In this document: piece by piece, positions 1-64,000 of the stretch
Layout: each line of letters begins with the position of its first letter
Numbering within the stretch: position 1 is the first letter of the stretch
Assembly (NCBI RefSeq): GCF_001238275.1
Contig: NZ_LGTB01000038.1
Coordinates: forward strand, 1-64,000
DNA from: Bradyrhizobium viridifuturi
Lineage (GTDB): Bacteria > Pseudomonadota > Alphaproteobacteria > Rhizobiales > Xanthobacteraceae
DNA length: 64,000 bases
Reading direction: 5' to 3'
Notes under the pieces: model-generated
The model's input: the letters and a program-made list of their open reading frames with translations, nothing else
The model's database searches: none
Told to the model about the DNA's origin: nothing
Position numbers and translations under genes: made by a program

Positions 1-7
1 ACGACAA

Positions 8-1219
8 TTAGTCGTTCACTAACGGACAACCGCCATCCTTGAGTGGACGAAAGGCTTCCGGTGCCGGAATGGTGGCGCGCAGTTTGTAAAAGTCGCCGAA
101 ATATCTCGATTCAGCGGGCGTTTTTACCTCGAAGAGATACATGTCGTGGATCTTGCGTCCGTCGGCCCGAATCTTCCCTTTGCCGTAAAGGCGGTCGTCG
201 GTCGGAATCTCCTTCATCTTGGAGGCGACGGCGCGGCCATCGGCATCTGACTTGAGCGCCTCGACCGCCTTGAGATAGTGGGTGACAGCCGAATAGACCC
301 CTGCATGGGCCGAGGTGGGAATTTTTCCAGGGCGCTCAACCTGCCAGCGCTTTGTCCAGGCCCGGTTATTATCGTTCAAATCCCAGTACCAAGCTTCGGT
401 TAAAACGACGCCCTGCGTTATGGGTAGGCCAAGTGCTGCGACGTCGCTCACCCACAACAGGAGACCTGCGATGTTCTGACCGCCTTTGACAATTCCGAAT
501 TCGGCCGCTTGCTTGATAGCGTTCGTGGCATCGCCGCCGGCGTTGGCGAGGCCGACCACCTTAGCCTTTGAGGCTTGGGCCTGAAGCAGAAATGACGAAA
601 AATCGCTGGTGTTAATTGGCACCCGGACCTTACCGAGCACTTTCCCGCCATTGGCTTCCACGACCGCCCCGGCATCGCGTTCAAGAGCATAACCGAAAGC
701 ATAATCGGCGGTGACGAAGAACCACGTATCGCCACCTGTCTGTACGGTCGCCTTACCCGTACTGTTGGCGAGCGCCCACGTGTCGTACACCCAATGAATT
801 GTGTTGGCATTGCACTTTGGACCGGTGAGGTCCGACGTCGCCGCGCCCGTCACCAGGAACAGCTTGTTCTTCTGCCGGGCAATTTCACTTACAGCGAGCG
901 AAACGCCGGAATTCATGCCATCCACGATCACATCGACCTGCTCGACATCGAACCATCTCGTGGCGATGCTGGCGCCGATGTCAGGTTTATTCTGCATGTC
1001 GGCTCCGACGACTTCTACTTTCATGCCCTTGGCAGCCGCACCAAAATCTTCGACCGCGATCTTTGCGGCGACGAGGCTTCCAGGCCCACCAATGTCCGAG
1101 TAAATGCCCGACATATCCGTCAATATGCCGATCTTGATGGTGTTATCCGTATATTGCGCACTGGCCGAATTGTTCACGAGAGCGGCCGCGACGATGATCA
1201 AACTGAAAACCGTTTTCAT
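8..1219 (-). CDS. ABC transporter substrate-binding protein, branched-chain amino acid/amide type
   Basis: This 403-residue protein is a periplasmic solute receptor of the Leu/Ile/Val-binding type (Peripla_BP_6, as in urea, amide and aromatic acid uptake systems). Residues 1-21 form a signal peptide ending Ser-Ala-Ser-Ala before Gln. The mature start has the family pattern IKIGILTDMSG, followed by GGPGSLVAAK. WFFVTADYAFG near residues 165-175 is the usual second-lobe motif. Length is normal. The ligand cannot be read from sequence. No permease or ATPase gene is visible, so it is either an orphan or its operon partners lie beyond the left edge, downstream on this strand. Confidence 0.88.
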   Translation of the reverse strand: MKTVFSLIIVAAALVNNSASAQYTDNTIKIGILTDMSGIYSDIGGPGSLVAAKIAVEDFGAAAKGMKVEVVGADMQNKPDIGASIATRWFDVEQVDVIVDGMNSGVSLAVSEIARQKNKLFLVTGAATSDLTGPKCNANTIHWVYDTWALANSTGKATVQTGGDTWFFVTADYAFGYALERDAGAVVEANGGKVLGKVRVPINTSDFSSFLLQAQASKAKVVGLANAGGDATNAIKQAAEFGIVKGGQNIAGLLLWVSDVAALGLPITQGVVLTEAWYWDLNDNNRAWTKRWQVERPGKIPTSAHAGVYSAVTHYLKAVEALKSDADGRAVASKMKEIPTDDRLYGKGKIRADGRKIHDMYLFEVKTPAESRYFGDFYKLRATIPAPEAFRPLKDGGCPLVND

Positions 1220-1599
1220 GTGCTACCCCGCAATTAGGCCAACACGGCGGACAGTTTTGGTAAGAACTCAGCTCGACCTGCCGAGGCGAGAGCGTCGCAA
1301 AGCTGTGGAGCACCGCCTCGCAGCCCTGTCGCCACGCGATTTCGTAATGATGCCCAGTCTATCAATTCTTCCGAAGTGAGAGAAGCGCCTTCGCGGCATG
1401 TGCCGCTGGTCGCGACTCTGCCAGAAATGGTTTAGGGCAACGCCCCTTACTTATCGCCTAGACCACAGCTCTCGGATGATGGCTTTCATTATGCTAGCGT
1501 AGCGGACAGGTTGCCAAGCAGCCATTTGGGTCACCAGACTCTGGATGCGTTCATCGATCCGTTCCATGCATTTTCTCTGTCGCGAACTCGGGGCGAGAT
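1220..1599. other. Intergenic, no gene recognised
   Basis: About 380 bases lie between the start of the substrate-binding protein and the end of the IS110 remnant. The part next to 1219 should hold the promoter of the binding protein. The part next to 1600 may be the end of the insertion sequence, but IS110 elements usually lack terminal inverted repeats, so I cannot place that end. Confidence 0.4.
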
Positions 1600-2645
1600 T
1601 TAGATTGCGATCACTTCGTAATGGGGTGCATGGAAGGCTTTCTCGCTCCGCAAGATGCTCCATGCTATCCGCGCCAGCTTGTTGGCCAAGGCCGTTGCAA
1701 GCTTGTTGCGATGCAGCCGTGGAGCTGCGTTCTGCAGCCATGCTCCGAAGCTGAAGCGATCCCAATTGTGCGGGCGCATCAGTATGACGTTTGCAGCCTG
1801 GATAAACAGGGTCCTGAGATACTTGCTTCCGCGCTTGGAGATGCGCCCCAGGATAGATCGGCCACCCGTGCTGTACTGACGTGGCACGAGGCCAAGCCAT
1901 GCACCAAAGTCTCGTCCGCGCTCGAATGCCTCACCGGTGCCGATAGCTCCCACGACGCCGGTAGAGATCAGAGGACCGATGCCGGGGACGCTCATGAGGC
2001 GCTGGCAGTTGGCTTCTTTCTCGCCGATCTGGTCGATCTCACCGGCTAGGGTCTCGATCCGCTCATCGAGATGCATCCAGTCTTCGTAGAGACCGACGAT
2101 CAGATCGCGCATTCGTGGCGATATCTCGTTCTGCCGATCCTTCAGGATCGTCAGAAGCGAGTTACGCAGAGCCGTCGCCCCGGTCCTGACCGCGATGCCT
2201 TGCTCGATCAGAAAAGCGCGGATCTGATTGATGGTCGCCGTTCGCCGCGAGACCAGGCGGGAGCGAACTCGATGCAGGGCCTGGAGGTCGAGCTGGTCTT
2301 GCGTCTTCTCGTGCACGACGCGCAGGTTCGGCCTCAGGGCGGCCTCCGCAATGGCTTACGCGTCGTTGTAGTCGTTCTTCTGTCCCTTCACGAACGGCTT
2401 TACATAGATCGCAGGGATGATCCTTGGCTGATGGCCAAGTTGACGCAGAGCGCGGCTGACAAAGTGAGCGCTGAGACAAGCTCCATGCCGACAATGCTGG
2501 GAGGCAGTCGTTTAAAGGTCTCAACGAGGGCCAGCCTCTTGATCTTGCGCCGGAAAGCGATCTTGCTGTCAGTGTCAAAACCGACGACGTGGAAGACTTC
2601 CTTACCGATGTCGATGCCGATCGAGGCCAAGGGTGTGGTGATCAT
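1600..2645 (-). pseudogene. IS110-family transposase, broken by a frameshift and a nonsense codon
   Basis: The reading begins at 2645 with the DEDD-type N-terminal motif IGIDIGKE and continues to VGME. One base is then missing near 2479-2483 (GAGCT where GAGGCT would keep frame). The next frame gives an IS110 stretch containing YVKPFVKGQKND and then a TAA at 2358-2356, where family members have Glu in NDAEAIAEA. After that stop, 1600-2357 reads cleanly through the Transposase_20 region, with MSVPGIGPL and FGAWLGLVPRQYSTGG. Restored length is about 348 residues, normal for IS110. It should be inactive: the missing base could be an assembly error, but the TAA is a substitution. Confidence 0.9.
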
Positions 2646-2920
2646 GGGCTGCTTCTCCGGATGCTGAAGGGTAGTCTTTGCAGACTATCCCCGCGGGGGA
2701 AGCAGCCGGTCCATCCCATTAGCGGAAGTTCAGAGGATCACCTAACCTCAGCGGGATTAGCACACACCGTTTCTTAGGGCCTTCCTCGATAGCTGCGCAG
2801 GATGCGACGATGATCGAATTCGAGCAAATTGGGCGCGGGACGGTCGAGGAGCGACCGGCCGAGACGACTGCAGCAATCTTGGTTTTCTCCGGGAGCCTTG
2901 AGTCATTTCCAGGCCGCACA

Positions 2921-3775
2921 TCAGGCGGTCGCGTTCACGAGATGGTCCGATACCGTCGAAATGAACGCGCGAAGACGCCCAAGACGCCGTAGGTCTCGGT
3001 GGTATCCCATCCAAATGTCTCGCGCTGGCGGCAGCGTCGGCAGGTCCAGTCTACGGATACCATTGATCTGATTGCCGACCACGCAGGGCAGGACAGCGAT
3101 GCCGACGCCTTCTCTGCACATGCGTCCCTGGACGTTGCGGTTGTTCGATCGCAGGACCGGTCTTGCGTTGGGGAAACTCTCGATCAGCCACGCGATGTCG
3201 GGGAAGTGGGGCGTGGATGGCGTGATCAGCCGGCAACCAGTCCCATCGCCATATTTGGGATCAGCCGCCTCCTCCGCGATGTAGGCGCCGTATTCGAGCC
3301 TGAAGAGCCGCCGCTGAATGACATCGGCAGTGTCGAACGGAACGGCACGAAAAGCGACTTCGGCCTCCCGCTGGGCGAGGCTGAACCGGCGCGTGCCGGT
3401 CAGGATTTCAACGTCGACATTCGGGTATGCGTTCGAGAAATCCGCCAGGATGGGAGGGAGGACATAGGCCCCGAACCAGTCCGTTGATGAAATGCGCAGA
3501 CTGCCTTTGAGATTCTGCTCCCGCCCCGCGAGCCGGCGCTCCATGGCCAGCGCGCCTTCTTCCATTTGTTCGGCCAGCGCGATGATTCCGTGGCCCTCAT
3601 CGGTCAGAACAAGACCGTCCGCTGTGCGCTGGAAGAGCGTATGACCGATTGCCTGCTCGAGTGCGCGAAGGCGCCTGCCGACGGTCGGATGGCTTGTCCG
3701 AAGCGATCGCGCGGCACCGCCGAGCGTGCCGGACCGCACAACTGCGAGGAAGATCCTTACGTCACTCCATTCCAT
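2921..3775 (-). CDS. LysR-family transcriptional regulator
   Basis: This 284-residue protein has an N-terminal winged helix-turn-helix (about residues 1-60: MEWSDVRIFLAVVRSGTLGG, then SHPTVGRRLRALE) and a C-terminal periplasmic-binding-like effector domain. I chose the ATG at 3775 over an upstream ATG at 3793, because MEWSDVRIF matches the usual LysR start and the six residues before it come from a C-run. It is divergent from the SDR / hydrolase / VOC set starting at 3946, with a palindrome at 3835-3854 in the gap. That arrangement suggests it controls that set. The effector is unknown. Confidence 0.88.
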   Translation of the reverse strand: MEWSDVRIFLAVVRSGTLGGAARSLRTSHPTVGRRLRALEQAIGHTLFQRTADGLVLTDEGHGIIALAEQMEEGALAMERRLAGREQNLKGSLRISSTDWFGAYVLPPILADFSNAYPNVDVEILTGTRRFSLAQREAEVAFRAVPFDTADVIQRRLFRLEYGAYIAEEAADPKYGDGTGCRLITPSTPHFPDIAWLIESFPNARPVLRSNNRNVQGRMCREGVGIAVLPCVVGNQINGIRRLDLPTLPPARDIWMGYHRDLRRLGRLRAFISTVSDHLVNATA

Positions 3776-3834
3776 CGCGCCCCCCCCCCGCACAAAACTG
3801 AACGCCGAGAGTACAGGAACATCACTTAACGAAC

Positions 3835-3854
3835 AAATCTACGCACCTAGATTT
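3835..3854. promoter_or_regulatory. Palindromic candidate LysR operator
   Basis: AAATCT and AGATTT form a perfect 6-base inverted repeat with 8 bases between them. It sits in the 170-base gap between the divergent LysR gene and the SDR gene. LysR proteins normally bind an interrupted dyad of this size, usually described as T-N11-A; here the central T to A spacing is 12. Confidence 0.5.
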
Positions 3855-3945
3855 CCGCCATCGTCTGAAGGCGCGTCCTTCTGGGGATTCCGCCACTCCA
3901 TCCATGAGGGCGGCTGCGTGGGTGAAACAACTCGGAGAAGAAGTT

Positions 3946-4769
3946 ATGAAAACCTGGCTTATCACAGGCTGTTCGAGCGGCTTCGGCCAGCGGCTCGCGC
4001 TCGCTTCGGCACAACGCGGCGATCGGGTTATCGCGACGGCCCGCAATGTCAGATCGATCGGGGCAATGGCTGAGCCTTTCGGTGGCCGCATGATCACCTT
4101 GCCACTCGATGTGACCGATGCGGCGGCAGCCAAGGCAGCGGTCGCGAAGGCGGTCGAGACATTTGGCGGGTTTGACGTGCTCGTGAACAATGCCGGCTAC
4201 GCGCTGTTCGGCGCGATCGAGGAAGGCATGCCCGAAGAATATCGGCCGATGTTCGATGTAACGTCTTCGGTCTGATCGAAACCACCAAAGCCGCGCTACC
4301 CGTCCTACGACGTTCGGGCGGAACGATCGTCAACATGTCGTCCGGTGCGGGTATAGAGGGCCGCGGCGGCGGAGGCTATTACCACGCCGCCAAGTTTGCT
4401 GTGGAAGGAATTTCCGAAGCGCTCGCCGGCGAGCTGAAGCCGTTCGGAGTTCGCGTGCTGGTCGTCGAACCCGGGCCGTTTCGCACCGATTTCCTTGGCC
4501 GATCGATCATGATGGCGGCCAACGAGATGCCCGAATATGCCGCAAGCTCACGCAAACACTATCGCGAAACCAGCAACGGCAATCAGGCAGGCGATCCCGA
4601 CAAGGCGATCACAGTGATCCTGCAAGCGGTCGACGCCGAGAACCCCCCGCTCCATCTGCCGCTCGGCCCGGCCGCGCACGCGGTCGCCGAAAGAAAACTG
4701 GCGGCCTTCCGCAGCGACATCGACGCCTGGCGTGACATCACGATCGCCACCGATTTCGACCAGCCCTGA
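3946..4769 (+). pseudogene. Short-chain dehydrogenase/reductase, frameshifted (one base missing near 4260)
   Basis: The product would be an NAD(P)-dependent SDR oxidoreductase of about 274 residues. The first part (3946-4275) has the cofactor motif TGCSSGFG and the NNAG motif (VNNAGYALFG). The second part, in another frame up to 4769, has the catalytic Ser (NMSSGAG) and YxxxK (YYHAAK). At 4258-4263 the sequence reads GTAACGTC; GTAAACGTC would give the expected FDVNVFGLIETT and join the halves. A shortened A-run, perhaps an assembly error, is the simplest cause. As written, translation stops at 4275. The start at 3946 is preferred over 3904 because MKTWLITG is the normal SDR beginning. It heads a likely operon with the next two genes. 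Confidence 0.85.
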
Positions 4770-4819
4770 GCGCTGTACACGCGCTCTATCTGACACCTCC
4801 ATCTGACTGGAAAGCGATC

Positions 4820-5668
4820 ATGATCGCAGCTTTGAACGGGTTTACCCAGCAGCTGGTGCCGGTGAACGGCATCAAGATCAACGCCGTGACGGGAGGCTCA
4901 GGCCCGCCGATCCTTCTGCTTCACGGCTGGCCGGAAACATGGTGGGAATGGCACCATGTGATGCCGCTGCTGGCCGAGCACTTCGGCGTGGTGGCTATTG
5001 ATCTGCGCGGCGCGGGTTTTTCCGACTGCCCGCAGGGCGGCTATGACAAGGCGACGATGGCACGCGATGCGCATGAAGTGATGCTTGCCCTTGGGCACGA
5101 ACGCTATGCTGTGTGCGGTCATGACATCGGCGGAATGGTGGCGGTGCGCCAGGCGGCACTCTATCGAGAGGCTGTCACGCATCTTGCTGTCCTCGACGTT
5201 CCACTTCCTGGCTGGACGCAATGGGAGTCGACGACGGCAAGGATCTGGCACTTCAGTTTTCATATGAACCGGGACCTACCCGAGCGCCTGATCCATGGCC
5301 GCGAGTATGACTATGTTTCGACCTTCATGGCTGAGCGGTTCTACGATCACAGCACCTTCAATCCCGCGGACATCGAGATCTACGCGAAAGCGATGGCCCT
5401 TCCTGGCCGCACGCGCGGGGCCATGGAATGGTATCGAGCCCTCGCGGCCGACCACGCCGCCGCGCTCGAATATAAGAAGCAACCTCTCGCGATACCCGTG
5501 CTTGGCATGGGTGGCGACCAGCGCTTCGGTGCGCAGATGGTGCCGATGCTCAAGGAGTTTGCCACCAACGTGACGGGCGGCTCGATTGCGCGGTGCAGTC
5601 ACTATGTCGCTGACGAGCGGCCGAATGAAGTCGCAGCCGCTCTGATCGATTTCCTCAAGGCCTATTGA
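4820..5668 (+). CDS. Alpha/beta-fold hydrolase, epoxide hydrolase-like
   Basis: This 282-residue cytoplasmic enzyme has the oxyanion motif HGWPETWWEW (about residues 35-44) and the nucleophile elbow CGHDIGG with Asp in the nucleophile position (about residue 100). Asp there is typical of epoxide hydrolases and haloalkane dehalogenases rather than Ser esterases. CSHYVADE near the C-terminus supplies the catalytic His. It starts 51 bases after the SDR gene and precedes the VOC gene, so the three probably share a transcript for breakdown or detoxification of an organic compound. The substrate cannot be inferred. Confidence 0.88.
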   Translation: MIAALNGFTQQLVPVNGIKINAVTGGSGPPILLLHGWPETWWEWHHVMPLLAEHFGVVAIDLRGAGFSDCPQGGYDKATMARDAHEVMLALGHERYAVCGHDIGGMVAVRQAALYREAVTHLAVLDVPLPGWTQWESTTARIWHFSFHMNRDLPERLIHGREYDYVSTFMAERFYDHSTFNPADIEIYAKAMALPGRTRGAMEWYRALAADHAAALEYKKQPLAIPVLGMGGDQRFGAQMVPMLKEFATNVTGGSIARCSHYVADERPNEVAAALIDFLKAY

Positions 5669-5773
5669 AACTCTGCGCCCGCGCCGTCGTGGGCCGGGCG
5701 GATCACGACATTGCGGGCGAGTTGCGCCCGCACCCATCGCGTTCGATCAATCAAACGAGAAAGGAAGACTATC

Positions 5774-6304
5774 ATGACCGCACCTGTCATTCGCGGCGTC
5801 AATCATATCGGCATCACGGTGCCCGACATCGAAGCAGCCAAATCGTTCCTGGTGGAAGCTTTCGGCGGCCAGGTGATCTATCAGTCCTTCGGACCGCAGG
5901 ACCCTCCGCGACAAGGACCCGAATTCGAGCGGGCCACTGGTGCTTTTCCTGGAACGGTCGTGCGGGCGCAGGCGATGGTCAAGGTCGGAACCGGACCGGA
6001 CATCGAGCTCTTTGAAATGCACGGCCCCGAACAAGCTCAGCCGGTTCGGGCAAGCGACTTCGGCATTACGCACGTCGGCGTCTACACTGACGACATCGAC
6101 GCTTCGGTTGAGCGCTTCGAGAAGGCCGGTGGCGCAGTCCTTACCGCGCCCCGCGCTATTCCCTACGCAACCGAAAAAGGTCCCGGAAACAGGGTCTGCT
6201 ATTGCCGCATGCCATGGGGCACGACGATTGAGTTCATCACCACGCCTGACCGCATGGCCTACCACGATCAAACGAACCTGCGGCGGTGGCAAGACGAGGA
6301 TTGA
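5774..6304 (+). CDS. VOC-family (glyoxalase/dioxygenase fold) protein
   Basis: This 176-residue protein has the vicinal oxygen chelate fold. The first βαβββ module begins VNHIGITVPDIEAAKSF (His at about residue 11) and the second begins FGITHVGVYTDDIDASV, with a late Glu in WGTTIEFI. His, His and Glu are the usual metal ligands of glyoxalases and extradiol-type enzymes. The ATG at 5774 follows AAGGAAG at a good distance; longer upstream readings lack such a site. It is third in the set with the SDR and the hydrolase. Confidence 0.87.
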   Translation: MTAPVIRGVNHIGITVPDIEAAKSFLVEAFGGQVIYQSFGPQDPPRQGPEFERATGAFPGTVVRAQAMVKVGTGPDIELFEMHGPEQAQPVRASDFGITHVGVYTDDIDASVERFEKAGGAVLTAPRAIPYATEKGPGNRVCYCRMPWGTTIEFITTPDRMAYHDQTNLRRWQDED

Positions 6305-7555
6305 GAGGAGCGGGGAGCTACCGGCTTTGACTAACGACATGTCGGATGCATGTCCCGGCTCGGCGCCGGAGGCCACCATTTACCTTTTCGAAATAGCGGT
6401 CCATCGGGACCGCTGTCTCATCCGGGATATGCGCCCGCCAGCAAATAAGCTGCGGCGCGGGGTTGCCCGTGGTGGCTCGAGTGGCTTTGCACCTCATTGG
6501 CTCAATGAAACCGCTTGTCCGAGACCAGGTGGCGCTCGACTTGCAGGGACTGTCAGAGCGGGAGTGTGCAAAGTCTATCTCGCGAACATACCGCAGATCG
6601 AACACGTGCGGCGCTATGAGCCATGAAGGAAGGCGTCGCGCCGCGGTTCTACGGTCGCCCCGAAAGCACGAAGTCACGATGATCCAGATTATGGCGCAAA
6701 CGCCACAAGCGTAATAATGAAGATGAATATTGCGCTGCTGAAAGCTGCAACACCAAGGCAGATGCGCCCTGGCATTGAATAAGATTCGAGGCGTGGCTGT
6801 TCGAACATTTGCGCGCTCCACTGCGTTGGAGAGGGCGGGAGCGCGGTGACAGCGATCTCATCACCGATAGATACCTAGGGCCGTGCGGTGATGGTTCTAG
6901 TTTGTCAGCTCAGTAACGCCCGCGCGACAATTAACTTTCGTATCAAGCCGGAACGATTTGAAAACGGCTCAAAAGTCTAAAAATGCCAATTCTTCCCTGG
7001 CGTCTAAATCCCCTCCAGCACCACCCTTCAAGCTCTGGCGCCGCAAAGCGCGCAAAAAAGTAGATCGCCGTATGCGATCCCCGCTTGAGCTTCATAGCGA
7101 TCCCGGCCTCTGCTCCTCTTTCAAGGCAGCATCGCACGCCGGAGAACACTGATGGTCGCGCCGTCCAATTCTAAAAATTTTCCGCAGCCTTTCCAGATTG
7201 AACCGACATCCCACCAGCCGCGCTGGGCTTCACGCGTTGGCGCTCTGATGGCTACGGGGTGGCGGCGAACGGGCCGCGAGGGTCAGCGTGGAGCCTACGC
7301 GAACCTATGGGCGGTGCTCCGTATTTAAGCCCCAGTGTCCGAATTTGAAATTTGGACCGTCCTAATTAGAGTTGGGCGGACGGAAACCATCCAGCGGGCC
7401 TGTTCTCAGTAGTCCTACTGAACGGCATATTCCACGATCCCCGATTCGTTCTCAGTCCACCGCCAAGTTGGATTGCCGGCGTTCTCCGTGGGTGAACGGA
7501 GTTTGCCTTAATCCTCGGCTTTCTGCGGCGCGGTAGCCTAGTCTAGTATGGGGGT
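6305..7555. other. Gene-poor stretch of 1.25 kb
   Basis: Apart from one possible 39-residue membrane peptide (6689-6808, minus) I recognise nothing. Several open frames of 60-167 residues exist on both strands, but they overlap, are rich in Arg and Ser, and show no motif. A short palindrome, CAGTAG-TC-CTACTG, lies at 7407-7420. The stretch looks like decayed or non-coding island DNA. Confidence 0.45.
6689..6808 (-). CDS. Possible small single-pass membrane protein (39 aa)
   Basis: The frame starts at an ATG (6808) with GTGGAG about ten bases upstream. It has a polar N-terminus of about 12 residues and then one long hydrophobic run (CLGVAAFSSAIFIFIITLVA), ending with TAA. Such one-helix peptides are common in this group, but there is no homology evidence. 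It could be chance. Confidence 0.35.
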   Translation of the reverse strand: MFEQPRLESYSMPGRICLGVAAFSSAIFIFIITLVAFAP

Positions 7556-7777
7556 ATGACGATCAATCCCGACGACTATTACCTCACCACCTTCCGGACG
7601 GGTAATAGTCCCGAGCGGTGGGGTTGGGAGATATGCCGGAGAAGCCGACCGCTGGGCATTAGAATGACCGCAGACGGTTACCAGTCCGACTCCGCCGCTC
7701 AATTCGCAGGAACGAAAGCGCTGGCCAATTTCATTTCCGAACTGGTGAAGGAAGACAGGCGGCTGCCGAGAAAGTAA
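7556..7777 (+). CDS. Small hypothetical protein (73 aa)
   Basis: A soluble protein with balanced charged residues, aromatic-rich at the N-terminus (PDDYYLTTFRTG, then RWGWEICRRS) and a helical C-terminus. It is followed at once by a strong hairpin terminator, which supports real expression. I do not recognise a family; short proteins of this style occur in rhizobial genomes. It stands alone between gene-poor stretches. Confidence 0.6.
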   Translation: MTINPDDYYLTTFRTGNSPERWGWEICRRSRPLGIRMTADGYQSDSAAQFAGTKALANFISELVKEDRRLPRK

Positions 7778-7797
7778 GGCCGCCAACAGAGGCGGCC
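7778..7797 (+). terminator. Hairpin terminator after the 73-aa gene
   Basis: GGCCGCC, a six-base loop and GGCGGCC make a perfect 7-bp stem that overlaps the stop codon region and is followed by TCCTTCATT. Confidence 0.65.
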
Positions 7798-7852
7798 TCC
7801 TTCATTCTGGTTCACGGTAATCGAAGGCGGCCGAAGTGAGCCGCAAACAATA

Positions 7853-7885
7853 AGTCCCAGCGCCCTGGGGAGGAGCGCTGGGACT
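7853..7885. repeat. Perfect 11-bp inverted repeat
   Basis: AGTCCCAGCGC (7853-7863) and its exact complement (7875-7885) flank an 11-base loop. The flank is somewhat T-rich on the minus-strand side (TATTGTTTG), so it could end a minus-strand transcript. It could also be a structured RNA element. No adjoining gene explains it. Confidence 0.55.
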
Positions 7886-8092
7886 GATGGCGAGGGCGGG
7901 CCGTGGGGGCGGGATTGCGCCGTCGCCAATTGCCTAATTTTCCCGACAATGAATTGTTCCTATCGCGGCCTGTAGTTGGCGGACTGTCGGCACGAAACAC
8001 CGTATTTTCCCGGAATCCAACAGGGTTGTTGAAAACTTTAATTTAGCTCTTGCCGGGGCTAGATTTCATCACGAACCGATACCCAAACCGGC

Positions 8093-8119
8093 AAGGGGCC
8101 GCGCGTGAAGCGGCCCCTT
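8093..8119. terminator. Bidirectional hairpin, terminator-like
   Basis: AAGGGGCCGC, a 7-base loop and GCGGCCCCTT form a 10-bp stem, with T-rich DNA following on the + strand. No gene directly upstream on + is recognised between 7886 and 8092. Otherwise the stretch 7798-8286 holds only this hairpin and the 7853-7885 inverted repeat. Confidence 0.5.
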
Positions 8120-8286
8120 TCGATTCCAGTGGGCGGTTATGATTTGGCGAGTGGATCGGCCGGTCCCTCAACGGGGGTCTGCATCGAGGATCCAGGAAGC
8201 GCTCTAACAAGGCTGCGGGATTCTGAGGCCGCTGCTGCACTTGTGGACCATCGTTGGCTCCTCGGATGCTGGTCGGCCAACCTGAG

Positions 8287-8745
8287 TTATTTTGCTATTA
8301 ATGCGGGAAAGCTTCGGGCGGGTATCCGGTCAGCTGATTTTGTGGACATCTCCGTACTGAAGATCGAGTTCTTCGAGCGTCTTCCCTGCTCTGACGTCAA
8401 GCTGATATCCAGAACCTCGGCAGTCCGACCTTCCGGAACGGAAGCGAGTATCAAGGTTATCGCCTGACGCGCCCTGGCTCGCGCAATCCAGATCTGCGTC
8501 GTCTTTGTGTCGTCTGCAAGTACTTCGACGACCGTGACCTTGTTGCCGAACGACTCTGCTGGAGCGCCGACGATGGTTGCAATCTCTTCACCGGCGAATG
8601 GCCGGGAATGTACATGCCACTTGGTCGGTTTCTCGAACCCGGCAAATACGCGCCAGAGGAAGTTGCCATCCGAACTAAGGAATACCGTTCCCGAGCAGGA
8701 ACGAACTCCTGCGCCACTGATGCGAAAGCAGACAGCCAGCAACAC
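8287..8745 (-). CDS. Hypothetical protein
   Basis: An open frame of up to 152 residues with balanced composition, for example FEKPTKWHVHSRPFAGEEI and NKVTVVEVLADDTK. This resembles a real protein more than the Arg/Ser-rich frame on the opposite strand (8105-8467). The start is unclear: the longest reading uses TTG at 8745. I recognise no family. The C-terminus lacks a clear end feature, so it may be a fragment. Confidence 0.4.
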   Translation of the reverse strand: MLLAVCFRISGAGVRSCSGTVFLSSDGNFLWRVFAGFEKPTKWHVHSRPFAGEEIATIVGAPAESFGNKVTVVEVLADDTKTTQIWIARARARQAITLILASVPEGRTAEVLDISLTSEQGRRSKNSIFSTEMSTKSADRIPARSFPALIAK

Positions 8746-8775
8746 AGTTCAGCGGCTTAGTTTTATTGTCAGTGT

Positions 8776-8895
8776 ATGAGTTCTGCGTTGCTCGGACGCT
8801 TGCTGGCCTCGGTGGCAGGCGCCGCCGTCGCGCAGGACTGGGGCAACATGGCCATCATCTCATCGACGCTCGGCAACAACGCTGCCGACATGTGA
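8776..8895 (+). pseudogene. Fragment of a secreted-protein gene (signal peptide only)
   Basis: Thirty-nine residues give a plausible signal peptide (LLGRLLASVAGAAVAQ) and then DWGNMAIISSTLGNNAADM before TGA. I recall a mature start like DWGNMATISSTLGV from rhizobial exported proteins of unknown function, which are much longer. If so, this is the 5' remnant of a gene cut off after about 20 mature residues. That family link is from memory and not verified. Confidence 0.4.
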
Positions 8896-8966
8896 ATATT
8901 CTCCCATAAACCTCACGGCCCGGGAAATTGCGTCGTCAATGCACACCATCAGTCCGGAATCGCGAC

Positions 8967-10634
8967 ATGACACGGAGCGATCTATCCGATCTCCGGAAGC
9001 CCGACCGACGCGCTCCCGCAGTCGGTGCCGGCAAAATCTGTCTTAAGCACCTCGATGCATGGTCGCAAACATCTCCTCGAACGCGTAGAAGATGGATCCG
9101 GACGTGCGTGAGAGGTGCCGATCCTACGTCGACACTTTTTGAGACCCCTCGCCAGTCGTGGAGGCGCCAGATTACCGATCGCAGACTGCCCTTTCCCCAC
9201 TCGATCGTCGGATGGTTCGTCCTTTGCTGGGGCCTTTTCCTGATCGCGGCCGTCGTGGTCGGGGCGATGTTGATCGCCCTTTACAAAGAGACGAACAGCC
9301 AGCGCATAGATCGTGCGGAGACCGTCCTGGTGAGAGCCTGCGACGCGGTCGCGAGGGAGGCCGCCGGATCGGCCGTGACTGTTTCAGCGGATGATCCGAG
9401 CCGCAGCGCGTCTCACGCGCTCGAAGCATTTGCGGGAGTGGAAGGTGGGATATGGCGCGCCGGCGTTGGGTCGATAGCCTATGCGTTTCCTTCCTACGAA
9501 GGCACTGGCGTCAAGACGGATCTCCCGCAAGCGGAGGAGCGGACGATCCGTCAAGTTGCCGAGAGTACGGTTGCCGCCGATCGGCCGGTCGCCTGGAAGC
9601 GAGATGCGCCCTCGCAGGTTTTGATGCTGCAGGGCTGTCCCATCCCGGGCAAGCCCGATCTTGCTGCGTGGGCCATGACCCGGGTCGTTACGGTCGGTGG
9701 TCGGCCATTCCTGTTGGCGACGACGGGCCTTGCTCTGCTGCTGGTCGTATTGCTGGGCTCAGCCGCTCTGCTCGCCCGCGTGTTGTGGAGGTGGTCGCTG
9801 CGCCTCCGTTCGATCGAGCGGGCACTTGCGAGCGGATCGGCGGATCTGCCAGTCCTAGCGCTCACGGGCCAGCGCGACCTCGATCGCATCGTCGGAGCCA
9901 TCAATGGGGCCGGTATCGCGGCCGCGGAGGCGCGGCAACGCTCCGAAGAACTCCGGCAAAGGGTCGCCGAAGGCGAGCGCCTCGCCGCGCTCGGTCGGGT
10001 AGCTGCAGGGGTCGCCCATGAGATACGGAACCCAATGGCTGCCATGCGGTTAAAGGCTGAGAACGCGCTGGCCGAAAATGCCGATCCGTTGCGCGCGAAG
10101 GATGCCTTGCGCGTGGTGGTCGACCAGGTCGCCCGGATGGAGCAGTTGATGCAGAATCTCTTGCGCTCTGTCCAACGTTCCGCCGTTCGTCGCGAGGCGA
10201 TCTCCGATGTCAAAGGTCTGCTGGAGGAGCACGCCGAACTGTTCTCCGAGCAGGCTGGTCGCAGGCCGATTTCGGTGGAAGCCCCTGATGCGCTCGATCC
10301 TCCGGCCCATCTAGACCCATCGCAGATCGGGCGTGCATTGGACAATCTGATCCTGAATGCCATCCAGAACTCCCCGGAGGGCGCGCCGATCAGGGTCTTT
10401 GCCAAGTCAACGGTGACCGGTTTGGAGATCGCGGTAGCCGATCACGGCAACGGCGTCGCCGCAGAAATCCGTGATCACCTGTTCGAACCCTTCACTACGG
10501 GGCGTGCCGACGGTACAGGCCTCGGCCTTGCGATCGTCCGCGAAATAGCGGAGGCCCATGGGGGCCGCGCGACGGTTGAGCATCGAGGGGACGGGACCAC
10601 GTTTCTCATCGAACTGCCGGGCGGAGCGTCCTGA
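8967..10634 (+). CDS. Membrane sensor histidine kinase, NtrB-type partner
   Basis: The protein has a transmembrane segment (about residues 80-106), a periplasmic sensor region of about 130 residues and a second helix (LLATTGLALLLVVLLGSAALL). A HisKA domain with phospho-acceptor His near residue 351 (AHEIRNPMAA) follows. The HATPase region has an N-box (LDNLILNAIQNSPEG), G1 (DHGNGV), F-box (LFEPFTTG) and G2 (GTGLGLAI). The start is uncertain: ATG 8967 is used here, but GTG 9108 gives a shorter tail before the first helix. Its stop overlaps the start of the sigma-54 regulator gene by one base, so the two are translationally coupled. Signal unknown. Confidence 0.9.
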   Translation: MTRSDLSDLRKPDRRAPAVGAGKICLKHLDAWSQTSPRTRRRWIRTCVRGADPTSTLFETPRQSWRRQITDRRLPFPHSIVGWFVLCWGLFLIAAVVVGAMLIALYKETNSQRIDRAETVLVRACDAVAREAAGSAVTVSADDPSRSASHALEAFAGVEGGIWRAGVGSIAYAFPSYEGTGVKTDLPQAEERTIRQVAESTVAADRPVAWKRDAPSQVLMLQGCPIPGKPDLAAWAMTRVVTVGGRPFLLATTGLALLLVVLLGSAALLARVLWRWSLRLRSIERALASGSADLPVLALTGQRDLDRIVGAINGAGIAAAEARQRSEELRQRVAEGERLAALGRVAAGVAHEIRNPMAAMRLKAENALAENADPLRAKDALRVVVDQVARMEQLMQNLLRSVQRSAVRREAISDVKGLLEEHAELFSEQAGRRPISVEAPDALDPPAHLDPSQIGRALDNLILNAIQNSPEGAPIRVFAKSTVTGLEIAVADHGNGVAAEIRDHLFEPFTTGRADGTGLGLAIVREIAEAHGGRATVEHRGDGTTFLIELPGGAS

Positions 10635-11983
10635 TGACCCGAGTGTTGATCGTCGACGACGACGAGGCGCTGCGCGGGGCCCTCTGCGAAACCATCAGAG
10701 ACCTCGGTTACGAGGCGAGCGCCGCGTCCAACGGGCGCGAGGCGATCAGTCTTGCGGCCACGTGCCGACCTGACGCGATACTGCTCGATTTGCGAATGCC
10801 CGACATGAATGGCCTCGATGTCCTCCGCCACTATCGGGCGGAGAGCGCCAAGCCGCCGGTCGCGATCATGACCGCCTATGCGACCGCAGCAAACACGATC
10901 GAAGCGATGCGTCTCGGCGCTTTCGATCACATGACCAAGCCGGTCGGCCGCGACGATCTTGCCTCCCTGTTGCGCCGTATGACCCGAGCTCGTTCTTCCA
11001 TCCGAGAGCCGGCGCGCGTTGTCGAAGCCGACTCCTCGGATGGCGATCTCATCGGATCCAGCGCTGGCATGCGGACGGTGCAGAAGACCATTGGTCTCGT
11101 TGCGGACAACGATACAACGGTGCTGATCACGGGCGAGACCGGGACCGGCAAGGAGGTGGTGGCCAGAACCATCCACCGCGCGGGGGCGCGCTCGACCGGA
11201 CCGTTCGTCCCGCTCAATTGCGCAGCGATACCGGCCGACCTTCTGGAAAGCGAATTGTTCGGACACGTCAAGGGCGCGTTCACCGGCGCCGTCAGCGAGC
11301 GCAAGGGAGCGTTCCGGGAGGCAAGCGGAGGCACGCTCTTTCTTGACGAGATAGGCGACATGGATCTGGCGATGCAGGCGAAAATCCTTCGTGCGATCCA
11401 GGAGCGCGTCGTGACGCCGGTCGGAGGACGGTCGCAGCCCGTCGATGTGCGCATCGTCGCCGCCACGCATCGCGACCTTGCGCAATGGGTCACTCAGGGC
11501 AGGTTTCGAGAAGACCTGTTCTATCGGCTGAACGTGGTCCCGATCGTGCTTCAGCCGCTTCGCGCGCGGACGGAGGACATCCTTCCGCTGGCCAAGCACT
11601 TCCTGCGCCTCGCGAGCGCGCGGTCACTTGTGCTGTCCCCCCAAGCAGAAAAGCGGTTGATCGACCATCCGTGGCCGGGCAACGTCCGCGAATTGCGCAA
11701 TGCCATGGAGCGCGCCGCCATCTTCAGCCATAGCGACGTCCTCGACGTCGATGATTTCGGTTTCCTCGATACGCCCATGCCCATTGCCCACGGTGATGCA
11801 ACGGTTGGAACGACGGAGTTGCCTGCCGCTCTCGAAGAGCTCGAGCGAAAGATGATCTCCAACGCGCTTGCGCAAAGTCAGGGTAACCGGGCCGAGGCGG
11901 CTCGGAAGCTGGGTATTCATCGCCAACTGCTTCATTCGAAGATGACCAAGTACGGACTTGATCAGGTGGGCAACGGTTGCTGA
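10634..11983 (+). CDS. NtrC-family sigma-54-dependent response regulator
   Basis: This 449-residue activator has three domains. The receiver has acidic residues at 8-10, phospho-acceptor Asp52 (LLDLRMPDMNG), Thr80 and Lys102. The AAA+ domain has Walker A GETGTGKE (168-174), the sigma-54 contact loop GAFTGA (214-219) and Walker B GGTLFLDEIGD. A C-terminal Fis-type helix-turn-helix (about 410-445) contains NRAEAARKLGIHRQLLHSKM. It should activate RNA polymerase-σ54 after phosphorylation by the kinase encoded just upstream. The only sigma-54 promoter I find is at 12941-12955, ahead of the seven-gene operon, which is therefore its likely target. Confidence 0.95.
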   Translation: MTRVLIVDDDEALRGALCETIRDLGYEASAASNGREAISLAATCRPDAILLDLRMPDMNGLDVLRHYRAESAKPPVAIMTAYATAANTIEAMRLGAFDHMTKPVGRDDLASLLRRMTRARSSIREPARVVEADSSDGDLIGSSAGMRTVQKTIGLVADNDTTVLITGETGTGKEVVARTIHRAGARSTGPFVPLNCAAIPADLLESELFGHVKGAFTGAVSERKGAFREASGGTLFLDEIGDMDLAMQAKILRAIQERVVTPVGGRSQPVDVRIVAATHRDLAQWVTQGRFREDLFYRLNVVPIVLQPLRARTEDILPLAKHFLRLASARSLVLSPQAEKRLIDHPWPGNVRELRNAMERAAIFSHSDVLDVDDFGFLDTPMPIAHGDATVGTTELPAALEELERKMISNALAQSQGNRAEAARKLGIHRQLLHSKMTKYGLDQVGNGC

Positions 11984-12129
11984 GGGGGAAACTAGCATCG
12001 TCGAAATACCTGGTTTCTAGCTGGGCCGCTTGCTCATTAAGCCAGTAATTTTGATACGACAGACGCAGTTGCCTATCGCGCGAGTTTGTGCGGCAGCGCA
12101 GCTGGCGTTGGGCGAATAGTGGGCCGGCA

Positions 12130-12395
12130 ATCATTCGGCCATTGTCGGACAGCGCGTCGCGACCAAAAAAGAACATTGCACTTCCTGGCGAAGCGAGCAC
12201 GACCGACGCCGCGTTTGCTGTGGCCAATCCCCATTTGCGCGCGACCACGCCTAACGCGAGCGCGCAAATGCCCATGCAGACGTATCCGACCAGATAGACG
12301 GCTGAGAGAACTCTGCCGCGGCTGTCTGCCGGCGCGATGGCGTTGAGCAACGTCAGCGCACGCAGAAATAGGAACGCATAGCCGTCGTAAGTTCT
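12130..12395 (-). pseudogene. MFS transporter, C-terminal fragment
   Basis: In this frame about 70 residues read FLFLRALTLLNAIAPADSRG and then LSAVYLVGYVCMGICALALG, which is the typical loop plus transmembrane helix of a major facilitator protein. Everything before this loop is missing and the reading loses membrane character after about 12200. It abuts, in a different frame, the cut end of the CHASE3 fragment. Both are on the minus strand, which suggests a deletion joined two unrelated genes. Confidence 0.6.
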
Positions 12396-12736
12396 TCCAG
12401 CCGGGACAGCCGTGCGATCTGCGTGGCGTTGTCCTCCGCCAACCTTCTGATTTCAGCCACGGTATCCATTATGGACACGCTACCTTCCGCGAACGGGCCT
12501 AGATAGCTTTCGTCTCCGGTGATGATGAACCCGCGTTGCCCGGTCTCCGCGTCCTGCAGCTTCATCTGCAACTGATCGATAGCCGTGATGATGCGAAACG
12601 TGTGCTCCACGTCGGCGCGATAGCTTTTCAGAAGCTGGTTGTACCCGAACGAGATCGCGCCGCTCATGACGATCGCGACCACGACCGGGAGGGAAGCGAT
12701 CATTCGTCGTCGTGTCAGCAGCTGCGTAGCGCGCAT
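12353..12736 (-). pseudogene. CHASE3-domain sensor protein, N-terminal fragment
   Basis: The 127-residue reading has an N-terminal transmembrane helix (MIASLPVVVAIVMSGAISFG) and then a CHASE3 extracellular sensor region with its hallmark DAETGQRGFIITGDESYLGP. Full proteins continue through a second membrane helix into a histidine kinase, cyclase or GAF module. Here the reading ends inside CHASE3, after about residue 118, where MFS sequence begins. It is either a remnant or a short decoy; remnant is more likely. Confidence 0.75.
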
Positions 12737-12940
12737 CGTTGGATCCTGGCCGTGGGCGAACCTTCAACCAGGAGCATCGCCAATTGGCTTCTCCCGGCGC
12801 AAATGCGGTTCCTCAACGGAAATCCGTCCCAGCGCATACCCCGCGACCGGCGTCGTGATTGCGGACGGGGTGTCTTCAAAGCCGACGATCCGGAACTGAC
12901 GAAGTGAGAATTTGCGAAGTGATTTCAAGGCCTCGGCCGT

Positions 12941-12955
12941 TGGCACGCGGCTTGC
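12941..12955 (+). promoter_or_regulatory. Sigma-54 (RpoN) promoter
   Basis: TGGCACGCGGCTTGC matches the sigma-54 consensus TGGCAC-N5-TTGC with exact GG-N10-GC spacing. Transcription would start near 12967, followed by a ribosome site AAGGAG at 12983 and the ATG at 12994. Upstream, CGAAGTGA occurs twice (12900-12907 and 12915-12922) and TTGCGAAG also twice (12912 and 12952). These are candidates for activator or accessory sites. Confidence 0.8.
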
Positions 12956-12993
12956 GAAGCTAGTACGCCATCATCGATAGCAAGGAGCGTCTC

Positions 12994-13629
12994 ATGCATT
13001 GGATCGATCCCGATCATCTGCCGGAAGTCGTCGGAACCGTCGATCTATTCCTCGTGAACAAACACGGCGAAGCCGACGGCTTTCTCATGACCGACGGCCG
13101 CGAGGTTCATGTCCCCCCACATCTGTCGCCACGCCTGCTGCGCGACGTCCGCCCAGGCAGCAAGGTGCGCGTCCGTGGCGTGAGCCCGCGCGCCGTCGAA
13201 ATGATCGCGGCCGTCGCTATCGACACGCCCGAGGGCCGCCTGCTGGACGAGGGTCCGGATCATCGGCCCGACGAGGACGAATTCGAGAAAGCCAAGCACG
13301 GACCCATGAACGTCCAGGGTGTCGTTCGCCAGCCAATCCACGGACCGAAGGGTGAGACCAGAGGCGCGGTGCTGGAGGATGGTCGTATCATCCGTCTCCC
13401 GCCGCACGAAGCCGAGCGGTTTTCCGACCTGTTCTTCGCGGGTCGCAAGATCGCGGCGAAAGGCGAAGGAGCGACCACATCTTTCGGAACTGTGGTTGAA
13501 GCCAGGGAGATCGGTCCTTCCTCGGACGAACTCAAGGCCGTCGGCGGCCCGAAGCAGCCCAAGCACGGCCCGGGCCACAAGAAGCCCAAGCATCACGAAA
13601 AGCATCATCGTCCCGGCCATCACGCTTGA
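12994..13629 (+). CDS. Duplicated-domain protein with a His/Lys-rich tail
   Basis: This 211-residue protein has no signal peptide. It contains two copies of a β-rich unit. The first (about 12-63) has GFLMTDGREVHVPPH and ends with GSKVRVRGV. The second (about 108-160) has GAVLEDGRIIRLPPH and ends with GRKIAAKGEG. The pattern resembles small OB-like barrels, but I cannot assign a family. The last 25 residues are rich in His, Lys, Pro and Gly (KPKHHEKHHRPGHH), a likely metal-binding tail. AAGGAG precedes the ATG. It is the first gene behind the sigma-54 promoter, 9 bases before the metallophosphoesterase gene. Confidence 0.8.
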   Translation: MHWIDPDHLPEVVGTVDLFLVNKHGEADGFLMTDGREVHVPPHLSPRLLRDVRPGSKVRVRGVSPRAVEMIAAVAIDTPEGRLLDEGPDHRPDEDEFEKAKHGPMNVQGVVRQPIHGPKGETRGAVLEDGRIIRLPPHEAERFSDLFFAGRKIAAKGEGATTSFGTVVEAREIGPSSDELKAVGGPKQPKHGPGHKKPKHHEKHHRPGHHA

Positions 13630-13638
13630 GCGCTGAAA

Positions 13639-14745
13639 ATGGAAAACATCTCGAACGCCCGACCGTTACGTTTCGTGCAGATCGGAGATCTGCACGCCAC
13701 GGATCATGGCCTGCAGAACCATCGGGATTTTCTGCGGATCGTCGACGAGCTCAACGACAATGTCGGCGGCAAGATCGACTTCGTCTATCTGCCCGGTGAC
13801 AATGCCGAGGACGGGACCAGCGAACAGTTCGCGCTGGTGCGCGACGGCCTCAAGAGGCTCCGGCTCCCGTGGCGCGCGATCCCCGGCGATCACGACTTCA
13901 AGCCGAGGTCGCTGACCAGATTCTACGACGGCCTGTACGTCCCGAAGCTGCCTTTCGCCGAGGAGATCAAGGGCTGCGTCTGTCTGTTCCTCGACGTGGT
14001 CTCGCAAGGAACCGGTGGCCCCGATTTCAGGCTGGGTCAGCAACAGTTCACGTGGCTCAAGTTTCGGCTCGCTGCCGCTAAACAAGAGGGCAAGACTTGC
14101 GTCGTCTTGATGCACGCCTATCCCGCCGATCTCGGCGACGAGGCGGAAGAACTGACGCGGGTGCTCGACGAGAGCAATACGCTGCTCGTCGCCATGGGCC
14201 ATACCCACTACAACGAGATTTCGCACGATGGCCGGACCGTCTATGCGGCGACGAGGTCGACGGGACAGATCGAAGAAGGTCCAGTCGGCTTGGCGTTCAT
14301 GGCCGTTGATGGCAACGCGGTAAGCTGGCGGTTCAAGCCGCTCGAGTCGCCGTGGCCGTTCGTGATGATCACGTCGCCGGCGGACCGCCGCCTTTCGATC
14401 CACGGCGATGGCCAACCGACCCCGGCCGAGGTGAGAGCTACGGTCTGGGGCGCGGCTACGACAGCGCATGCGGATCTCCGTATCGACGACGGTCCCTGGC
14501 TTCGGATGTCGAGCATCGAAGGCGGCCAATTCAACGCGCCGCTCCGTTCGGACACGCCATGTCGCCTCGAAGTGAGAGCAACTGACCAAAACGGCTCACA
14601 GGAACGCGACGTTATCGAGTGGGACCCAGACGGCAATCGTGATCGCGCGTCGAGCGGCAGCGATACGAACTCGATTGGTGCATGGCCAGAACGCCATTTA
14701 TTTGGAACGCAGCTTGGTCCCAATCGAAACGGGCGGAAGTGGTGA
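13639..14745 (+). CDS. Metallophosphoesterase (calcineurin-like) with C-terminal β-domain
   Basis: A 368-residue protein with the five metallophosphoesterase motifs: GDLHATDH (residues 16-23), GDNAEDG (53-59), GDHD (83-86), a His in VLMHAYPAD and GHTHYNE. These residues bind two metal ions in phosphodiesterases and nucleotidases of the family. No signal peptide is seen. After about residue 235 comes a separate β-rich domain of roughly 100 residues, then a polar tail. It is second in the sigma-54 operon. The substrate is not predictable. Confidence 0.88.
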   Translation: MENISNARPLRFVQIGDLHATDHGLQNHRDFLRIVDELNDNVGGKIDFVYLPGDNAEDGTSEQFALVRDGLKRLRLPWRAIPGDHDFKPRSLTRFYDGLYVPKLPFAEEIKGCVCLFLDVVSQGTGGPDFRLGQQQFTWLKFRLAAAKQEGKTCVVLMHAYPADLGDEAEELTRVLDESNTLLVAMGHTHYNEISHDGRTVYAATRSTGQIEEGPVGLAFMAVDGNAVSWRFKPLESPWPFVMITSPADRRLSIHGDGQPTPAEVRATVWGAATTAHADLRIDDGPWLRMSSIEGGQFNAPLRSDTPCRLEVRATDQNGSQERDVIEWDPDGNRDRASSGSDTNSIGAWPERHLFGTQLGPNRNGRKW

Positions 14746-14781
14746 TCGCCCACAACCATTTTCTCGGTGGAATTTGACGTC

Positions 14782-15237
14782 ATGCAGAACATTAGTCCGG
14801 CCTGGCTTTACCCGATCATTCTCGTTTGCGGCGCGCTGCAGGCGTGGGGACCGCCGATGAACAACGCGTTGCGCAATTCGATGGAGAACCCCTGGCTGTC
14901 GAGCATCATCTCGTTCCTGCCGGTCGTCGCCTTTCTCTCCGTCTTGTGGATGTGCCAACCGCATCCGTTTCCGACACGTGAAAGCATCGCTGCGATGCCA
15001 TGGTGGGCCCCGCTCGGAGGGCTGATCGGAGCGTTCGCAGTCGTGGCGGGCCTCATATTCGTCGGCCAGGTCGGCGCCGGCACGTTCGGCGGCCTGACCA
15101 TCACGGCGAACATCCTGATGTCGCTGATCATCGACAAGTACGGATTGTTCGGAATGACGGTCCACGAGCTCAGCTTGGGCCGCATTGCTGGCGCCATCCT
15201 CATGGTGGCCGGCATCGCCCTCATCTCGAGGTTCTGA
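14782..15237 (+). CDS. YdcZ/DUF606-like or DMT-type membrane protein
   Basis: This 151-residue protein has about five hydrophobic segments, starting with WLYPIILVCGALQAWGPPMN and including GGLIGAFAVVAGLIFVGQVG and IAGAILMVAGIALI. That is the layout of the DUF606/YdcZ branch of the drug/metabolite transporter group, often a half-size unit. The ATG at 14782 is preferred over 14767 because the first helix then begins normally. It lies in the sigma-54 operon, 12 bases before the MFS gene. Confidence 0.8.
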   Translation: MQNISPAWLYPIILVCGALQAWGPPMNNALRNSMENPWLSSIISFLPVVAFLSVLWMCQPHPFPTRESIAAMPWWAPLGGLIGAFAVVAGLIFVGQVGAGTFGGLTITANILMSLIIDKYGLFGMTVHELSLGRIAGAILMVAGIALISRF

Positions 15238-15249
15238 GGGGAGGTCCGA

Positions 15250-16509
15250 ATGACGCTCGCGCAATCCCAACAACGAGCCCTCGCACCACTGCTCGCCTTG
15301 AACTTCTTCATGGCTGACATGCAGGCGGGCATCGGCCCCTTCCTCGGCGTCTTCCTCCTCGCCCACGGCTGGCAGAGCGGATGGATAGGAACCGTGATGA
15401 CCGCGGGCGGCGTCGCCGGCATGCTGATGACCACGCCGGCAGGAGCGTTGATCGACTCGACGCGCAGCAAGCGCCTGTACGTGATCATTCCGGGCGTCTG
15501 CACCGTCATCGCATCCGGCATCGTGCTGCTGTCGCAGGAATTCTGGCTGGTGGCGGCATCCCAGGTGGCGACCGCGATCGCCGGCGCCGCGATCGGCCCT
15601 GCGGTAGCCGGCATCACGCTCGGTATCGTGCGCCAAGCCGGCTTCAACCGTCAGAACGGAGAGAACCAGGCCTACAATCACGCGGGCAACATGGTCGGCG
15701 CGGCATTGTCCGGCCTGCTCGGATGGCTATACGGTTTCACGGCCGTGTTCTGGCTGTCGGCGGCGTTCGGCGTGCTCTCGATCATATCCGTGCTGATGAT
15801 CCCCGGCGATGCCATCGACGATGACGCCGCCCGTGGTCTCGAGCAGAAGGACAGCCAGCAAGGCCACGTCAGTGGGCTGCAGGTCCTCGTCGAATCTAAG
15901 CCGCTGCTGATCCTCTCGGCCGCTCTGCTGTTCTTCCACCTCGGCAACGCCGCGATGCTGCCTCTCTACGGACTTGCGGTGGTCGCCGACAAGCATGCGG
16001 ATCCCGCAAGCTTCGTCGCCATGACGATCGTGATCGCCCAGGGGGTGATGATCCTGACATCATTGGCCGCGATGCGGATGGCAGAGAAGGAAGGCTACTG
16101 GTTGGTGTTGCTGGTCTCCTTCGTCGCCCTCCCGATCCGGGGCGTCATCGCGGCTTGGCTGCTGAGCAAATGGGGCGTCTACCCGGTGCAGATCCTCGAC
16201 GGCATCGGAGCCGGTCTGCAGAGCGTCGCCGTTCCCGGACTGGTGGCTCGGATTCTCGACGGCACCGGCCGCGTCAATGCGGGCCAGGGCGCGGTTATGA
16301 CCGTCCAGGGCATCGGCGCCTCGAGCAGCCCGGCGATCGGCGGGTGGATCGCGCAGGAGATGGGCTACGGATCGATGTTCCTCATTCTGGGCTCATTCGC
16401 CGCCGTGTCGGTCGGGCTCTGGCTGGCTTTCGGCTCGCTGCTCAAGCCGGCCTGTGCCGGGAGGCCGGGCCGCACGACACCCGAACTTGCGGTCGCAGGG
16501 GCAGGTTGA
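15250..16509 (+). CDS. MFS transporter
   Basis: A 419-residue major facilitator with about 12 membrane segments. The A-motif region between helices 2 and 3 reads GMLMTTPAGALIDSTRSKR. The cytoplasmic loop after the first helices contains NGENQAYNHAGN, a pattern I associate with a subset of MFS exporters. GGAGG lies seven bases before the ATG. Its stop codon overlaps the start of the ArsB-like gene (TGATG), so the two transporters are translationally coupled. Cargo unknown. Confidence 0.92.
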   Translation: MTLAQSQQRALAPLLALNFFMADMQAGIGPFLGVFLLAHGWQSGWIGTVMTAGGVAGMLMTTPAGALIDSTRSKRLYVIIPGVCTVIASGIVLLSQEFWLVAASQVATAIAGAAIGPAVAGITLGIVRQAGFNRQNGENQAYNHAGNMVGAALSGLLGWLYGFTAVFWLSAAFGVLSIISVLMIPGDAIDDDAARGLEQKDSQQGHVSGLQVLVESKPLLILSAALLFFHLGNAAMLPLYGLAVVADKHADPASFVAMTIVIAQGVMILTSLAAMRMAEKEGYWLVLLVSFVALPIRGVIAAWLLSKWGVYPVQILDGIGAGLQSVAVPGLVARILDGTGRVNAGQGAVMTVQGIGASSSPAIGGWIAQEMGYGSMFLILGSFAAVSVGLWLAFGSLLKPACAGRPGRTTPELAVAGAG

Positions 16510-17768
16510 TGTTCAACGCAGCCACCGCGACATGGGGCATCGCAGGACTCGCCACTCTCGGCGTGGTCGCTCGGCCGTGGAATTTGCCCGAATTCATCTG
16601 GGCAGTGACGGGTGCGGTGCTGCTCGTCGCCTTCGACCTGCTGCCGTGGCGCGAAGCCTTGACAGCAGCCGGCAAGGGCGTCGACGTCTATTTCTTCCTT
16701 GTTGGGATGATGCTGCTCGCCGAGGTCGCACGCAAGGAGGGTCTGTTCGACTGGCTTGCCGTGCAGGCCGTGCGGCAATCCCGCCATTCGGCATCCCGGC
16801 TGTTCGCGATCGTGTATGCGGTCGGTACGGTGGTCACGATCTTCCTGTCGAACGACGCCACGGCGGTGGTCCTGACGCCCGCGGTCTACGCGGCGACCCG
16901 TACGGCCAAAGTCGAGCCGTTGCCATATCTATTTGTCTGCGCTTTCATCGCCAATGCGGCCAGCTTCGTGCTGCCAATCTCAAATCCGGCCAATCTCGTC
17001 GTCTTCGGCGAGCGGATGCCGACACTTATCGAATGGCTGCGCTACTTCGGCCTGCCGTCGGTGGTCGCGATTGCTGCGACGTTTCTGCTGCTCCGCTTCA
17101 GCCAGCGTGACAGTCTCCGAGGCAGCGTCGAAAGCGAGGCGAAGAGTGTTGTGCTGACGCGCACTGCTGCGATCGTCGCGCTCGGCATCGGCGCGACGGC
17201 GGTCGCGCTTTTGGTCGCATCGGCACTCGGCCGCGATCTCGGACTGCCGACGTTCGTTTGTGGCGCGATCGTCACCGCGATCGCTCTGGTGCTCGGGCGG
17301 AAATCTCCATTGCCGGTTCTTCGGGATGTCGCCTGGTCCGTTCTGCCGCTGGTCGCCGGGCTCTTCATTCTCGTCGAAGGGCTGAACCATACCGGCGTGC
17401 TTCCGGCCCTTGCCGACATGTTGAAGCAGGCGGCCGCCGATGCGCCGAAGGCGACGGCGTGGGGCAGTGGCATCATCTCGGCGTTTGCCTCCAATCTTAT
17501 CAACAATCTCCCGATGGGCCTAATCGCGGCCACTACGTCTCACGCGGCTCAGGCCTCGCATGAAATAACGGCGGCCATCCTTATCGGCGTGGACCTCGGA
17601 CCAAATCTCTCCGTGACCGGTTCGCTTGCCACGATCCTCTGGCTCATCGCGCTCCGCCGCGAAGGAGAGAACGTCAGCGCCGTGCGTTTTCTGAAGCTCG
17701 GCCTCCTGGTGATGCCGCCGAGTCTTGTGCTTTCGCTTTTTTCGCTTTCGCTGGTGGCGCCTCGATGA
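16509..17768 (+). CDS. ArsB/SLC13-like permease (ion transporter superfamily)
   Basis: This 419-residue membrane protein has the paired signature of arsenite- and citrate-type permeases: FLSNDATAVVLTPAV in the first half and FASNLINNLPMGLI in the second. ISNPANLVVF, typical of ArsB-like proteins, lies between them. The ATG at 16509 overlaps the MFS stop; longer upstream readings run through the MFS gene and are false. No ArsR, ArsC or ArsH gene is near, so arsenic specificity is not supported. It may export another metalloid or an organic anion. Confidence 0.88.
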   Translation: MFNAATATWGIAGLATLGVVARPWNLPEFIWAVTGAVLLVAFDLLPWREALTAAGKGVDVYFFLVGMMLLAEVARKEGLFDWLAVQAVRQSRHSASRLFAIVYAVGTVVTIFLSNDATAVVLTPAVYAATRTAKVEPLPYLFVCAFIANAASFVLPISNPANLVVFGERMPTLIEWLRYFGLPSVVAIAATFLLLRFSQRDSLRGSVESEAKSVVLTRTAAIVALGIGATAVALLVASALGRDLGLPTFVCGAIVTAIALVLGRKSPLPVLRDVAWSVLPLVAGLFILVEGLNHTGVLPALADMLKQAAADAPKATAWGSGIISAFASNLINNLPMGLIAATTSHAAQASHEITAAILIGVDLGPNLSVTGSLATILWLIALRREGENVSAVRFLKLGLLVMPPSLVLSLFSLSLVAPR

Positions 17769-17854
17769 CGCTCCAGCAACACCCGTTCTCACTCGTCGGA
17801 GCGAGGACTAGCAACCAGAGCCGATCGGCCGATCGGTGCAATTTGGAGGAAAAC

Positions 17855-18303
17855 ATGACCAGTGAATCAAACCGTGGCGATCGGACCGGCCTGTCTCGGC
17901 GTACTCTTGCTCTGGCCACCGGCGTCGCCGCGTTAGGCGTCGCGCTCGGCATGCGCTCGACCGCGTTCGCGCAGGGCAAAGCCGACGGCAAGGGCGAAGG
18001 CAAGGCGGATGCAAAGATCGAAGGCAAGGCTGACGCCAAGGGCGAAGGAAAGGCCGAAGGTAAAGGTGAAGGCAAAGGCGAGGGCAAGGGAGAAGGCAAA
18101 GGCGAGGGAAAGGGAGAAGGTAAAGGTGAAGGCAAGTTCGGCGGCAAGGAGGTGCGCTGGGACGGCAAGGCTGGCCGCATAAGGTCGACGTCGCGAGCGA
18201 CGGCACGACTGCCGTCGACGTGCGCTGCGCCGCCGATGAATCCATGCGGAGCTGCGCCGACATCACGCGCGACATCATTGATCGGATCAAGGCACCGAAG
18301 TAG
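17855..18303 (+). pseudogene. Tat-type exported Lys-Gly-Glu-Gly repeat protein, frameshifted near 18169
   Basis: The start at 17855 follows GGAGGAAAAC. Residues 1-40 look like a twin-arginine signal (LSRRTLALATG, then a hydrophobic run ending AFAQ). Residues 41-98 are GKGEGK-type repeats, alternately basic and acidic. After DGKAG the frame breaks: one extra G in the GG at 18169-18170 would give DGKGWPHKVDVASDG and a tail with two Cys (VRCAADESMRSC), ending at TAG 18301-18303. That tail reads as real coding sequence. So the true protein is about 149 residues, exported, with a short Cys-containing C-terminal domain. Function unknown; sixth gene of the sigma-54 operon. Confidence 0.75.
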
Positions 18304-18318
18304 CTTGAGGAGCGCGAC

Positions 18319-19038
18319 ATGGCTTATGGCGACCTCGTCGCGCGCGTCGATTTCGATATGACCCGCGCGTCTTCCTTCTCTTACAATTGTCACGCTTGCA
18401 AGCGCTGCTGCAGGAACAAGGCCATCCGGGTCAATCCATATGAGGTCCTGCGGCTGGCGCGCCGCTTGGGACTCTCGACGACCGAGTTCATTGAGCGCAA
18501 GACGGAAGCCGGTGGCACCGTCTTGCGCTCGGCGGAAGACGGCAACTGTGTCTTCCTGAACGAACAAGGCTGTTCCGTGCATCCGGATCGTCCGCTCGCG
18601 TGCAGGATATATCCGCTCGCCCGCTGGGTTTCGGCCGAAGGCGAGGAGTCGTTCGGGCACCTGGCGCCGCACCCGCAGACGGAGGGCGTGTACGGCAACG
18701 CAGGCACGGTCCAGGACTACCTCGATCAGCAGGTAGTCGAACCATACTTCCGAAACTCGGATCGCTACGGCGTACTTTACGACAAGATGCTCGCAATTCT
18801 GGAAAAGGCGGATCCGCACGAACTCGATCGCCGGCAGGACCGCCGAAAGGAGATCGATGAACTTCCGTCTGGATCCGTCGCCTCGGCCTTCATGGACATC
18901 GATTCGATGGTCCGGACTTCCTTGCAGGATGATCCGGACAAGATTGTCGAGCGCCATATCAAAGAGGTCGAGAAGTGCCTTATCTCGATAGACGGAGAAA
19001 TCATGCCGGCCGAATCAATCCGCGATTCAGAGGTGTGA
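18319..19038 (+). CDS. YkgJ-family cysteine cluster protein (putative metal-chelating)
   Basis: A 239-residue cytoplasmic protein. Its N-terminal half has the CxxCxxCC cluster CHACKRCC (about residues 19-26), then CVFLNEQGCSVHPDRPLACRIYP, which matches the zinc/iron-chelating YkgJ (CxxCxxCC) family. The C-terminal half is helical and charged. GAGGAGCG precedes the ATG, 15 bases after the repeat-protein gene, so it probably closes the sigma-54 operon. YkgJ proteins have no settled biochemical role. In this operon it may load metal, mature a partner or sense metal. Confidence 0.88.
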   Translation: MAYGDLVARVDFDMTRASSFSYNCHACKRCCRNKAIRVNPYEVLRLARRLGLSTTEFIERKTEAGGTVLRSAEDGNCVFLNEQGCSVHPDRPLACRIYPLARWVSAEGEESFGHLAPHPQTEGVYGNAGTVQDYLDQQVVEPYFRNSDRYGVLYDKMLAILEKADPHELDRRQDRRKEIDELPSGSVASAFMDIDSMVRTSLQDDPDKIVERHIKEVEKCLISIDGEIMPAESIRDSEV

Positions 19039-19967
19039 GGGCTTGCAGAACTTGAGTGTCCGTACGGAGGAACGAGGAGGAGACACGCATGGAAAGCAGC
19101 GCGCAAGCGGTGCACGCGCGAGGATTCTTTGCTTTGGTGGATATTCCCAGTAAAGCAACTGGGTTAAAGCGGCGAATCTTGTCATGTAAGCGCCGGGCGG
19201 CTGTGCATTGGGGAGTTGCGCTACCGCAGTAACGATCTGAGCTGGCGCGAAAGGCATATTTAATAGCACGCTGTGAGGCACGCCGAGAGACGGTCACTGA
19301 TCTGCTGGGTCTCCAGTCATGTAAACAACAGGGATTCGGGGTCGAGTTCTCGGGCGCGCCTGGCCACGTCCCAGCCGTTTGGGTCCGCCCTTGTGCAAAA
19401 GTATACACAGCAGGGAGACTTTAAGTTTTTCGCAGCGCGGCCCTAACTGGCCACCGAAAATTGTGTCGCAATGGCCGCTCGCTCCCAGACCGCACAGGTC
19501 TGACGTGATAGCCGCTGGCGGCGCACTATTTGCTAAAATTCTCGCCACCATCTGCCGACTTCGTCCGCTCGATGTTCGTACTGCTATCGGACCAACCTCA
19601 AGACTAAAATCTGTATAACGGGTGGCCTATTGAACGAAATGCCTTGCCAAGAGTTGGTTCCACCGATCACTCGGGGAAGCAAATTAGAGCTGCGATTTTC
19701 GTCAGGTCTTCACGCAACCTTTGTCGAACATTGTTTCGATCAACCGAAGGCCACGCCTTTGAATTCGGCAAACCAACCCATCAAGCTCGCCGGCTGCGTC
19801 GACGCGGCCGAGGTCGCGAATTTCTGCACGTGGCCCTTCGCGGGCATTGCGTTCGTCCGGCTCTTATGTCCGATCTCGGAGCCTAACCGGACTTCAACTG
19901 TCTTGCCGCGAGGGCTACCCACAGCCGATGGCAATCGCCATGATGGTTCGCTTCATAGCGCGTCTCC
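19039..19967. other. Gene-poor stretch of about 930 bases
   Basis: No gene is convincing. Minus-strand frames at 19027-19281 and a plus-strand frame at 19630-20112 exist, but the latter runs into the DUF892 gene antisense and neither shows a motif. I see no clear terminator for the operon ending at 19038. It may be decayed island DNA. Confidence 0.4.
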
Positions 19968-20456
19968 TCAAGCTGCTTCGGCATTGATGGCGCTGACCGC
20001 GAGCTTGGTGAGGGCTTCATCCGTCTTCTTTTCCTCGGCCAAGGTCTGGTCGATCAGCTTGACGGCGTCCTTCATGCTGAGCTTGGCCGCCCAGGCCTTT
20101 AGGGTGCCGTAGCGGGCGATCTCGTAATGCTCGACCGCCTGAGCCGCGGAGACCAGACCCGGATCGAGTGCCGGCGTGTCGGCGTACTCCTCCATAATCT
20201 CCTTGCCTTCGTCGAGGATGCCCTCGATGGCATCGCACTTCTTGCCGCGTGCGGGCTTACCCATCAGATCAAAGATTTGTTCGAGCCGATCGATCTGTCC
20301 TTCGGTCTCGTCACGATGCTTCTCGAACGCGGCGCGCAGCTGGTCGGAGCCAGCGGCCTTGGCCATGCGCGGGAGCGCCTTGAGGATTTGCTTCTCGGCG
20401 TAATAAATGTCCTTGAGGGTATCGAGGAAGAGGGCGCTGAGGTCTTTCTCCGGCAT
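19968..20456 (-). CDS. DUF892 (YciF-type) ferritin-like protein
   Basis: A 162-residue all-helical protein of the YciE/YciF (DUF892) family, a ferritin-like four-helix bundle induced by stress in many bacteria. LFLDTLKDIYYAEKQILKALPRMAKA opens the first helix and carries the usual Glu ligand. EKHRDETEGQIDRLEQIF and VEHYEIARYGTLKAW supply later Glu/His positions. I start at ATG 20456 (MPEKDL); upstream residues are not family-like. It is divergent from the CsbD gene, and both have σEcfG-like promoters in the gap. Confidence 0.92.
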   Translation of the reverse strand: MPEKDLSALFLDTLKDIYYAEKQILKALPRMAKAAGSDQLRAAFEKHRDETEGQIDRLEQIFDLMGKPARGKKCDAIEGILDEGKEIMEEYADTPALDPGLVSAAQAVEHYEIARYGTLKAWAAKLSMKDAVKLIDQTLAEEKKTDEALTKLAVSAINAEAA

Positions 20457-20493
20457 GGGTCTGCTCCGTGTCTGCGGGTTGATATGCACCCAC

Positions 20494-20518
20494 AACCGGC
20501 GCTCCGGGACCTCGTTCC
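20494..20518 (-). promoter_or_regulatory. σEcfG-like promoter for the DUF892 gene
   Basis: Read on the minus strand it is GGAAC, 16 bases, then GGTT. The general stress promoter of Alphaproteobacteria is GGAAC-N16/17-CGTT, so it differs by one base. It lies 38 bases upstream of the start codon. Confidence 0.55.
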
Positions 20519-20576
20519 TATCTGCGCCGGCGCATCCGTCATCGGCGATCGCGTAGCTTTGCCGCAAGGCCGTCAA

Positions 20577-20601
20577 GGAACGAAGCCTCGGCGCAGCCGT
20601 T
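20577..20601 (+). promoter_or_regulatory. σEcfG-like promoter for the CsbD gene
   Basis: GGAAC, exactly 16 bases, then CGTT matches the alphaproteobacterial general-stress consensus. The ribosome site CGGAGG follows at 20621 and the ATG at 20633. Confidence 0.7.
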
Positions 20602-20632
20602 GGAGGGGCTCATCTTTCAACGGAGGACAGCG

Positions 20633-20836
20633 ATGGATTGGAATCGTGTCGAAGGCAACTGGAAGCAGATGAAGGGCAAGGTCAAGGAGCAGTGGGGCAA
20701 GCTCACCGATGACGATCTCGACGTGATCGCCGGCAAGCAGGACCAGCTCGAAGGCCGCCTCCAGCAGCGCTACGGCTATGCCAAGGACCAGGCCACCAAG
20801 GAAGTGAACGACTGGTACGGCCGCCAAAAATGGTGA
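20633..20836 (+). CDS. CsbD-family stress protein
   Basis: A 67-residue CsbD-like protein: MDWNRVEGNWKQMKGKVKEQ is the standard opening, then WGKLTDDDLDVIAGKQDQL and a final YGYAKDQATKEV. The family is small, acidic and induced by general stress in many bacteria; its molecular role is unknown. Start chosen at 20633 because MDWN is the family start and a strong ribosome site lies 7 bases upstream. A terminator follows at once. Confidence 0.95.
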   Translation: MDWNRVEGNWKQMKGKVKEQWGKLTDDDLDVIAGKQDQLEGRLQQRYGYAKDQATKEVNDWYGRQKW

Positions 20837-20851
20837 ATGAGGCTGTACTCG

Positions 20852-20878
20852 AAGGGCCCCGCCTTTGACGGGGCCCTT
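20852..20878 (+). terminator. Terminator after CsbD gene
   Basis: AAGGGCCCC, a 9-base loop and GGGGCCCTT make a perfect 9-bp stem followed by GCCTTG. Confidence 0.75.
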
Positions 20879-20953
20879 GCCTTGTGCGGTCTGGAACGGC
20901 GGCTGATGCCCAGCGTTGGAGGATGTTGTCATCGCCCCTAACCACGGATTTCC

Positions 20954-21531
20954 ATGCCGATCACGGTCCGGCCGACAACGCCCGATATTGCCATTGCGCG
21001 CACCATCTCGCGCAACACGACACCGCCAACCGAGCGCGCGGCCTCGATCCTGACATGGGTGGCTGACGAGCACGTCGTCTGTGCCGCGACATTGGGGTGG
21101 TGGTTATGGTGCCGCCGCAAATCCGAGCCTCAGCGCCTGGCGAGCGACCACCTTCTGGTCACGGCGTTGGCCGCGTCGCTTGTTCCGCATCTGCTGAAAT
21201 CGGCTTTCGACCAGGAGCGGCCCGACCGGCTCACCGTTGTTGGGCACCTTCATGGCATTCCGATATCGGGCAGGGCGAAGGATGCGTTTGCGTCCGGCCA
21301 CGCCATTCAGGTCGGCGCCATCGGCTCGGCCGCGAGCCGACTTCCCCCAGGCGAGCGTCGAATGGTCCGCGCGCTCGGGCCTGTCTGATATCGACCCGCG
21401 TGTTCTTGCTTGCGCACTGAGCGAGCGATGTCGTCGTGGGATCGGTGAATGGAGTGGTACTCGAGCGGCTGATCCGGTGCGTGACCGGCTACGGTAGCAA
21501 GCCGCCGATCGGCGATCCTGACCGTTGGTAG
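20954..21531 (+). pseudogene. PAP2-superfamily phosphatase, frameshift plus nonsense
   Basis: All three PAP2 signature regions can be found across two frames. KSAFDQERP fits KxxxxxxRP, SGRAKDAFASGHA fits the (P)SGH motif, and STRVFLLAH followed by SD fits the final SRxxxxxHxxxD. The first frame ends after RALGPV at 21388. Adding one G to the GGG at 21377-21379 restores ALGACLIST. The restored frame then meets TGA where Trp is expected (HWASD), so a second lesion is present. The remainder runs to TAG at 21529-21531. Start unclear; 20954 is the first ATG of the frame. Confidence 0.75.
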
Positions 21532-21589
21532 GCTAGCTCCTTGACCAAGGAGAGCCCCCAGAGCCCACCAGAGGGCCGAAAGCCCGCAA

Positions 21590-22809
21590 TCACGCTGCAG
21601 CCTTTCCCAGCTTGTGGGTTGACAGGACCTCAACGTGCCACGCCCAGCGTTGAAGCGCCTCGCGCATCTCGGTCGCATACCGGGCGCGGTTATACACCCC
21701 GGCAACACCGGCTCGGTGACCGCTGACATGGTTTAGGATCGCCTCCACGATGTGCGGCAAGACACCTAACTTGTCGGCCATCAGCGTGGAGGCGGATCTC
21801 CGAAGATCGTGAACTGTCCAATGGGGCAGCGGTTCGCCCGCGGCTTCCGCAATCCGGGCATCAAGCGCCGCCTTCGACTTTGACCAGCCCGAGAAACCGC
21901 GGTGCGGGTCGCCGCTGCGTCGGGGTCCGTCACCGAAGAGGAAGTCTCGGCCAACTCGGCGGGGCGGGAGCAGGGCCAAGGCAGCGGGAACCAAGGGTAG
22001 CAAATGCTCGCGGTGGTTCTTGGTCCGGGCGGCTGGCAGCGTCCAGAGTTCCAAACCGGTATCAAGTTCGGCCCATTGCAGACTGCCTACTTCATCACGG
22101 CGTTGGGCTGTAAGTAGCAACAGGCGGACGATGCGTCCGTAATCGTCGTCGCCACAGGCCCGCCAAATGGCTGAGAGCTCCGTTTCCGTGAGGACCCGCT
22201 CCCGGCTTCCCGGCTGCGCGGGCCGGTTTGTGCCGAGAACCGGGTTCGCAGCAATGTCGAGGCCCTCGCGTATTGCCCAGTTGAACATAGAGGACAGGGC
22301 TGTCCGGGCGCGGGCCGCTGAGACCGATCCATGAGCTGATGCGATTTCAGCGATCCGAGCCGAGATATGACGGCGGGTGATTTGGAAAACCGAGACCGGA
22401 TGCAGCGGTTTCCAGCTGGCCAACAAGTAGCGTTCGATTTCCGAGTAGGTCCGAGGCTTTAATCTCTGTTTGGCGTTGCGGAGATATTGATCCGCGATTA
22501 CCAAAAGCGTGTCGGCCGCCTGCAGGCGCGCCTTGGCTTTCTCGTCCGCGGGGTCTTTGCCGTTGGCGACCAGGCCCAAAAGCCGCTTGGCTTCCTTGCG
22601 TGCCAGTTCGGGTGTCCACGCGCGCCGTGAGGGCCTATCGTGACGAAGCGCTGCCGACCGAATACGCGGTACTTGAGGACGTAGGTCGCCTGATCGCGTT
22701 GGCGCCGAACGCCAAAGCCCCGCACCGCTTCGCGGTGCTCCCCATCCCAAATGGTCTCGCCCGGCTTGAGTGCTTGCACTGCTCGGATCGTTATACTCGA
22801 AACAGCCAT
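21590..22809 (-). pseudogene. Tyrosine recombinase / phage-type integrase, frameshifted near 22620
   Basis: The reading starts at 22809 with MAVSSITIRAVQALKPGETI, a DUF4102-like N-terminal arm domain. It breaks after RFVTIGPHGA: GCGCGTGG on the minus strand lacks one base compared with GCGCCGTGG. It then continues as WTPELARKEAKRLLG and a core-binding domain. Catalytic residues are visible: Arg in TAQRRDEVGSL, HDLRRSA (HxxR), a later His (HVSGHRAGVAG) and Tyr in VYNR. This is a P4/CP4-57-like island integrase. It lies 150 bases from the tRNA-His fragment, its likely attachment site. If the frameshift is real the island is fixed. Confidence 0.85.
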
Positions 22810-22820
22810 CTATCGCCTCG

Positions 22821-22842
22821 GTAGCTACCACGTAGCTACCAC
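22821..22842. repeat. Tandem 11-bp direct repeat before the integrase gene
   Basis: GTAGCTACCAC occurs twice with no gap, 12 bases upstream of the integrase start codon. Tandem repeats at this place are often arm-type or excisionase/repressor binding sites of the integrase promoter region. Confidence 0.55.
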
Positions 22843-22956
22843 CATAGCGCCAATTGCAGCGCAGGTAAGGCGGGGACCGGCGGGCTTATTAGCTGATAGT
22901 ATTACGATTTTCGTTCTTCCGGCGGCAATGGCGTGGTACCGGCGGAGCCCTCGCTG

Positions 22957-23004
22957 TGTCTGTGGAACAGGAGGTCGGTGGTTCGAGCCCACCCAACTGT
23001 ACCA
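22957..23004 (+). other. Island attachment scar: 3' half of a tRNA-His gene
   Basis: From 22960 the sequence folds as a tRNA 3' half. The anticodon loop CTGTGGA gives anticodon GTG (22962-22964), with stem strand ACAGG and variable loop AGGTC. The T-stem GGTGG/CCACC pairs perfectly around the loop TTCGAGC. The acceptor strand is CAACTGT, discriminator A is at 23001 and CCA is at 23002-23004. The 5' half is absent: the expected ACAGTTG is not found about 75 bases upstream, and the 5' anticodon stem pairs for only three bases. A73 instead of C73 agrees with the known alphaproteobacterial form of tRNA-His. Confidence 0.75.
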
Positions 23005-23175
23005 TCCACAAGATCTCCAGCGTGACATCGCCAACTCGGGCGTTCGCAAGATCGCTTGCCATCGCCTTGATCGCCGCCGGCGTGTCATCGCGTCCGCTTG
23101 CACTTCTTCGTCGCATCACCCAAACTCGGCGCAACGACGCCTTAACGACACCTTAGTGCCACCTTGGGGGGACGC

Positions 23176-23505
23176 ATGGGGACCGCCGGTTCAAGGAGTT
23201 TTTCGTTTGCGTTGATATCTGCCGTCGCCGTTGCGACGTTGTTGCTGCCGGCCCGAGGCGAGGCCTACACGCCCGACCAGCAGCAGGCCTGCACGCCGGA
23301 TGCGTTCCGGCTCTGCGGCCCCGAGATTCCCGACGTCGATCGCATCACGGCCTGCATGATCAGGAACAAGGCGCAGCTGTCGCCGGCCTGCCGCGTCTTC
23401 TTCCGCGGCGGCCCCGAGCCGCGTGAGGCGAGCGAGCGCGAGGACCGACGGCCCGCCAAGCGCAAGGTCCACAGGCCGCACAAGGCGAAGAAGTCCACCC
23501 ACTGA
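23176..23505 (+). CDS. Small exported Cys-containing hypothetical protein
   Basis: A 109-residue protein with a signal peptide (LISAVAVATLLLPARGEA) and a compact mature part carrying four Cys: QQACTPDAFRLCGP, TACMIRN and SPACRVFF. The tail is basic (RRPAKRKVHRPHKAKK). I recall similar short proteins in Bradyrhizobium, where they are unnamed. The ATG at 23176 follows a G-rich site; a TTG 12 bases earlier is possible. It is the first chromosomal gene after the island boundary. Confidence 0.75.
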   Translation: MGTAGSRSFSFALISAVAVATLLLPARGEAYTPDQQQACTPDAFRLCGPEIPDVDRITACMIRNKAQLSPACRVFFRGGPEPREASEREDRRPAKRKVHRPHKAKKSTH

Positions 23506-23742
23506 GGTCAGCGCACGGATCCGGTTCCCATCGCGCGCATGCAAACGTCGCCCGCTTGCTGCGCTGTCTTCACGCGAACTGACGTCACTTCGCGCGCGAA
23601 CGCGCCCGGATCGCCTGGCTTCGATTTCAAGGCTGCGATGCGCGACAGACTGACGCCTTGTGACGCTGTCACGCATCATCATCTCTGGGGCTTGTGTTGT
23701 TTGCAGGATCCGTTTCGCGACGGAACGGATGGAGTGAGATGC

Positions 23743-24066
23743 GTGAGCGAATACGACAAGCAAGAGATCGATCGGCACTTCGCCTGGTTCGAGGCCAAGC
23801 TTCCGGAGAAGCCGGCGCGCTTCGTGGCGTGGCTGCGCAAGCCGTCGTCGCGCTATGTGCGGATTCCGCTCGCGATCCTCCTGATCATCGGCGGCATCTT
23901 CAGCTTCCTGCCGGTGCTGGGGCTCTGGATGCTGCCGCTCGGACTCCTTTTGTTCGCGCAGGATGTTCCGTTGTTGCAGAAACCCACCGCGCAATTGCTC
24001 GGCTGGATCGAGCGCAAGTGGATCGCGCGTGAGCGCGCGAAAACTGCCGAAAAGCGTCAGCCGTGA
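23743..24066 (+). CDS. Small membrane protein, hypothetical
   Basis: A 107-residue protein starting at GTG 23743 after GGAG at 23731. The N-terminal half is charged and amphipathic (HFAWFEAKLPEKPARFVAWL). Two hydrophobic segments follow (IPLAILLIIGGIFSFLPVLG and MLPLGLLLFAQDVPLL), then a basic helix (WIERKWIARERAK). The layout resembles the widespread PGPGW-like or tryptophan-rich small membrane proteins, but I cannot assign a family. A hairpin follows the stop. Confidence 0.75.
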   Translation: MSEYDKQEIDRHFAWFEAKLPEKPARFVAWLRKPSSRYVRIPLAILLIIGGIFSFLPVLGLWMLPLGLLLFAQDVPLLQKPTAQLLGWIERKWIARERAKTAEKRQP

Positions 24067-24074
24067 GTCAAATC

Positions 24075-24089
24075 AAGCGCTTAGCGCTT
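24075..24089 (+). terminator. Short hairpin after the 107-aa membrane protein gene
   Basis: AAGCGC-TTA-GCGCTT, a 6-bp stem with a 3-base loop, followed by CCATTTTC, 9 bases after the stop codon. Confidence 0.5.
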
Positions 24090-24241
24090 CCATTTTCAGT
24101 TGTGTCATAAGTTGGGTGTGACTCAAAAAGCAGAATGCACCGGTAATCTTGGCCGCTTTGCGGATTGCAAGAAGTTTTTTCTTTCGCGAATCAGCGTGCT
24201 GATTCATTTTCGCCTCCTGGGGTCAATCTGGAGGCCAACGT

Positions 24242-24922
24242 ATGAACGTGATTGTTTTCGCTTCGCGTAAAGGGGGCTCGGGAAAAAGTACCCTGGCTGC
24301 TCACCTTGCCGCGCAAGTGCACAAGGCAACGAAGCCCTGTCTGCTGATCGATGCCGATCCGCAGGGCTCGCTGACGCTCTGGCACAAGCTGCGCGGCACC
24401 AACGAGCCGGCGATCAAGACGGCGGTGAACTCGGTCAGCGGAATCATCGCTCAAGCCAAGCGCGACGGCATCGAGTGGGTGTTCATCGACACGCCGCCGA
24501 ACCTGTCGGCCGTGGTCGACGACTCTATCAAGAACGCCACCATGGTGATCATTCCGGCGCGGCCAGGCGTGTTCGACGTCAACGCGGTGCAGGAAACCAT
24601 CCAGACCTGCCGCTCGATGCGCAAGCCCTATGCCGTCGTGATCAACGGCGCACCCGCGCAGCGTGACGGCGCCGAAAGCCGCATCGTCGCGATCGCGCGC
24701 GAGGCGCTGGCGAAATTCCGCGCACCGGTGTGGAGCGGCCAGATCACCAACCGCGCCGATCTTCTGATGGCGCTCGGCCAGGGTGAAGGCGCTCGCGAAT
24801 ATTACGCGGAGGGCCGCGCTGCCGCCGAGATCAACCGTCTGTGGGCTGCGATCGAACGCTCGATCAAGGCGATCCGCGGCACGGCGTCGGCGTCGGGCAC
24901 AATGCACAAGCAGGCGGCGTAA
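24242..24922 (+). CDS. ParA-family ATPase (orphan)
   Basis: A 226-residue P-loop ATPase with the deviant Walker A of ParA/MinD proteins, KGGSGKST (residues 10-17), DADPQGS (switch region) and Walker B-like VFIDTPP. It is shorter than chromosomal Soj/ParA and has no ParB gene next to it, so it is an orphan that may position some other cargo. A Gly/Arg-poor helical tail closes the protein. Terminator at 24951-24973. Confidence 0.92.
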   Translation: MNVIVFASRKGGSGKSTLAAHLAAQVHKATKPCLLIDADPQGSLTLWHKLRGTNEPAIKTAVNSVSGIIAQAKRDGIEWVFIDTPPNLSAVVDDSIKNATMVIIPARPGVFDVNAVQETIQTCRSMRKPYAVVINGAPAQRDGAESRIVAIAREALAKFRAPVWSGQITNRADLLMALGQGEGAREYYAEGRAAAEINRLWAAIERSIKAIRGTASASGTMHKQAA

Positions 24923-24950
24923 CAACACCGCTTTGTTCGAGCCGGAAAGA

Positions 24951-24973
24951 ACGCGCGGTGCCCGCGCGTTTTT
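24951..24973 (+). terminator. Rho-independent terminator after parA-like gene
   Basis: ACGCGCGG-TGC-CCGCGCGT, an 8-bp perfect stem followed by TTTTG. Confidence 0.75.
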
Positions 24974-24981
24974 GCGTGATG

Positions 24982-25112
24982 GTCATTGCGAACCAACGGG
25001 TCGCGCGAACGCACGCCGCAATCCATTTATCCGCGCGTGCGGACCAATGGATTGCTTCGTCGCTTCAGCGCAAAATTGCTTTGCAATTTTGTCGCGAACT
25101 CCTCGCAATGAC
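24982..25112. repeat. Dispersed repeat, GTCATTGCGA family
   Basis: The element starts GTCATTGCGA and ends CGCAATGAC, its complement, and contains the core CAATCCAT...ATGGATTGCTTCGTCGC. A clearer copy lies at 43533-43615. The pairing ends suggest a long hairpin. Such repeats are typical of intergenic DNA in this group. Confidence 0.75.
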
Positions 25113-25125
25113 GCGATGGACGGCG

Positions 25126-25272
25126 CTAAGCCACCATCAGCAGATAGAACACGATCACCGGCGCCAGGGTCAGGATCACCGACCAGATGCCGACAGCCCA
25201 TAGAATATCCTCGGTCGTGAAGCCCGGCGCGGTGCCCGGCCTCACGGCAATAAAACCATTCCTCGAAGTCAC
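25126..25272 (-). CDS. Small single-pass membrane protein (48 aa)
   Basis: The frame starts at GTG 25272. After a 20-residue polar N-terminus comes TTEDILWAVGIWSVILTLAP and VIVFYLLMVA, a single long hydrophobic helix at the C-terminus, then TAG. The ribosome site (GGGGG) is weak. Composition strongly suggests a real tail-anchored peptide. Family unknown. Confidence 0.5.
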   Translation of the reverse strand: MTSRNGFIAVRPGTAPGFTTEDILWAVGIWSVILTLAPVIVFYLLMVA

Positions 25273-25421
25273 GACGCCCCCGCGTTGGTCTCGGCAATGC
25301 AGGGTGTGATACGCGAGCGGATTTAAGATCCCGGTCGGAATTTCGCCGGCATTTGCGCGCGGGCACTACTTCGGATTAACCACGGCATGGGCGGCGGCCT
25401 CTTGCGCGGCGACCGAAGGCC

Positions 25422-25718
25422 TCAGTGCATGCCCCCGTCGCGGTCGCGGATCGCGCCGAGATGCTCGTTGATCCGGAATACGATCAGGATGAACTCGGCG
25501 ATGATGCGTGAGAACACGATGCCGACGAACATGCTGGCGATCGACGCAAGCAACTGGATGAAGCCGACGAACGGGCTGATCGCCATCGCCGTGAGGCTCC
25601 ACAGGATGCCGGAGATCCCGAACAGCACGATGACCGCGATCACCAGCCAGTAGAACGTCTTGATGATCGTGGGCGTGATGAAGCGGTCCCACTGAAACAG
25701 ATCCTGGAAATCGAACAT
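25422..25718 (-). CDS. DUF4282 membrane protein
   Basis: A 98-residue protein that opens FDFQDLFQWDRFITPTIIKT and carries two membrane helices (WLVIAVIVLFGISGILWSL and LLASIASMFVGIVFSRI), then FILIVFRINEHL. This matches the DUF4282 family of small inner-membrane proteins of unknown function. ATG 25718 is preceded by GGGAGAA; the longer reading to 25763 lacks such a site. Confidence 0.85.
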   Translation of the reverse strand: MFDFQDLFQWDRFITPTIIKTFYWLVIAVIVLFGISGILWSLTAMAISPFVGFIQLLASIASMFVGIVFSRIIAEFILIVFRINEHLGAIRDRDGGMH

Positions 25719-26035
25719 CGTGGTTCTCCCGGCAGTCCGAAATATGATTCGCGTCTCGTTCATCCTACTGCGTCACCCCCGGCGTGATCACTTCGTCCCG
25801 GGAGCCTTCGGAGAGGCGTCCGTCGGGACGAGGCGTTCCGCCGGCCAAGGGAGCGAACGGCGCCAAAGCGCCTCCGCGACCTGTGGGATCGATACCGCAG
25901 GAGCCCAATCGGTCTCGCCAAGCCTGGCCCCGGACCGGGCGCCGGCAGTCCAGGGGCGAGCTATGCGAGTGGGCCGGTTGTGATTGCTGCAAATAACGGC
26001 CACAATCGGGCTTCCCTCCGGCATATCCTCACCCA

Positions 26036-26493
26036 ATGACCACGCTGACCTTCGAAGACTTCAAGCCCGGCCGCTTCGGCACGTTCGGCCCGCGCCATGT
26101 TTCGCGCGAGGAAATCCTCGCCTTTGCCGCCGAATTCGACCCGCAGCCGATGCATCTCGACGAGGAGGCGGCGAAGAAATCCATGCTCCGCGGCCTGTCG
26201 GGCTCCGGCTGGCATCTCGCTCGCTGATGATGCGGATGCTGTTCGACGGCTTCATCGGCCGCACCGCCTCGCTCGGCTCGCCCGGGGTCAACGAGATGCG
26301 CTGGGTGGCGCCGCTGCGTCCCGGCGACGATTTGACGCTGGACGTCGACGTCGTCGAGGCGCGGGTCTCGAAGAGCCGGCCCGAAACCGGCATCGTCACC
26401 TTCAAGGGCACGATCCGCAATGCGCGCGGCGAGATGCTGTGCGAGATGGAGTCGCCAATCATCGTCAGCCGCCGAGACAGCGCGGGTAACTAA
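26036..26493 (+). pseudogene. MaoC-like hydratase, frameshifted near 26220
   Basis: A hotdog-fold (R)-hydratase-like protein of about 152 residues. The first frame has the MaoC N-terminal pattern ILAFAAEFDPQPMHLDEEAA, with the catalytic Asp/His of the hydratase 2 motif, and ends at WHLAR-stop (26227). One base is missing at 26219-26222: GCTCG should be GCCTCG or GCTTCG. This restores WHLASLMMRMLFDGF and the remainder to TAA 26491. It is followed after one base by a second MaoC gene of similar plan, so they probably act as a heteromer. A shortened run in the assembly is a likely cause. Confidence 0.85.
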
Positions 26494-26494
26494 G

Positions 26495-26977
26495 ATGCGT
26501 TTCTTTGAAGATATCGAGATCGGTGCCCGGCGCGCGTTCGGCTCCTTCACCTTCACCGCCGAGGACATCAAGCGCTTTGCCGCGCAGTTCGATCCGCAGC
26601 GCTTCCATCTCGACGAGGAGGAGGGGCGCAACTCGCTGTTCGGCGGGCTCGCCGCATCAGGCTGGCACGTCGCCAGCGTCTGCATGAAGCTGCTGGTCGC
26701 CGACGGCAAGCGGCTCGCCGCGGAAGCCGCTGCGCGCGGTGAGACGGTCGCGGTCTGGGGACCCTCGCCGGGCTTCCGCGAGCTGCGCTGGATCCGACCG
26801 GTGCTGGCGGGCGATACGATCAGCTTCACCAACCAGGTCGAGACCAAGCGCACGTCCGAAAAGCGGCCCGAATGGGGCATCCTTCAGGCGCGCAACACCG
26901 GCGTCAATCAGCGCAATGAGGTGGTGTTCTCCTTCCTCGCGACCGCCTTCGTGCCGCGCCGGAATCCCGGTTCCTGA
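26495..26977 (+). CDS. MaoC-like hydratase
   Basis: A 160-residue hotdog-fold protein: FFEDIEIGARRAFGSFTFTA, then IKRFAAQFDPQRFHLDEEEG with the Asp/His catalytic pair of R-specific enoyl-CoA hydratases. ASGWHVASVCMKLL begins the long central helix. It starts one base after the stop of the first MaoC gene, which is clearly a relative (DPQPMHLDEEA versus DPQRFHLDEEE). The substrate is unknown; a role in acyl-CoA metabolism is likely. Confidence 0.9.
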   Translation: MRFFEDIEIGARRAFGSFTFTAEDIKRFAAQFDPQRFHLDEEEGRNSLFGGLAASGWHVASVCMKLLVADGKRLAAEAAARGETVAVWGPSPGFRELRWIRPVLAGDTISFTNQVETKRTSEKRPEWGILQARNTGVNQRNEVVFSFLATAFVPRRNPGS

Positions 26978-27147
26978 TGTTGCCCTCGCGCCTCTGATGT
27001 TGCCCGGGCGCCATGGTGGCAGACTAAGTCTGCTGCGACGTAGTTGTGCGTTGCGTGGAACTCATTTTTTGCTAACGCATTTTGAACCTTTGTCCCTGCC
27101 TATAGTTCGAGGGCACGGACATCCGGGCAAGCACGACTGGGGATACA

Positions 27148-27291
27148 ATGGCAGATCGCAGCGCACTGAAACTCGTCGGAATTATCTTCGCGACGGTAAC
27201 GGTTGTCGTGATGCTGGCGACCGGTTTGGTCGTGAAGGGTTTTGCCGACGGCAATTATTCCTTCGAGACCACCGCGAGCATCGATCGCTGA
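27148..27291 (+). CDS. Small single-pass membrane protein (47 aa)
   Basis: The frame starts at ATG 27148 after GGGGATACA. It has a short polar start, one helix (LVGIIFATVTVVVMLATGLV) and an outer tail (FADGNYSFETTASIDR) ending at TGA. Composition and codon use look genuine. Family unknown to me. Confidence 0.6.
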   Translation: MADRSALKLVGIIFATVTVVVMLATGLVVKGFADGNYSFETTASIDR

Positions 27292-27395
27292 TCGACCGTC
27301 TGTAACTGCGGGCGCTCTCGGCGGCGCCCGGTGCGTATTCGCGCTTTCCAATGTGATCCGCCGGCTTACTGGTCACACTTCTTCCAGAGACTCTC

Positions 27396-27533
27396 TTAGC
27401 GATTCCAGATCAGCACCATCACGACGGTCGCGGCTGCCAGGATGCCGATGAACCGGATCATGATCGTGCCGATGCCCTGCTGCGGCTGGCGCAGCGGAAT
27501 CGGATCGGCGTTATCCGGCCGGACGCTCTGCAT
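27396..27533 (-). CDS. Small tail-anchored membrane protein (45 aa)
   Basis: Starts at ATG 27533 behind a good ribosome site (GGAGAGATTTC). A Pro/Gln-rich N-terminus of about 22 residues precedes a single C-terminal helix (IRFIGILAAATVVMVLIW) and then Asn-Arg-stop. No family recognised. Confidence 0.6.
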   Translation of the reverse strand: MQSVRPDNADPIPLRQPQQGIGTIMIRFIGILAAATVVMVLIWNR

Positions 27534-27703
27534 GAAATCTCTCCAAATGGACGCCCGCACCAGGCGAGGTCCGGACGCGAATTCCGGATTGGACGCGGGC
27601 TCGGCATCGAACGTTCAAAATCGGCTTCGCAACAATTGATGCCGCACAGTTTACACTGCGCTGAATAACGAAACGTTCTATGCCAGATCGGGCATGCAAA
27701 ACG

Positions 27704-27737
27704 AAGCCGCCGCCTCCCGGTCGGGAGGCGGCGGCTT
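27704..27737. terminator. Strong bidirectional hairpin terminator
   Basis: A 15-bp stem (AAGCCGCCGCCTCCC) closes a 4-base loop, with T-rich flanks on both strands. It follows the stop of the minus-strand gene at 27761. Confidence 0.75.
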
Positions 27738-27760
27738 GCCGGCTTAAAGACTGATCGGGA

Positions 27761-28180
27761 TCAGCTGTTGCGCAGGCCGTCGGCGGCGCGCTTCCACTGC
27801 GAGACGTTGTCGGCGATCATGCGCGTCGACTTCATCGCGGCCTGGCTGAGCTGGGCATAGCCGGAGATCTCGCGCTGGACGCGCTGGCCTTCGGCATGCA
27901 GCAGGTCGCGCAGGCTCTCGAGCTCGCCGATCAGCTTCTCGATCTCGGCAAGCGAGGTGCCGGCGACGCGCTGGATCAGCGAGTTGACGTTGCTGACGGT
28001 GGCATCGGTGTTGGTGTCGGTCGGGGCGGTTTCCGGGCTCGCCACCGGGCGGCGCAAATAGGCGATGTCGTTGCGCACGAAGTCGCGGATGCCGGCTTCG
28101 ACTTCCGAGACCGCAGCAAGGTTGGAATCGACCTCGGACGTCGCCTCTGTGGCTTCCTCGGTACGGTTGGTGGCGTTCAT
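27761..28180 (-). CDS. Phasin-like helical protein, hypothetical
   Basis: A 139-residue, Ala/Glu-rich, all-helical protein with no signal peptide or membrane segment. The region SLAEIEKLIGELESLRDLLH and REISGYAQLSQAAMKSTRMI look like coiled coils, as in phasins that coat polyhydroxyalkanoate granules. The match is of style rather than motif, so the name is tentative. ATG 28180 follows GGGAAAG. Confidence 0.6.
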   Translation of the reverse strand: MNATNRTEEATEATSEVDSNLAAVSEVEAGIRDFVRNDIAYLRRPVASPETAPTDTNTDATVSNVNSLIQRVAGTSLAEIEKLIGELESLRDLLHAEGQRVQREISGYAQLSQAAMKSTRMIADNVSQWKRAADGLRNS

Positions 28181-28334
28181 CGGCTTTCCCCTGGTTCGCA
28201 ATAGCGAAGCGCGGCTTGTCCCCCGCACGACGAATTGATGAAGTTACGGACCTATCAGTGCCGCCGAATTTGACCGCATCTGGGCCAAGTTGGGGCAATG
28301 CCTGATCATTAGCGCGACAGGGCTAACAGATCGT

Positions 28335-29287
28335 TCACCATGAGTGCTTGTAGCCGGCGCCGATGCTCTTGTTGATCGTGCCCTGGGCGGTCTCGCCGAC
28401 CGAGCCCGACACGGTGACGCCGTCGAGTAGCTTCTGCTCGGCGCCGATCCGGCGCAGCCACCGCTCGTCGGAGGTCGACGACAGAGTCTGGCCCGCGGTG
28501 ATGCTGGTGCCGCTGTCGGTAACGGACAGCCGTGCTGACTGATCGGTGTCGTAGCTGTGCGAGGGGGCGCCGATGATGCCGGGCACCGGGACCACGCCCT
28601 GCTGGATCAAATTATAGCCGCCCTGCAACGTCAGCGAATATTGCTCCGACAGCGGCATCGATTTGCTGAGGGAGGTGCCGACCTTGCTCTGGTCGCGCCG
28701 GGGTCGATCCGCGCCTCGACCGAGGTCTTGTCCCAGATCGACGCCACGCCGGGCGCGGACATCGAAGCCCAGGCCGAGCCGCCGGATTGCGGCTGGCTGC
28801 CGCCATTGGCGAGCCGCTCGGACAATTGCTCCGACGTCGTCGTCGCGCCCGGTTTGGCGACCGTCATGTCGGCGCCGACGCGGGTGTCGAGGAACGGCGA
28901 GATCGACTGCTTGACCGACACCGCCGACGAACCGTTGGCGTTGTTGTTGGTGGTCCAGGACGGATCGTTGCCGGCGATGCTGCCGCGCCTGGCGGCGCCC
29001 TTCGGCGCCAGCGTGGGGAGGCTGGTGGAATCAGTATCGAGCTGGCTCCAGTCGAGCTTGCTCTGGTCGATGTCCTTCAGGATGTCGGCGTCATTGGCGT
29101 CGGCCGCCGGCGTCGCCTCGTCGTTGTCTTCCGGGGTGTCTTTCGGGGTGTCCGTCGCAGTTTCCTGGACGGCGGGAGCGATCTGCCATGGCGAGCTCTG
29201 GGCGACGGCCGAAAGCGTGATCGCCATGCTGAAGCCGGCCGCCAGCACCGGCAGCCTCGCCCAGCCAAATCGCAATGTGGAAGTCAT
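28335..29287 (-). pseudogene. Exported β-rich protein of unknown function, frameshifted near 28696
   Basis: Starts at 29287 with a signal peptide (LPVLAAGFSMAITLSAVAQ). Then come an acidic linker (TPKDTPEDNDEATPAADAND) and a region of Ser/Asn/Gly-rich β sequence. The frame breaks at 28694-28698: the minus strand reads GGCGCGACC where GGCCGCGACC would give DPGRDQSKVGTSLSKS. The remainder ends GYKHSW-stop. Alternating β sequence and a final aromatic Trp suggest an outer-membrane or surface β protein of about 317 residues. I recognise no family. The break looks like a shortened C-run. Confidence 0.7.
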
Positions 29288-29526
29288 TCCCAGCCCGCAG
29301 ATTCCAAAGCGGCAGCATGCATTTGCCGTGGCGCAAACTAGTGGCACGGACATAGCGAAAGCAAGTGATAGACGCGTGATCGCCGCAGCGTTTGCGGCGC
29401 GAAGCGGAGGCCGCTTCGCGGGGAGATGACGCGTCAAAACATCGCGCCGCCGGGGCGCTTGACCCCGAACGCGCGCTGCGCGCCCGAGGCGCCCCGGACA
29501 TGACGAAGGCGTGAAACCGAGGGCCG

Positions 29527-29961
29527 TCAGACCGCGATGCGCGGCAGATGGATCGGATAGCCGACGGTCTGCTCGACCAGGTCGAAGCTGTCGACCAGCA
29601 TGCGGAAGCTCGAGAGCTTGCCAGCCCTGAACTGCACGAAATGCGCAACCCTGAGCGAGATCGGCTTGTTGGAGTCGAGGGCCGTCAGCGAATAGCGCAG
29701 CATCGAGGCCGCGGAATCCACGCCAAGCATGATGGACTCCCGATCGAAGCGGTGCACCCGAAGGTTCTCGCCGATCTGCCTGATCACCTCGAGCACGGCG
29801 GCCTTGCCGCGGCGCGAGCCGAAGAAGGAAAACAAGTCGATCGGCCCGTAGATGGCCCATTCGACCTCGTCATCGAGCATCTGCTCGATGTCTGCAAGCT
29901 GGCGTTCATTGATCGCGCGATGCAATGCGCGCGAAAAACGCCAGAGGCTATGCTCTGTCAT
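29527..29961 (-). CDS. NTF2/SnoaL-like protein
   Basis: A 144-residue protein of the cone-shaped NTF2/SnoaL fold: HRAINERQLADIEQMLDDEVEWAIYG at the start, FFGSRRGKAAVLEVIRQIGE in the middle, then LRVAHFVQFRAGKLSSFRML and FDLVEQTVG. It resembles the 30542-31006 gene in layout and in the ending (FDLVEQ versus FDLVQQ), so the two are probably paralogs. ATG 29961 gives the family-like start. Such proteins are often enzymes or small-molecule binders; the ligand is unknown. Confidence 0.8.
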   Translation of the reverse strand: MTEHSLWRFSRALHRAINERQLADIEQMLDDEVEWAIYGPIDLFSFFGSRRGKAAVLEVIRQIGENLRVHRFDRESIMLGVDSAASMLRYSLTALDSNKPISLRVAHFVQFRAGKLSSFRMLVDSFDLVEQTVGYPIHLPRIAV

Positions 29962-30160
29962 TTTGGTCTCGTCTTGAAACTGGATTTTCAAAGCAAACGA
30001 ATGGCAGGCGGTCAGCGCCGACGCCTTGCCAGGTTGCTGCACATCGTTACTGCCGGCTCAAATAGTCCGGAACGGGCAAAACGCAAATGACTTTTTTGCA
30101 ATGCACAATTGCGCCGGATCTGACCGGAATGTGATGCTCGAAGCGCTCCGGTCACGCAAT

Positions 30161-30421
30161 TCAGCGGTCGCGCTGCCGCACCGGCTGCCGTTCGATCACG
30201 ATTTCGGCGTCACGGATCGCCACCACCGCGAACAGCAGCGCCCCGCCGATGCCGCCGATCGCGGCGCCGAGCGGCATGAAGGTGAAGAATACCAGCGTTC
30301 CGCTGTCGAGACCCGAGGTTTTGGCCATTCCGATCCAGGTGAGCCCGGCTCCGATGCCGAGCGCGGCGCCGCCGAGGGCGCCCAGTGCAAGGCCAAGCAC
30401 AGCGAGCAATGCGACTTTCAT
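30161..30421 (-). CDS. Small two-helix membrane protein (86 aa), Gly-rich
   Basis: Two hydrophobic segments, LLAVLGLALGALGGAALGIGAG and TLVFFTFMPLGAAIGGIGGALLFAVVAI, are rich in GxxxG patterns, followed by a short charged tail (RDAEIVIERQPVRQRDR). It lies between two NTF2-like genes on the same strand. Family not recognised. Confidence 0.65.
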   Translation of the reverse strand: MKVALLAVLGLALGALGGAALGIGAGLTWIGMAKTSGLDSGTLVFFTFMPLGAAIGGIGGALLFAVVAIRDAEIVIERQPVRQRDR

Positions 30422-30541
30422 GGTGATTTCAGCCCCGACCGCAACAAGCCCAGTGATAGGTCAGTGGCGCGCCTTCGAGGTTCAACGCGGTTGCGAATTT
30501 GCCGGGCGGGGCGCCGCGATGCGTTGCCGAGATTTGGGGGG

Positions 30542-31006
30542 CTAGTCCGCGTGCTGCCCGGTCAGCGCCGCCGCCACGTCACGCTCCAGCACCTGCTGGA
30601 CGAGGTCGAACGTGTCGATGATCTCGCGGATCTCGGTGATCAGGCCGTCGCGCAGCGTGTAGAACACTGCGACGTCGAACTGCACCACGCGCCGGTTGGT
30701 GCGCTTGCGGAAGAACACGCGGAGTTGCGCTGCGACCCTGTCGCCCTCGGCCACCACGATCGGCGCTTCATAGCGCATGTCGGAATAGCGCTCGTGGATC
30801 GTGGTCCACATCTGGCGCAGCGCGGCCTTGCCGCGGTGCTGGCCCATATGCGGGAGAATGTCGATCGGGGCGTTGGCGAGGAACGCGACATCGTCGCTGC
30901 AGCGTTCGAGCGCGCCCTCGATGCCGCCGGCGTAATAGACGTCGAGGAAGTTCAAGACGCGCTGCCGGTTCAAATCCTCGCCCATGATCGACTCCGCCGG
31001 TTCCAT
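30542..31006 (-). CDS. NTF2/SnoaL-like protein
   Basis: About 154 residues: VLNFLDVYYAGGIEGALERC, then HRGKAALRQMWTTIHERYSD, RVVQFDVAVFYTLRDGLI and FDLVQQVLERD. This is the SnoaL-like polyketide-cyclase/NTF2 plan. The start could also be ATG 30985, which has GGCGGAG upstream; 31006 is the longer option. Related in layout to the gene at 29527. Confidence 0.8.
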   Translation of the reverse strand: MEPAESIMGEDLNRQRVLNFLDVYYAGGIEGALERCSDDVAFLANAPIDILPHMGQHRGKAALRQMWTTIHERYSDMRYEAPIVVAEGDRVAAQLRVFFRKRTNRRVVQFDVAVFYTLRDGLITEIREIIDTFDLVQQVLERDVAAALTGQHAD

Positions 31007-31426
31007 CCGACTCGCCCTGGTTCCACATTCTGAACCCGTGCGTCCCACTATCAAACACATGTTTGACGTGCGAAAGCGGATTAGGTTCGGCAACCAGCAC
31101 GTGCATTGTGGCACAAAGTGCACATGATCTGGCAGGAAAGTGAACTGATGCATTGAACCGGTCGCGCTCAAGAGGCGAAGCGCGCGGCGCCAGGTGGCCG
31201 CGAGTTAATGAAACCTCCCCGCGCGCGTCCGGTTGGTCCGGCATGGACGACGTATCCGCGATCGGGAGAACGCCCGGCATTCCTATCTCGGCATCGGTCA
31301 TGTGAGCGCGCGCCGCGCGACGGTGAGCCGGCGCTGGCGCCGGTCGAGGCCTTGAGCTCCTCCGGGGCCTGCCGGCGAGATCGCGCCGGCTCGCTGTCGC
31401 GGCGCGCTAATCCGCCGGTGCGGCCT
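31007..31426. other. Intergenic, no gene recognised
   Basis: About 420 bases hold no supported gene. Open frames here are GC-rich shadows. The sequence near 31095-31125 contains GTGCATTGTGGCACAAAGTGCAC, partly dyad-symmetric, which could be a regulatory site for the NTF2-like gene. Confidence 0.35.
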
Positions 31427-32248
31427 CTAATTCGCTGGCGCGGCCTTGCCGGTCACGAGGTCGATGATGAACCGCTTCGTCTTCTCCGAGCCCTCCGGCA
31501 CAAAGGCCTCGCCGGGCAAGAGGTCGTGGTAAAGCTCCTTCGGCTTCGGAAAGCCTTCGCCGCAGGCGGTGCGGATGATCTCGTCGTCGGCATAGTCGAC
31601 GTCGACCGCGACGGTGTTGCGGCGCGGGCCGGCGGCGAGGTTGGAGAGACCGAAATATTTCGGGCCCTCGTTGCACATCACGACATTGGCGCCATAGGCG
31701 CTGACCGCATCCTCGGCCCGGAGCAGAAAGTCCGGCGTGATCTCGATCCGCTTGCCGGACTTGCTGGCAAACTCCATCCGCGCCACCGCGCTTTCGAGGA
31801 TGCCCTGGCCCATGTGACCGATCGTGCAGACCAGCGCGTCCTGCTGCGCGTCCTTCGGCACAACGATGCAATCATGGCCCTGCGCGCCCGGCAGGAAGCG
31901 CATGAAGCGGGTGGCCTTGCCGTCCTGCTCGAACAGCGCAACGCCGCCGAAATCGGTCGCGTGCGGCTCGCACTCGCTTTCATAGTCCACGACCAGCAGC
32001 GCATTGCCGGCAGCGAGGAAACGGCCGGCGTAGCGCTCCTTGGTCAGCTTGACGTCGCAGGCCCGGCCGCCGGGATAGGATTTCGCCCGCGTGCAGGTCG
32101 ATCCCTTGATATTGACGCCGGCGCAGAACGTCGCGAGCAGCGCGCGGTCGCCATCCTCTGCGCGGGCAGGGCTCGAGACGAATGGGATAGCCGTGTAGAG
32201 CGCCGGCGCGAGCACGGCGAGGATGAAAGCAACGTGTGATGTCCGCAT
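31427..32248 (-). CDS. Exported hypothetical protein (273 aa)
   Basis: Starts at 32248 with a signal peptide (AFILAVLAPALYTAIPFVSSPARA). The mature part has several Cys (TFCAGVNIKGSTCTRAKSYPGGRACDV, SECEP, DCIVV, VCTIG, MCNEG, TACGEG), suggesting disulfides in the periplasm. The long open frame upstream to 33253 runs through repeats and is not part of the gene. No family recognised; the protein reads as well-conserved coding sequence with normal composition. Confidence 0.75.
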   Translation of the reverse strand: MRTSHVAFILAVLAPALYTAIPFVSSPARAEDGDRALLATFCAGVNIKGSTCTRAKSYPGGRACDVKLTKERYAGRFLAAGNALLVVDYESECEPHATDFGGVALFEQDGKATRFMRFLPGAQGHDCIVVPKDAQQDALVCTIGHMGQGILESAVARMEFASKSGKRIEITPDFLLRAEDAVSAYGANVVMCNEGPKYFGLSNLAAGPRRNTVAVDVDYADDEIIRTACGEGFPKPKELYHDLLPGEAFVPEGSEKTKRFIIDLVTGKAAPAN

Positions 32249-32389
32249 GATCTTCAAAACACTGTCCGCAATGCGGCGGCATTTAGAGCATGATCGGGGC
32301 TTGTGCGCAGCGTATTTCTGCCGCGAAGCGGCGGGAACCAGCAAGGCGGCTTGGCCGTTGATGCCTGACAATTCCATTGGAGCCGCACC

Positions 32390-32629
32390 ATGAAATCCAT
32401 TTTTGTCGCATCCATTATTGCCGTCACTGCGCTTGCGGCAACTTCGCCCGCCGACGCCAAGGGCTGCATCAAGGGCGCAGTCGTCGGCGGTGTCGCCGGC
32501 CACTATGCCGGCCATCACGGCGTGCTCGGCGCGGCCGCCGGATGCCTCTACGGCCGTCATCACGCCAAGGAGCAGGAACGTCAGCGCCAGCAGCAACAGG
32601 CGCAGCCCTCGCAGCAGGAGAAGCTGTAA
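32390..32629 (+). CDS. Small exported Gly/His-rich protein
   Basis: A 79-residue protein with a signal peptide (FVASIIAVTALAATSPADA). Next is a glycine-zipper-like stretch (GCIKGAVVGGVAGHYAGHHG, then AAAGCLYGRHH), and the tail is Gln-rich. It fits the 'glycine zipper' class of small envelope proteins. Two Cys could form a disulfide. A hairpin follows. Confidence 0.75.
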   Translation: MKSIFVASIIAVTALAATSPADAKGCIKGAVVGGVAGHYAGHHGVLGAAAGCLYGRHHAKEQERQRQQQQAQPSQQEKL

Positions 32630-32658
32630 GGCCCGGCCTGTCGTGACGTCGCACTTCC

Positions 32659-32684
32659 GGAACGCCGCCCGCAGGGGCGGCGTT
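32659..32684 (+). promoter_or_regulatory. Hairpin that also matches a σEcfG promoter
   Basis: GGAAC (32659-32663), 17 bases, then CGTT (32681-32684) fits GGAAC-N16/17-CGTT ahead of the gene at 32707. The same bases form the hairpin AACGCCGCCC / GGGCGGCGTT, which could end the gene at 32390-32629. Either or both readings may be right; the T-tract is weak. Confidence 0.4.
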
Positions 32685-32706
32685 GTCTTGTCGTGTAACG
32701 GAGACG

Positions 32707-32901
32707 ATGATGACGAAACCAAGAACCAGGACCATCCAGCCCGTTCCCGACGACAACAAGAGCCATAAGGGCCCCGGCAGCGCCCCCGGCGTTCCTCTCG
32801 ACACCACCAAGGGCCATCGCGACGACGAGAAGCACAACATCCGCGAGCAGGCCGCGCACGGCAATCTGACCCAGAACACCAGCAACCGGCGCTCGGGGTA
32901 G
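32707..32901 (+). CDS. Small hydrophilic protein (64 aa), hypothetical
   Basis: A Pro/Lys/Asp-rich, probably unstructured protein (RTRTIQPVPDDNKSHKGPGS, then HRDDEKHNIREQAAHGN). GGAG lies just upstream of the ATG pair at 32707/32710. It resembles the small hydrophilic stress proteins of rhizobia, and a σEcfG-like sequence lies 23 bases upstream. Function unknown. Confidence 0.6.
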   Translation: MMTKPRTRTIQPVPDDNKSHKGPGSAPGVPLDTTKGHRDDEKHNIREQAAHGNLTQNTSNRRSG

Positions 32902-33320
32902 GGCGTGGCTCTACATCCTCGGTGTCGTCCCTGCGAAAGCAGGGACCCATGACCACCGCATTCGATCGTGAACGGGATCGCGGCCCCAGCGCCGCGCAAT
33001 AATGCGCGTTTGGGGTAATGGGTCCTGGCCTTCGCCGGGACGACAGTGGAGATCCGTTTCGCCTGCCAAACAGTTTGTTCGGTGTCATCACCCGCGCAAG
33101 CGGGTGATCCAGTATTGCAGCGACGGTTGTGCTTAAGCCGATAGGCCGCGGCGTACTGGATCGCCCGGTCGAGCCGGGCGATGACAGCCGGTAGGATGGC
33201 TGGAGCGAAGCGATACCCATCACCTCGCCACGCGGCAACGTGACCCGTATCACGGCACCGGCGATGGCGCACAGCTAGCGTGGCGGCATCGGATCACCCG
33301 ATCGCCAAGGAAACGCCGCC
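32902..33320. repeat. Cluster of dispersed intergenic repeats
   Basis: This gap holds two families. GTCGTCCCTGCGAAAGCAGGGACCCAT (about 32929) is faced by an inverted partner ending GGGACGAC near 33045, as in the copy at 50624-50746. From about 33083 there is TCATCACCCGCGCAAGCGGGTGA and an inverted partner ending GGGCGATGAC near 33183. Each half is itself a hairpin. No gene is seen here. Confidence 0.7.
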
Positions 33321-33707
33321 ATGAACGCCATCGCTGCACCGAAATCGCCCGCGCAGAACCGGCTGGAAGGCTTTGCGCTCACCGCCATGCTCCAGGGCCT
33401 GCCGATCTTCGCCGCCGCCGTGCTGGTGCTGAAGATCATGGACGCCCCGGAAATCGTCGGCGAACGCTATGGCGCGGTGATCTACGTCGTGCTGGCCTCG
33501 CTGGTCTATGCCGCGATCACGCCATGGCTCGCCGCGAAATTTCCCAACCGTCTCGCGCACGCCTACGCGCCGGTGTTTTTCGATGCCAGCCTGTCGTTTT
33601 CCGAGAAGATCGCGCAATGGCGCAGCCAGCCGAATGTTTCGCTGCAGCTCATGACCACGATGATCATGATGTCGCTGCTGGCGGTCGCGGTGGTGAGTGT
33701 GGGGTGA
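33321..33707 (+). CDS. Hypothetical membrane protein (128 aa)
   Basis: Three or four hydrophobic segments: FALTAMLQGLPIFAAAVLVL, YGAVIYVVLASLVYAAITPWL and LMTTMIMMSLLAVAVVSV, with a soluble loop of about 35 residues before the last. No motif is recognised. GGAAACGCCGCC precedes the ATG. Confidence 0.7.
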   Translation: MNAIAAPKSPAQNRLEGFALTAMLQGLPIFAAAVLVLKIMDAPEIVGERYGAVIYVVLASLVYAAITPWLAAKFPNRLAHAYAPVFFDASLSFSEKIAQWRSQPNVSLQLMTTMIMMSLLAVAVVSVG

Positions 33708-33744
33708 GCTTGCACTTCGCCGCCGATCGGCCTTATCTGCGCGT

Positions 33745-34245
33745 ATGCAGATTAGGGACGAACGCCCCGAAGACGCCGCCGCGATTAGCAAACTCACAGC
33801 GGTCGCCTTCGCCAACGCGCCGCACAGCAGCGGCACCGAAGCCCGCATCGTCGAAGCGCTGCGCGAGGCCGGCGCGCTGACGCTCTCGCTGGTGGCGACG
33901 TCCGACGACGGACGCATCGTCGGCCACGCCGCTTTCTCGCCGGTGAAGATCGATCGGGTCGCCGGGCGCTGGTATGGCCTTGGCCCGGTCTCGGTGACGC
34001 CTGAATTGCAGCGCCAGGGCATCGGCGGCGCGCTGATCCGCAGGGGTCTCGACCGGCTTGCGGCACTGGGCGCGGAGGGCTGCGTCGTGCTCGGCGATCC
34101 CGCCTATTACGGACGCTTTGGCTTCGTCAGCGATCCCGCGCTGACCTATGGCGGCGAGCCGAGCCGATACTTCGAGCGCCGCGTGCTGAAGGGCGATCCG
34201 CCCGAGGGGGATGTCAGCTATCATCCGGCGTTCGACGTGGCGTAA
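33745..34245 (+). CDS. GNAT-family N-acetyltransferase
   Basis: A 166-residue acetyltransferase of the GNAT fold: MQIRDERPEDAAAISKL start, β4 region GLGPVSVTPELQRQGIGGAL with the acetyl-CoA binding Q/RxxGxG/A pattern (QRQGIG), and GDPAYYGRFGFV near the end, a typical late motif of YhbS-like proteins. ATG 33745 is chosen because the upstream frame lacks family features. Acceptor unknown. Confidence 0.88.
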   Translation: MQIRDERPEDAAAISKLTAVAFANAPHSSGTEARIVEALREAGALTLSLVATSDDGRIVGHAAFSPVKIDRVAGRWYGLGPVSVTPELQRQGIGGALIRRGLDRLAALGAEGCVVLGDPAYYGRFGFVSDPALTYGGEPSRYFERRVLKGDPPEGDVSYHPAFDVA

Positions 34246-34351
34246 TCTGTGCCGCGGCGGCCTCCGTTTCCACGACGACCTTTGTCGTGATAAAAACCAG
34301 CCAGCATCAGCGGTAGCGCGGCTTCAGCACAGCACCGTCCTGGACACGTGC

Positions 34352-34546
34352 ATGTCATTTGCAGATTTGCATCTTCTGAAGCTGTTCTGGGGCAAGGTCT
34401 TCGCGGCGATCTTTATTGGGCTCGTGCTGTTGTTCGCGAAGAACGCGATCTGGGCGCGCGGCATCAAATACAACTGGTTCGCCGTCGTGGCGTCGTTCCT
34501 GACGATTGGCTGCGCGATCTATGTCGTGTTCTTCGTCCAGCCGTAG
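34352..34546 (+). CDS. Small two-helix membrane protein (64 aa)
   Basis: MSFADLHLLKLFWGKVFAAI opens into FIGLVLLFAKNAIWA. A second helix, WFAVVASFLTIGCAIYVVFF, ends the protein. It is convergent with uvrB. No family recognised. Confidence 0.6.
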   Translation: MSFADLHLLKLFWGKVFAAIFIGLVLLFAKNAIWARGIKYNWFAVVASFLTIGCAIYVVFFVQP

Positions 34547-34627
34547 CGCTTGCCGTCCAGGCGAGAGGGGCAGCTCAACGAGCTGCATCCCCTCGATCCG
34601 CGCCGGCACTGCGGCGCGTGTCATGCG

Positions 34628-37540
<2,913 letters not shown>

Positions 37541-37652
37541 GGCCGGAATATGGGACGAGTCCGGCAGCGAGAAAAGGGCAATCGACGCCCGGATCGGCGC
37601 AGCGGCGATGCTGCTGACAGCAGGGTGTCAGCAGGCGGCGCGGTCGCGGACG

Positions 37653-37859
37653 TCAGCCGCGCGGCAGGTCGACGATGTCGAGATGGATCCCGCCGCAGCC
37701 GTCGCAGCGCAGGGTCCAGTATTCGGCGGCGCGGCCGGGAATCACGCGCAGCAGCGACAGCCGGGCGGCACATTCCGGGCAGCTGGTTCGGACCTCTGCC
37801 GGCCAGACCGGGTCCGGCTCGCATTGCGGGACGACGGCGAGCACCACGTTGCCGGTCAC
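37653..37859 (-). CDS. Small putative zinc-ribbon protein (68 aa)
   Basis: Starts at GTG 37859, which overlaps the stop of the upstream gene (GTGA), so the two are coupled. Two CxxC pairs, SCPECAARL and RCDGCGGIH, make a likely zinc ribbon. No family name recognised. Confidence 0.6.
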   Translation of the reverse strand: MTGNVVLAVVPQCEPDPVWPAEVRTSCPECAARLSLLRVIPGRAAEYWTLRCDGCGGIHLDIVDLPRG

Positions 37860-38092
37860 GCCGACGCTTCGGTTGCCGGCATCGTCATGCCATAGCGCTG
37901 TGGGAACCGGTCGATGGCTTTCTTCGCGTCGGCGATCGCCGCATCCGGATCGGACCACGCAAAGCCGATGTCGAGCATCGGAAACGGCATGCCATCGATG
38001 ACGACCGGCCTTTGATCGACCCGTTGAATCCTGGCGTGCCATTGCCCCTTCCCCACTTCAAACGACTTGATCTCAAAACCGCTGTAGATCAT
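37856..38092 (-). CDS. Hypothetical protein (78 aa)
   Basis: A small soluble αβ protein: MIYSGFEIKSFEVGKGQWHA, then VIDGMPFPMLDIGFAWSDPD and AIADAKKAIDRFPQRYG. This looks like a real conserved fold with an N-terminal β-hairpin and a C-terminal helix. Its end overlaps the zinc-ribbon gene by four bases. Function unknown. Confidence 0.7.
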   Translation of the reverse strand: MIYSGFEIKSFEVGKGQWHARIQRVDQRPVVIDGMPFPMLDIGFAWSDPDAAIADAKKAIDRFPQRYGMTMPATEASA

Positions 38093-38220
38093 GGCGACCT
38101 CGGGATGCCCTTCTCAAAGGAAGCACGAGCGCGCGGCGCCCTATGTGAACCAGATCACAAGTCGCGCGGTTTATTTCCGCGGTGCAATGCGGTTCCAGCC
38201 TTTTGTTTTGCCTGGGTTTC

Positions 38221-39465
38221 CTAGGGCGAACCGCGCGAAAAGCCCTGGCTGCGGGCCGCGATATGATCGGCAAGCACGGCCGCGTCGTCGCCGACCCCGG
38301 ACAGGAACGAGGATTTCATCTTCGACAGCCATTGCAGGCCGAGGAAATAGAGACCCGGCACCTCGGAAACGCCGTGGCGGTGCCGCGGTGCGCCGTTGGC
38401 GTCAAGCACCGGTATTTCGATCCAGTCCAGATCGAGGCCATACCCGGTGGCCCAGATCACGCTGCGGATTCGCTCGGCGCCGAGGTCGATCGTCTCGAAG
38501 GGCGCAGTGAGGCACGGCGGATCGGGCAGCCGGACGCGCGCCAGAGGATCGCAGGGCTGATCGAGGCCGCGTGCCGCGATGAAGTCGTCGACGATCCCGA
38601 GGAAGGTCGCGTAGTAGGCATCGCCGTTGGCGATGTTGGTGGCGAGATCTGGCGCGATTTCGAGCATGCCGTCGTGCGCCGCGATAACGCGGCCGAGCAG
38701 CGTCACGCCGTCGGCGGCGAAGCGGCGGAAATCGATGGTGTGGCCGCCATGGGCGCCCGAGATCACCGGCAGCAGACGCGACGGACCGCGCTGCTCGACC
38801 GGGGTCTCGTCGACGCCCATCTCGGCCAGCCACCAGAACAGGTCGCGGCCGCGATAACGGCGCGGCAGGCGGTTGTGGCGGCCGACCGAAAGCAAGACGC
38901 GGCGGCCGGCGCGCATCAGCTCTTCGGTGATCTGCGCGCCCGAGGCGCCGGCGCCGATCACCAGCACCGCGCCGTCGGGCAATTGCGCGGGATTTTTGTA
39001 GCCGCTGGCATGGACCTGAAACAGGCCGGGATGATCGCGCAGCACGTCGGGCCGCAGCGGCCGCTGATACGGGCCGGTGGCGATGACGACGTTGCGGGCG
39101 GCGATGCTGCCGCCGGCGAACTCGGCAAGGAAGCCGCCGGCATCGCGGCGCAGCCTGGTGACCTCGACGCCGCAGCGGAGCGGCGGCGCGACGAAGGCAG
39201 CGTAGGCCTCGATGAAGGCGATGATGGCAGCGGTGTCGGAGAAGCCGTCGGGATCGCTGTGCGGAAACGCGAACTCCGGCAGCCGCACCGACCAGTTCGG
39301 GAACTGGAACATCAATCCGTCCCAGCGTTCGCTGCGCCAGCGCTCGGCGATCCGCCGCCGCTCCAGCACCAGATGGCCGATGCCGCGCTGTTTCAGCCGA
39401 TGGCTCATGGTGAGCCCGGCCTGGCCGCCGCCGATCACCAGCGTATCGACCGTCTCGTCAGCCAT
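38221..39465 (-). CDS. Flavin-containing monooxygenase / NAD(P)/FAD oxidoreductase
   Basis: A 414-residue flavoprotein of the CzcO/FMO group. It has the FAD-binding GGGQAGL (about residues 12-18), the second Rossmann GAGASGAQI for NAD(P), and the ATGY motif (VIWATGYGLDLDWIEIP) near the end. ATG 39465 overlaps the end of the upstream LysR gene by 8 bases (ATGGCTGA), so regulator and enzyme are co-transcribed. Likely substrates are small nucleophilic or ketone compounds; not predictable. Confidence 0.9.
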   Translation of the reverse strand: MADETVDTLVIGGGQAGLTMSHRLKQRGIGHLVLERRRIAERWRSERWDGLMFQFPNWSVRLPEFAFPHSDPDGFSDTAAIIAFIEAYAAFVAPPLRCGVEVTRLRRDAGGFLAEFAGGSIAARNVVIATGPYQRPLRPDVLRDHPGLFQVHASGYKNPAQLPDGAVLVIGAGASGAQITEELMRAGRRVLLSVGRHNRLPRRYRGRDLFWWLAEMGVDETPVEQRGPSRLLPVISGAHGGHTIDFRRFAADGVTLLGRVIAAHDGMLEIAPDLATNIANGDAYYATFLGIVDDFIAARGLDQPCDPLARVRLPDPPCLTAPFETIDLGAERIRSVIWATGYGLDLDWIEIPVLDANGAPRHRHGVSEVPGLYFLGLQWLSKMKSSFLSGVGDDAAVLADHIAARSQGFSRGSP

Positions 39466-40360
39466 TGCGCGCTCCCTTGCGGCGAGCGGCCGGTTCTGCC
39501 GCGGCGCGGATGATCCAGCGCCGGAACGCGGCGAAATCGCGCTGCTCGGCATGGAAGCCGCGGTAGACGAGATACCAGCGCATGCCCTTGGGCACGCTGA
39601 GCGCAAACGGCGCCACCAGCCGGCCGGCGGCAAGATCGTCATCGATATAGGGCCGGATCCCCATCGCGATCCCGAGCCCGTCGCTGGCTGCCTGCAGCGC
39701 CTGGCCGTAGAACTGGAATTCCGGCCCGCGCGCGGTCAGGCGCGGCACGCCCGCCGCCTTCAGCCAGGATGGCCAGTCGTCGGGCGAATGCGCGACGCGG
39801 ATCAGGCTCGGTCCCTTGAGGTCGGCGGGGCGCTTCAAGCCGTTGGCGAGCCGCGCCGTGCACACCGGCATCAGGTCGGCGGCGAACAATGGCTCGGCGA
39901 CGAGGCCCGGCCACTGGCCGTCGCCGAGCTGGATGCCGCAGCTCCAATCATCGGCGAACGGCACGGCCATGCCGCCGGTCGTGATCCGCACCTCGATGTC
40001 AGGCTCGGCTTTGCGGAACTCGGCGAGGTGCGGGATCATCCACTTCATCGCGAATGTCGGTCCGACGCCGACCGTCAGCACGCGCGCGCTCGCGGACGCC
40101 GTGACCTGCGCGGTGAGGCTCGCCAGCGCGTCGAAGATCGGCGTCAGCCCGCCTTGATAGGCGCGGCCGGCCGGTGTGGTGACGAGGCGGTTCGCCTTGC
40201 GCTCGAACAGCGCGACGCCGAGCCGCTCTTCCAGAAGGTGCACCATCCGGCTGATCGCGGCGGCCGAGACGTTGAGCTCGCTGCCTGCGGCCGCGAAGCT
40301 GCCGGTCCGTGCCGCGGCCTCGAATGCCTTGATGCCGTTGAGAAAGAGCAGCCGCCGCAT
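39458..40360 (-). CDS. LysR-family regulator (GcvA-like)
   Basis: A 300-residue LysR protein that starts RRLLFLNGIKAFEAAARTGS, the opening typical of the GcvA/AmpR subgroup. The helix-turn-helix is FAAAGSELNVSAAAISRMVH. The effector domain includes GVGPTFAMKWMIPHLAEF. It is first in a two-gene transcript with the flavin monooxygenase, overlapping by 8 bases. The gene at 40469 is divergent. Confidence 0.9.
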   Translation of the reverse strand: MRRLLFLNGIKAFEAAARTGSFAAAGSELNVSAAAISRMVHLLEERLGVALFERKANRLVTTPAGRAYQGGLTPIFDALASLTAQVTASASARVLTVGVGPTFAMKWMIPHLAEFRKAEPDIEVRITTGGMAVPFADDWSCGIQLGDGQWPGLVAEPLFAADLMPVCTARLANGLKRPADLKGPSLIRVAHSPDDWPSWLKAAGVPRLTARGPEFQFYGQALQAASDGLGIAMGIRPYIDDDLAAGRLVAPFALSVPKGMRWYLVYRGFHAEQRDFAAFRRWIIRAAAEPAARRKGARNG

Positions 40361-40468
40361 GAACCCTCAGGAAAACTGATGCAAGGGCAAGATAACTCAG
40401 TTTGCGGGACGAGGCCAAGCGGCGCAGAAATATGCCAGACAATCCCTGCTGATCCCGGCGAGGACCCA

Positions 40469-40701
40469 ATGACTGAGACCATAGACGCCCTGGTGCTCGA
40501 TCTCGTCGAATGGGTCGCCCGCGAGCCGCGGCCTTATGCGAGGTGCTCGAGGTCTGGCGCACCTCATGCCCGCGGCTGACGATCTGGGAAGACGCGGTCG
40601 ACCGCGGCTATGTCGCGCGCCGTCCCTCGGTCGAGGGCATGCGGGTGATGGTGACGGAAACCGGCGTGACTTTTTTGCGCGCGCATGGGCGGATGCACTG
40701 A
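40469..40701 (+). pseudogene. Small conserved hypothetical, frameshifted near 40540
   Basis: The first frame reads MTETIDALVLDLVEWVAREP and then breaks. Adding one G at 40540 (GCGAGG to GCGGAGG) gives PYAEVLEVWRTSCPRLTIWEDAVDRGYV and VTETGVTFLRAHGRMH before TGA 40699. The product would be 77 residues, acidic at the start and possibly DNA-binding (winged-helix-like VWRTSCPRLTIWEDA). It is divergent from the LysR gene. The single missing G fits a shortened run. Confidence 0.7.
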
Positions 40702-40714
40702 GAGTATCTTTCTT

Positions 40715-40832
40715 GGCCCCTCCCGCTTGCGGGGGAGGCCGACGCGCGTAGCGCGGCGGGTGGGGGCTCTTTCCGCAAAATGACTCGTGGAGAGACCCCA
40801 CCCCGACCCTCCCCCGCAAGCGGGAGAGGGCG
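40715..40832. repeat. Dispersed inverted-repeat element
   Basis: Left part GGCCCCTCCCGCTTGCGGGGGAGG and right part CCCTCCCCCGCAAGCGGGAGAGG are near complements around a centre with GCGCGTAGCGC. The whole could fold as one long hairpin. It lies between convergent genes. Confidence 0.7.
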
Positions 40833-40839
40833 CGCAGCT

Positions 40840-41472
40840 TTAGCGTCCCGGCGCGGCGAGCCTTGGCCGGATGATCTCGACCATCCGATCGGCGGAGGTG
40901 CCCGGCGGGAAGAAGCCGAGATAATTGCCGTCGCGGTCCATCAGATAGATGTATGCGGTGTGATCGACGGTGTAGTCGCCGGCGTCCTGCGGCACCCTGG
41001 CGTAATAGACCTTGTAGGCATCGGCGACCTTGCGGATCGCATCATCGCTACCGGTCAGCCCGATCAGGCGCGGGTGAAACATCGACACGTATTCTGCGAG
41101 GTGAGCCGCGGTGTCGCGCGCGGGATCGACCGTGATGAAGATCGGCTGCACCTGATCGCCGTCACGACCGAGCTTGTCGAGCGCGAGCCCGATCGCCTGC
41201 AGATCGGTCGGGCAGACGTCCGGGCAATAAGTGAAACCGAAATAGACCAGCATCAGCCTGCCGCGGAAGTCGCGGTCGGTACGTTCATGGCCGGCCTGAT
41301 CGGTCAGCGCGAACGGGCCGCCGACCGGCTCCCGATTCCACATCAGGATGTCCATGATCTCGGCGGCCGAGCGCGCCGATTGCTGTGGCGCGTCACCGGC
41401 CAGCGCGGGCGCCAGCGCCAGCCACAGGCCGGCGCCGGCGTGCGCAACAACGCGCAGGATAGGTCGGTTCAT
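40840..41472 (-). CDS. SCO1/SenC-family protein (copper chaperone/thiol protein)
   Basis: A 210-residue exported thioredoxin-fold protein. A signal peptide ends at APALAGD (about 26). The copper-binding CPDVC is at residues 83-87 and the third ligand His171 lies in YTVDHTAYIYL. These are the three copper ligands of Sco proteins, which assemble the CuA site of cytochrome oxidase or act as redox factors. ATG 41472 overlaps the stop of the metallo-hydrolase gene by four bases (ATGA), so the two form a transcript. Confidence 0.93.
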   Translation of the reverse strand: MNRPILRVVAHAGAGLWLALAPALAGDAPQQSARSAAEIMDILMWNREPVGGPFALTDQAGHERTDRDFRGRLMLVYFGFTYCPDVCPTDLQAIGLALDKLGRDGDQVQPIFITVDPARDTAAHLAEYVSMFHPRLIGLTGSDDAIRKVADAYKVYYARVPQDAGDYTVDHTAYIYLMDRDGNYLGFFPPGTSADRMVEIIRPRLAAPGR

Positions 41473-42584
41473 ATGCCGAAGGAGAGGCGGCTGCCGGTGG
41501 TCGTGACCAGCACCTTGTCGCCCATCTGCGCGGTCGCCTCCTGCACGAAGTTGAGCCCGGAGCAATGCATCGGGATCAATACGTCGGGGTCGAGCTTCTT
41601 GATCTCAGCGACGACCTCGGTCAGGTAATCCTTCGGCGCCGGTCCGAGATGGAAGCCGCCGACGATCGCGTGCACCTTCTGGATGCCCGAGACCTCCTGC
41701 GCCTGCTTCACCGAATTGACGATGCCGACATGACCGCAGGACGAGATCACGACCAGGCCGAAGTCGCGCACGTTGAAGCAGGTCGCATGCTCGTGGATGT
41801 GCTCGTCGGGCACGATCTTGCCTTCCATCTCGGCCGGCAGATAGTGGCTGGCGTTGCAGCCGAGTCCGTCCTTCATGCTGAACTCGACCCAGGTGTTGGG
41901 CAGCACGCGCTCGACGCTGCGGCGGGTGATCTTGCCTGTCGTGAAGGCGTGGCCCGCGATCACGGTCGGGGTCTCGCACAGCACGGTGGTGACGCGCTGC
42001 GCGGCGAGCTGGCGGCGGTCCAGCGTGCCGAAATCGGTGAACTGGCCCTTGGTCGGGGTCGCGCTGACGCGGTGGCAGAAATTGTCCTCGCCGCCGGCGT
42101 AAAGCTTGACGTCGGCCGGCAGCTTGTCGCGGAATTTGTCGAGGAAGCCGTTGAGGCCGCCGAAATGGTCGTAATGCCCGTGGCTCACGATCAGGGCGTC
42201 GAGCTTCGACGGATCGACGCCGACCAGCGCCATGTTGTTGAGCAGGACATCAGGTGTGTAGCCGTAATCGAGCATCAGCGTGCGCTGCGCGCCTTTGGCC
42301 TCGGACTCCAGCCACAGCGACAGGCCCCATTCATTGTGCAGCGACTTCTGGTAGTCGGCGGCGCGCGGCGGCGGCGCGATGGTGACGCCGCCCGACTGTT
42401 TCGGTTTGAAGAAAAGATCGTAGCTGGAATCGACCAGCACGCGGATCGACAGCTTGTCGACCGTCGGCACCTCGATCGGCGCCGCGCTCGCGATCTCGAC
42501 GCAGGAGAATGCGCCCGCGGCCGCCGCGCCTGCGATCGCCGCCGAGCCCTTCAGGAAATCGCGTCGTGCCAAATCACGTGTCAT
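41469..42584 (-). CDS. Tat-exported MBL-fold metallohydrolase
   Basis: A 371-residue protein with a twin-arginine signal (ARRDFLKGSAAIAGAAAAGA, residues 6-25). The metallo-β-lactamase metal motif HGHYDH is at 135-140, with later His/Asp ligands (SSCGHVGIVN, PMHCSGLNF). It resembles the group with 7,8-dihydropterin-6-methyl-4-(β-D-ribofuranosyl)aminobenzene-phosphate synthase-like naming; that enzyme activity is not proven. It is co-transcribed with the downstream Sco gene. Confidence 0.9.
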   Translation of the reverse strand: MTRDLARRDFLKGSAAIAGAAAAGAFSCVEIASAAPIEVPTVDKLSIRVLVDSSYDLFFKPKQSGGVTIAPPPRAADYQKSLHNEWGLSLWLESEAKGAQRTLMLDYGYTPDVLLNNMALVGVDPSKLDALIVSHGHYDHFGGLNGFLDKFRDKLPADVKLYAGGEDNFCHRVSATPTKGQFTDFGTLDRRQLAAQRVTTVLCETPTVIAGHAFTTGKITRRSVERVLPNTWVEFSMKDGLGCNASHYLPAEMEGKIVPDEHIHEHATCFNVRDFGLVVISSCGHVGIVNSVKQAQEVSGIQKVHAIVGGFHLGPAPKDYLTEVVAEIKKLDPDVLIPMHCSGLNFVQEATAQMGDKVLVTTTGSRLSFGI

Positions 42585-42805
42585 GATAATCCCCCTTGTT
42601 CTGAAAATTTTTCAATTCGAAGTACGCGGAGCCTAGGTCCAATCGTGGCGCGGCTCAATCGGGCGCTTGCGTTGTGTGCAGATCACATTCGCGCGCTGTG
42701 CAATGCGCCGCCATTGACTTGGCTGGCGCTTTGCGCCCAACTTCATGCATTCGCATCTTTTTCACCGATGCGTCAGCAATCCCTGGAAAATGCAGGATCA
42801 CGCCC

Positions 42806-43513
42806 ATGATCGATCTCCACTATTGGTCCACGCCGAACGGTCACAAGATCACGATGTTCCTCGAGGAGACCGGCCTCGAATACAAGGTGTTCCCGGTGAA
42901 CATCGGCAAGGGCGATCAGTTTAAGCCGGACTTCCTGCAGGTCGCGCCGAACAACCGCATTCCGGCCATCGTCGATCACGCCCCGAAGGGCGGCGGCAAG
43001 CCGATCTCCTTGTTCGAGTCCGGCGCGATCCTGCTCTATCTCGCCGAGAAGACCGGAAAATTCCTGCCCCAGGATCTCTACGGCCGCTATGACGCGATCC
43101 AGTGGGTGTTCTGGCAGATGGGCGGGCTCGGACCGATGGCCGGGCAGAACCATCACTTCCGCAACTACGCGGTCGAGAAACTGCCTTACGCGATTGATCG
43201 CTATGTGAACGAGACCAACCGACTCTACGGCGTGCTCAACAAGCGGCTCGCCGACCGCGAATTCGTCGCCGGCGACTATTCGATCGCCGACATGGCGAGC
43301 TATCCCTGGGTCGTGCCGTACAAGAACCAGGGCCAGGAGATCGACGACTTCCCGCATCTGAAGCGTTGGCTGGAGACGATCGGCAAGCGCCCGGCGACCG
43401 AGCGCGCCTATGCCAAGGCGAAGGAGGTCAACCCGAACTTCGGTCAGCCCGCGATCCGCACCGAGGAGGAGCGCAAGCTGCTGTTCGGGCAGACCGCGGC
43501 GGTGGTGCGGTAG
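42806..43513 (+). CDS. Glutathione S-transferase, YfcG/YghU-like
   Basis: A 235-residue GST. N-terminal thioredoxin-like domain: MIDLHYWSTPNGHKITMFLE, NNRIPAIVDH (cis-Pro) and LFESGAILLYLAEK (Glu-Ser glutathione site). C-terminal all-helical domain: QWVFWQMGGLGPMAGQNHHF and FVAGDYSIADMASYPWV. TPNGHKI is the Nu-class pattern of YfcG/YghU, glutathione-dependent disulfide oxidoreductases. ATG 42806 chosen because MIDLHYW begins the first β-strand. Confidence 0.92.
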   Translation: MIDLHYWSTPNGHKITMFLEETGLEYKVFPVNIGKGDQFKPDFLQVAPNNRIPAIVDHAPKGGGKPISLFESGAILLYLAEKTGKFLPQDLYGRYDAIQWVFWQMGGLGPMAGQNHHFRNYAVEKLPYAIDRYVNETNRLYGVLNKRLADREFVAGDYSIADMASYPWVVPYKNQGQEIDDFPHLKRWLETIGKRPATERAYAKAKEVNPNFGQPAIRTEEERKLLFGQTAAVVR

Positions 43514-43532
43514 GGCCCGACTCTCTCCCTAC

Positions 43533-43615
43533 GTCATTGCGAGGAGCGAAGCGACGAAGCAATCCATCTTTCCGCGCATGCGGTTCGATGGATGCTTCGC
43601 TTCGCTCGCAATGAC
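43533..43615. repeat. Dispersed repeat, GTCATTGCGA family
   Basis: GTCATTGCGAGGAGCGAAGC faces GCTTCGCTCGCAATGAC in inverted orientation around CAATCCATC...GATGGATG. This is the same family as 24982-25112. It lies just beyond the natural end of the enoyl-CoA hydratase gene. Confidence 0.85.
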
Positions 43616-43631
43616 GAGGGCGGGCCGCCGA

Positions 43632-44422
43632 CTACGCTCCCACATACGTCGCCGGCCGCCGCTGCTTCCACGCCGCGAGCCTTCGGCGAGATCGTGGCTC
43701 GGCACCAGCGCGGCGAACTGCTCGCTCTCGACCAAGAGGCCCTCGGCAATCGGCATGTTGAGCCCGCGCGTCACCGCGGTGATGGTGCCGGCGACGGCAC
43801 CGGGCGAGTGCCTGGTGATGCGGCCGGCGAGTTCGCGCGCGGCACTCAGCAACTGATCGTGCGGCACGATGCGGTTGATCAGCCCGATCTCGCGCGCGTG
43901 CTCCGGCGGGAAGGGATCGCCGGCCAGCAGTAATTCCAGTCCGCGCTTGCGGCCCGCCAGCCGCGGCAGCCGCTGCGTGCCGCCGAAGGTCGGCGGCATG
44001 CCGAGCTTGATCTCGGGCTTTGCGAACAGCGCGCGGTCGCTGGCGATGGCGAGATGCACCGCTTCGGTGATCTCGCAGCCGCCGCCGAAGGCGAGCCCGT
44101 TGACCGCGGCAATCACAGGCTTCTTGAACGCCTCGAGCCGCGCGGTCATGGCCTGTCCACGGCGGACGAAGTCGCGCACCGCGACCGCCGCGCCCTGTTC
44201 GACGCTTTCGGAGAATTCCTTGATGTCGGCGCCCGCCGAGAACGCGCGCTCGCCGGCGCCGGTCAGGATCACGGCGCGCACCGCGGCGTCGCCCTCGATG
44301 CGGTCGAGCGCTGCCATCAGCTGATCGATCAGCGCGTAGTTCAGCGCGTTGAGCTGCTCAGGACGGTTCAGCGTGATCAGGGCGATCCCGTCTTGGGTCT
44401 CGAGCAGGATAGGTTCGGACAT
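43632..44422 (-). pseudogene. Enoyl-CoA hydratase, frameshifted near the 3' end (43678)
   Basis: A crotonase-family protein: LITLNRPEQLNALNYALI, GAGERAFSAGADIKEF (oxyanion hole) and NGLAFGGGCEI with the conserved Gly loop, followed by MPPTFGGTQRLPRL carrying the second catalytic segment. The last residues should be DLAEGLAAWKQRRPATYVGA, ending at TAG (43634-43632). One C is missing (GGCTCG for GGCCTCG at 43676-43682), so the written frame reads instead into the neighbouring repeat until 43529. Probably an assembly indel. ATG 44422 gives a protein of about 263 residues. It is divergent from a TetR gene with a palindrome between them. Confidence 0.88.
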
Positions 44423-44480
44423 GATGCGGTCTCCGGCATTCGGGTGGGGCGGAGTTGAATGTAGGGTGAGCCGCAATTTG

Positions 44481-44504
44481 TGTATATTCACTGGTTAGTA
44501 TACA
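44481..44504. promoter_or_regulatory. TetR-type palindromic operator candidate
   Basis: TGTATA and TATACA form a perfect dyad with 12 bases between, in the 90-base gap between the divergent enoyl-CoA hydratase and TetR genes and 8 bases before the TetR start codon. Position and size suit autorepression by the TetR protein. Confidence 0.6.
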
Positions 44505-44512
44505 TACGACGG

Positions 44513-45112
44513 ATGCCCAGACCTTCCGAGCCCACCCGCGCGCGCATCGTCCAGGCGGCGAGCGCGCTGTTCTACAATGAAGGCATCCGCCGCGTCAGCG
44601 TCGATGAGGTCGCCGCCAAGGCCGGCCTCACCAAGCGCACGCTGTATTACCACTTCAAGAGCAAGGACGATCTGGTCGCCGCCTATCTCGCCGCGCGCGA
44701 CCAGCCCAACCTCGCGTTGTTCCGAAAATGGTTCGCCGAGGCCGAGGGCGGTTTGCCGGCGAAGGTCGAGGCGATCTTTCGCAACCTCGCGCGTTCGGCC
44801 CGGCATCCCAAGTGGAAGGGCTGCGGCTTCCTGCGCACCTCGGCCGAGCTTGCCAACATGCCCGGCCATCCCGCGATCAGGATCGGCGCCGCGCACAAGA
44901 AGAAATTCGAGGACTGGCTGCGCGCGACCTTCGCGGAGCAGCGGATTGCCGATCCGCTGAAACTGGCGCGGCAGATCCTGCTGCTGCTGGACGGATCCTT
45001 CGCCGTCGTGCTGCTGCATCGCGACGCGAGCTACATGGAAACCGCCGGTGAGGCCGCGCGCACGCTGATCGAGACGGCGGTGGCAACGAAGGGGCGCAAG
45101 CGGCGCGATTGA
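44513..45112 (+). CDS. TetR-family transcriptional regulator
   Basis: A 199-residue regulator: helix-turn-helix ARIVQAASALFYNEGIRRVS, then VDEVAAKAGLTKRTLYYHF, the standard TetR N-terminal domain. The C-terminal ligand domain is all helical and ends AGEAARTLIETAVATKG. ATG 44513 chosen (MPRPSEPTRA). It is divergent from the enoyl-CoA hydratase gene across a 24-bp palindrome, so it probably represses that gene and itself. The ligand may be an acyl-CoA. Confidence 0.9.
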   Translation: MPRPSEPTRARIVQAASALFYNEGIRRVSVDEVAAKAGLTKRTLYYHFKSKDDLVAAYLAARDQPNLALFRKWFAEAEGGLPAKVEAIFRNLARSARHPKWKGCGFLRTSAELANMPGHPAIRIGAAHKKKFEDWLRATFAEQRIADPLKLARQILLLLDGSFAVVLLHRDASYMETAGEAARTLIETAVATKGRKRRD

Positions 45113-45507
45113 GGGTGGAGCTTGCATGATTTCTGAATATTAGAAATGTGCACTTGATTTGCCCGTCGTGTCAAGTTGCCGTGTCGGAGGGGCAGCCGCC
45201 AACTCCTTTGCATGGGGTTGTTTTCGATATTTTTGCGACGCGCCTGCGGGCGGCGAGTTCCTCCACCGTCTCCGCGGATATGCCGGCAAGCCACGATGCG
45301 GCTGACGAGGCCGCGCGCACGCGGATCGAGACGGCACTCACGAAGCCGGGGTGAAAACGGGGGTAGGGCGCGAGTTGCATTCGGGCAACATCGTTCGGAA
45401 AGATGGGTCGTTAACCTTTTTTCGCCATTGCGCGACCACGCCCCGGGCGGATGATCGCATCGTCACATGCTTGCAATCTGGCTCCCGAGGAGCCCGTGGA
45501 GGCTGGG
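45113..45507. other. Intergenic with a copied TetR 3' end
   Basis: Positions 45304-45354 read DEAARTRIETALTKPG then TGA, almost the same as the end of the TetR gene (EAARTLIETAVATKG, 45046-45095) at both DNA and protein level. This is a duplicated or shuffled gene end. The rest of the stretch, including TTGCCCGTCGTGTCAAGTTGCC near 45160-45180, shows no gene. The repeat's right side leads to the promoter region of the next gene. Confidence 0.55.
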
Positions 45508-46683
45508 ATGATGAACTCGCGGCGGGTACGGGCGGCGGCGTTGGGCGGGACGGTCGTTCTGTCAGGCTGCATTGTCTCGTGGTTTGCGACGTCCGGTTCG
45601 GCTGGCATCGAGATGATCGGTGCGTCAGTCTCCGATGCGTCAGTCACCGGTGCGTCGGTTGATGAATCTCGCGCAGTTGCTGTCGTCGCCGATGCCGTAT
45701 CGGCGACATCGTCGGCAACCGCCACGTCGAGCGCTGCCGTCGATGGCCCTCATGCCGTGACCATGAGCGAACAGGAAGCGGTGGCAACCGCCAAGGCTGC
45801 GCCGACCGTGCACGAGGCGGAACCCGTCGTCGAGGCCGCGTTGAGCGATCCGGCGCTGCCGGTGGACATTCAGCCGCTGCAGGCGCCGGTAGCGAACTCG
45901 CCGGATCCGGAGCCTCGCGTGGCCAAGCCGGCGGTGGACTCCGTCGAAATCCTCGACGAGTGCTGGGACGTCAACGCCTGCATCGATCGCTATCTGTGGG
46001 CGCTCTATCAAAGGACGCCCAAGGAAGACACCATCAAGGTGCCTGAGCAGAGGCAGGTGACGGTCAAGAGAAAGAAGAAGATGGTGACGGTCACCAGAAC
46101 CTTCACCCGGCTTGTCGATGAGGATTTCGCCTGGAAGGATACCAAGGCGGCCGAAAGAGCCGGCATGCCGATGATGGACTACGTCATGGGAGGTGTCGAT
46201 CGGAGCTTCAAGCTGAAGCTCTTTCATGCGCTTCTCGCGGCGGAACAGGCCGGCCTGTCGCCCGGCATCACCAGCGCCTTCCGCGATGACTACCGCCAGT
46301 CGATTGCAAGCGGGCTGAAGGCGGCCAGCAATAAATCGTATCACGGCGGCAGCTTCCGTGGCGGCTACGGCCATGGGCTCGCGGCCGACATCGTCAGCAC
46401 CGACGGCGCGACCCGCGACGACCGTTGGAGATCGTCGGAAAGGCTCTGGAAATGGGTCGACGCGCACGGCAAGGAGTTCGGCGTCGCGCGCCCCTATCTC
46501 GGTTTTGACCCGCCCCATCTGGCGCCGATCGATGGCAAGGAATATGCCGCTCACCGCGGTGGCGGCGAAACGCGACAGGCGACGCTGGACGCGAAGACGC
46601 GCAGCCGCCACGCGGCGCGCGACAGTCACGCCGCGGCGAAACGCGCAAGGACCGCGAAGTCATCGAAGGTGCGAACGATCTGA
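45508..46683 (+). CDS. Envelope protein with a putative D,D-peptidase-like (M15-type) C-terminal domain
   Basis: A 391-residue protein. The N-terminus is a signal or membrane anchor with a lipobox-like LSGC (ALGGTVVLSGC). A 100-residue low-complexity Ala/Val/Ser/Thr linker follows. The C-terminal domain (about 215-360) has SPGITSAFRDDYRQSIASGL, then SYHGGSFRGGYGHGLAADIV and FDPPHLAP. The His/Asp pattern (SYHGG... HGLAADI ... PPH) resembles the metal site of VanY-like M15 peptidases. That assignment is by pattern and not certain. The final 30 residues are basic. GGAGGCTGGG precedes the ATG. Confidence 0.65.
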   Translation: MMNSRRVRAAALGGTVVLSGCIVSWFATSGSAGIEMIGASVSDASVTGASVDESRAVAVVADAVSATSSATATSSAAVDGPHAVTMSEQEAVATAKAAPTVHEAEPVVEAALSDPALPVDIQPLQAPVANSPDPEPRVAKPAVDSVEILDECWDVNACIDRYLWALYQRTPKEDTIKVPEQRQVTVKRKKKMVTVTRTFTRLVDEDFAWKDTKAAERAGMPMMDYVMGGVDRSFKLKLFHALLAAEQAGLSPGITSAFRDDYRQSIASGLKAASNKSYHGGSFRGGYGHGLAADIVSTDGATRDDRWRSSERLWKWVDAHGKEFGVARPYLGFDPPHLAPIDGKEYAAHRGGGETRQATLDAKTRSRHAARDSHAAAKRARTAKSSKVRTI

Positions 46684-46799
46684 GCGGGATCGCGATGGTG
46701 CGTCTGGTGGGTCCGCCCATCGGGATGGCGCAAAGCGCGGTCCGATGACGGCTCCGGCGTAACCCGCCGGCGTGGTCCTCGAAATGCCCGCAACGACGC

Positions 46800-47486
46800 T
46801 TAGAGCGCGCCGCGCTCCTGCAGCAGCGCCAGCACCGCGTTGAGGTCCGGCAGCACGGCCGCGCATTTCGCCCGCGTCTCTTCGGTCGGCGGCGCCATGT
46901 CGGGCACCATCAGCGTGATAGCGCCGGCGGCGTGCGCGGCGGCGACGCCGTGGTTGGAATCCTCCACCGCGATGCAGGCCGCAGGCGGCACGCCGAGCCG
47001 TGCGGCGGCCTTGAGATAGAGCGCCGGGTCGGGCTTGCCGTGGGTCACGTCGTCGAGCGTCAGCAGCGTGTCGAAGCGGCTGCGGATTCCGGCGAGCGTG
47101 AGATGGCGCTCGGCGGTGCGGCGCGACGACGAGGTCACGATCGCGGTCCGGCGGCCGGCGTCGGCAAGGCCGTCGAGCAGCGCGAGCGTCCCGGGCTTGA
47201 GCGGCAGGCCGGCGTCGAACATGCGATCGCGGGTGACGATGAAGGCGCGATTGACCGCCTCGAGCGGAAACGCTGCGCCGTAATGATCGCGCAGCATCGC
47301 CTCGCAGACCGGGCCGGGAAGGCCGACCATGGAATGGCACAGCGCGACGACATCGTCGGTGTAGCCGCATGCATTGAGCGCCGTGACCAGGCTCTCGAAG
47401 TAAACCTTCTCGGTGTCGAGCAGCGTGCCGTCCATGTCGAGCAGGACGGCGTCGACGGTCCAGGGCGTGTTCACTCGTATGTTCAC
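46800..47486 (-). CDS. HAD-superfamily phosphatase (β-phosphoglucomutase-like)
   Basis: A 228-residue HAD hydrolase: motif I DMDGTLLDTEK (nucleophile Asp), motif II VTSSSRRTA, motif III Lys in HGKPDP, motif IV VEDSNHG. This layout with an α-helical cap belongs to the subfamily of β-phosphoglucomutases and sugar phosphatases. The start is GTG 47486, overlapping the stop of the CWC gene (GTGA). Confidence 0.92.
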   Translation of the reverse strand: MNIRVNTPWTVDAVLLDMDGTLLDTEKVYFESLVTALNACGYTDDVVALCHSMVGLPGPVCEAMLRDHYGAAFPLEAVNRAFIVTRDRMFDAGLPLKPGTLALLDGLADAGRRTAIVTSSSRRTAERHLTLAGIRSRFDTLLTLDDVTHGKPDPALYLKAAARLGVPPAACIAVEDSNHGVAAAHAAGAITLMVPDMAPPTEETRAKCAAVLPDLNAVLALLQERGAL

Positions 47487-47698
47487 TTGCCGCTCGTCGC
47501 GGCTTGTTGTTCCGCCAGTTTCCGCAAGCAGGCGGGGCACAGGCAGTCGGCGCCGTCGGTCGGCATCGGCAGGCGAAAGCTCTCGTCGAAGCACCAGCAC
47601 GATCCCGTGAGCGCGCAGGAGAATTCGCTGCCGCATGCCGTGCAAGCGAGCCGGCGTGGCGAAGCTTGTTCGGAACGATTGCTTGACGAGAGGTCCAT
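47483..47698 (-). CDS. Cysteine-rich CWC-type protein (71 aa)
   Basis: A short soluble protein with Cys pairs CTACGSEFSC, SCWCF (the CWC core) and CLCPACLRKL. This is the pattern of the 'Cys-rich CWC' family, a probable zinc binder of unknown role. Its stop overlaps the start of the HAD gene, so the two are coupled. Confidence 0.85.
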   Translation of the reverse strand: MDLSSSNRSEQASPRRLACTACGSEFSCALTGSCWCFDESFRLPMPTDGADCLCPACLRKLAEQQAATSGK

Positions 47699-47801
47699 TT
47701 CTAACCGCGATTTAATGCGCGAATTAATCTCGGGTTCATCCCCGACCGCGCTATGATACTCGCAACCGATATAGCCGGGATAGGCCGTTAAGGGAATTCC
47801 G

Positions 47802-49379
47802 ATGGCCCGTGATTCGCAAGCCGCGCTGATTGCGCTCAACCGGTTTGGATTCGGCGCGCGTGGCGGGGCGTCCGGCGACTTCATCAACGCGGCCTCCGAT
47901 CCGCGCGGTTTCGTGCTGGCCGAACTGGCGCGTCCGAACGGCGCGCTGCTCGAAGTGCCGGGCCTGCTCTCGACGCCGGAGCTCGGCAGGCAGGTGTTCG
48001 ACTATCAGTTCGAGATCCAGCAGGCGCGCAACGCCGCGAAGGCCGCGCAGCAAGGTGCGAGCGAGACGCCACCGCAGGGTTCGGACGCGAAGCCGCAACC
48101 GCGGCGCAACCTGTCGCTGTCGACTGCTGCGAAGGAAATCGCCGGCAAGGATCCGGCGATTCAGCCGCCCGACAGCGCCAACGCGGCGATGACGCCGTCC
48201 GCCACGATGCAGCCTCCGACGATGCAGACGATGGCAGGTCCGCCGAAGCCGCCGGCGCAGCCGCTCAACATCATCCAGAAGACGTTCCGCGCCGAGGCCT
48301 TGGCGCGGCTGCAGCGCGGCGTGGTTGCCGATTGCGGCTTCGTCGAGCGGCTCGTGGTGTTCTGGTCCAACCACTTCTGCATCTCCGCCAACAAGGGCGC
48401 GCTGGCGCGGATGTGGGCCGGCTCGTTCGAGCGCGAGGCGATCCGCCCGCACGTGCTCGGCCGCTTCTCGGACATGCTGAAGGCGGTCGAGCAGCATCCG
48501 GCGATGCTGTTCTTCCTCGACAACCAGCAATCGCTCGGGCCGGAGTCGCGCGCCGGCATCAACCGCAATCGCGGCCTGAACGAGAACCTCGCGCGCGAGA
48601 TCATGGAGCTGCACACGCTCGGCGTCGGCGGTGGCTACACCCAGGACGACGTGACGGCGCTGGCGCGCGTCATCACGGGCTGGACCTTTGCCGGCCGCCG
48701 CGGCCAGCTCGGCACGCCCGGCAGCTTCGTGTTCAACGCCAATGCGCATCAGCCGGGGCCGCAGCAGGTGCTGGGCAAGACCTATGCGCAGGCCGGCGTT
48801 GCGCAGGGCGAGGCGGTGCTGTCCGATATCGCGCGGCATCCCTCGACCGCGAAATTCATCGCGACCAAATTCGCCCGTCATTTCGTCGCCGACGATCCGC
48901 CGCCGGCGTTGGTAGCGAAGCTGCAGGATAGCTTTACCAAGACCGACGGTGATCTCAGGGCGCTCGCCACGACACTGGTCGGCTCCAGCGAGGCGTGGCA
49001 GGCGACGTTGACGAAAATGCGCTCTCCTTACGAATTCCTGCTCGCCTCCGGCCGGCTGCTGGCGCGCAATCCCGAGGACCCTGGCCGCTATCTCAACGGC
49101 CTCAATTTGCTCGGCCAGCCGCTGTGGTCGCCGGCCGGGCCGAACGGTTTTCCGGATACCACTGCGGCCTGGGCGGCGCCCGAAGGCCTCAAGCTCAGGC
49201 TCGACATCTCGGCGCAGCTTGCCTCGCAACTCGCCGACCGGTTCGACCCGCGCGAATTGCTCGAGCTGGTTGCCGCGGATGCCGCCGCGCCGGAGACGCG
49301 GCGCACCATCGAGCGTGCGGAATCGCGGCAGCAGGCGCTGGCGCTGCTGCTGATGTCGCCGGAATTCCAGAGGAGATGA
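47802..49379 (+). CDS. DUF1800 family protein
   Basis: A 525-residue protein of family DUF1800: ALIALNRFGFGARGG start, central VVFWSNHFCISANKGALARM, NENLAREIMELHTLGVGGGYTQDDV, and C-terminal FPDTTAAW. No signal peptide is seen, in contrast to many relatives. It overlaps or abuts the DUF1501 gene (AGGAGATGACGATGG), its usual partner. The pair is widespread and of unknown biochemical function. Confidence 0.92.
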   Translation: MARDSQAALIALNRFGFGARGGASGDFINAASDPRGFVLAELARPNGALLEVPGLLSTPELGRQVFDYQFEIQQARNAAKAAQQGASETPPQGSDAKPQPRRNLSLSTAAKEIAGKDPAIQPPDSANAAMTPSATMQPPTMQTMAGPPKPPAQPLNIIQKTFRAEALARLQRGVVADCGFVERLVVFWSNHFCISANKGALARMWAGSFEREAIRPHVLGRFSDMLKAVEQHPAMLFFLDNQQSLGPESRAGINRNRGLNENLAREIMELHTLGVGGGYTQDDVTALARVITGWTFAGRRGQLGTPGSFVFNANAHQPGPQQVLGKTYAQAGVAQGEAVLSDIARHPSTAKFIATKFARHFVADDPPPALVAKLQDSFTKTDGDLRALATTLVGSSEAWQATLTKMRSPYEFLLASGRLLARNPEDPGRYLNGLNLLGQPLWSPAGPNGFPDTTAAWAAPEGLKLRLDISAQLASQLADRFDPRELLELVAADAAAPETRRTIERAESRQQALALLLMSPEFQRR

Positions 49380-49381
49380 CG

Positions 49382-50602
49382 ATGGATTGCTCCGAGAGCC
49401 TGAGGATGCAGGCGACGTCGCGGCGCGCGCTGCTGCTCGGCGGCGCCTCGTTTGCCGCCTGGGCCTATTTGCCGAAATTCGCGCGCGCCGCGGATGGCCG
49501 CGATCCGCGCTTCGTCACCATCATCCTGCGCGGCGCGCTCGACGGCCTTGCAACTGTCGCGCCGGTCGGCGATCCCGATTATGCCGGCCTGCATGGCGCG
49601 ATCGCGCTGAGGGCCGATGGACCGAACGCGGCTCTGATGCTGGATCAATTCTTCGGCCTGCATCCGGCGATGCCGGAATTCGCGCGGATGTATCGCGCCA
49701 AACAGGCCGCGGTGGTTCATGCGGTGGCGACTTCCTATCGCGACCGCTCGCATTTTGACGGCCAGGATGTGCTGGAGAGCGGCTTCCCCGGTCCCGGCCG
49801 CGTGCAGTCCGGCTGGCTCAACCGCGCGCTCGAAGCATTGCCGAAGGGCGAGCGGGTGACGAGCGCGCTGGCGGTCGGCCCGACCACGCCGCTGGTGCTG
49901 CGCGGCGCAGCGCCGACCGTCGGCTGGGCCCCGTCCGCGCTGCCGCAGGCTGCCGACGACACCGCGATGCGGCTGCTAGATCTCTATCAGCATCGCGATC
50001 CGACGCTGGCCAGCGCGCTAACGCAAGGCTTGCAACTCGATAAGCAGGCGCAGGGCGATGAGATGAAGCCGAAGCCCGGCGGCGGCGTGGCGGCGATGCG
50101 GTTGGTGGCGCGCGGCGCCGCCAAGCTGATGGCCGCCGATGACGGACCGCGGATCGGTGCGCTCGCCTTCGAAGGCTGGGATACCCATGCCAATGAGGGC
50201 GGCGCGGTCGGCCGCCTTGCGCAGCTGCTCGGCGGTCTCGACGGCGCGCTGGCGGAATTCCAGAGCGGTCTCGGCGCGCGCTGGCGCGACACCGTGATCG
50301 TGGTGGCGACCGAATTCGGCCGCACCGCGCGCATCAATGGCACCGAAGGCACCGACCACGGCACCGGCACCATCGCGCTGCTCGCCGGCGGCGCTGTCAA
50401 TGGCGGCCGCATGATCACCGACTGGCCGGGCCTCAAGCCCGCCAACCTCTACCAGGCCCGCGACCTCGCCCCGACCACCGACCTGCGCGCCGTGATCAAG
50501 GGCGTGCTGCACGATCAGTTCGGCCTCGGCGAGCGCGTGCTGGCCGAGACGGTGTTTCCGGACAGCGCGCCGGCAAGGCCGATGAAGGGGTTGATTACTT
50601 AA
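49382..50602 (+). CDS. DUF1501 family protein, Tat-type signal
   Basis: A 406-residue protein. The N-terminus has SRRALLLGGASFAAWAYLPK, a twin-arginine-like signal. FVTIILRGALDGLATVAPVG starts the sulfatase/alkaline-phosphatase-like fold of DUF1501. RDRSHFDGQDVLESGF, GWDTHANEGGAVGRLA and VATEFGRTARINGTEGTDHGTG are the family's conserved metal-ligand blocks. Start at 49382 fits AGGAG spacing; ATG 49376 overlaps the DUF1800 stop and is the alternative. Works with DUF1800 by context. Confidence 0.92.
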   Translation: MDCSESLRMQATSRRALLLGGASFAAWAYLPKFARAADGRDPRFVTIILRGALDGLATVAPVGDPDYAGLHGAIALRADGPNAALMLDQFFGLHPAMPEFARMYRAKQAAVVHAVATSYRDRSHFDGQDVLESGFPGPGRVQSGWLNRALEALPKGERVTSALAVGPTTPLVLRGAAPTVGWAPSALPQAADDTAMRLLDLYQHRDPTLASALTQGLQLDKQAQGDEMKPKPGGGVAAMRLVARGAAKLMAADDGPRIGALAFEGWDTHANEGGAVGRLAQLLGGLDGALAEFQSGLGARWRDTVIVVATEFGRTARINGTEGTDHGTGTIALLAGGAVNGGRMITDWPGLKPANLYQARDLAPTTDLRAVIKGVLHDQFGLGERVLAETVFPDSAPARPMKGLIT

Positions 50603-50623
50603 AGCGAGTGTCCCAACCACGGT

Positions 50624-50746
50624 GTCGTCCCGGCGAAGGCCGGGACCCATTGCCACCGCTGATCATTGTTGGAACGAGCTGGAGCCACAGCGCTGCGCGA
50701 CCACGAAGACTTGTGGTTATGGGTCCCGGCCTTCGCCGGGACGACG
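50624..50746. repeat. Dispersed repeat, GTCGTCCCGGCGAAGGCCGGGACCCAT family
   Basis: A left hairpin (CCGGCGAAGGCCGG) and a right hairpin (CCCGGCCTTCGCCGGG) face each other in inverted orientation about 75 bases apart. It is the same family as the copy near 32929-33045. It lies between the convergent DUF1501 and aldo/keto reductase genes. Confidence 0.85.
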
Positions 50747-50753
50747 CAAGTAA

Positions 50754-51695
50754 TTACCCCTTTGTGATCCGGTCGATCTCCGCCATCTCCTCCGCCGTCA
50801 GCTTCCAGCTGATCGCCTTGACGTTCTGCTCGATCTGCTCGACGCGTGTCGCGCCGGCGATGACGCTTGCGACTTGCGGGCGGGCGGCGAGCCAGGAGAA
50901 GGCGAGCTCGAGCATGCTGTGGCCGCGCTCCCGCGCGAACGTTTGCAACTGCTCGACGATGTCCTCGTTGCGTGGCGTGACGTAGCGGTCCTTCAAGGCC
51001 GGCGCCTTGGCGAACCGACTGTCGGCGGGCGCAGCCGCGCCGCGCTGGTACTTGCCGGTCAAGAGGCCGCTGGCGAGCGGAAAGAATGGCAGCAGGCCGA
51101 GATTGTATTGCTGCGCTGCCGGCAACAAATCCTTCTCGATGCCGCGCACCACGAGGCTGTATTCGTCCTGGCAGGACACGAAGCGGTTCACGTTCATCTG
51201 ACGCGCGACGTATTCGGCTTCCGTGATCCGCCATGCCGGGAAGTTGGAGTTGCCGATGTAGCGCACCTTGCCCTGGCGCACGAGATCGTCGAGCGCGCGC
51301 AGAGTCTCGTCGATTGGCGTCAGCGGATCGTAGTCGTGCTGCTGGTAGAGATCGATGTAGTCCGTCTTCAGGCGGGTGAGGCTCGCCTCGACGGCCGACA
51401 TGATGTAGCGCCGCGAGGCGCCCTGCTTGGTGCCGTCGGTCGCCATCGGCTTGGAGAATTTGGTGGCGAGCACGATGTCCTTGCGGCGATCGCCCAGCAC
51501 GGTGCCGAGCACGGTTTCCGAGCCGCCCATGCCCGCATAGATGTCGGCGGTGTCGAACAGCGTGATGCCGAGATCGATCGCCTTGTGGATCACCTTGCGC
51601 GAGGTTTCCAGATCGGTGCGCTGGCCGAAATTGTTGCAGCCGATGCCGACCGCGGACACGCGCAGGCCGGAACTGCCGAGATTACGAATTTCCAT
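50754..51695 (-). CDS. Aldo/keto reductase
   Basis: A 313-residue (β/α)8 oxidoreductase: GIGCNNFGQRTD start, catalytic Asp/Tyr in FDTADIYAGMGGSE, Lys in LATKFSKPM and His in LYQQHDYDP. The NADPH-binding late region has VIAGATRVEQIEQNV. This is the YajO/YghZ-like or general AKR branch. Substrate unknown. Confidence 0.93.
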   Translation of the reverse strand: MEIRNLGSSGLRVSAVGIGCNNFGQRTDLETSRKVIHKAIDLGITLFDTADIYAGMGGSETVLGTVLGDRRKDIVLATKFSKPMATDGTKQGASRRYIMSAVEASLTRLKTDYIDLYQQHDYDPLTPIDETLRALDDLVRQGKVRYIGNSNFPAWRITEAEYVARQMNVNRFVSCQDEYSLVVRGIEKDLLPAAQQYNLGLLPFFPLASGLLTGKYQRGAAAPADSRFAKAPALKDRYVTPRNEDIVEQLQTFARERGHSMLELAFSWLAARPQVASVIAGATRVEQIEQNVKAISWKLTAEEMAEIDRITKG

Positions 51696-51969
51696 GGGAC
51701 AATCCTGTGGGATAGGCGAGGGAGTCCGCGGATTGTGACGCGCACGACGCAGGCCGGCAAGGTGTCGCCCTACCGCCGGTCACGCATGGCAATGTCGCAA
51801 AAAAGCAATGTCGAAAAAAAGCGGTCCCGGTCAGACGCGGCGACTGACGGGGACCGCTCGGGGCGAAGATCTGAGACGGGGGGCCTGATCTTACGCGAGC
51901 GGAAGCGTAGCCGGGCTTTGTAACGCGCCGGTGACACCTCTGTGCAATCCACAGGCTGCGAATGCGCGC

Positions 51970-52431
51970 TCAGAGAATCTTGCGATAGATGACGAAGCCC
52001 GGCCTGTCCGCGACCTTGTCATAAAGCTGCATTGCGGTGCGGTTGGTCTCATGCGTCTGCCAGTAGACGCGCGGCGATCCGACGAGCTTCGCCTGCGCGT
52101 AGACGCCGTTGATCAAGGCGCGGCCGACGCCCTTGCCGCGCGCGGCCTCGCTGGTGAAAAGATCCTGCAAATAGCAGGTCGGCGCGATCGCCGTGGTCGA
52201 GCGGTGAAACAGATAATGCGTCAGCCCGACCAGCCTGCCGCCGGCATCGGCGACCAGCGCATGCACCGGCTCGTAGGCGTCGAAGAAGCGCTCCCACGTC
52301 ATCGCCGTGATCGCGGGCGCGAGCGCGGTCGGACCGGACCGCTCGTAGAAAGCATTGTAGCCGTCCCACAAGGGCAGCCACTGGGCGTAATCGTCGCGCG
52401 TGACGAAGCGGATGGTGACGTCGTCGGACAT
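51970..52431 (-). CDS. GNAT-family N-acetyltransferase
   Basis: A 153-residue acetyltransferase: TIRFVTRDDYAQWLPLWDGY start, acetyl-CoA site LQDLFTSEAARGKGVGRALI (RGKGVG) and the late YWQTHETNRTAMQLYDKVA, the classic β5-α4 motif. Acceptor unknown. Confidence 0.92.
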   Translation of the reverse strand: MSDDVTIRFVTRDDYAQWLPLWDGYNAFYERSGPTALAPAITAMTWERFFDAYEPVHALVADAGGRLVGLTHYLFHRSTTAIAPTCYLQDLFTSEAARGKGVGRALINGVYAQAKLVGSPRVYWQTHETNRTAMQLYDKVADRPGFVIYRKIL

Positions 52432-52493
52432 GAGCGATCCCCGGATGATCCTGCGTTGCGCGATGTCTGCGCATCGCCTCGCAACGTTCTAGA

Positions 52494-52538
52494 GCATGAT
52501 CCGGAAAAGTGTGAAGCGGTTTTCCGAAGAGATCATGC
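52494..52538. repeat. Palindromic repeat GCATGATCCGGAAAAGT...GATCATGC
   Basis: GCATGATC at one end and GATCATGC at the other flank CGGAAAA and TTTTCCG with a central GAAGCGG. The same 45-bp palindrome is at 58614-58658. Typical of the group's intergenic DNA. Confidence 0.85.
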
Positions 52539-52584
52539 CAAAGAAGGCGTCGTCAATGTGGGGGATCAATCGGGAGGCCGCGCG

Positions 52585-53400
52585 TCACTCGGCGGCGCGC
52601 AGCAGCCTCGCGAGATGGCGTTCGCGCCCGGCGCGTTGTGCCCGGTATTCGTCGGCGCGGGCGGGATCATCGGTATGCCGAACGAGGTCGGTGACCGGCG
52701 TGTAGCTCAGCATGCGGCCGCCGTCCGGCAGCGCCGTGCAGCTGAAGCGCAGCACCTGGCCGTCGGCGAGATTGAGGTTGATCGGCGTGGAATCGCCTGC
52801 ACGCATCATCTCGATGCGTTTGGTGACGAACGCGCTCATCTCGTCTTCCGGCAACTCGTAGGCGCCGGTGTCGCGGCCATGATACATCAGCGCGACGAAA
52901 GGCGGCTTGCTGTCGGCCTGTGCGTCTGAGAGCGCGAAATAGTCGCGGAAGGCGCGGTTGATGAATTCGGCGCGGGTGTCGGCATCGAGCAGCACGATGC
53001 CGATGTCGACCTGGTCGAGCGCGGCGGCGAGCCGCTCGGAGGTGGCGTGATGCTGCTTGTCCGCGGCAAAGGCGTCGATCCATTTCTGCCGCAGCATGCC
53101 GGTGATCACGGCGGTGCCGGCCGCGGTCGCCGCCAGCATCAGCATCCGCGCGACGTCGGCCGTGTCGTAGCCGGGCAGCGCGCGATGATCGAGAAAGAAC
53201 AGCGCCGATGCGGCCACCGCGATCGCGGCGGAGATCAGCCCGGAGGTGATGCCGCTGATCGAGCTCGCCAGCGCCACGATGCAGACGAACAGCGGCGCGG
53301 GGTTGGGGACGGCGGCAATGTGGCGATCGATCAGGAAGGCGGCAAGCCCCGTGATCGCCGTTAGAGCCGGACCTGAAATGACACGCCATTCAAACCGCAT
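52585..53400 (-). CDS. Membrane-bound PAS-domain protein
   Basis: A 271-residue protein. The N-terminal half has three or four hydrophobic segments (ALTAITGLAAFLID, APLFVCIVALASSISGIT, LISAAIAVAASALFFL, MLMLAATAAGTAVITGML). A PAS domain begins at about 150 (LAAALDQVDIGIVLLDADTR, then FINRAFRDYFALSD). There is no kinase, GGDEF or other output domain after PAS, so it is either a stand-alone sensor or a truncated one. Confidence 0.8.
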   Translation of the reverse strand: MRFEWRVISGPALTAITGLAAFLIDRHIAAVPNPAPLFVCIVALASSISGITSGLISAAIAVAASALFFLDHRALPGYDTADVARMLMLAATAAGTAVITGMLRQKWIDAFAADKQHHATSERLAAALDQVDIGIVLLDADTRAEFINRAFRDYFALSDAQADSKPPFVALMYHGRDTGAYELPEDEMSAFVTKRIEMMRAGDSTPINLNLADGQVLRFSCTALPDGGRMLSYTPVTDLVRHTDDPARADEYRAQRAGRERHLARLLRAAE

Positions 53401-53611
53401 GGGCGTTCTCGCTATCCATCAAACAAACGATAAAGCCGCAGTTTGACGACAGAGCCGCAACCATGCCGGGATTTCCGCGCCGACCGTTAAGCGGCCCTTG
53501 CGCGTGCCGAACCAGATTTCGTTGCTTTCAAATCAAATGTTATGCAGATCGGCATGGAACCAGGTTCCGGGCCCGCGGGTTACCGCGTGCTTTGCTTGCA
53601 AGAGGACATCG

Positions 53612-53965
53612 ATGCCCGCCATTTCGCCGTCACTGCTGCCGATCCTGATGCTGTTTGCCTCGAACGTCTTCATGACCTTCGCCTGGTACGGCCATCTCAA
53701 GTTCAAGGATCATTCGCTCCCTATGGTCATCATGGTGAGCTGGGGCATCGCCTTCTTCGAATACTGGCTGGCGGTGCCGGCCAATCGCTGGGGCAGCGAG
53801 GTCTATAGCGCGGCGCAGCTCAAGACCATGCAGGAGGTGATCACGCTGGTGGTGTTCGCGGCCTTCTCGGTCTTGTACCTGAAGGAGCCGCTGGGCTGGA
53901 ATCACGCGCTCGGATTTGCCTTCATCGCGGCCGGCGCGTTCTTCATCTTCCACAAATGGAGCTAG
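53612..53965 (+). CDS. DMT-family protein, DUF486 type
   Basis: A 117-residue membrane protein with four helices: LPILMLFASNVFMTFAWYGH, LPMVIMVSWGIAFFEYWLAV, VITLVVFAAFSVLYL and ALGFAFIAAGAFFIF. The pattern MTFAWYGHLK is typical of DUF486, a small DMT-like family of unknown function. ATG 53612 follows GAGG. Confidence 0.9.
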   Translation: MPAISPSLLPILMLFASNVFMTFAWYGHLKFKDHSLPMVIMVSWGIAFFEYWLAVPANRWGSEVYSAAQLKTMQEVITLVVFAAFSVLYLKEPLGWNHALGFAFIAAGAFFIFHKWS

Positions 53966-53975
53966 CGCATCTGCG

Positions 53976-54131
53976 CTAGTGGTGCGGTGCCGGTTTGGCG
54001 GCAGGCGTCGTCACCTGCGCGGGGTGCGCGCGGTCTTCGCCCTGCGTGCCGGTCACAATCAGGAGCGAAGCCGCCAGCAGGATCGCCGCCGACAGCGTCA
54101 CGGTCACAAGTCCCACGGGGGTCTTCATCAT
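53976..54131 (-). CDS. Small single-pass exported/membrane protein (51 aa)
   Basis: Starts at ATG 54131 (MMKTPVGLV): one helix TVTLSAAILLAASLLIVTGT, then a Pro/Ala/His tail (VTTPAAKPAPHH). It lies downstream of a similar small gene (54194-54370) on the same strand. Confidence 0.55.
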   Translation of the reverse strand: MMKTPVGLVTVTLSAAILLAASLLIVTGTQGEDRAHPAQVTTPAAKPAPHH

Positions 54132-54193
54132 GTCGTGCCGCTGTCTTTCCCGCGCCTTGCCGCGGATGAAGGTGCCAAAGAAAATTTGCTTGA

Positions 54194-54370
54194 TTACGCC
54201 GGGATCGATGTTGCCACGCCAATGTTGCTCGACAGCACCGTGACGGCGACGACCAGGCACAGCGTCAGCGCGCCAAGCGCGAGCGACGCGGCGATCGCGT
54301 TGGTCAGCCGGGATGACGCCACCGGGGCAGGGCGGCCATGGAAGCCTGCCGTGCCGGACCACCGTTTCAT
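54194..54370 (-). CDS. Small single-pass membrane protein (58 aa)
   Basis: Starts at ATG 54370 behind GAGGGATTTAG. A 22-residue polar N-terminus (KRWSGTAGFHGRPAPVASSR) precedes one helix (AIAASLALGALTLCLVVAVT) and a short outer tail ending SIPA-stop. In tandem with the 51-residue gene. No family recognised. Confidence 0.55.
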   Translation of the reverse strand: MKRWSGTAGFHGRPAPVASSRLTNAIAASLALGALTLCLVVAVTVLSSNIGVATSIPA

Positions 54371-54536
54371 GGTCTAAATCCCTCAGGTCGCGAGCGAATC
54401 ACTCGCGACATCCGAGCGAATCTGCCGACCGTCACCGGCAACATTGCGGCCGCGGCGCCCTCCAAAAACGGCGAAAATGCGGCCTATGCGGGAGTTTTGC
54501 CCGCTATTTGGGCAATTTCCCCGCTATTCCCGGAAT

Positions 54537-55190
54537 TCAGGCCCCGGCGACGAGGCGAGCTTGGGGCGCCGTCTCGGGACCAGGCTGCCAATCCATCGAG
54601 ACAAATCCGGGGGTCTGCTCGACCCGTTTCAGCCAGGTCCGGATCGACGGAAAGGTCGTCAGGTCGAAGTCGCAGCGGTCGGCGACATGGGTGTAGCCGT
54701 AGAGCGCGATGTCGGCGACGGTGAATTGCTCGGCGGCGAAGAACGTGTGGTTCTTGAGGTGATTTTCCATCACCTGCAACGCCGCATAGCCGCGCTCCAT
54801 CCAGTCCTCCAGCGCGTGGGTCTGCAGATCGCGTCCGCCCTTGACCAGCGACAGCCAGAAATAGGCGGCGCCGATATTCGGCTCCAGCGCGTGCTGCTCG
54901 AAGAACATCCATTGCAGCGCCTCGGCGCGCTCGATCCGCGACTCCGGCGCCAGCGGCGTGCCGATCGCAACATACCAGAGAATGGCATTGGACTCGGCGA
55001 GGTGGCGGCCTTCGGCGACCTCGAGCAACGGCACCTGGCCGCTCGGATTCTTGGCCAGAAATTCCGGGGTCCGGCTCTCGCCGCGCAGGATGTCGATCTC
55101 GATCGCCTCGTACGGCGTGTTCAGCACGGCAAGCGCGAGCCGGACCTTGTAGCTGTTGCCGGAGCGCTGCATCGAATAGAGCTTGTACAT
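54537..55190 (-). CDS. Glutathione S-transferase
   Basis: A 217-residue GST: MYKLYSMQRSGNSYKVRLAL start with catalytic Ser region, NPSGQVPLLEV (cis-Pro), LAESNAILWYVA (glutathione Glu/Ser) and the helical domain with FTVADIALYGYTHVAD (capping box). Start at ATG 55190 preferred over GTG 55205 because MYKLYS begins the first strand. Confidence 0.92.
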   Translation of the reverse strand: MYKLYSMQRSGNSYKVRLALAVLNTPYEAIEIDILRGESRTPEFLAKNPSGQVPLLEVAEGRHLAESNAILWYVAIGTPLAPESRIERAEALQWMFFEQHALEPNIGAAYFWLSLVKGGRDLQTHALEDWMERGYAALQVMENHLKNHTFFAAEQFTVADIALYGYTHVADRCDFDLTTFPSIRTWLKRVEQTPGFVSMDWQPGPETAPQARLVAGA

Positions 55191-57012
<1,822 letters not shown>

Positions 57013-57029
57013 TTAATTCCGAACGAGGA

Positions 57030-57064
57030 AACGCTCCCGCACCTAATGCGGGAGCGTTTTTGTT
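57030..57064 (+). terminator. Rho-independent terminator after aminotransferase
   Basis: AACGCTCCCGCA-CCTAA-TGCGGGAGCGTT, a 12-bp stem, followed by TTTTGTTTG. Confidence 0.9.
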
Positions 57065-57282
57065 TGTGTGCTCCAACTATCGTCAGCGCGTAGATTGCGC
57101 GCGGCGGTAAAATCGCTGAGTCAAATCACAACGCGCTCATCTCACGCGTGTGTGTACGAACATCGATGCCACACGCGGGAAGTTTTTACGGCCTCTTTGC
57201 GAACTGCCTTGTTTTAGACACGACCCTTGCTTTCTGTCCGCCGCGCAAATTGCAATTCAGTTCACCTTGCGGAGACAGACCA

Positions 57283-57807
57283 ATGCGACTTTCGACCCTC
57301 ACCTTTGCAGCGCTTGCGTTGCTGGCGCCGTTCGCCACCGCCAACGCGGCGCCTCAACAGGTTCAAGCCGGGGTCCTGCAGTGCCAGGGCGGCGAGAATG
57401 TCGGCTTCGTCGTCGGCTCTGTCGCCCGCCTCGAATGCGTGTTCCAGAGCGGCGGCCGTCGGCCCGAGCCGTATCTTGCGACCGTGAAGCGGATCGGCGT
57501 CGACCTCGGCTTCACCGGGCAGACCCAGCTCGCCTGGGCCGTCAGTGCGCCGACCACCGTCGTGCCGCGCGGCGCGCTCGCCGGCAGCTACGGCGGCGTC
57601 GGCGTCAATGCTTCGGTCGGCCTCGGCGCCGGCGGTAACTTCCTGTTCGGTGGCCCGAACAACGCCTATGCGCTGCAGCCGATCAGCGTGCAGGGCCAGA
57701 CCGGTCTCAACGTTGCGGCCGGCATCGCCGGGATCGATCTCGAGCCGGTCCGCGCCAGCGGTCCGCGCCGGCATCATCGCCACCACCGCCATCATCACCA
57801 CCACTAG
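57283..57807 (+). CDS. DUF992 protein with a natural poly-His tail
   Basis: A 174-residue exported protein. Signal peptide LTFAALALLAPFATANA, then the DUF992 domain: VQAGVLQCQGGENVGFVVGS, LECVFQS, YLATVKRIGVDLGFTGQTQL and LAWAVSAP. The C-terminus is HHRHHRHHHHH, eleven residues nearly all His, so it probably binds metal. A second DUF992 gene lies 322 bases downstream. DUF992 has no known function. Confidence 0.93.
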   Translation: MRLSTLTFAALALLAPFATANAAPQQVQAGVLQCQGGENVGFVVGSVARLECVFQSGGRRPEPYLATVKRIGVDLGFTGQTQLAWAVSAPTTVVPRGALAGSYGGVGVNASVGLGAGGNFLFGGPNNAYALQPISVQGQTGLNVAAGIAGIDLEPVRASGPRRHHRHHRHHHHH

Positions 57808-57813
57808 ATTTTG

Positions 57814-57868
57814 GCTTGACGCGTTTTCTTCACGCGAACCGGTATCCACTTCGCTCGAAAACGCTCTA
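57814..57868. repeat. Dispersed repeat GCTTGACGCGTTTTCTTCACGCG...
   Basis: GCTTGACGCGTTTTCTTCACGCGAACCGGTATCCACTTCGCTCGAAAACGCTC is a single copy here of a motif I know as frequent between genes in Bradyrhizobium; ACGCGTTTTC and GAAAACGC give it dyad ends. Confidence 0.7.
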
Positions 57869-57891
57869 GGCTGGTTGGTGTTCGATCAAAG

Positions 57892-57919
57892 GGGCCCGCG
57901 AAAGCGGGCCTCTTTTTTT
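57892..57919 (+). terminator. Rho-independent terminator
   Basis: GGCCCGC-GAAA-GCGGGCC followed by TCTTTTTTTG, downstream of the first DUF992 gene. Confidence 0.85.
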
Positions 57920-58129
57920 GCGCTCTGTTGTTTGCTGTCTGCCGCCGGCGCAGCCGGCAGCGTTGAGGGAACATAGCAACACCGCCACATCCCGTAACAA
58001 TCGGTGGCCGGGCACCGCATATTCTGGCCGATCTTTCGATGTTATGGCATAGGATGCGAACGGCGCCGCAGACACGGCGCCGTTCTGTTCTCTGCTCGCG
58101 TCATGCCTTTCAGCCGGAGACTCCCCAAC

Positions 58130-58612
58130 ATGCGTCGCTTCACTCTCCTCGCCGCTGCCGCCATTGCCACGCTCACCGCAATCGTTGGCGCCGACGCTCA
58201 ACAGCCGATCCAGCGCGTGCAGGTCGGCGTCCTGGAATGCCGCGGTGGCGCGAGCGTCGGCTTCATCGTCGGTTCCGTGACCCATCTCGGCTGCGTGCTG
58301 CGCGCCAATGGCCTGCCCGAGGACCGCTACATCGCGACCATCCAGAAGGTCGGCATCGATCTCGGCATCACCCAAGAATCGGCGCTGGCCTGGGGCGTCT
58401 ATGCACCGGTGGAGCGGCTCGGACCGGGCGCGCTGTCCGGCAACTATGCCGGTGCGCAGGGCAGTGCGACGCTCGGCGTCGGCGTCGGCGGCAACGTGCT
58501 GGTCGGCGGCTCCGACAACACGATCGCGCTGCAGCCGCTCAGCGTGCAGGGTCAGGTCGGCGTCAACATCGCCGCTGGCCTCGAGAGCCTGGAACTGCGT
58601 CCGGGTCGCTAA
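58130..58612 (+). CDS. DUF992 protein, second copy
   Basis: A 160-residue exported protein. Signal peptide LLAAAAIATLTAIVGADA, then the DUF992 domain with VQVGVLECRGGASVGFIVGS, YIATIQKVGIDLGITQESAL and the conserved Cys pair. It aligns throughout with the gene at 57283 but lacks the His tail. Tandem duplication followed by divergence is likely. Confidence 0.93.
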   Translation: MRRFTLLAAAAIATLTAIVGADAQQPIQRVQVGVLECRGGASVGFIVGSVTHLGCVLRANGLPEDRYIATIQKVGIDLGITQESALAWGVYAPVERLGPGALSGNYAGAQGSATLGVGVGGNVLVGGSDNTIALQPLSVQGQVGVNIAAGLESLELRPGR

Positions 58613-58613
58613 A

Positions 58614-58658
58614 GCATGATCCGGAAAAGTGCGAAGCGGTTTTCCGGAAAGATCATGC
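58614..58658. repeat. Palindromic repeat GCATGATCCGGAAAAGT...GATCATGC
   Basis: Second copy of the palindrome at 52494-52538, two bases after the stop codon of the second DUF992 gene. It may serve as its terminator structure. Confidence 0.85.
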
Positions 58659-58707
58659 GCAAACAAGCGGCGAGAGTGCGATGACGTTCATTTGATCTCG
58701 TCACGCT

Positions 58708-59640
58708 TTAAAGCCCGCGCTCACCGTTCTCCAGCCTGCCGAAGAAGCCGCGGGCTTCTTCGGCAACGATCCCGGGCGCTTCGGCGTGAACATAATGTCC
58801 GGTGTCGACGAACCTGATCGAAGGCTCGCGCCAATAGTCCCCCAGCCTGTCCGACCATTCGGGCGAGATCAGCGGATCGCGGCGGCCCCAGAGAAAGCGC
58901 GAGGGCACCTCGATGCGCGGTTGCGCCGGTAGCTTGCCCTCCAGCCAGAGCCGGCGATTGGGCGCGGACGAGAGATACCAGTCGAAGCCACCCTGGATGT
59001 TGCCCGGCTTCATGAAGCTGTCGACATAGGCTTCGAGCAGCTCGCCGAACACGGCGGGATTGTCGCCCGACCAATGGTCGAGGAAGTGACGGAAATAGAG
59101 CCGGCACGACTCGCGCGAACTGCCGACCAGTTGCGCCGCCCACGGCAGTTGCTGGAAGTATTGATACCAGACCTCGATCAGGTGGCCGGGCCCGCCGTAG
59201 CGCTGGCCGAGGCCCGGATAGGGCGTGCAGAGATAGAGCGTGCCGGTCAGCCGCCGCGGCTCACGATGCGACATCGCCTGCATGACATAGGCGCCGAGAT
59301 CGCCGCCGATCACGCCGAAGCGGTCATGACCGAGCGCGTCCATGACCGCGAACATGTCCAGCGCGTGGCGCTCCGCGGTGGCCGACGCGTCAGGTGTCGG
59401 CGTCGGCTTGCCGGTGTCGCCGCAGCCGCGCAGATCGGGCGCGATCAGCTCGAAACAGTCGCCGAGGCGCAGCATCAGCGGACGCCACACCAGCCAGAAC
59501 TCCGGCCAGCCATGGAGCAGCAGCAGAGGCGGGCCGTTGCCGAAGCGCGCGACGTTGACGGATAGGCCGCCGATATCGATCTTCTGTTGCGTGATGCCTG
59601 CCGCGGCTGCATCCGCGAAGGCCTTTTCCAGTGCCGTCAT
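58708..59640 (-). CDS. Alpha/beta-fold hydrolase, epoxide hydrolase-like
   Basis: A 310-residue hydrolase: LLLLHGWPEFWLVWRPL (oxyanion), LIAPDLRGCGDTGKP, nucleophile elbow GVIGGDLGAYV with Asp, late acidic residue in WGRRDPLISPEW and catalytic His in FVDTGHYVHAEAPG. As in the 4820-5668 gene, Asp as nucleophile suggests epoxide hydrolase or dehalogenase chemistry. It is divergent from a LysR gene that probably regulates it. Confidence 0.9.
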   Translation of the reverse strand: MTALEKAFADAAAAGITQQKIDIGGLSVNVARFGNGPPLLLLHGWPEFWLVWRPLMLRLGDCFELIAPDLRGCGDTGKPTPTPDASATAERHALDMFAVMDALGHDRFGVIGGDLGAYVMQAMSHREPRRLTGTLYLCTPYPGLGQRYGGPGHLIEVWYQYFQQLPWAAQLVGSSRESCRLYFRHFLDHWSGDNPAVFGELLEAYVDSFMKPGNIQGGFDWYLSSAPNRRLWLEGKLPAQPRIEVPSRFLWGRRDPLISPEWSDRLGDYWREPSIRFVDTGHYVHAEAPGIVAEEARGFFGRLENGERGL

Positions 59641-59765
59641 CTGCGACCTCCTGTGGTTGGCCGCAGGCTGTACGCGTTCGCGCGTCCGGTCCAATACTCG
59701 TTCGATACGGTAGCAGAGCTATTGCGTATGGCTGCCGCCGCCGGCCGCCGTGCTATAGCGGTGGC

Positions 59766-60671
59766 ATGGAATTGCGACACCTCAGATACTTCGTGGCGCT
59801 CGGCGAGGAATTGAATTTCACGCGGGCGGCCGAGCGGCTGCACATCGCGCAGCCGCCGCTCAGCCAGCAGATCCGCCAGCTCGAGGACGAGCTCGGCGTC
59901 ACGCTGCTGCAGCGGAATAGTCGTCCGGTCAGGCTCACCGAGGCCGGCGAGATGTTTCTGGCGCGCGCACGCGCGCTGCTCGCAAGCTTCGAGAGCGCGG
60001 TTGCCGACACGCGGCGGGTCGGGCGCGGCCAGGCCGGCAAGCTCGCGATCGGATTCGTCGGCTCCGCCATGTTTGCCGGCCTGCCCGATATCATCGGCGC
60101 CTATCGCGACGCCTGTCCCGATGTCGAGCTGGTGCTCGACGAGATGCTGGCGGCAGAGATTGCCGAGGCGTTGCGGCGGCGCCGGATCGACGTCGGCTTC
60201 GCACGCCCGGCGCTACCAGCCGAAGCCGGGCTGGCGCAGCGCCTGATCCTCGATGAGCCCTATGTCGCGGCACTGCCGCGCGCGCATCCCCTCGCGGCGC
60301 GAGGCCACATTGCGCTCGCCGAACTGTCCGATGATGCTTTCGTGCTCTATCCGGCGCAACCGGAGCCTTCGGTCACGGGCCTGATCGTGAACGCGTGCCA
60401 GGCCGCGGGCTTTACGCCGCGGCTCGCGCAAGAGGTTCTGCATCTGCAAACCGCGATCGGCCTGATCGCCGCCGGTGTCGGCGTGTCGCTCGTTCCGGAG
60501 GCTGCGGCGCGCGCGCAGACCGGTCGCGGCGTGGCTTACGTTCCGCTTTCCGCGCCGATGGTGACGGCTCCGCTCACGGTTGCGTGGCGCGAGGAAGATG
60601 CGTCGCCTGCCGTGCAGCGCCTGCTCGACCTTGCGGCGCGCTGGCGCGAGATTGCACCCGCACGGAACTGA
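59766..60671 (+). CDS. LysR-family transcriptional regulator
   Basis: A 301-residue LysR protein of the CatR/BenM-like plan: MELRHLRYFVALGEELNFTR, AAERLHIAQPPLSQQIRQLE and an effector domain. ATG 59766 chosen because MELRHLRYF is the standard start. Its gene is divergent from the hydrolase gene (start 59640), and the 125-base gap contains T-rich/A-rich segments such as CTATTGCGTAT but no clear dyad. Confidence 0.92.
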   Translation: MELRHLRYFVALGEELNFTRAAERLHIAQPPLSQQIRQLEDELGVTLLQRNSRPVRLTEAGEMFLARARALLASFESAVADTRRVGRGQAGKLAIGFVGSAMFAGLPDIIGAYRDACPDVELVLDEMLAAEIAEALRRRRIDVGFARPALPAEAGLAQRLILDEPYVAALPRAHPLAARGHIALAELSDDAFVLYPAQPEPSVTGLIVNACQAAGFTPRLAQEVLHLQTAIGLIAAGVGVSLVPEAAARAQTGRGVAYVPLSAPMVTAPLTVAWREEDASPAVQRLLDLAARWREIAPARN

Positions 60672-60841
60672 CGCGTCGGACGCCTTCGTCCGGACGATGG
60701 CGGCGCGCAGCTCTGCGATCGTTAACCTCCGCGCCGCCGCACCGCAGCGACGTTTTCTCGCTTGCCAAATGTCAAACGCAGGCAGAGCATGAATGGTCGC
60801 CGACCCAATCATGGGCCGAGCTCCAACACGAGGAGGCGGCA

Positions 60842-62889
60842 ATGGGACAAGACGTCAGAAGTCCCCGAGGTCCACGGTGCATCGCGCTGGTGGGCCCTTT
60901 CCAAAGCGGTAAAACCACACTTCTGGAAGCGATCCTGGCGCGCACGGGCGCCATCAAGACTGCCGGCAGCGTCGATGCCGGAACCTCCGTCGGCGATGCC
61001 AGCCCCGAGGCGCGTCAACACAAGATGGGCGTAGGTCTGACCGCCGCCGCCACCACCTTTATGGGGGACACCTACACCTTTATCGATTGCCCCGGCTCGA
61101 TCGAATTCGCGCACGATATGCGTGCCGCGTTGCCGGCGGTCGATGCCGCGGTCGTGGTCTGCGAAGCTGACGAGAAGAAGCTGCCGCAGCTGCAGATCAT
61201 CCTGCGCGAGCTCGAGGAGCTCGGGATTCCCCGTTTCCTGTTCCTGAACAAGATCGACCGCGCCAACAAGCGCGTCCGCGAGACGCTTGCGACGCTGCAG
61301 CCGGCCTCGCGCGTGCCGCTGGTGCTGCGCCAGATCCCGATCTGGAATGGCGATCTGATCGAGGGTTTCGTCGATCTCGCGCTGGAACGTGCCTTCGTCT
61401 ATCGCGAGCACAAGCCGTCGGAGGTGATGGCGCTCGAGGGCGGCAACCTCGACCGCGAGAAGGAAGCGCGCTTCTCGATGCTGGAGAAGCTCGCCGATCA
61501 CGACGACGCGCTGATGGAGCAATTGCTGGAGGATATCCAGCCGCCGCGCGATGCGGTGTTCGACGATCTCGCCCGCGAATTGCGCGACGGGTTGATCTGT
61601 CCGGTGCTGCTTGGTGCTGCGAGCCGCGAGAACGGCGTGCTCCGGTTGATGAAGGCGCTGCGTCACGAGGCGCCCGGCGTTGCCGAGACCGCCCAACGGC
61701 TCGGCATCAAGGACCAGAAGGATGCGCTGGCCTATGTGTTCAAGACGGTGCATCTGCAGCACGGCGGCAAGCTGTCGCTGGCGCGCGTGCTGATGGGCCA
61801 TCTCGACGACGGCGCGACGCTGCAATCCTCGAGCGGCGACAGCGGACGCGTCTCCGGCATCCTCGCGGTCTCGGGCACGCATGACAGCAAGCGGCCGTCG
61901 GCGGAGGCCGGCGACACCGTCGCGCTCGGCAAGCTCGACGCAATCAAGACCGGCGACACGGTCTCCAGCGGCAAGACGGCCCCGGCCTCGCTGGTCAAGG
62001 TCGAACCGGTGGCGGCGGTGCTGTCGATCTCGATCGCCGCGACCGATCGCAAGGACGACGTCAAGCTCGGCCAGGCGCTGCTGCGGCTGAACGAGGAGGA
62101 CCCCTCGCTGACGATGATCCAGAACCCGCGCACCCACGACACCGTGCTGTGGGGGCAGGGCGAGATGCATCTGCGCGTCGCCCAGGAGCGGCTGAAGGAC
62201 CGCTACGGCGTCAACGTCAAATCGCATCCGCCGGCGATCGGCTACCAGGAGACCATCCGCAAAGCCATTACCCAGCGCGGCCGGCACAAGAAGCAGTCCG
62301 GCGGCCATGGCCAGTTCGGCGATGTGGTGCTCGACATCAAGCCGAAGCCGCGCGGGTCGGGCTTCGAATTCCACGAGAAGGTGGTCGGCGGCGCAGTGCC
62401 GCGCAACTATATCGGCGCGGTGGAGGAAGGCGTCGTCGACGCGCTGGCGCGCGGCCCGCTCGGTTTCCCGGTGATCGACGTCGACGTCACGCTGACCGAC
62501 GGCTCCTACCACAGCGTCGATTCCTCCGATCTCGCGTTCCGCACCGCGGCGCGGATCGGGGTCAGCGAAGGCTTGCCGCAGTGCCAGCCGGTACTGCTGG
62601 AGCCGATCCACATGGTCGAGATCGTCTGTCCGACCGACGCCACCGCCAAGATCAATGCGATCCTGTCGGCGCGCCGCGGCCAGATCCTCGGTTTCGACAC
62701 CCGCGAGGCTGGAGCGGCTGGGACTGCGTTCGCGCCACGATGCCGGAATCCGAGATCGGCGACCTCATCGTGGAGCTGCGTTCGGCCACGGCCGGCGCCG
62801 GCACCTTCACCCGCCAGTTCGACCGCATGGCCGAAGTGACCGGCCGCGCCGCCGACCAGATCATCGCCGCGCATCGCGACGCGGCGTGA
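60842..62889 (+). pseudogene. EF-G-like translational GTPase, frameshifted near 62708
   Basis: An EF-G paralog ("elongation factor G-like"). G1 GPFQSGKTTL (18-27) departs from the GHVDSGKT-type loop. G3 region has DCPGSIEF and G4 FLNKIDRA. Domain II starts near AYVFKTVHLQHGGK, domain IV VKSHPPAIGYQETIRK and domain V LLEPIHMVEIVCP. At 62707-62708 the sequence reads GAGGCTGG; GAGGGCTGG would restore EGWSGWDCVRATMPESEIGD and the true end at TGA 62887. Restored length about 682. The break in so conserved a gene looks like an assembly deletion. Confidence 0.9.
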
Positions 62890-62983
62890 TGAAGCACCCC
62901 GCGATCACGCCCGCGCGGCGTGATCGTTGGCAGGATGGCCGCAGCCAGCTAGCTTGCGTCCCTGATGGGGGCGCAACGACATC

Positions 62984-63625
62984 ATGCTTGAATCCCGCCG
63001 CAACCTGGCGCTGGCCTGCGCGCTCAGCGCGCTGGCCGGTTATGTCGACGGCATCGGCTATCTGCATCTCGGCGGGCTGTTCGTCTCCTTCATGAGCGGC
63101 AACTCGACGCGGCTTGGCGTGACCTTGGCCGAGGGGCATTGGCAGCACGCGCTGGAGGCGCTGGAGCTGATCGTGCTGTTCGTCGGCGGCGCCGCGGCCG
63201 GCAGCCTGGTCGTGCTGAGTCCCCTCGCTCATCGGCAGACGTTGATCCTCCTCGGCGAGGCGCTGTTGCTGACCGCGGCGGCGCTGGCCTACGCGTATGG
63301 CCTGCCGCACGCCGCGGTCGCCGCCATCGTCCTGGCGATGGGGCTCGAGAATGCCGTGTTCCAGCTCGAGGGCGGCGCCGGGCTCGGTCTCACCTATGTC
63401 ACGGGGGCGCTGGTCAAGGCCGGCCAGCTGATAGCCGCGGCGCTGACCGGCGGAGCAGGCTGGGCTTGGCTGCCCAACCTGCTGCTGTGGGCGGCGCTGG
63501 TCGCCGGTGCGCTCGGCGGCGCATTGGCCTACCGCTGGATCAATCTCGCTGCGATCTGGTTTGCCGCGGGCACCGCGTTTGCCCTCAGCGCGCTGGTTGC
63601 CGCAACCGCGAAGCGGATGGATTGA
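62984..63625 (+). CDS. YoaK/DUF1275 membrane protein
   Basis: A 213-residue protein with about six membrane helices. LACALSALAGYVDGIGYLHL and FVSFMSGNSTRLGVTLA are the DUF1275 hallmarks, and LAMGLENAVFQLEGGAGLGLTYVTGALVKAG follows. DUF1275/YoaK proteins have unknown function. ATG 62984. Confidence 0.92.
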   Translation: MLESRRNLALACALSALAGYVDGIGYLHLGGLFVSFMSGNSTRLGVTLAEGHWQHALEALELIVLFVGGAAAGSLVVLSPLAHRQTLILLGEALLLTAAALAYAYGLPHAAVAAIVLAMGLENAVFQLEGGAGLGLTYVTGALVKAGQLIAAALTGGAGWAWLPNLLLWAALVAGALGGALAYRWINLAAIWFAAGTAFALSALVAATAKRMD

Positions 63626-63656
63626 CAGCGCGGCTGCCTTGGCCGATGTCACGGTC

Positions 63657-64000
63657 ATGACATCCTCAAGCATGCCATCCCAAGGCAAAACCCGCGCCGC
63701 GTGCCTGATCGGGTGGCCGGCGGCGCATTCCCGCTCGCCGCTGATCCACCATTACTGGCTGCGCACGCTCGGCATCGAGGGCGGCTATGTGATCGAAGCG
63801 GTGCCGCCGGAGGATTTCAAGGATTTCCTGTTCCGCCTGTCGCTGCGTGGCTTCGTCGGCGCCAACGTCACCCTTCCGCACAAGGAGCAGGCGCTGGCGC
63901 TGTCGGCACCGGATGCGCGCGCCCGCGCCGTCGGCGCCGCCAACACGCTGTGGTTCGCCGATGGCGAGTTGCGCTCGACCAACACCGATGTCGAGGGCTT
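63657..64000 (+). CDS. aroE: Shikimate 5-dehydrogenase (partial, cut by window end)
   Basis: The N-terminal 114 residues of AroE, which reduces 3-dehydroshikimate to shikimate with NADPH. The substrate-binding Ser motif AHSRSPLIHHYW, the catalytic Lys in NVTLPHKEQ, GAANTLW and NTDVEG are all present and in order. The start could be ATG 63657 or the ATG five codons later. Confidence 0.95.
   Translation, partial: MTSSSMPSQGKTRAACLIGWPAAHSRSPLIHHYWLRTLGIEGGYVIEAVPPEDFKDFLFRLSLRGFVGANVTLPHKEQALALSAPDARARAVGAANTLWFADGELRSTNTDVEG

Follow-up and report, generated by a model that had tools for sequence, protein, structure and literature searches.

Islands borne on tRNA genes have been described in Bradyrhizobium japonicum USDA6T and USDA110, where an intact tRNA gene stands at one end and a duplicated 3' portion of it at the other (PMC3927601). 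In the passages devoted to them, these islands have a lower GC content and carry an integrase, and the first four rows of Table 5 of that paper give 3' repeats of 18-50 bp (PMC3927601). Judged by the gene numbers printed in these rows, integrase and intact tRNA are far apart in each of the three USDA6T islands that list an integrase there (PMC3927601). The tRNA-His gene has been reported as a target as well. In Bradyrhizobium strain 186, a tripartite symICE at tRNA-Val is described as having its third part at tRNA-His (PMC9239051), and in Mesorhizobium, non-symbiotic ICEs are described at tRNA-His (PMC8627217). Use of tRNA-His as an attachment site is thus not new: one Bradyrhizobium strain (PMC9239051) and ICEs of Mesorhizobium (PMC8627217) provide published cases.

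The DNA considered here, hereafter the window, is a stretch of 64,000 nucleotides from Bradyrhizobium viridifuturi. It corresponds to C38:1-64000 of the organism's own draft assembly (G000; 8.81 Mb, 152 contigs), the first base of contig C38 being window base 1. Within it, an orphan 3' half of a tRNA-His(GTG) gene stands next to a tyrosine integrase gene (Table 1). These 48 bases are almost certainly an attR, the chromosomal 3' half of the gene having been displaced when an integrative element recombined into tRNA-His. A half tRNA of this type is an ordinary, well-known kind of event, and one that recurs across Bradyrhizobium. Its confirmation here documents a half-gene scar that tRNA scanners overlook and places the right border of what is probably a large ICE with single-base precision.

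Table 1. Features around the orphan half tRNA, in window coordinates
Feature	Position	Strand	Basis or remark
Right-hand part of the island, a patchwork of metabolic, transport and regulatory genes	1..22956	.	Low GC; pieces elsewhere in relatives
Tyrosine integrase gene	21590..22809	-	PF00589, E 2.2e-10; C-terminal and N-terminal parts in different frames
Twin 11-bp repeats between integrase and orphan, putative arm-binding sites	22821..22842	+	Twin pattern once in the window, once in C2:1-220000
Orphan 3' half of tRNA-His(GTG), 48 bp, the probable attR core	22957..23004	+	100% identity to intact tRNA-His G000:C2:200563-200639(-); same half and same flank in G004 and G010
Chromosomal flank, following tRNA-His directly in a relative without the island	23005..24922	+	Collinear match in G003, G004, G010, G024 and G019
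ParA-like gene within the chromosomal flank	24242-24922	.	Pfam AAA_31/CbiA

The orphan half tRNA and its intact counterpart

Read from the letters, the orphan starts three bases before the anticodon loop, at the end of the 5' anticodon-stem strand; the loop spans 22960-22966, with the anticodon GTG at 22962-22964. Next come the 3' anticodon-stem strand, a variable loop of five bases, a T-arm at 22977-22993 in which all pairs are formed (GGTGG/CCACC) and the 3' acceptor strand, followed by A73 at 23001 and CCA at 23002-23004. Inspection of the window bases to its left revealed no matching 5' half. A preliminary description of this DNA had noted the T-arm pairing, the GTG, A73, the CCA and the absent 5' half, all of which can be read directly in the letters. 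ARAGORN calls no tRNA in the 64-kb window and Rfam returns no match at E <= 1 over 22800-23160, so that standard scanners overlook the half gene. The same description had placed an integrase gene some 150 bases to the left. Its identity and position stand, with a PF00589 domain and 147 bases between the start codon at 22809 and the orphan, but in this assembly a frame break near 22.62 kb interrupts the gene. Two further domains, PF22022 (Phage_int_M) and PF13356 (Arm-DNA-bind_3), score slightly below their cut-offs.

The window opens at the first base of C38, which puts the intact gene beyond its left end, on another contig. The 48 bases recur at C2:200563-200610(-) with 100% identity (E 5.3e-18), as part of an intact 77-base tRNA-His(GTG) that ARAGORN recognizes. 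With the full 77-base gene as query, G000 yields one intact copy, one half copy and four partial matches at 76-79% identity, which are presumably other tRNAs; no further half copy appears at E <= 1. The earlier description had predicted an intact gene sharing about 45 bases, to be found beyond position 1 with the island on the left. The gene on C2 answers to this, sharing 48 bases and turning its downstream side toward low-GC DNA. A second tRNA-His with a different 3' half, which had been named as a sign against insertion, was sought with the 77-base query and was not found in G000.

Because the gene on C2 is on the minus strand, its downstream side points toward C2 base 1. In 5-kb steps, the GC content of C2 is 0.56-0.65 over the 200 kb below the tRNA and 0.65-0.67 over the 20 kb above it (means of 0.60 versus 0.66). 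On C38 the step has the same direction and is less sharp, with a mean of 0.61 over 1-22000 versus 0.65 over 24001-84000; 2-kb bins with GC >= 0.63 make up 25 of 30 in the latter stretch versus 3 of 11 on the left. A tRNA at one border and a 48-bp direct repeat at the other are both present, on two separate contigs.

Relatives show the site both empty and filled. In G003 (locus L045), the homologue of the DNA from window 23005 on adjoins an intact tRNA-His directly on its downstream side, the DNA upstream of that gene corresponds to C2 above the tRNA, and both flanks are collinear. An island-free relative had been foreseen to look like this. In G024 and G019, homology to the flank beginning at 23005 becomes alignable some 0.2 kb beyond the intact tRNA-His, with a spacing close to that of the window; in G019, a near-copy of the core, 41 bases long, lies at 1.71 Mb as well. 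The same orphan followed by the same flank is found in G004 and G010, lying 110.7 and 75.6 kb downstream of the intact tRNA-His, respectively. Neither C38:1-21589 nor C2:1-200562 has a match at E <= 1e-5 in the fetched tRNA-His flanks of G003, G024 and G019. The presence of 21-23 kb content at the site in island-free relatives had been named as contrary evidence; DNA of the left 21.6 kb of the window is without a match in these three flanks. When window 2.9-20.6 kb was compared with 35 other genomes, the matches listed were pieces at other places; the best 8 candidates of each genome were scored, absence holds within that limit, and the three-site flank comparison is the firmer of the two. Taken together, the integration into tRNA-His that had been proposed from the letters is borne out by the 48-bp identity and by the unoccupied site of G003, and no contrary case was met.

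For the tyrosine integrase family, the crossover chemistry and the displacement of half a gene are established, textbook mechanism. By analogy, the integrase at 21590-22809 would have recombined the attP of the element with the 3' half of tRNA-His, the crossover falling somewhere within the 48-bp core between the anticodon stem and the CCA. The copy of the core brought by the element would then complete the tRNA at attL, now on C2, and the old chromosomal 3' half would be displaced to the far end beside the integrase, where it would be left as the orphan at attR.

An integrase lineage and its tRNA

When the unbroken, single-frame integrase of G004 (90% identity to the window gene over the C-terminal part) was used as a protein query, matches at E <= 1e-60 were obtained in 31 of 195 congeneric genomes. 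The best match had at least 70% identity in 25 of the 31 and 43-47% in the other 6. Two or more exact 43-bp cores were counted, by eye among the matches listed, in 42 of the 195 genomes. They occur in 24 of the 25 genomes with a close integrase versus 18 of the 170 without (Fisher p 2e-18, for genomes that are related and so do not represent independent events). The exception, G135, has the integrase and one exact core among the matches listed. The eight rows at 43-47% identity lie, among the matches listed, on a contig other than that of the exact cores or, in G077, 3.8 Mb away.

The 27 named integrase loci comprise 26 from Bradyrhizobium, several of them from one genome, and one from a Methylocystaceae MAG. 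In 21 of these 27, a core with at most one mismatch stands 136-170 bp from the start of the integrase, on the opposite strand. Among the others, the record of L065 breaks off 22 bases upstream of the integrase; L084, L087 and L088 are partial integrase matches in which no core was seen; and L089 has a degenerate copy with 10 mismatches, counted without gaps. The integrase of L085, from the Methylocystaceae MAG, is 60% identical, has no such core and adjoins a tRNA-Arg at 1789-1861 (ARAGORN). A farther relative may thus use another tRNA. From the conserved spacing and the distribution of cores, it follows that the close lineage is tied to tRNA-His within Bradyrhizobium. No earlier report of this genus-wide pairing was found among the openly licensed papers searched.

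The conserved pairing also bears on whether the half tRNA could be a chance or duplicated tRNA fragment that has nothing to do with the integrase. Fragments of tRNA genes can come from other duplications, and the integrase frame is broken here. Such an origin is nonetheless scarcely credible, given an identity over 48 bp at E 5e-18, a core and an integrase kept together at a constant spacing in most named loci, and a right flank that is the chromosomal flank of tRNA-His in G003. Displacement by an integrative element therefore remains the reading adopted here.

In genomes with the close integrase, core-to-core distances on single contigs span 16 to 233 kb among the matches listed. The target is shared more widely. 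Orphan halves occur 12 to 28 kb from an intact tRNA-His in G071 and G182 (12 kb), G025 (25 kb) and G077 (28 kb); as they have neither the repeats described below nor a close integrase, tRNA-His also serves unrelated elements. The 18 genomes with two or more cores and no close integrase likewise indicate that other elements use the same site. Past the orphan core in G202 (L098) and G071 (L104), the DNA is like that which follows an intact tRNA-His in other elements, which suggests that elements stand in tandem at tRNA-His in these two genomes. In Bradyrhizobium, tRNA-His is thus a recurrent insertion site with interchangeable cargo, a circumstance that aids the calling of islands in draft genomes.

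The two ends and the cargo between them

The twin repeats of Table 1 have a second copy about 47 bp past the CCA of the intact tRNA on C2, and the pattern is confined to these two ends in 284 kb (the 64-kb window plus C2:1-220000, both strands). The motif is present at all ten orphan ends of this family that were examined (G000, G004, G010, G017, G031, G130, G142, G168, G189 and G202). On the side of the intact tRNA, a twin or near-twin was recognized by eye in seven of nine integrase genomes (G000, G031, G095, G130, G142, G189 and G202) and was not seen in G004 or G017. The exact motif is absent from all three unoccupied sites (G003, G019 and G024) and from all four orphans of other elements (G025, G071, G077 and G182). 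The repeats may be arm-type binding sites for the integrase. A 75.6-kb tRNA-His island at G010:C1:1537693-1613342 (L048, L049) has the end repeats on its orphan side and no integrase match, and the integrase of this element has apparently been lost.

C2 and C38 are separate draft contigs whose join is seen in no read or relative. That the two face each other across one element is what the flanks in G003, G004 and G010 would imply. If they do, the element measures at least 223,518 bp, with 200,562 on C2 and 22,956 on C38, and more may be unassembled. The gap between C2:1 and C38:1 was sought through the island of G031, which provided, in pieces of at least 400 bp, only a match of about 1 kb to a solute-binding protein at 66% beyond the backbone and the integrase end. 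A stretch of 237 bp with 87% identity is common to window ~8323-8559 and G000:C2:17193-17430.

Cargo in the window includes a solute-binding protein, a sensor kinase, a sigma-54-type response regulator, a phosphoesterase, an MFS transporter, an ArsB/CitMHS-type transporter and a DUF892 protein. On C2, the 143.8-155.3 kb region encodes TrbL, TrbE and a DUF3363/MobA-type relaxase, and the DNA below the tRNA also encodes a ParB-like protein, a serine recombinase and Ku. A relaxase had been considered at C2:163.4-165.5 kb and was rejected: that gene is ParB-like by HMM, and the relaxase is at C2:153.4-155.3 kb. Farther along, C2:6-82 kb (L033-L037) holds a heat-shock and repair set in which RpoH, ClpB, DnaK and UvrA score above the curated cut-off and Hsp20, GrpE, DnaJ and Lon below it, Lon being represented by only part of its sequence. 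This set may resemble stress-tolerance loci that are mobile in other bacteria.

In their order, the trb and Ku blocks agree with the tRNA-His interval of G031, which is 233 kb long. Their distances from the tRNA are 40 and 30 kb in G000 versus 52 and 28 kb in G031; the integrase end matches too, and most of the cargo differs. Relatives of TrbE, sought in 15 genomes, fall inside the tRNA-His interval in G031, in G017 and, by extension, probably in G000, and not in G004, G010 or G189; G168 and drafts such as G111 and G197 are left out of this tally. The trb-type conjugation genes on C2 make an ICE, or a former one, the most likely identity of the element, which may still be mobile at present; the membership of the conjugation genes depends on the proposed join of C2 and C38. 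A second trb-type cluster, 86% identical in DNA to that of C2, is found on contig C54 of the same genome (L090, record bases 5001-25000) and represents a second, related conjugative element.

The separation of the contigs invites the question of whether C2 and C38 are the ends of one element at all, since the element marked by the half tRNA could be one of several in tandem or nested array, or one part of a multipartite system, the segment left of the orphan then being just the last of them. The two contigs are unjoined, the resemblance past the orphan in G202 and G071 was noted by eye, G111 has at least four cores and two integrases, and a tripartite symICE with a tRNA-His part is described in one strain (PMC9239051). 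We nevertheless consider several elements unlikely. G000 has two exact cores among the matches listed and no more half copies at E <= 1, and twin repeats of the same type occur at both ends. C38, unlike C2, has one of the PF00589 matches in G000, and the single interval of G031 shows the same order of trb block, Ku block and integrase end. A single large element thus remains the preferred reading. A symbiosis island was considered and finds no support on C2 and C38, neither of which carries nifH (found on C10) or nodA (found on C5 and C89); on the contigs seen the element is thus not of that kind, although an unassembled stretch between C2 and C38 could differ. It is very improbable that the tRNA-His element belongs to a multipartite ICE whose nod and nif parts are those on C5, C10 and C89.

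Several of these genes are broken in this draft. The integrase differs in length by one base from five relatives, and TrbE and three other trb-region genes on C2, named trbG, trbB and traG from gene order without HMM, are in more than one frame. Decay of the element was considered as the cause and dropped, as core genes are split too. In a control with the flanking core ORFs of G003, G004 and G010, 11 of 50 ORF comparisons, at 8 distinct places, were split between frames (e.g. at C2:205.88 kb and at C38:26.2, 28.7, 37.6, 54.5, 59.6 and 62.7 kb). A rough Fisher test of these 11 of 50 against 4 of 12 island ORFs, which are the rows of locus L118 only and were counted by eye, gives p 0.46. Since core genes in the draft are split likewise, assembly indels can explain the broken integrase and trb frames. 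The draft may carry many indel errors, and its pseudogenes should be doubted.

Comparison with described elements

An integrase at the orphan end is also what the three USDA6T islands with a listed integrase in the first rows of Table 5 show, judged by gene numbers (PMC3927601). In other respects the element differs from the islands of USDA6T and USDA110. The tRNA genes in the first rows of Table 5 are those for Arg, Glu and Lys, whereas the gene used here is tRNA-His, and the words trnH and tRNA-His are absent from the text of that paper (PMC3927601). The sizes given there are 2.9-100 kb (PMC3927601), compared to at least 223,518 bp for the element proposed here. The symICE of strain 186 is from the same genus, but its tRNA-His part is described as holding nif/fix genes (PMC9239051), whereas nifH and nodA here are on other contigs. 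By the description available, the Mesorhizobium ICEs are alike in adjoining tRNA-His without symbiosis genes, albeit in a different genus (PMC8627217).
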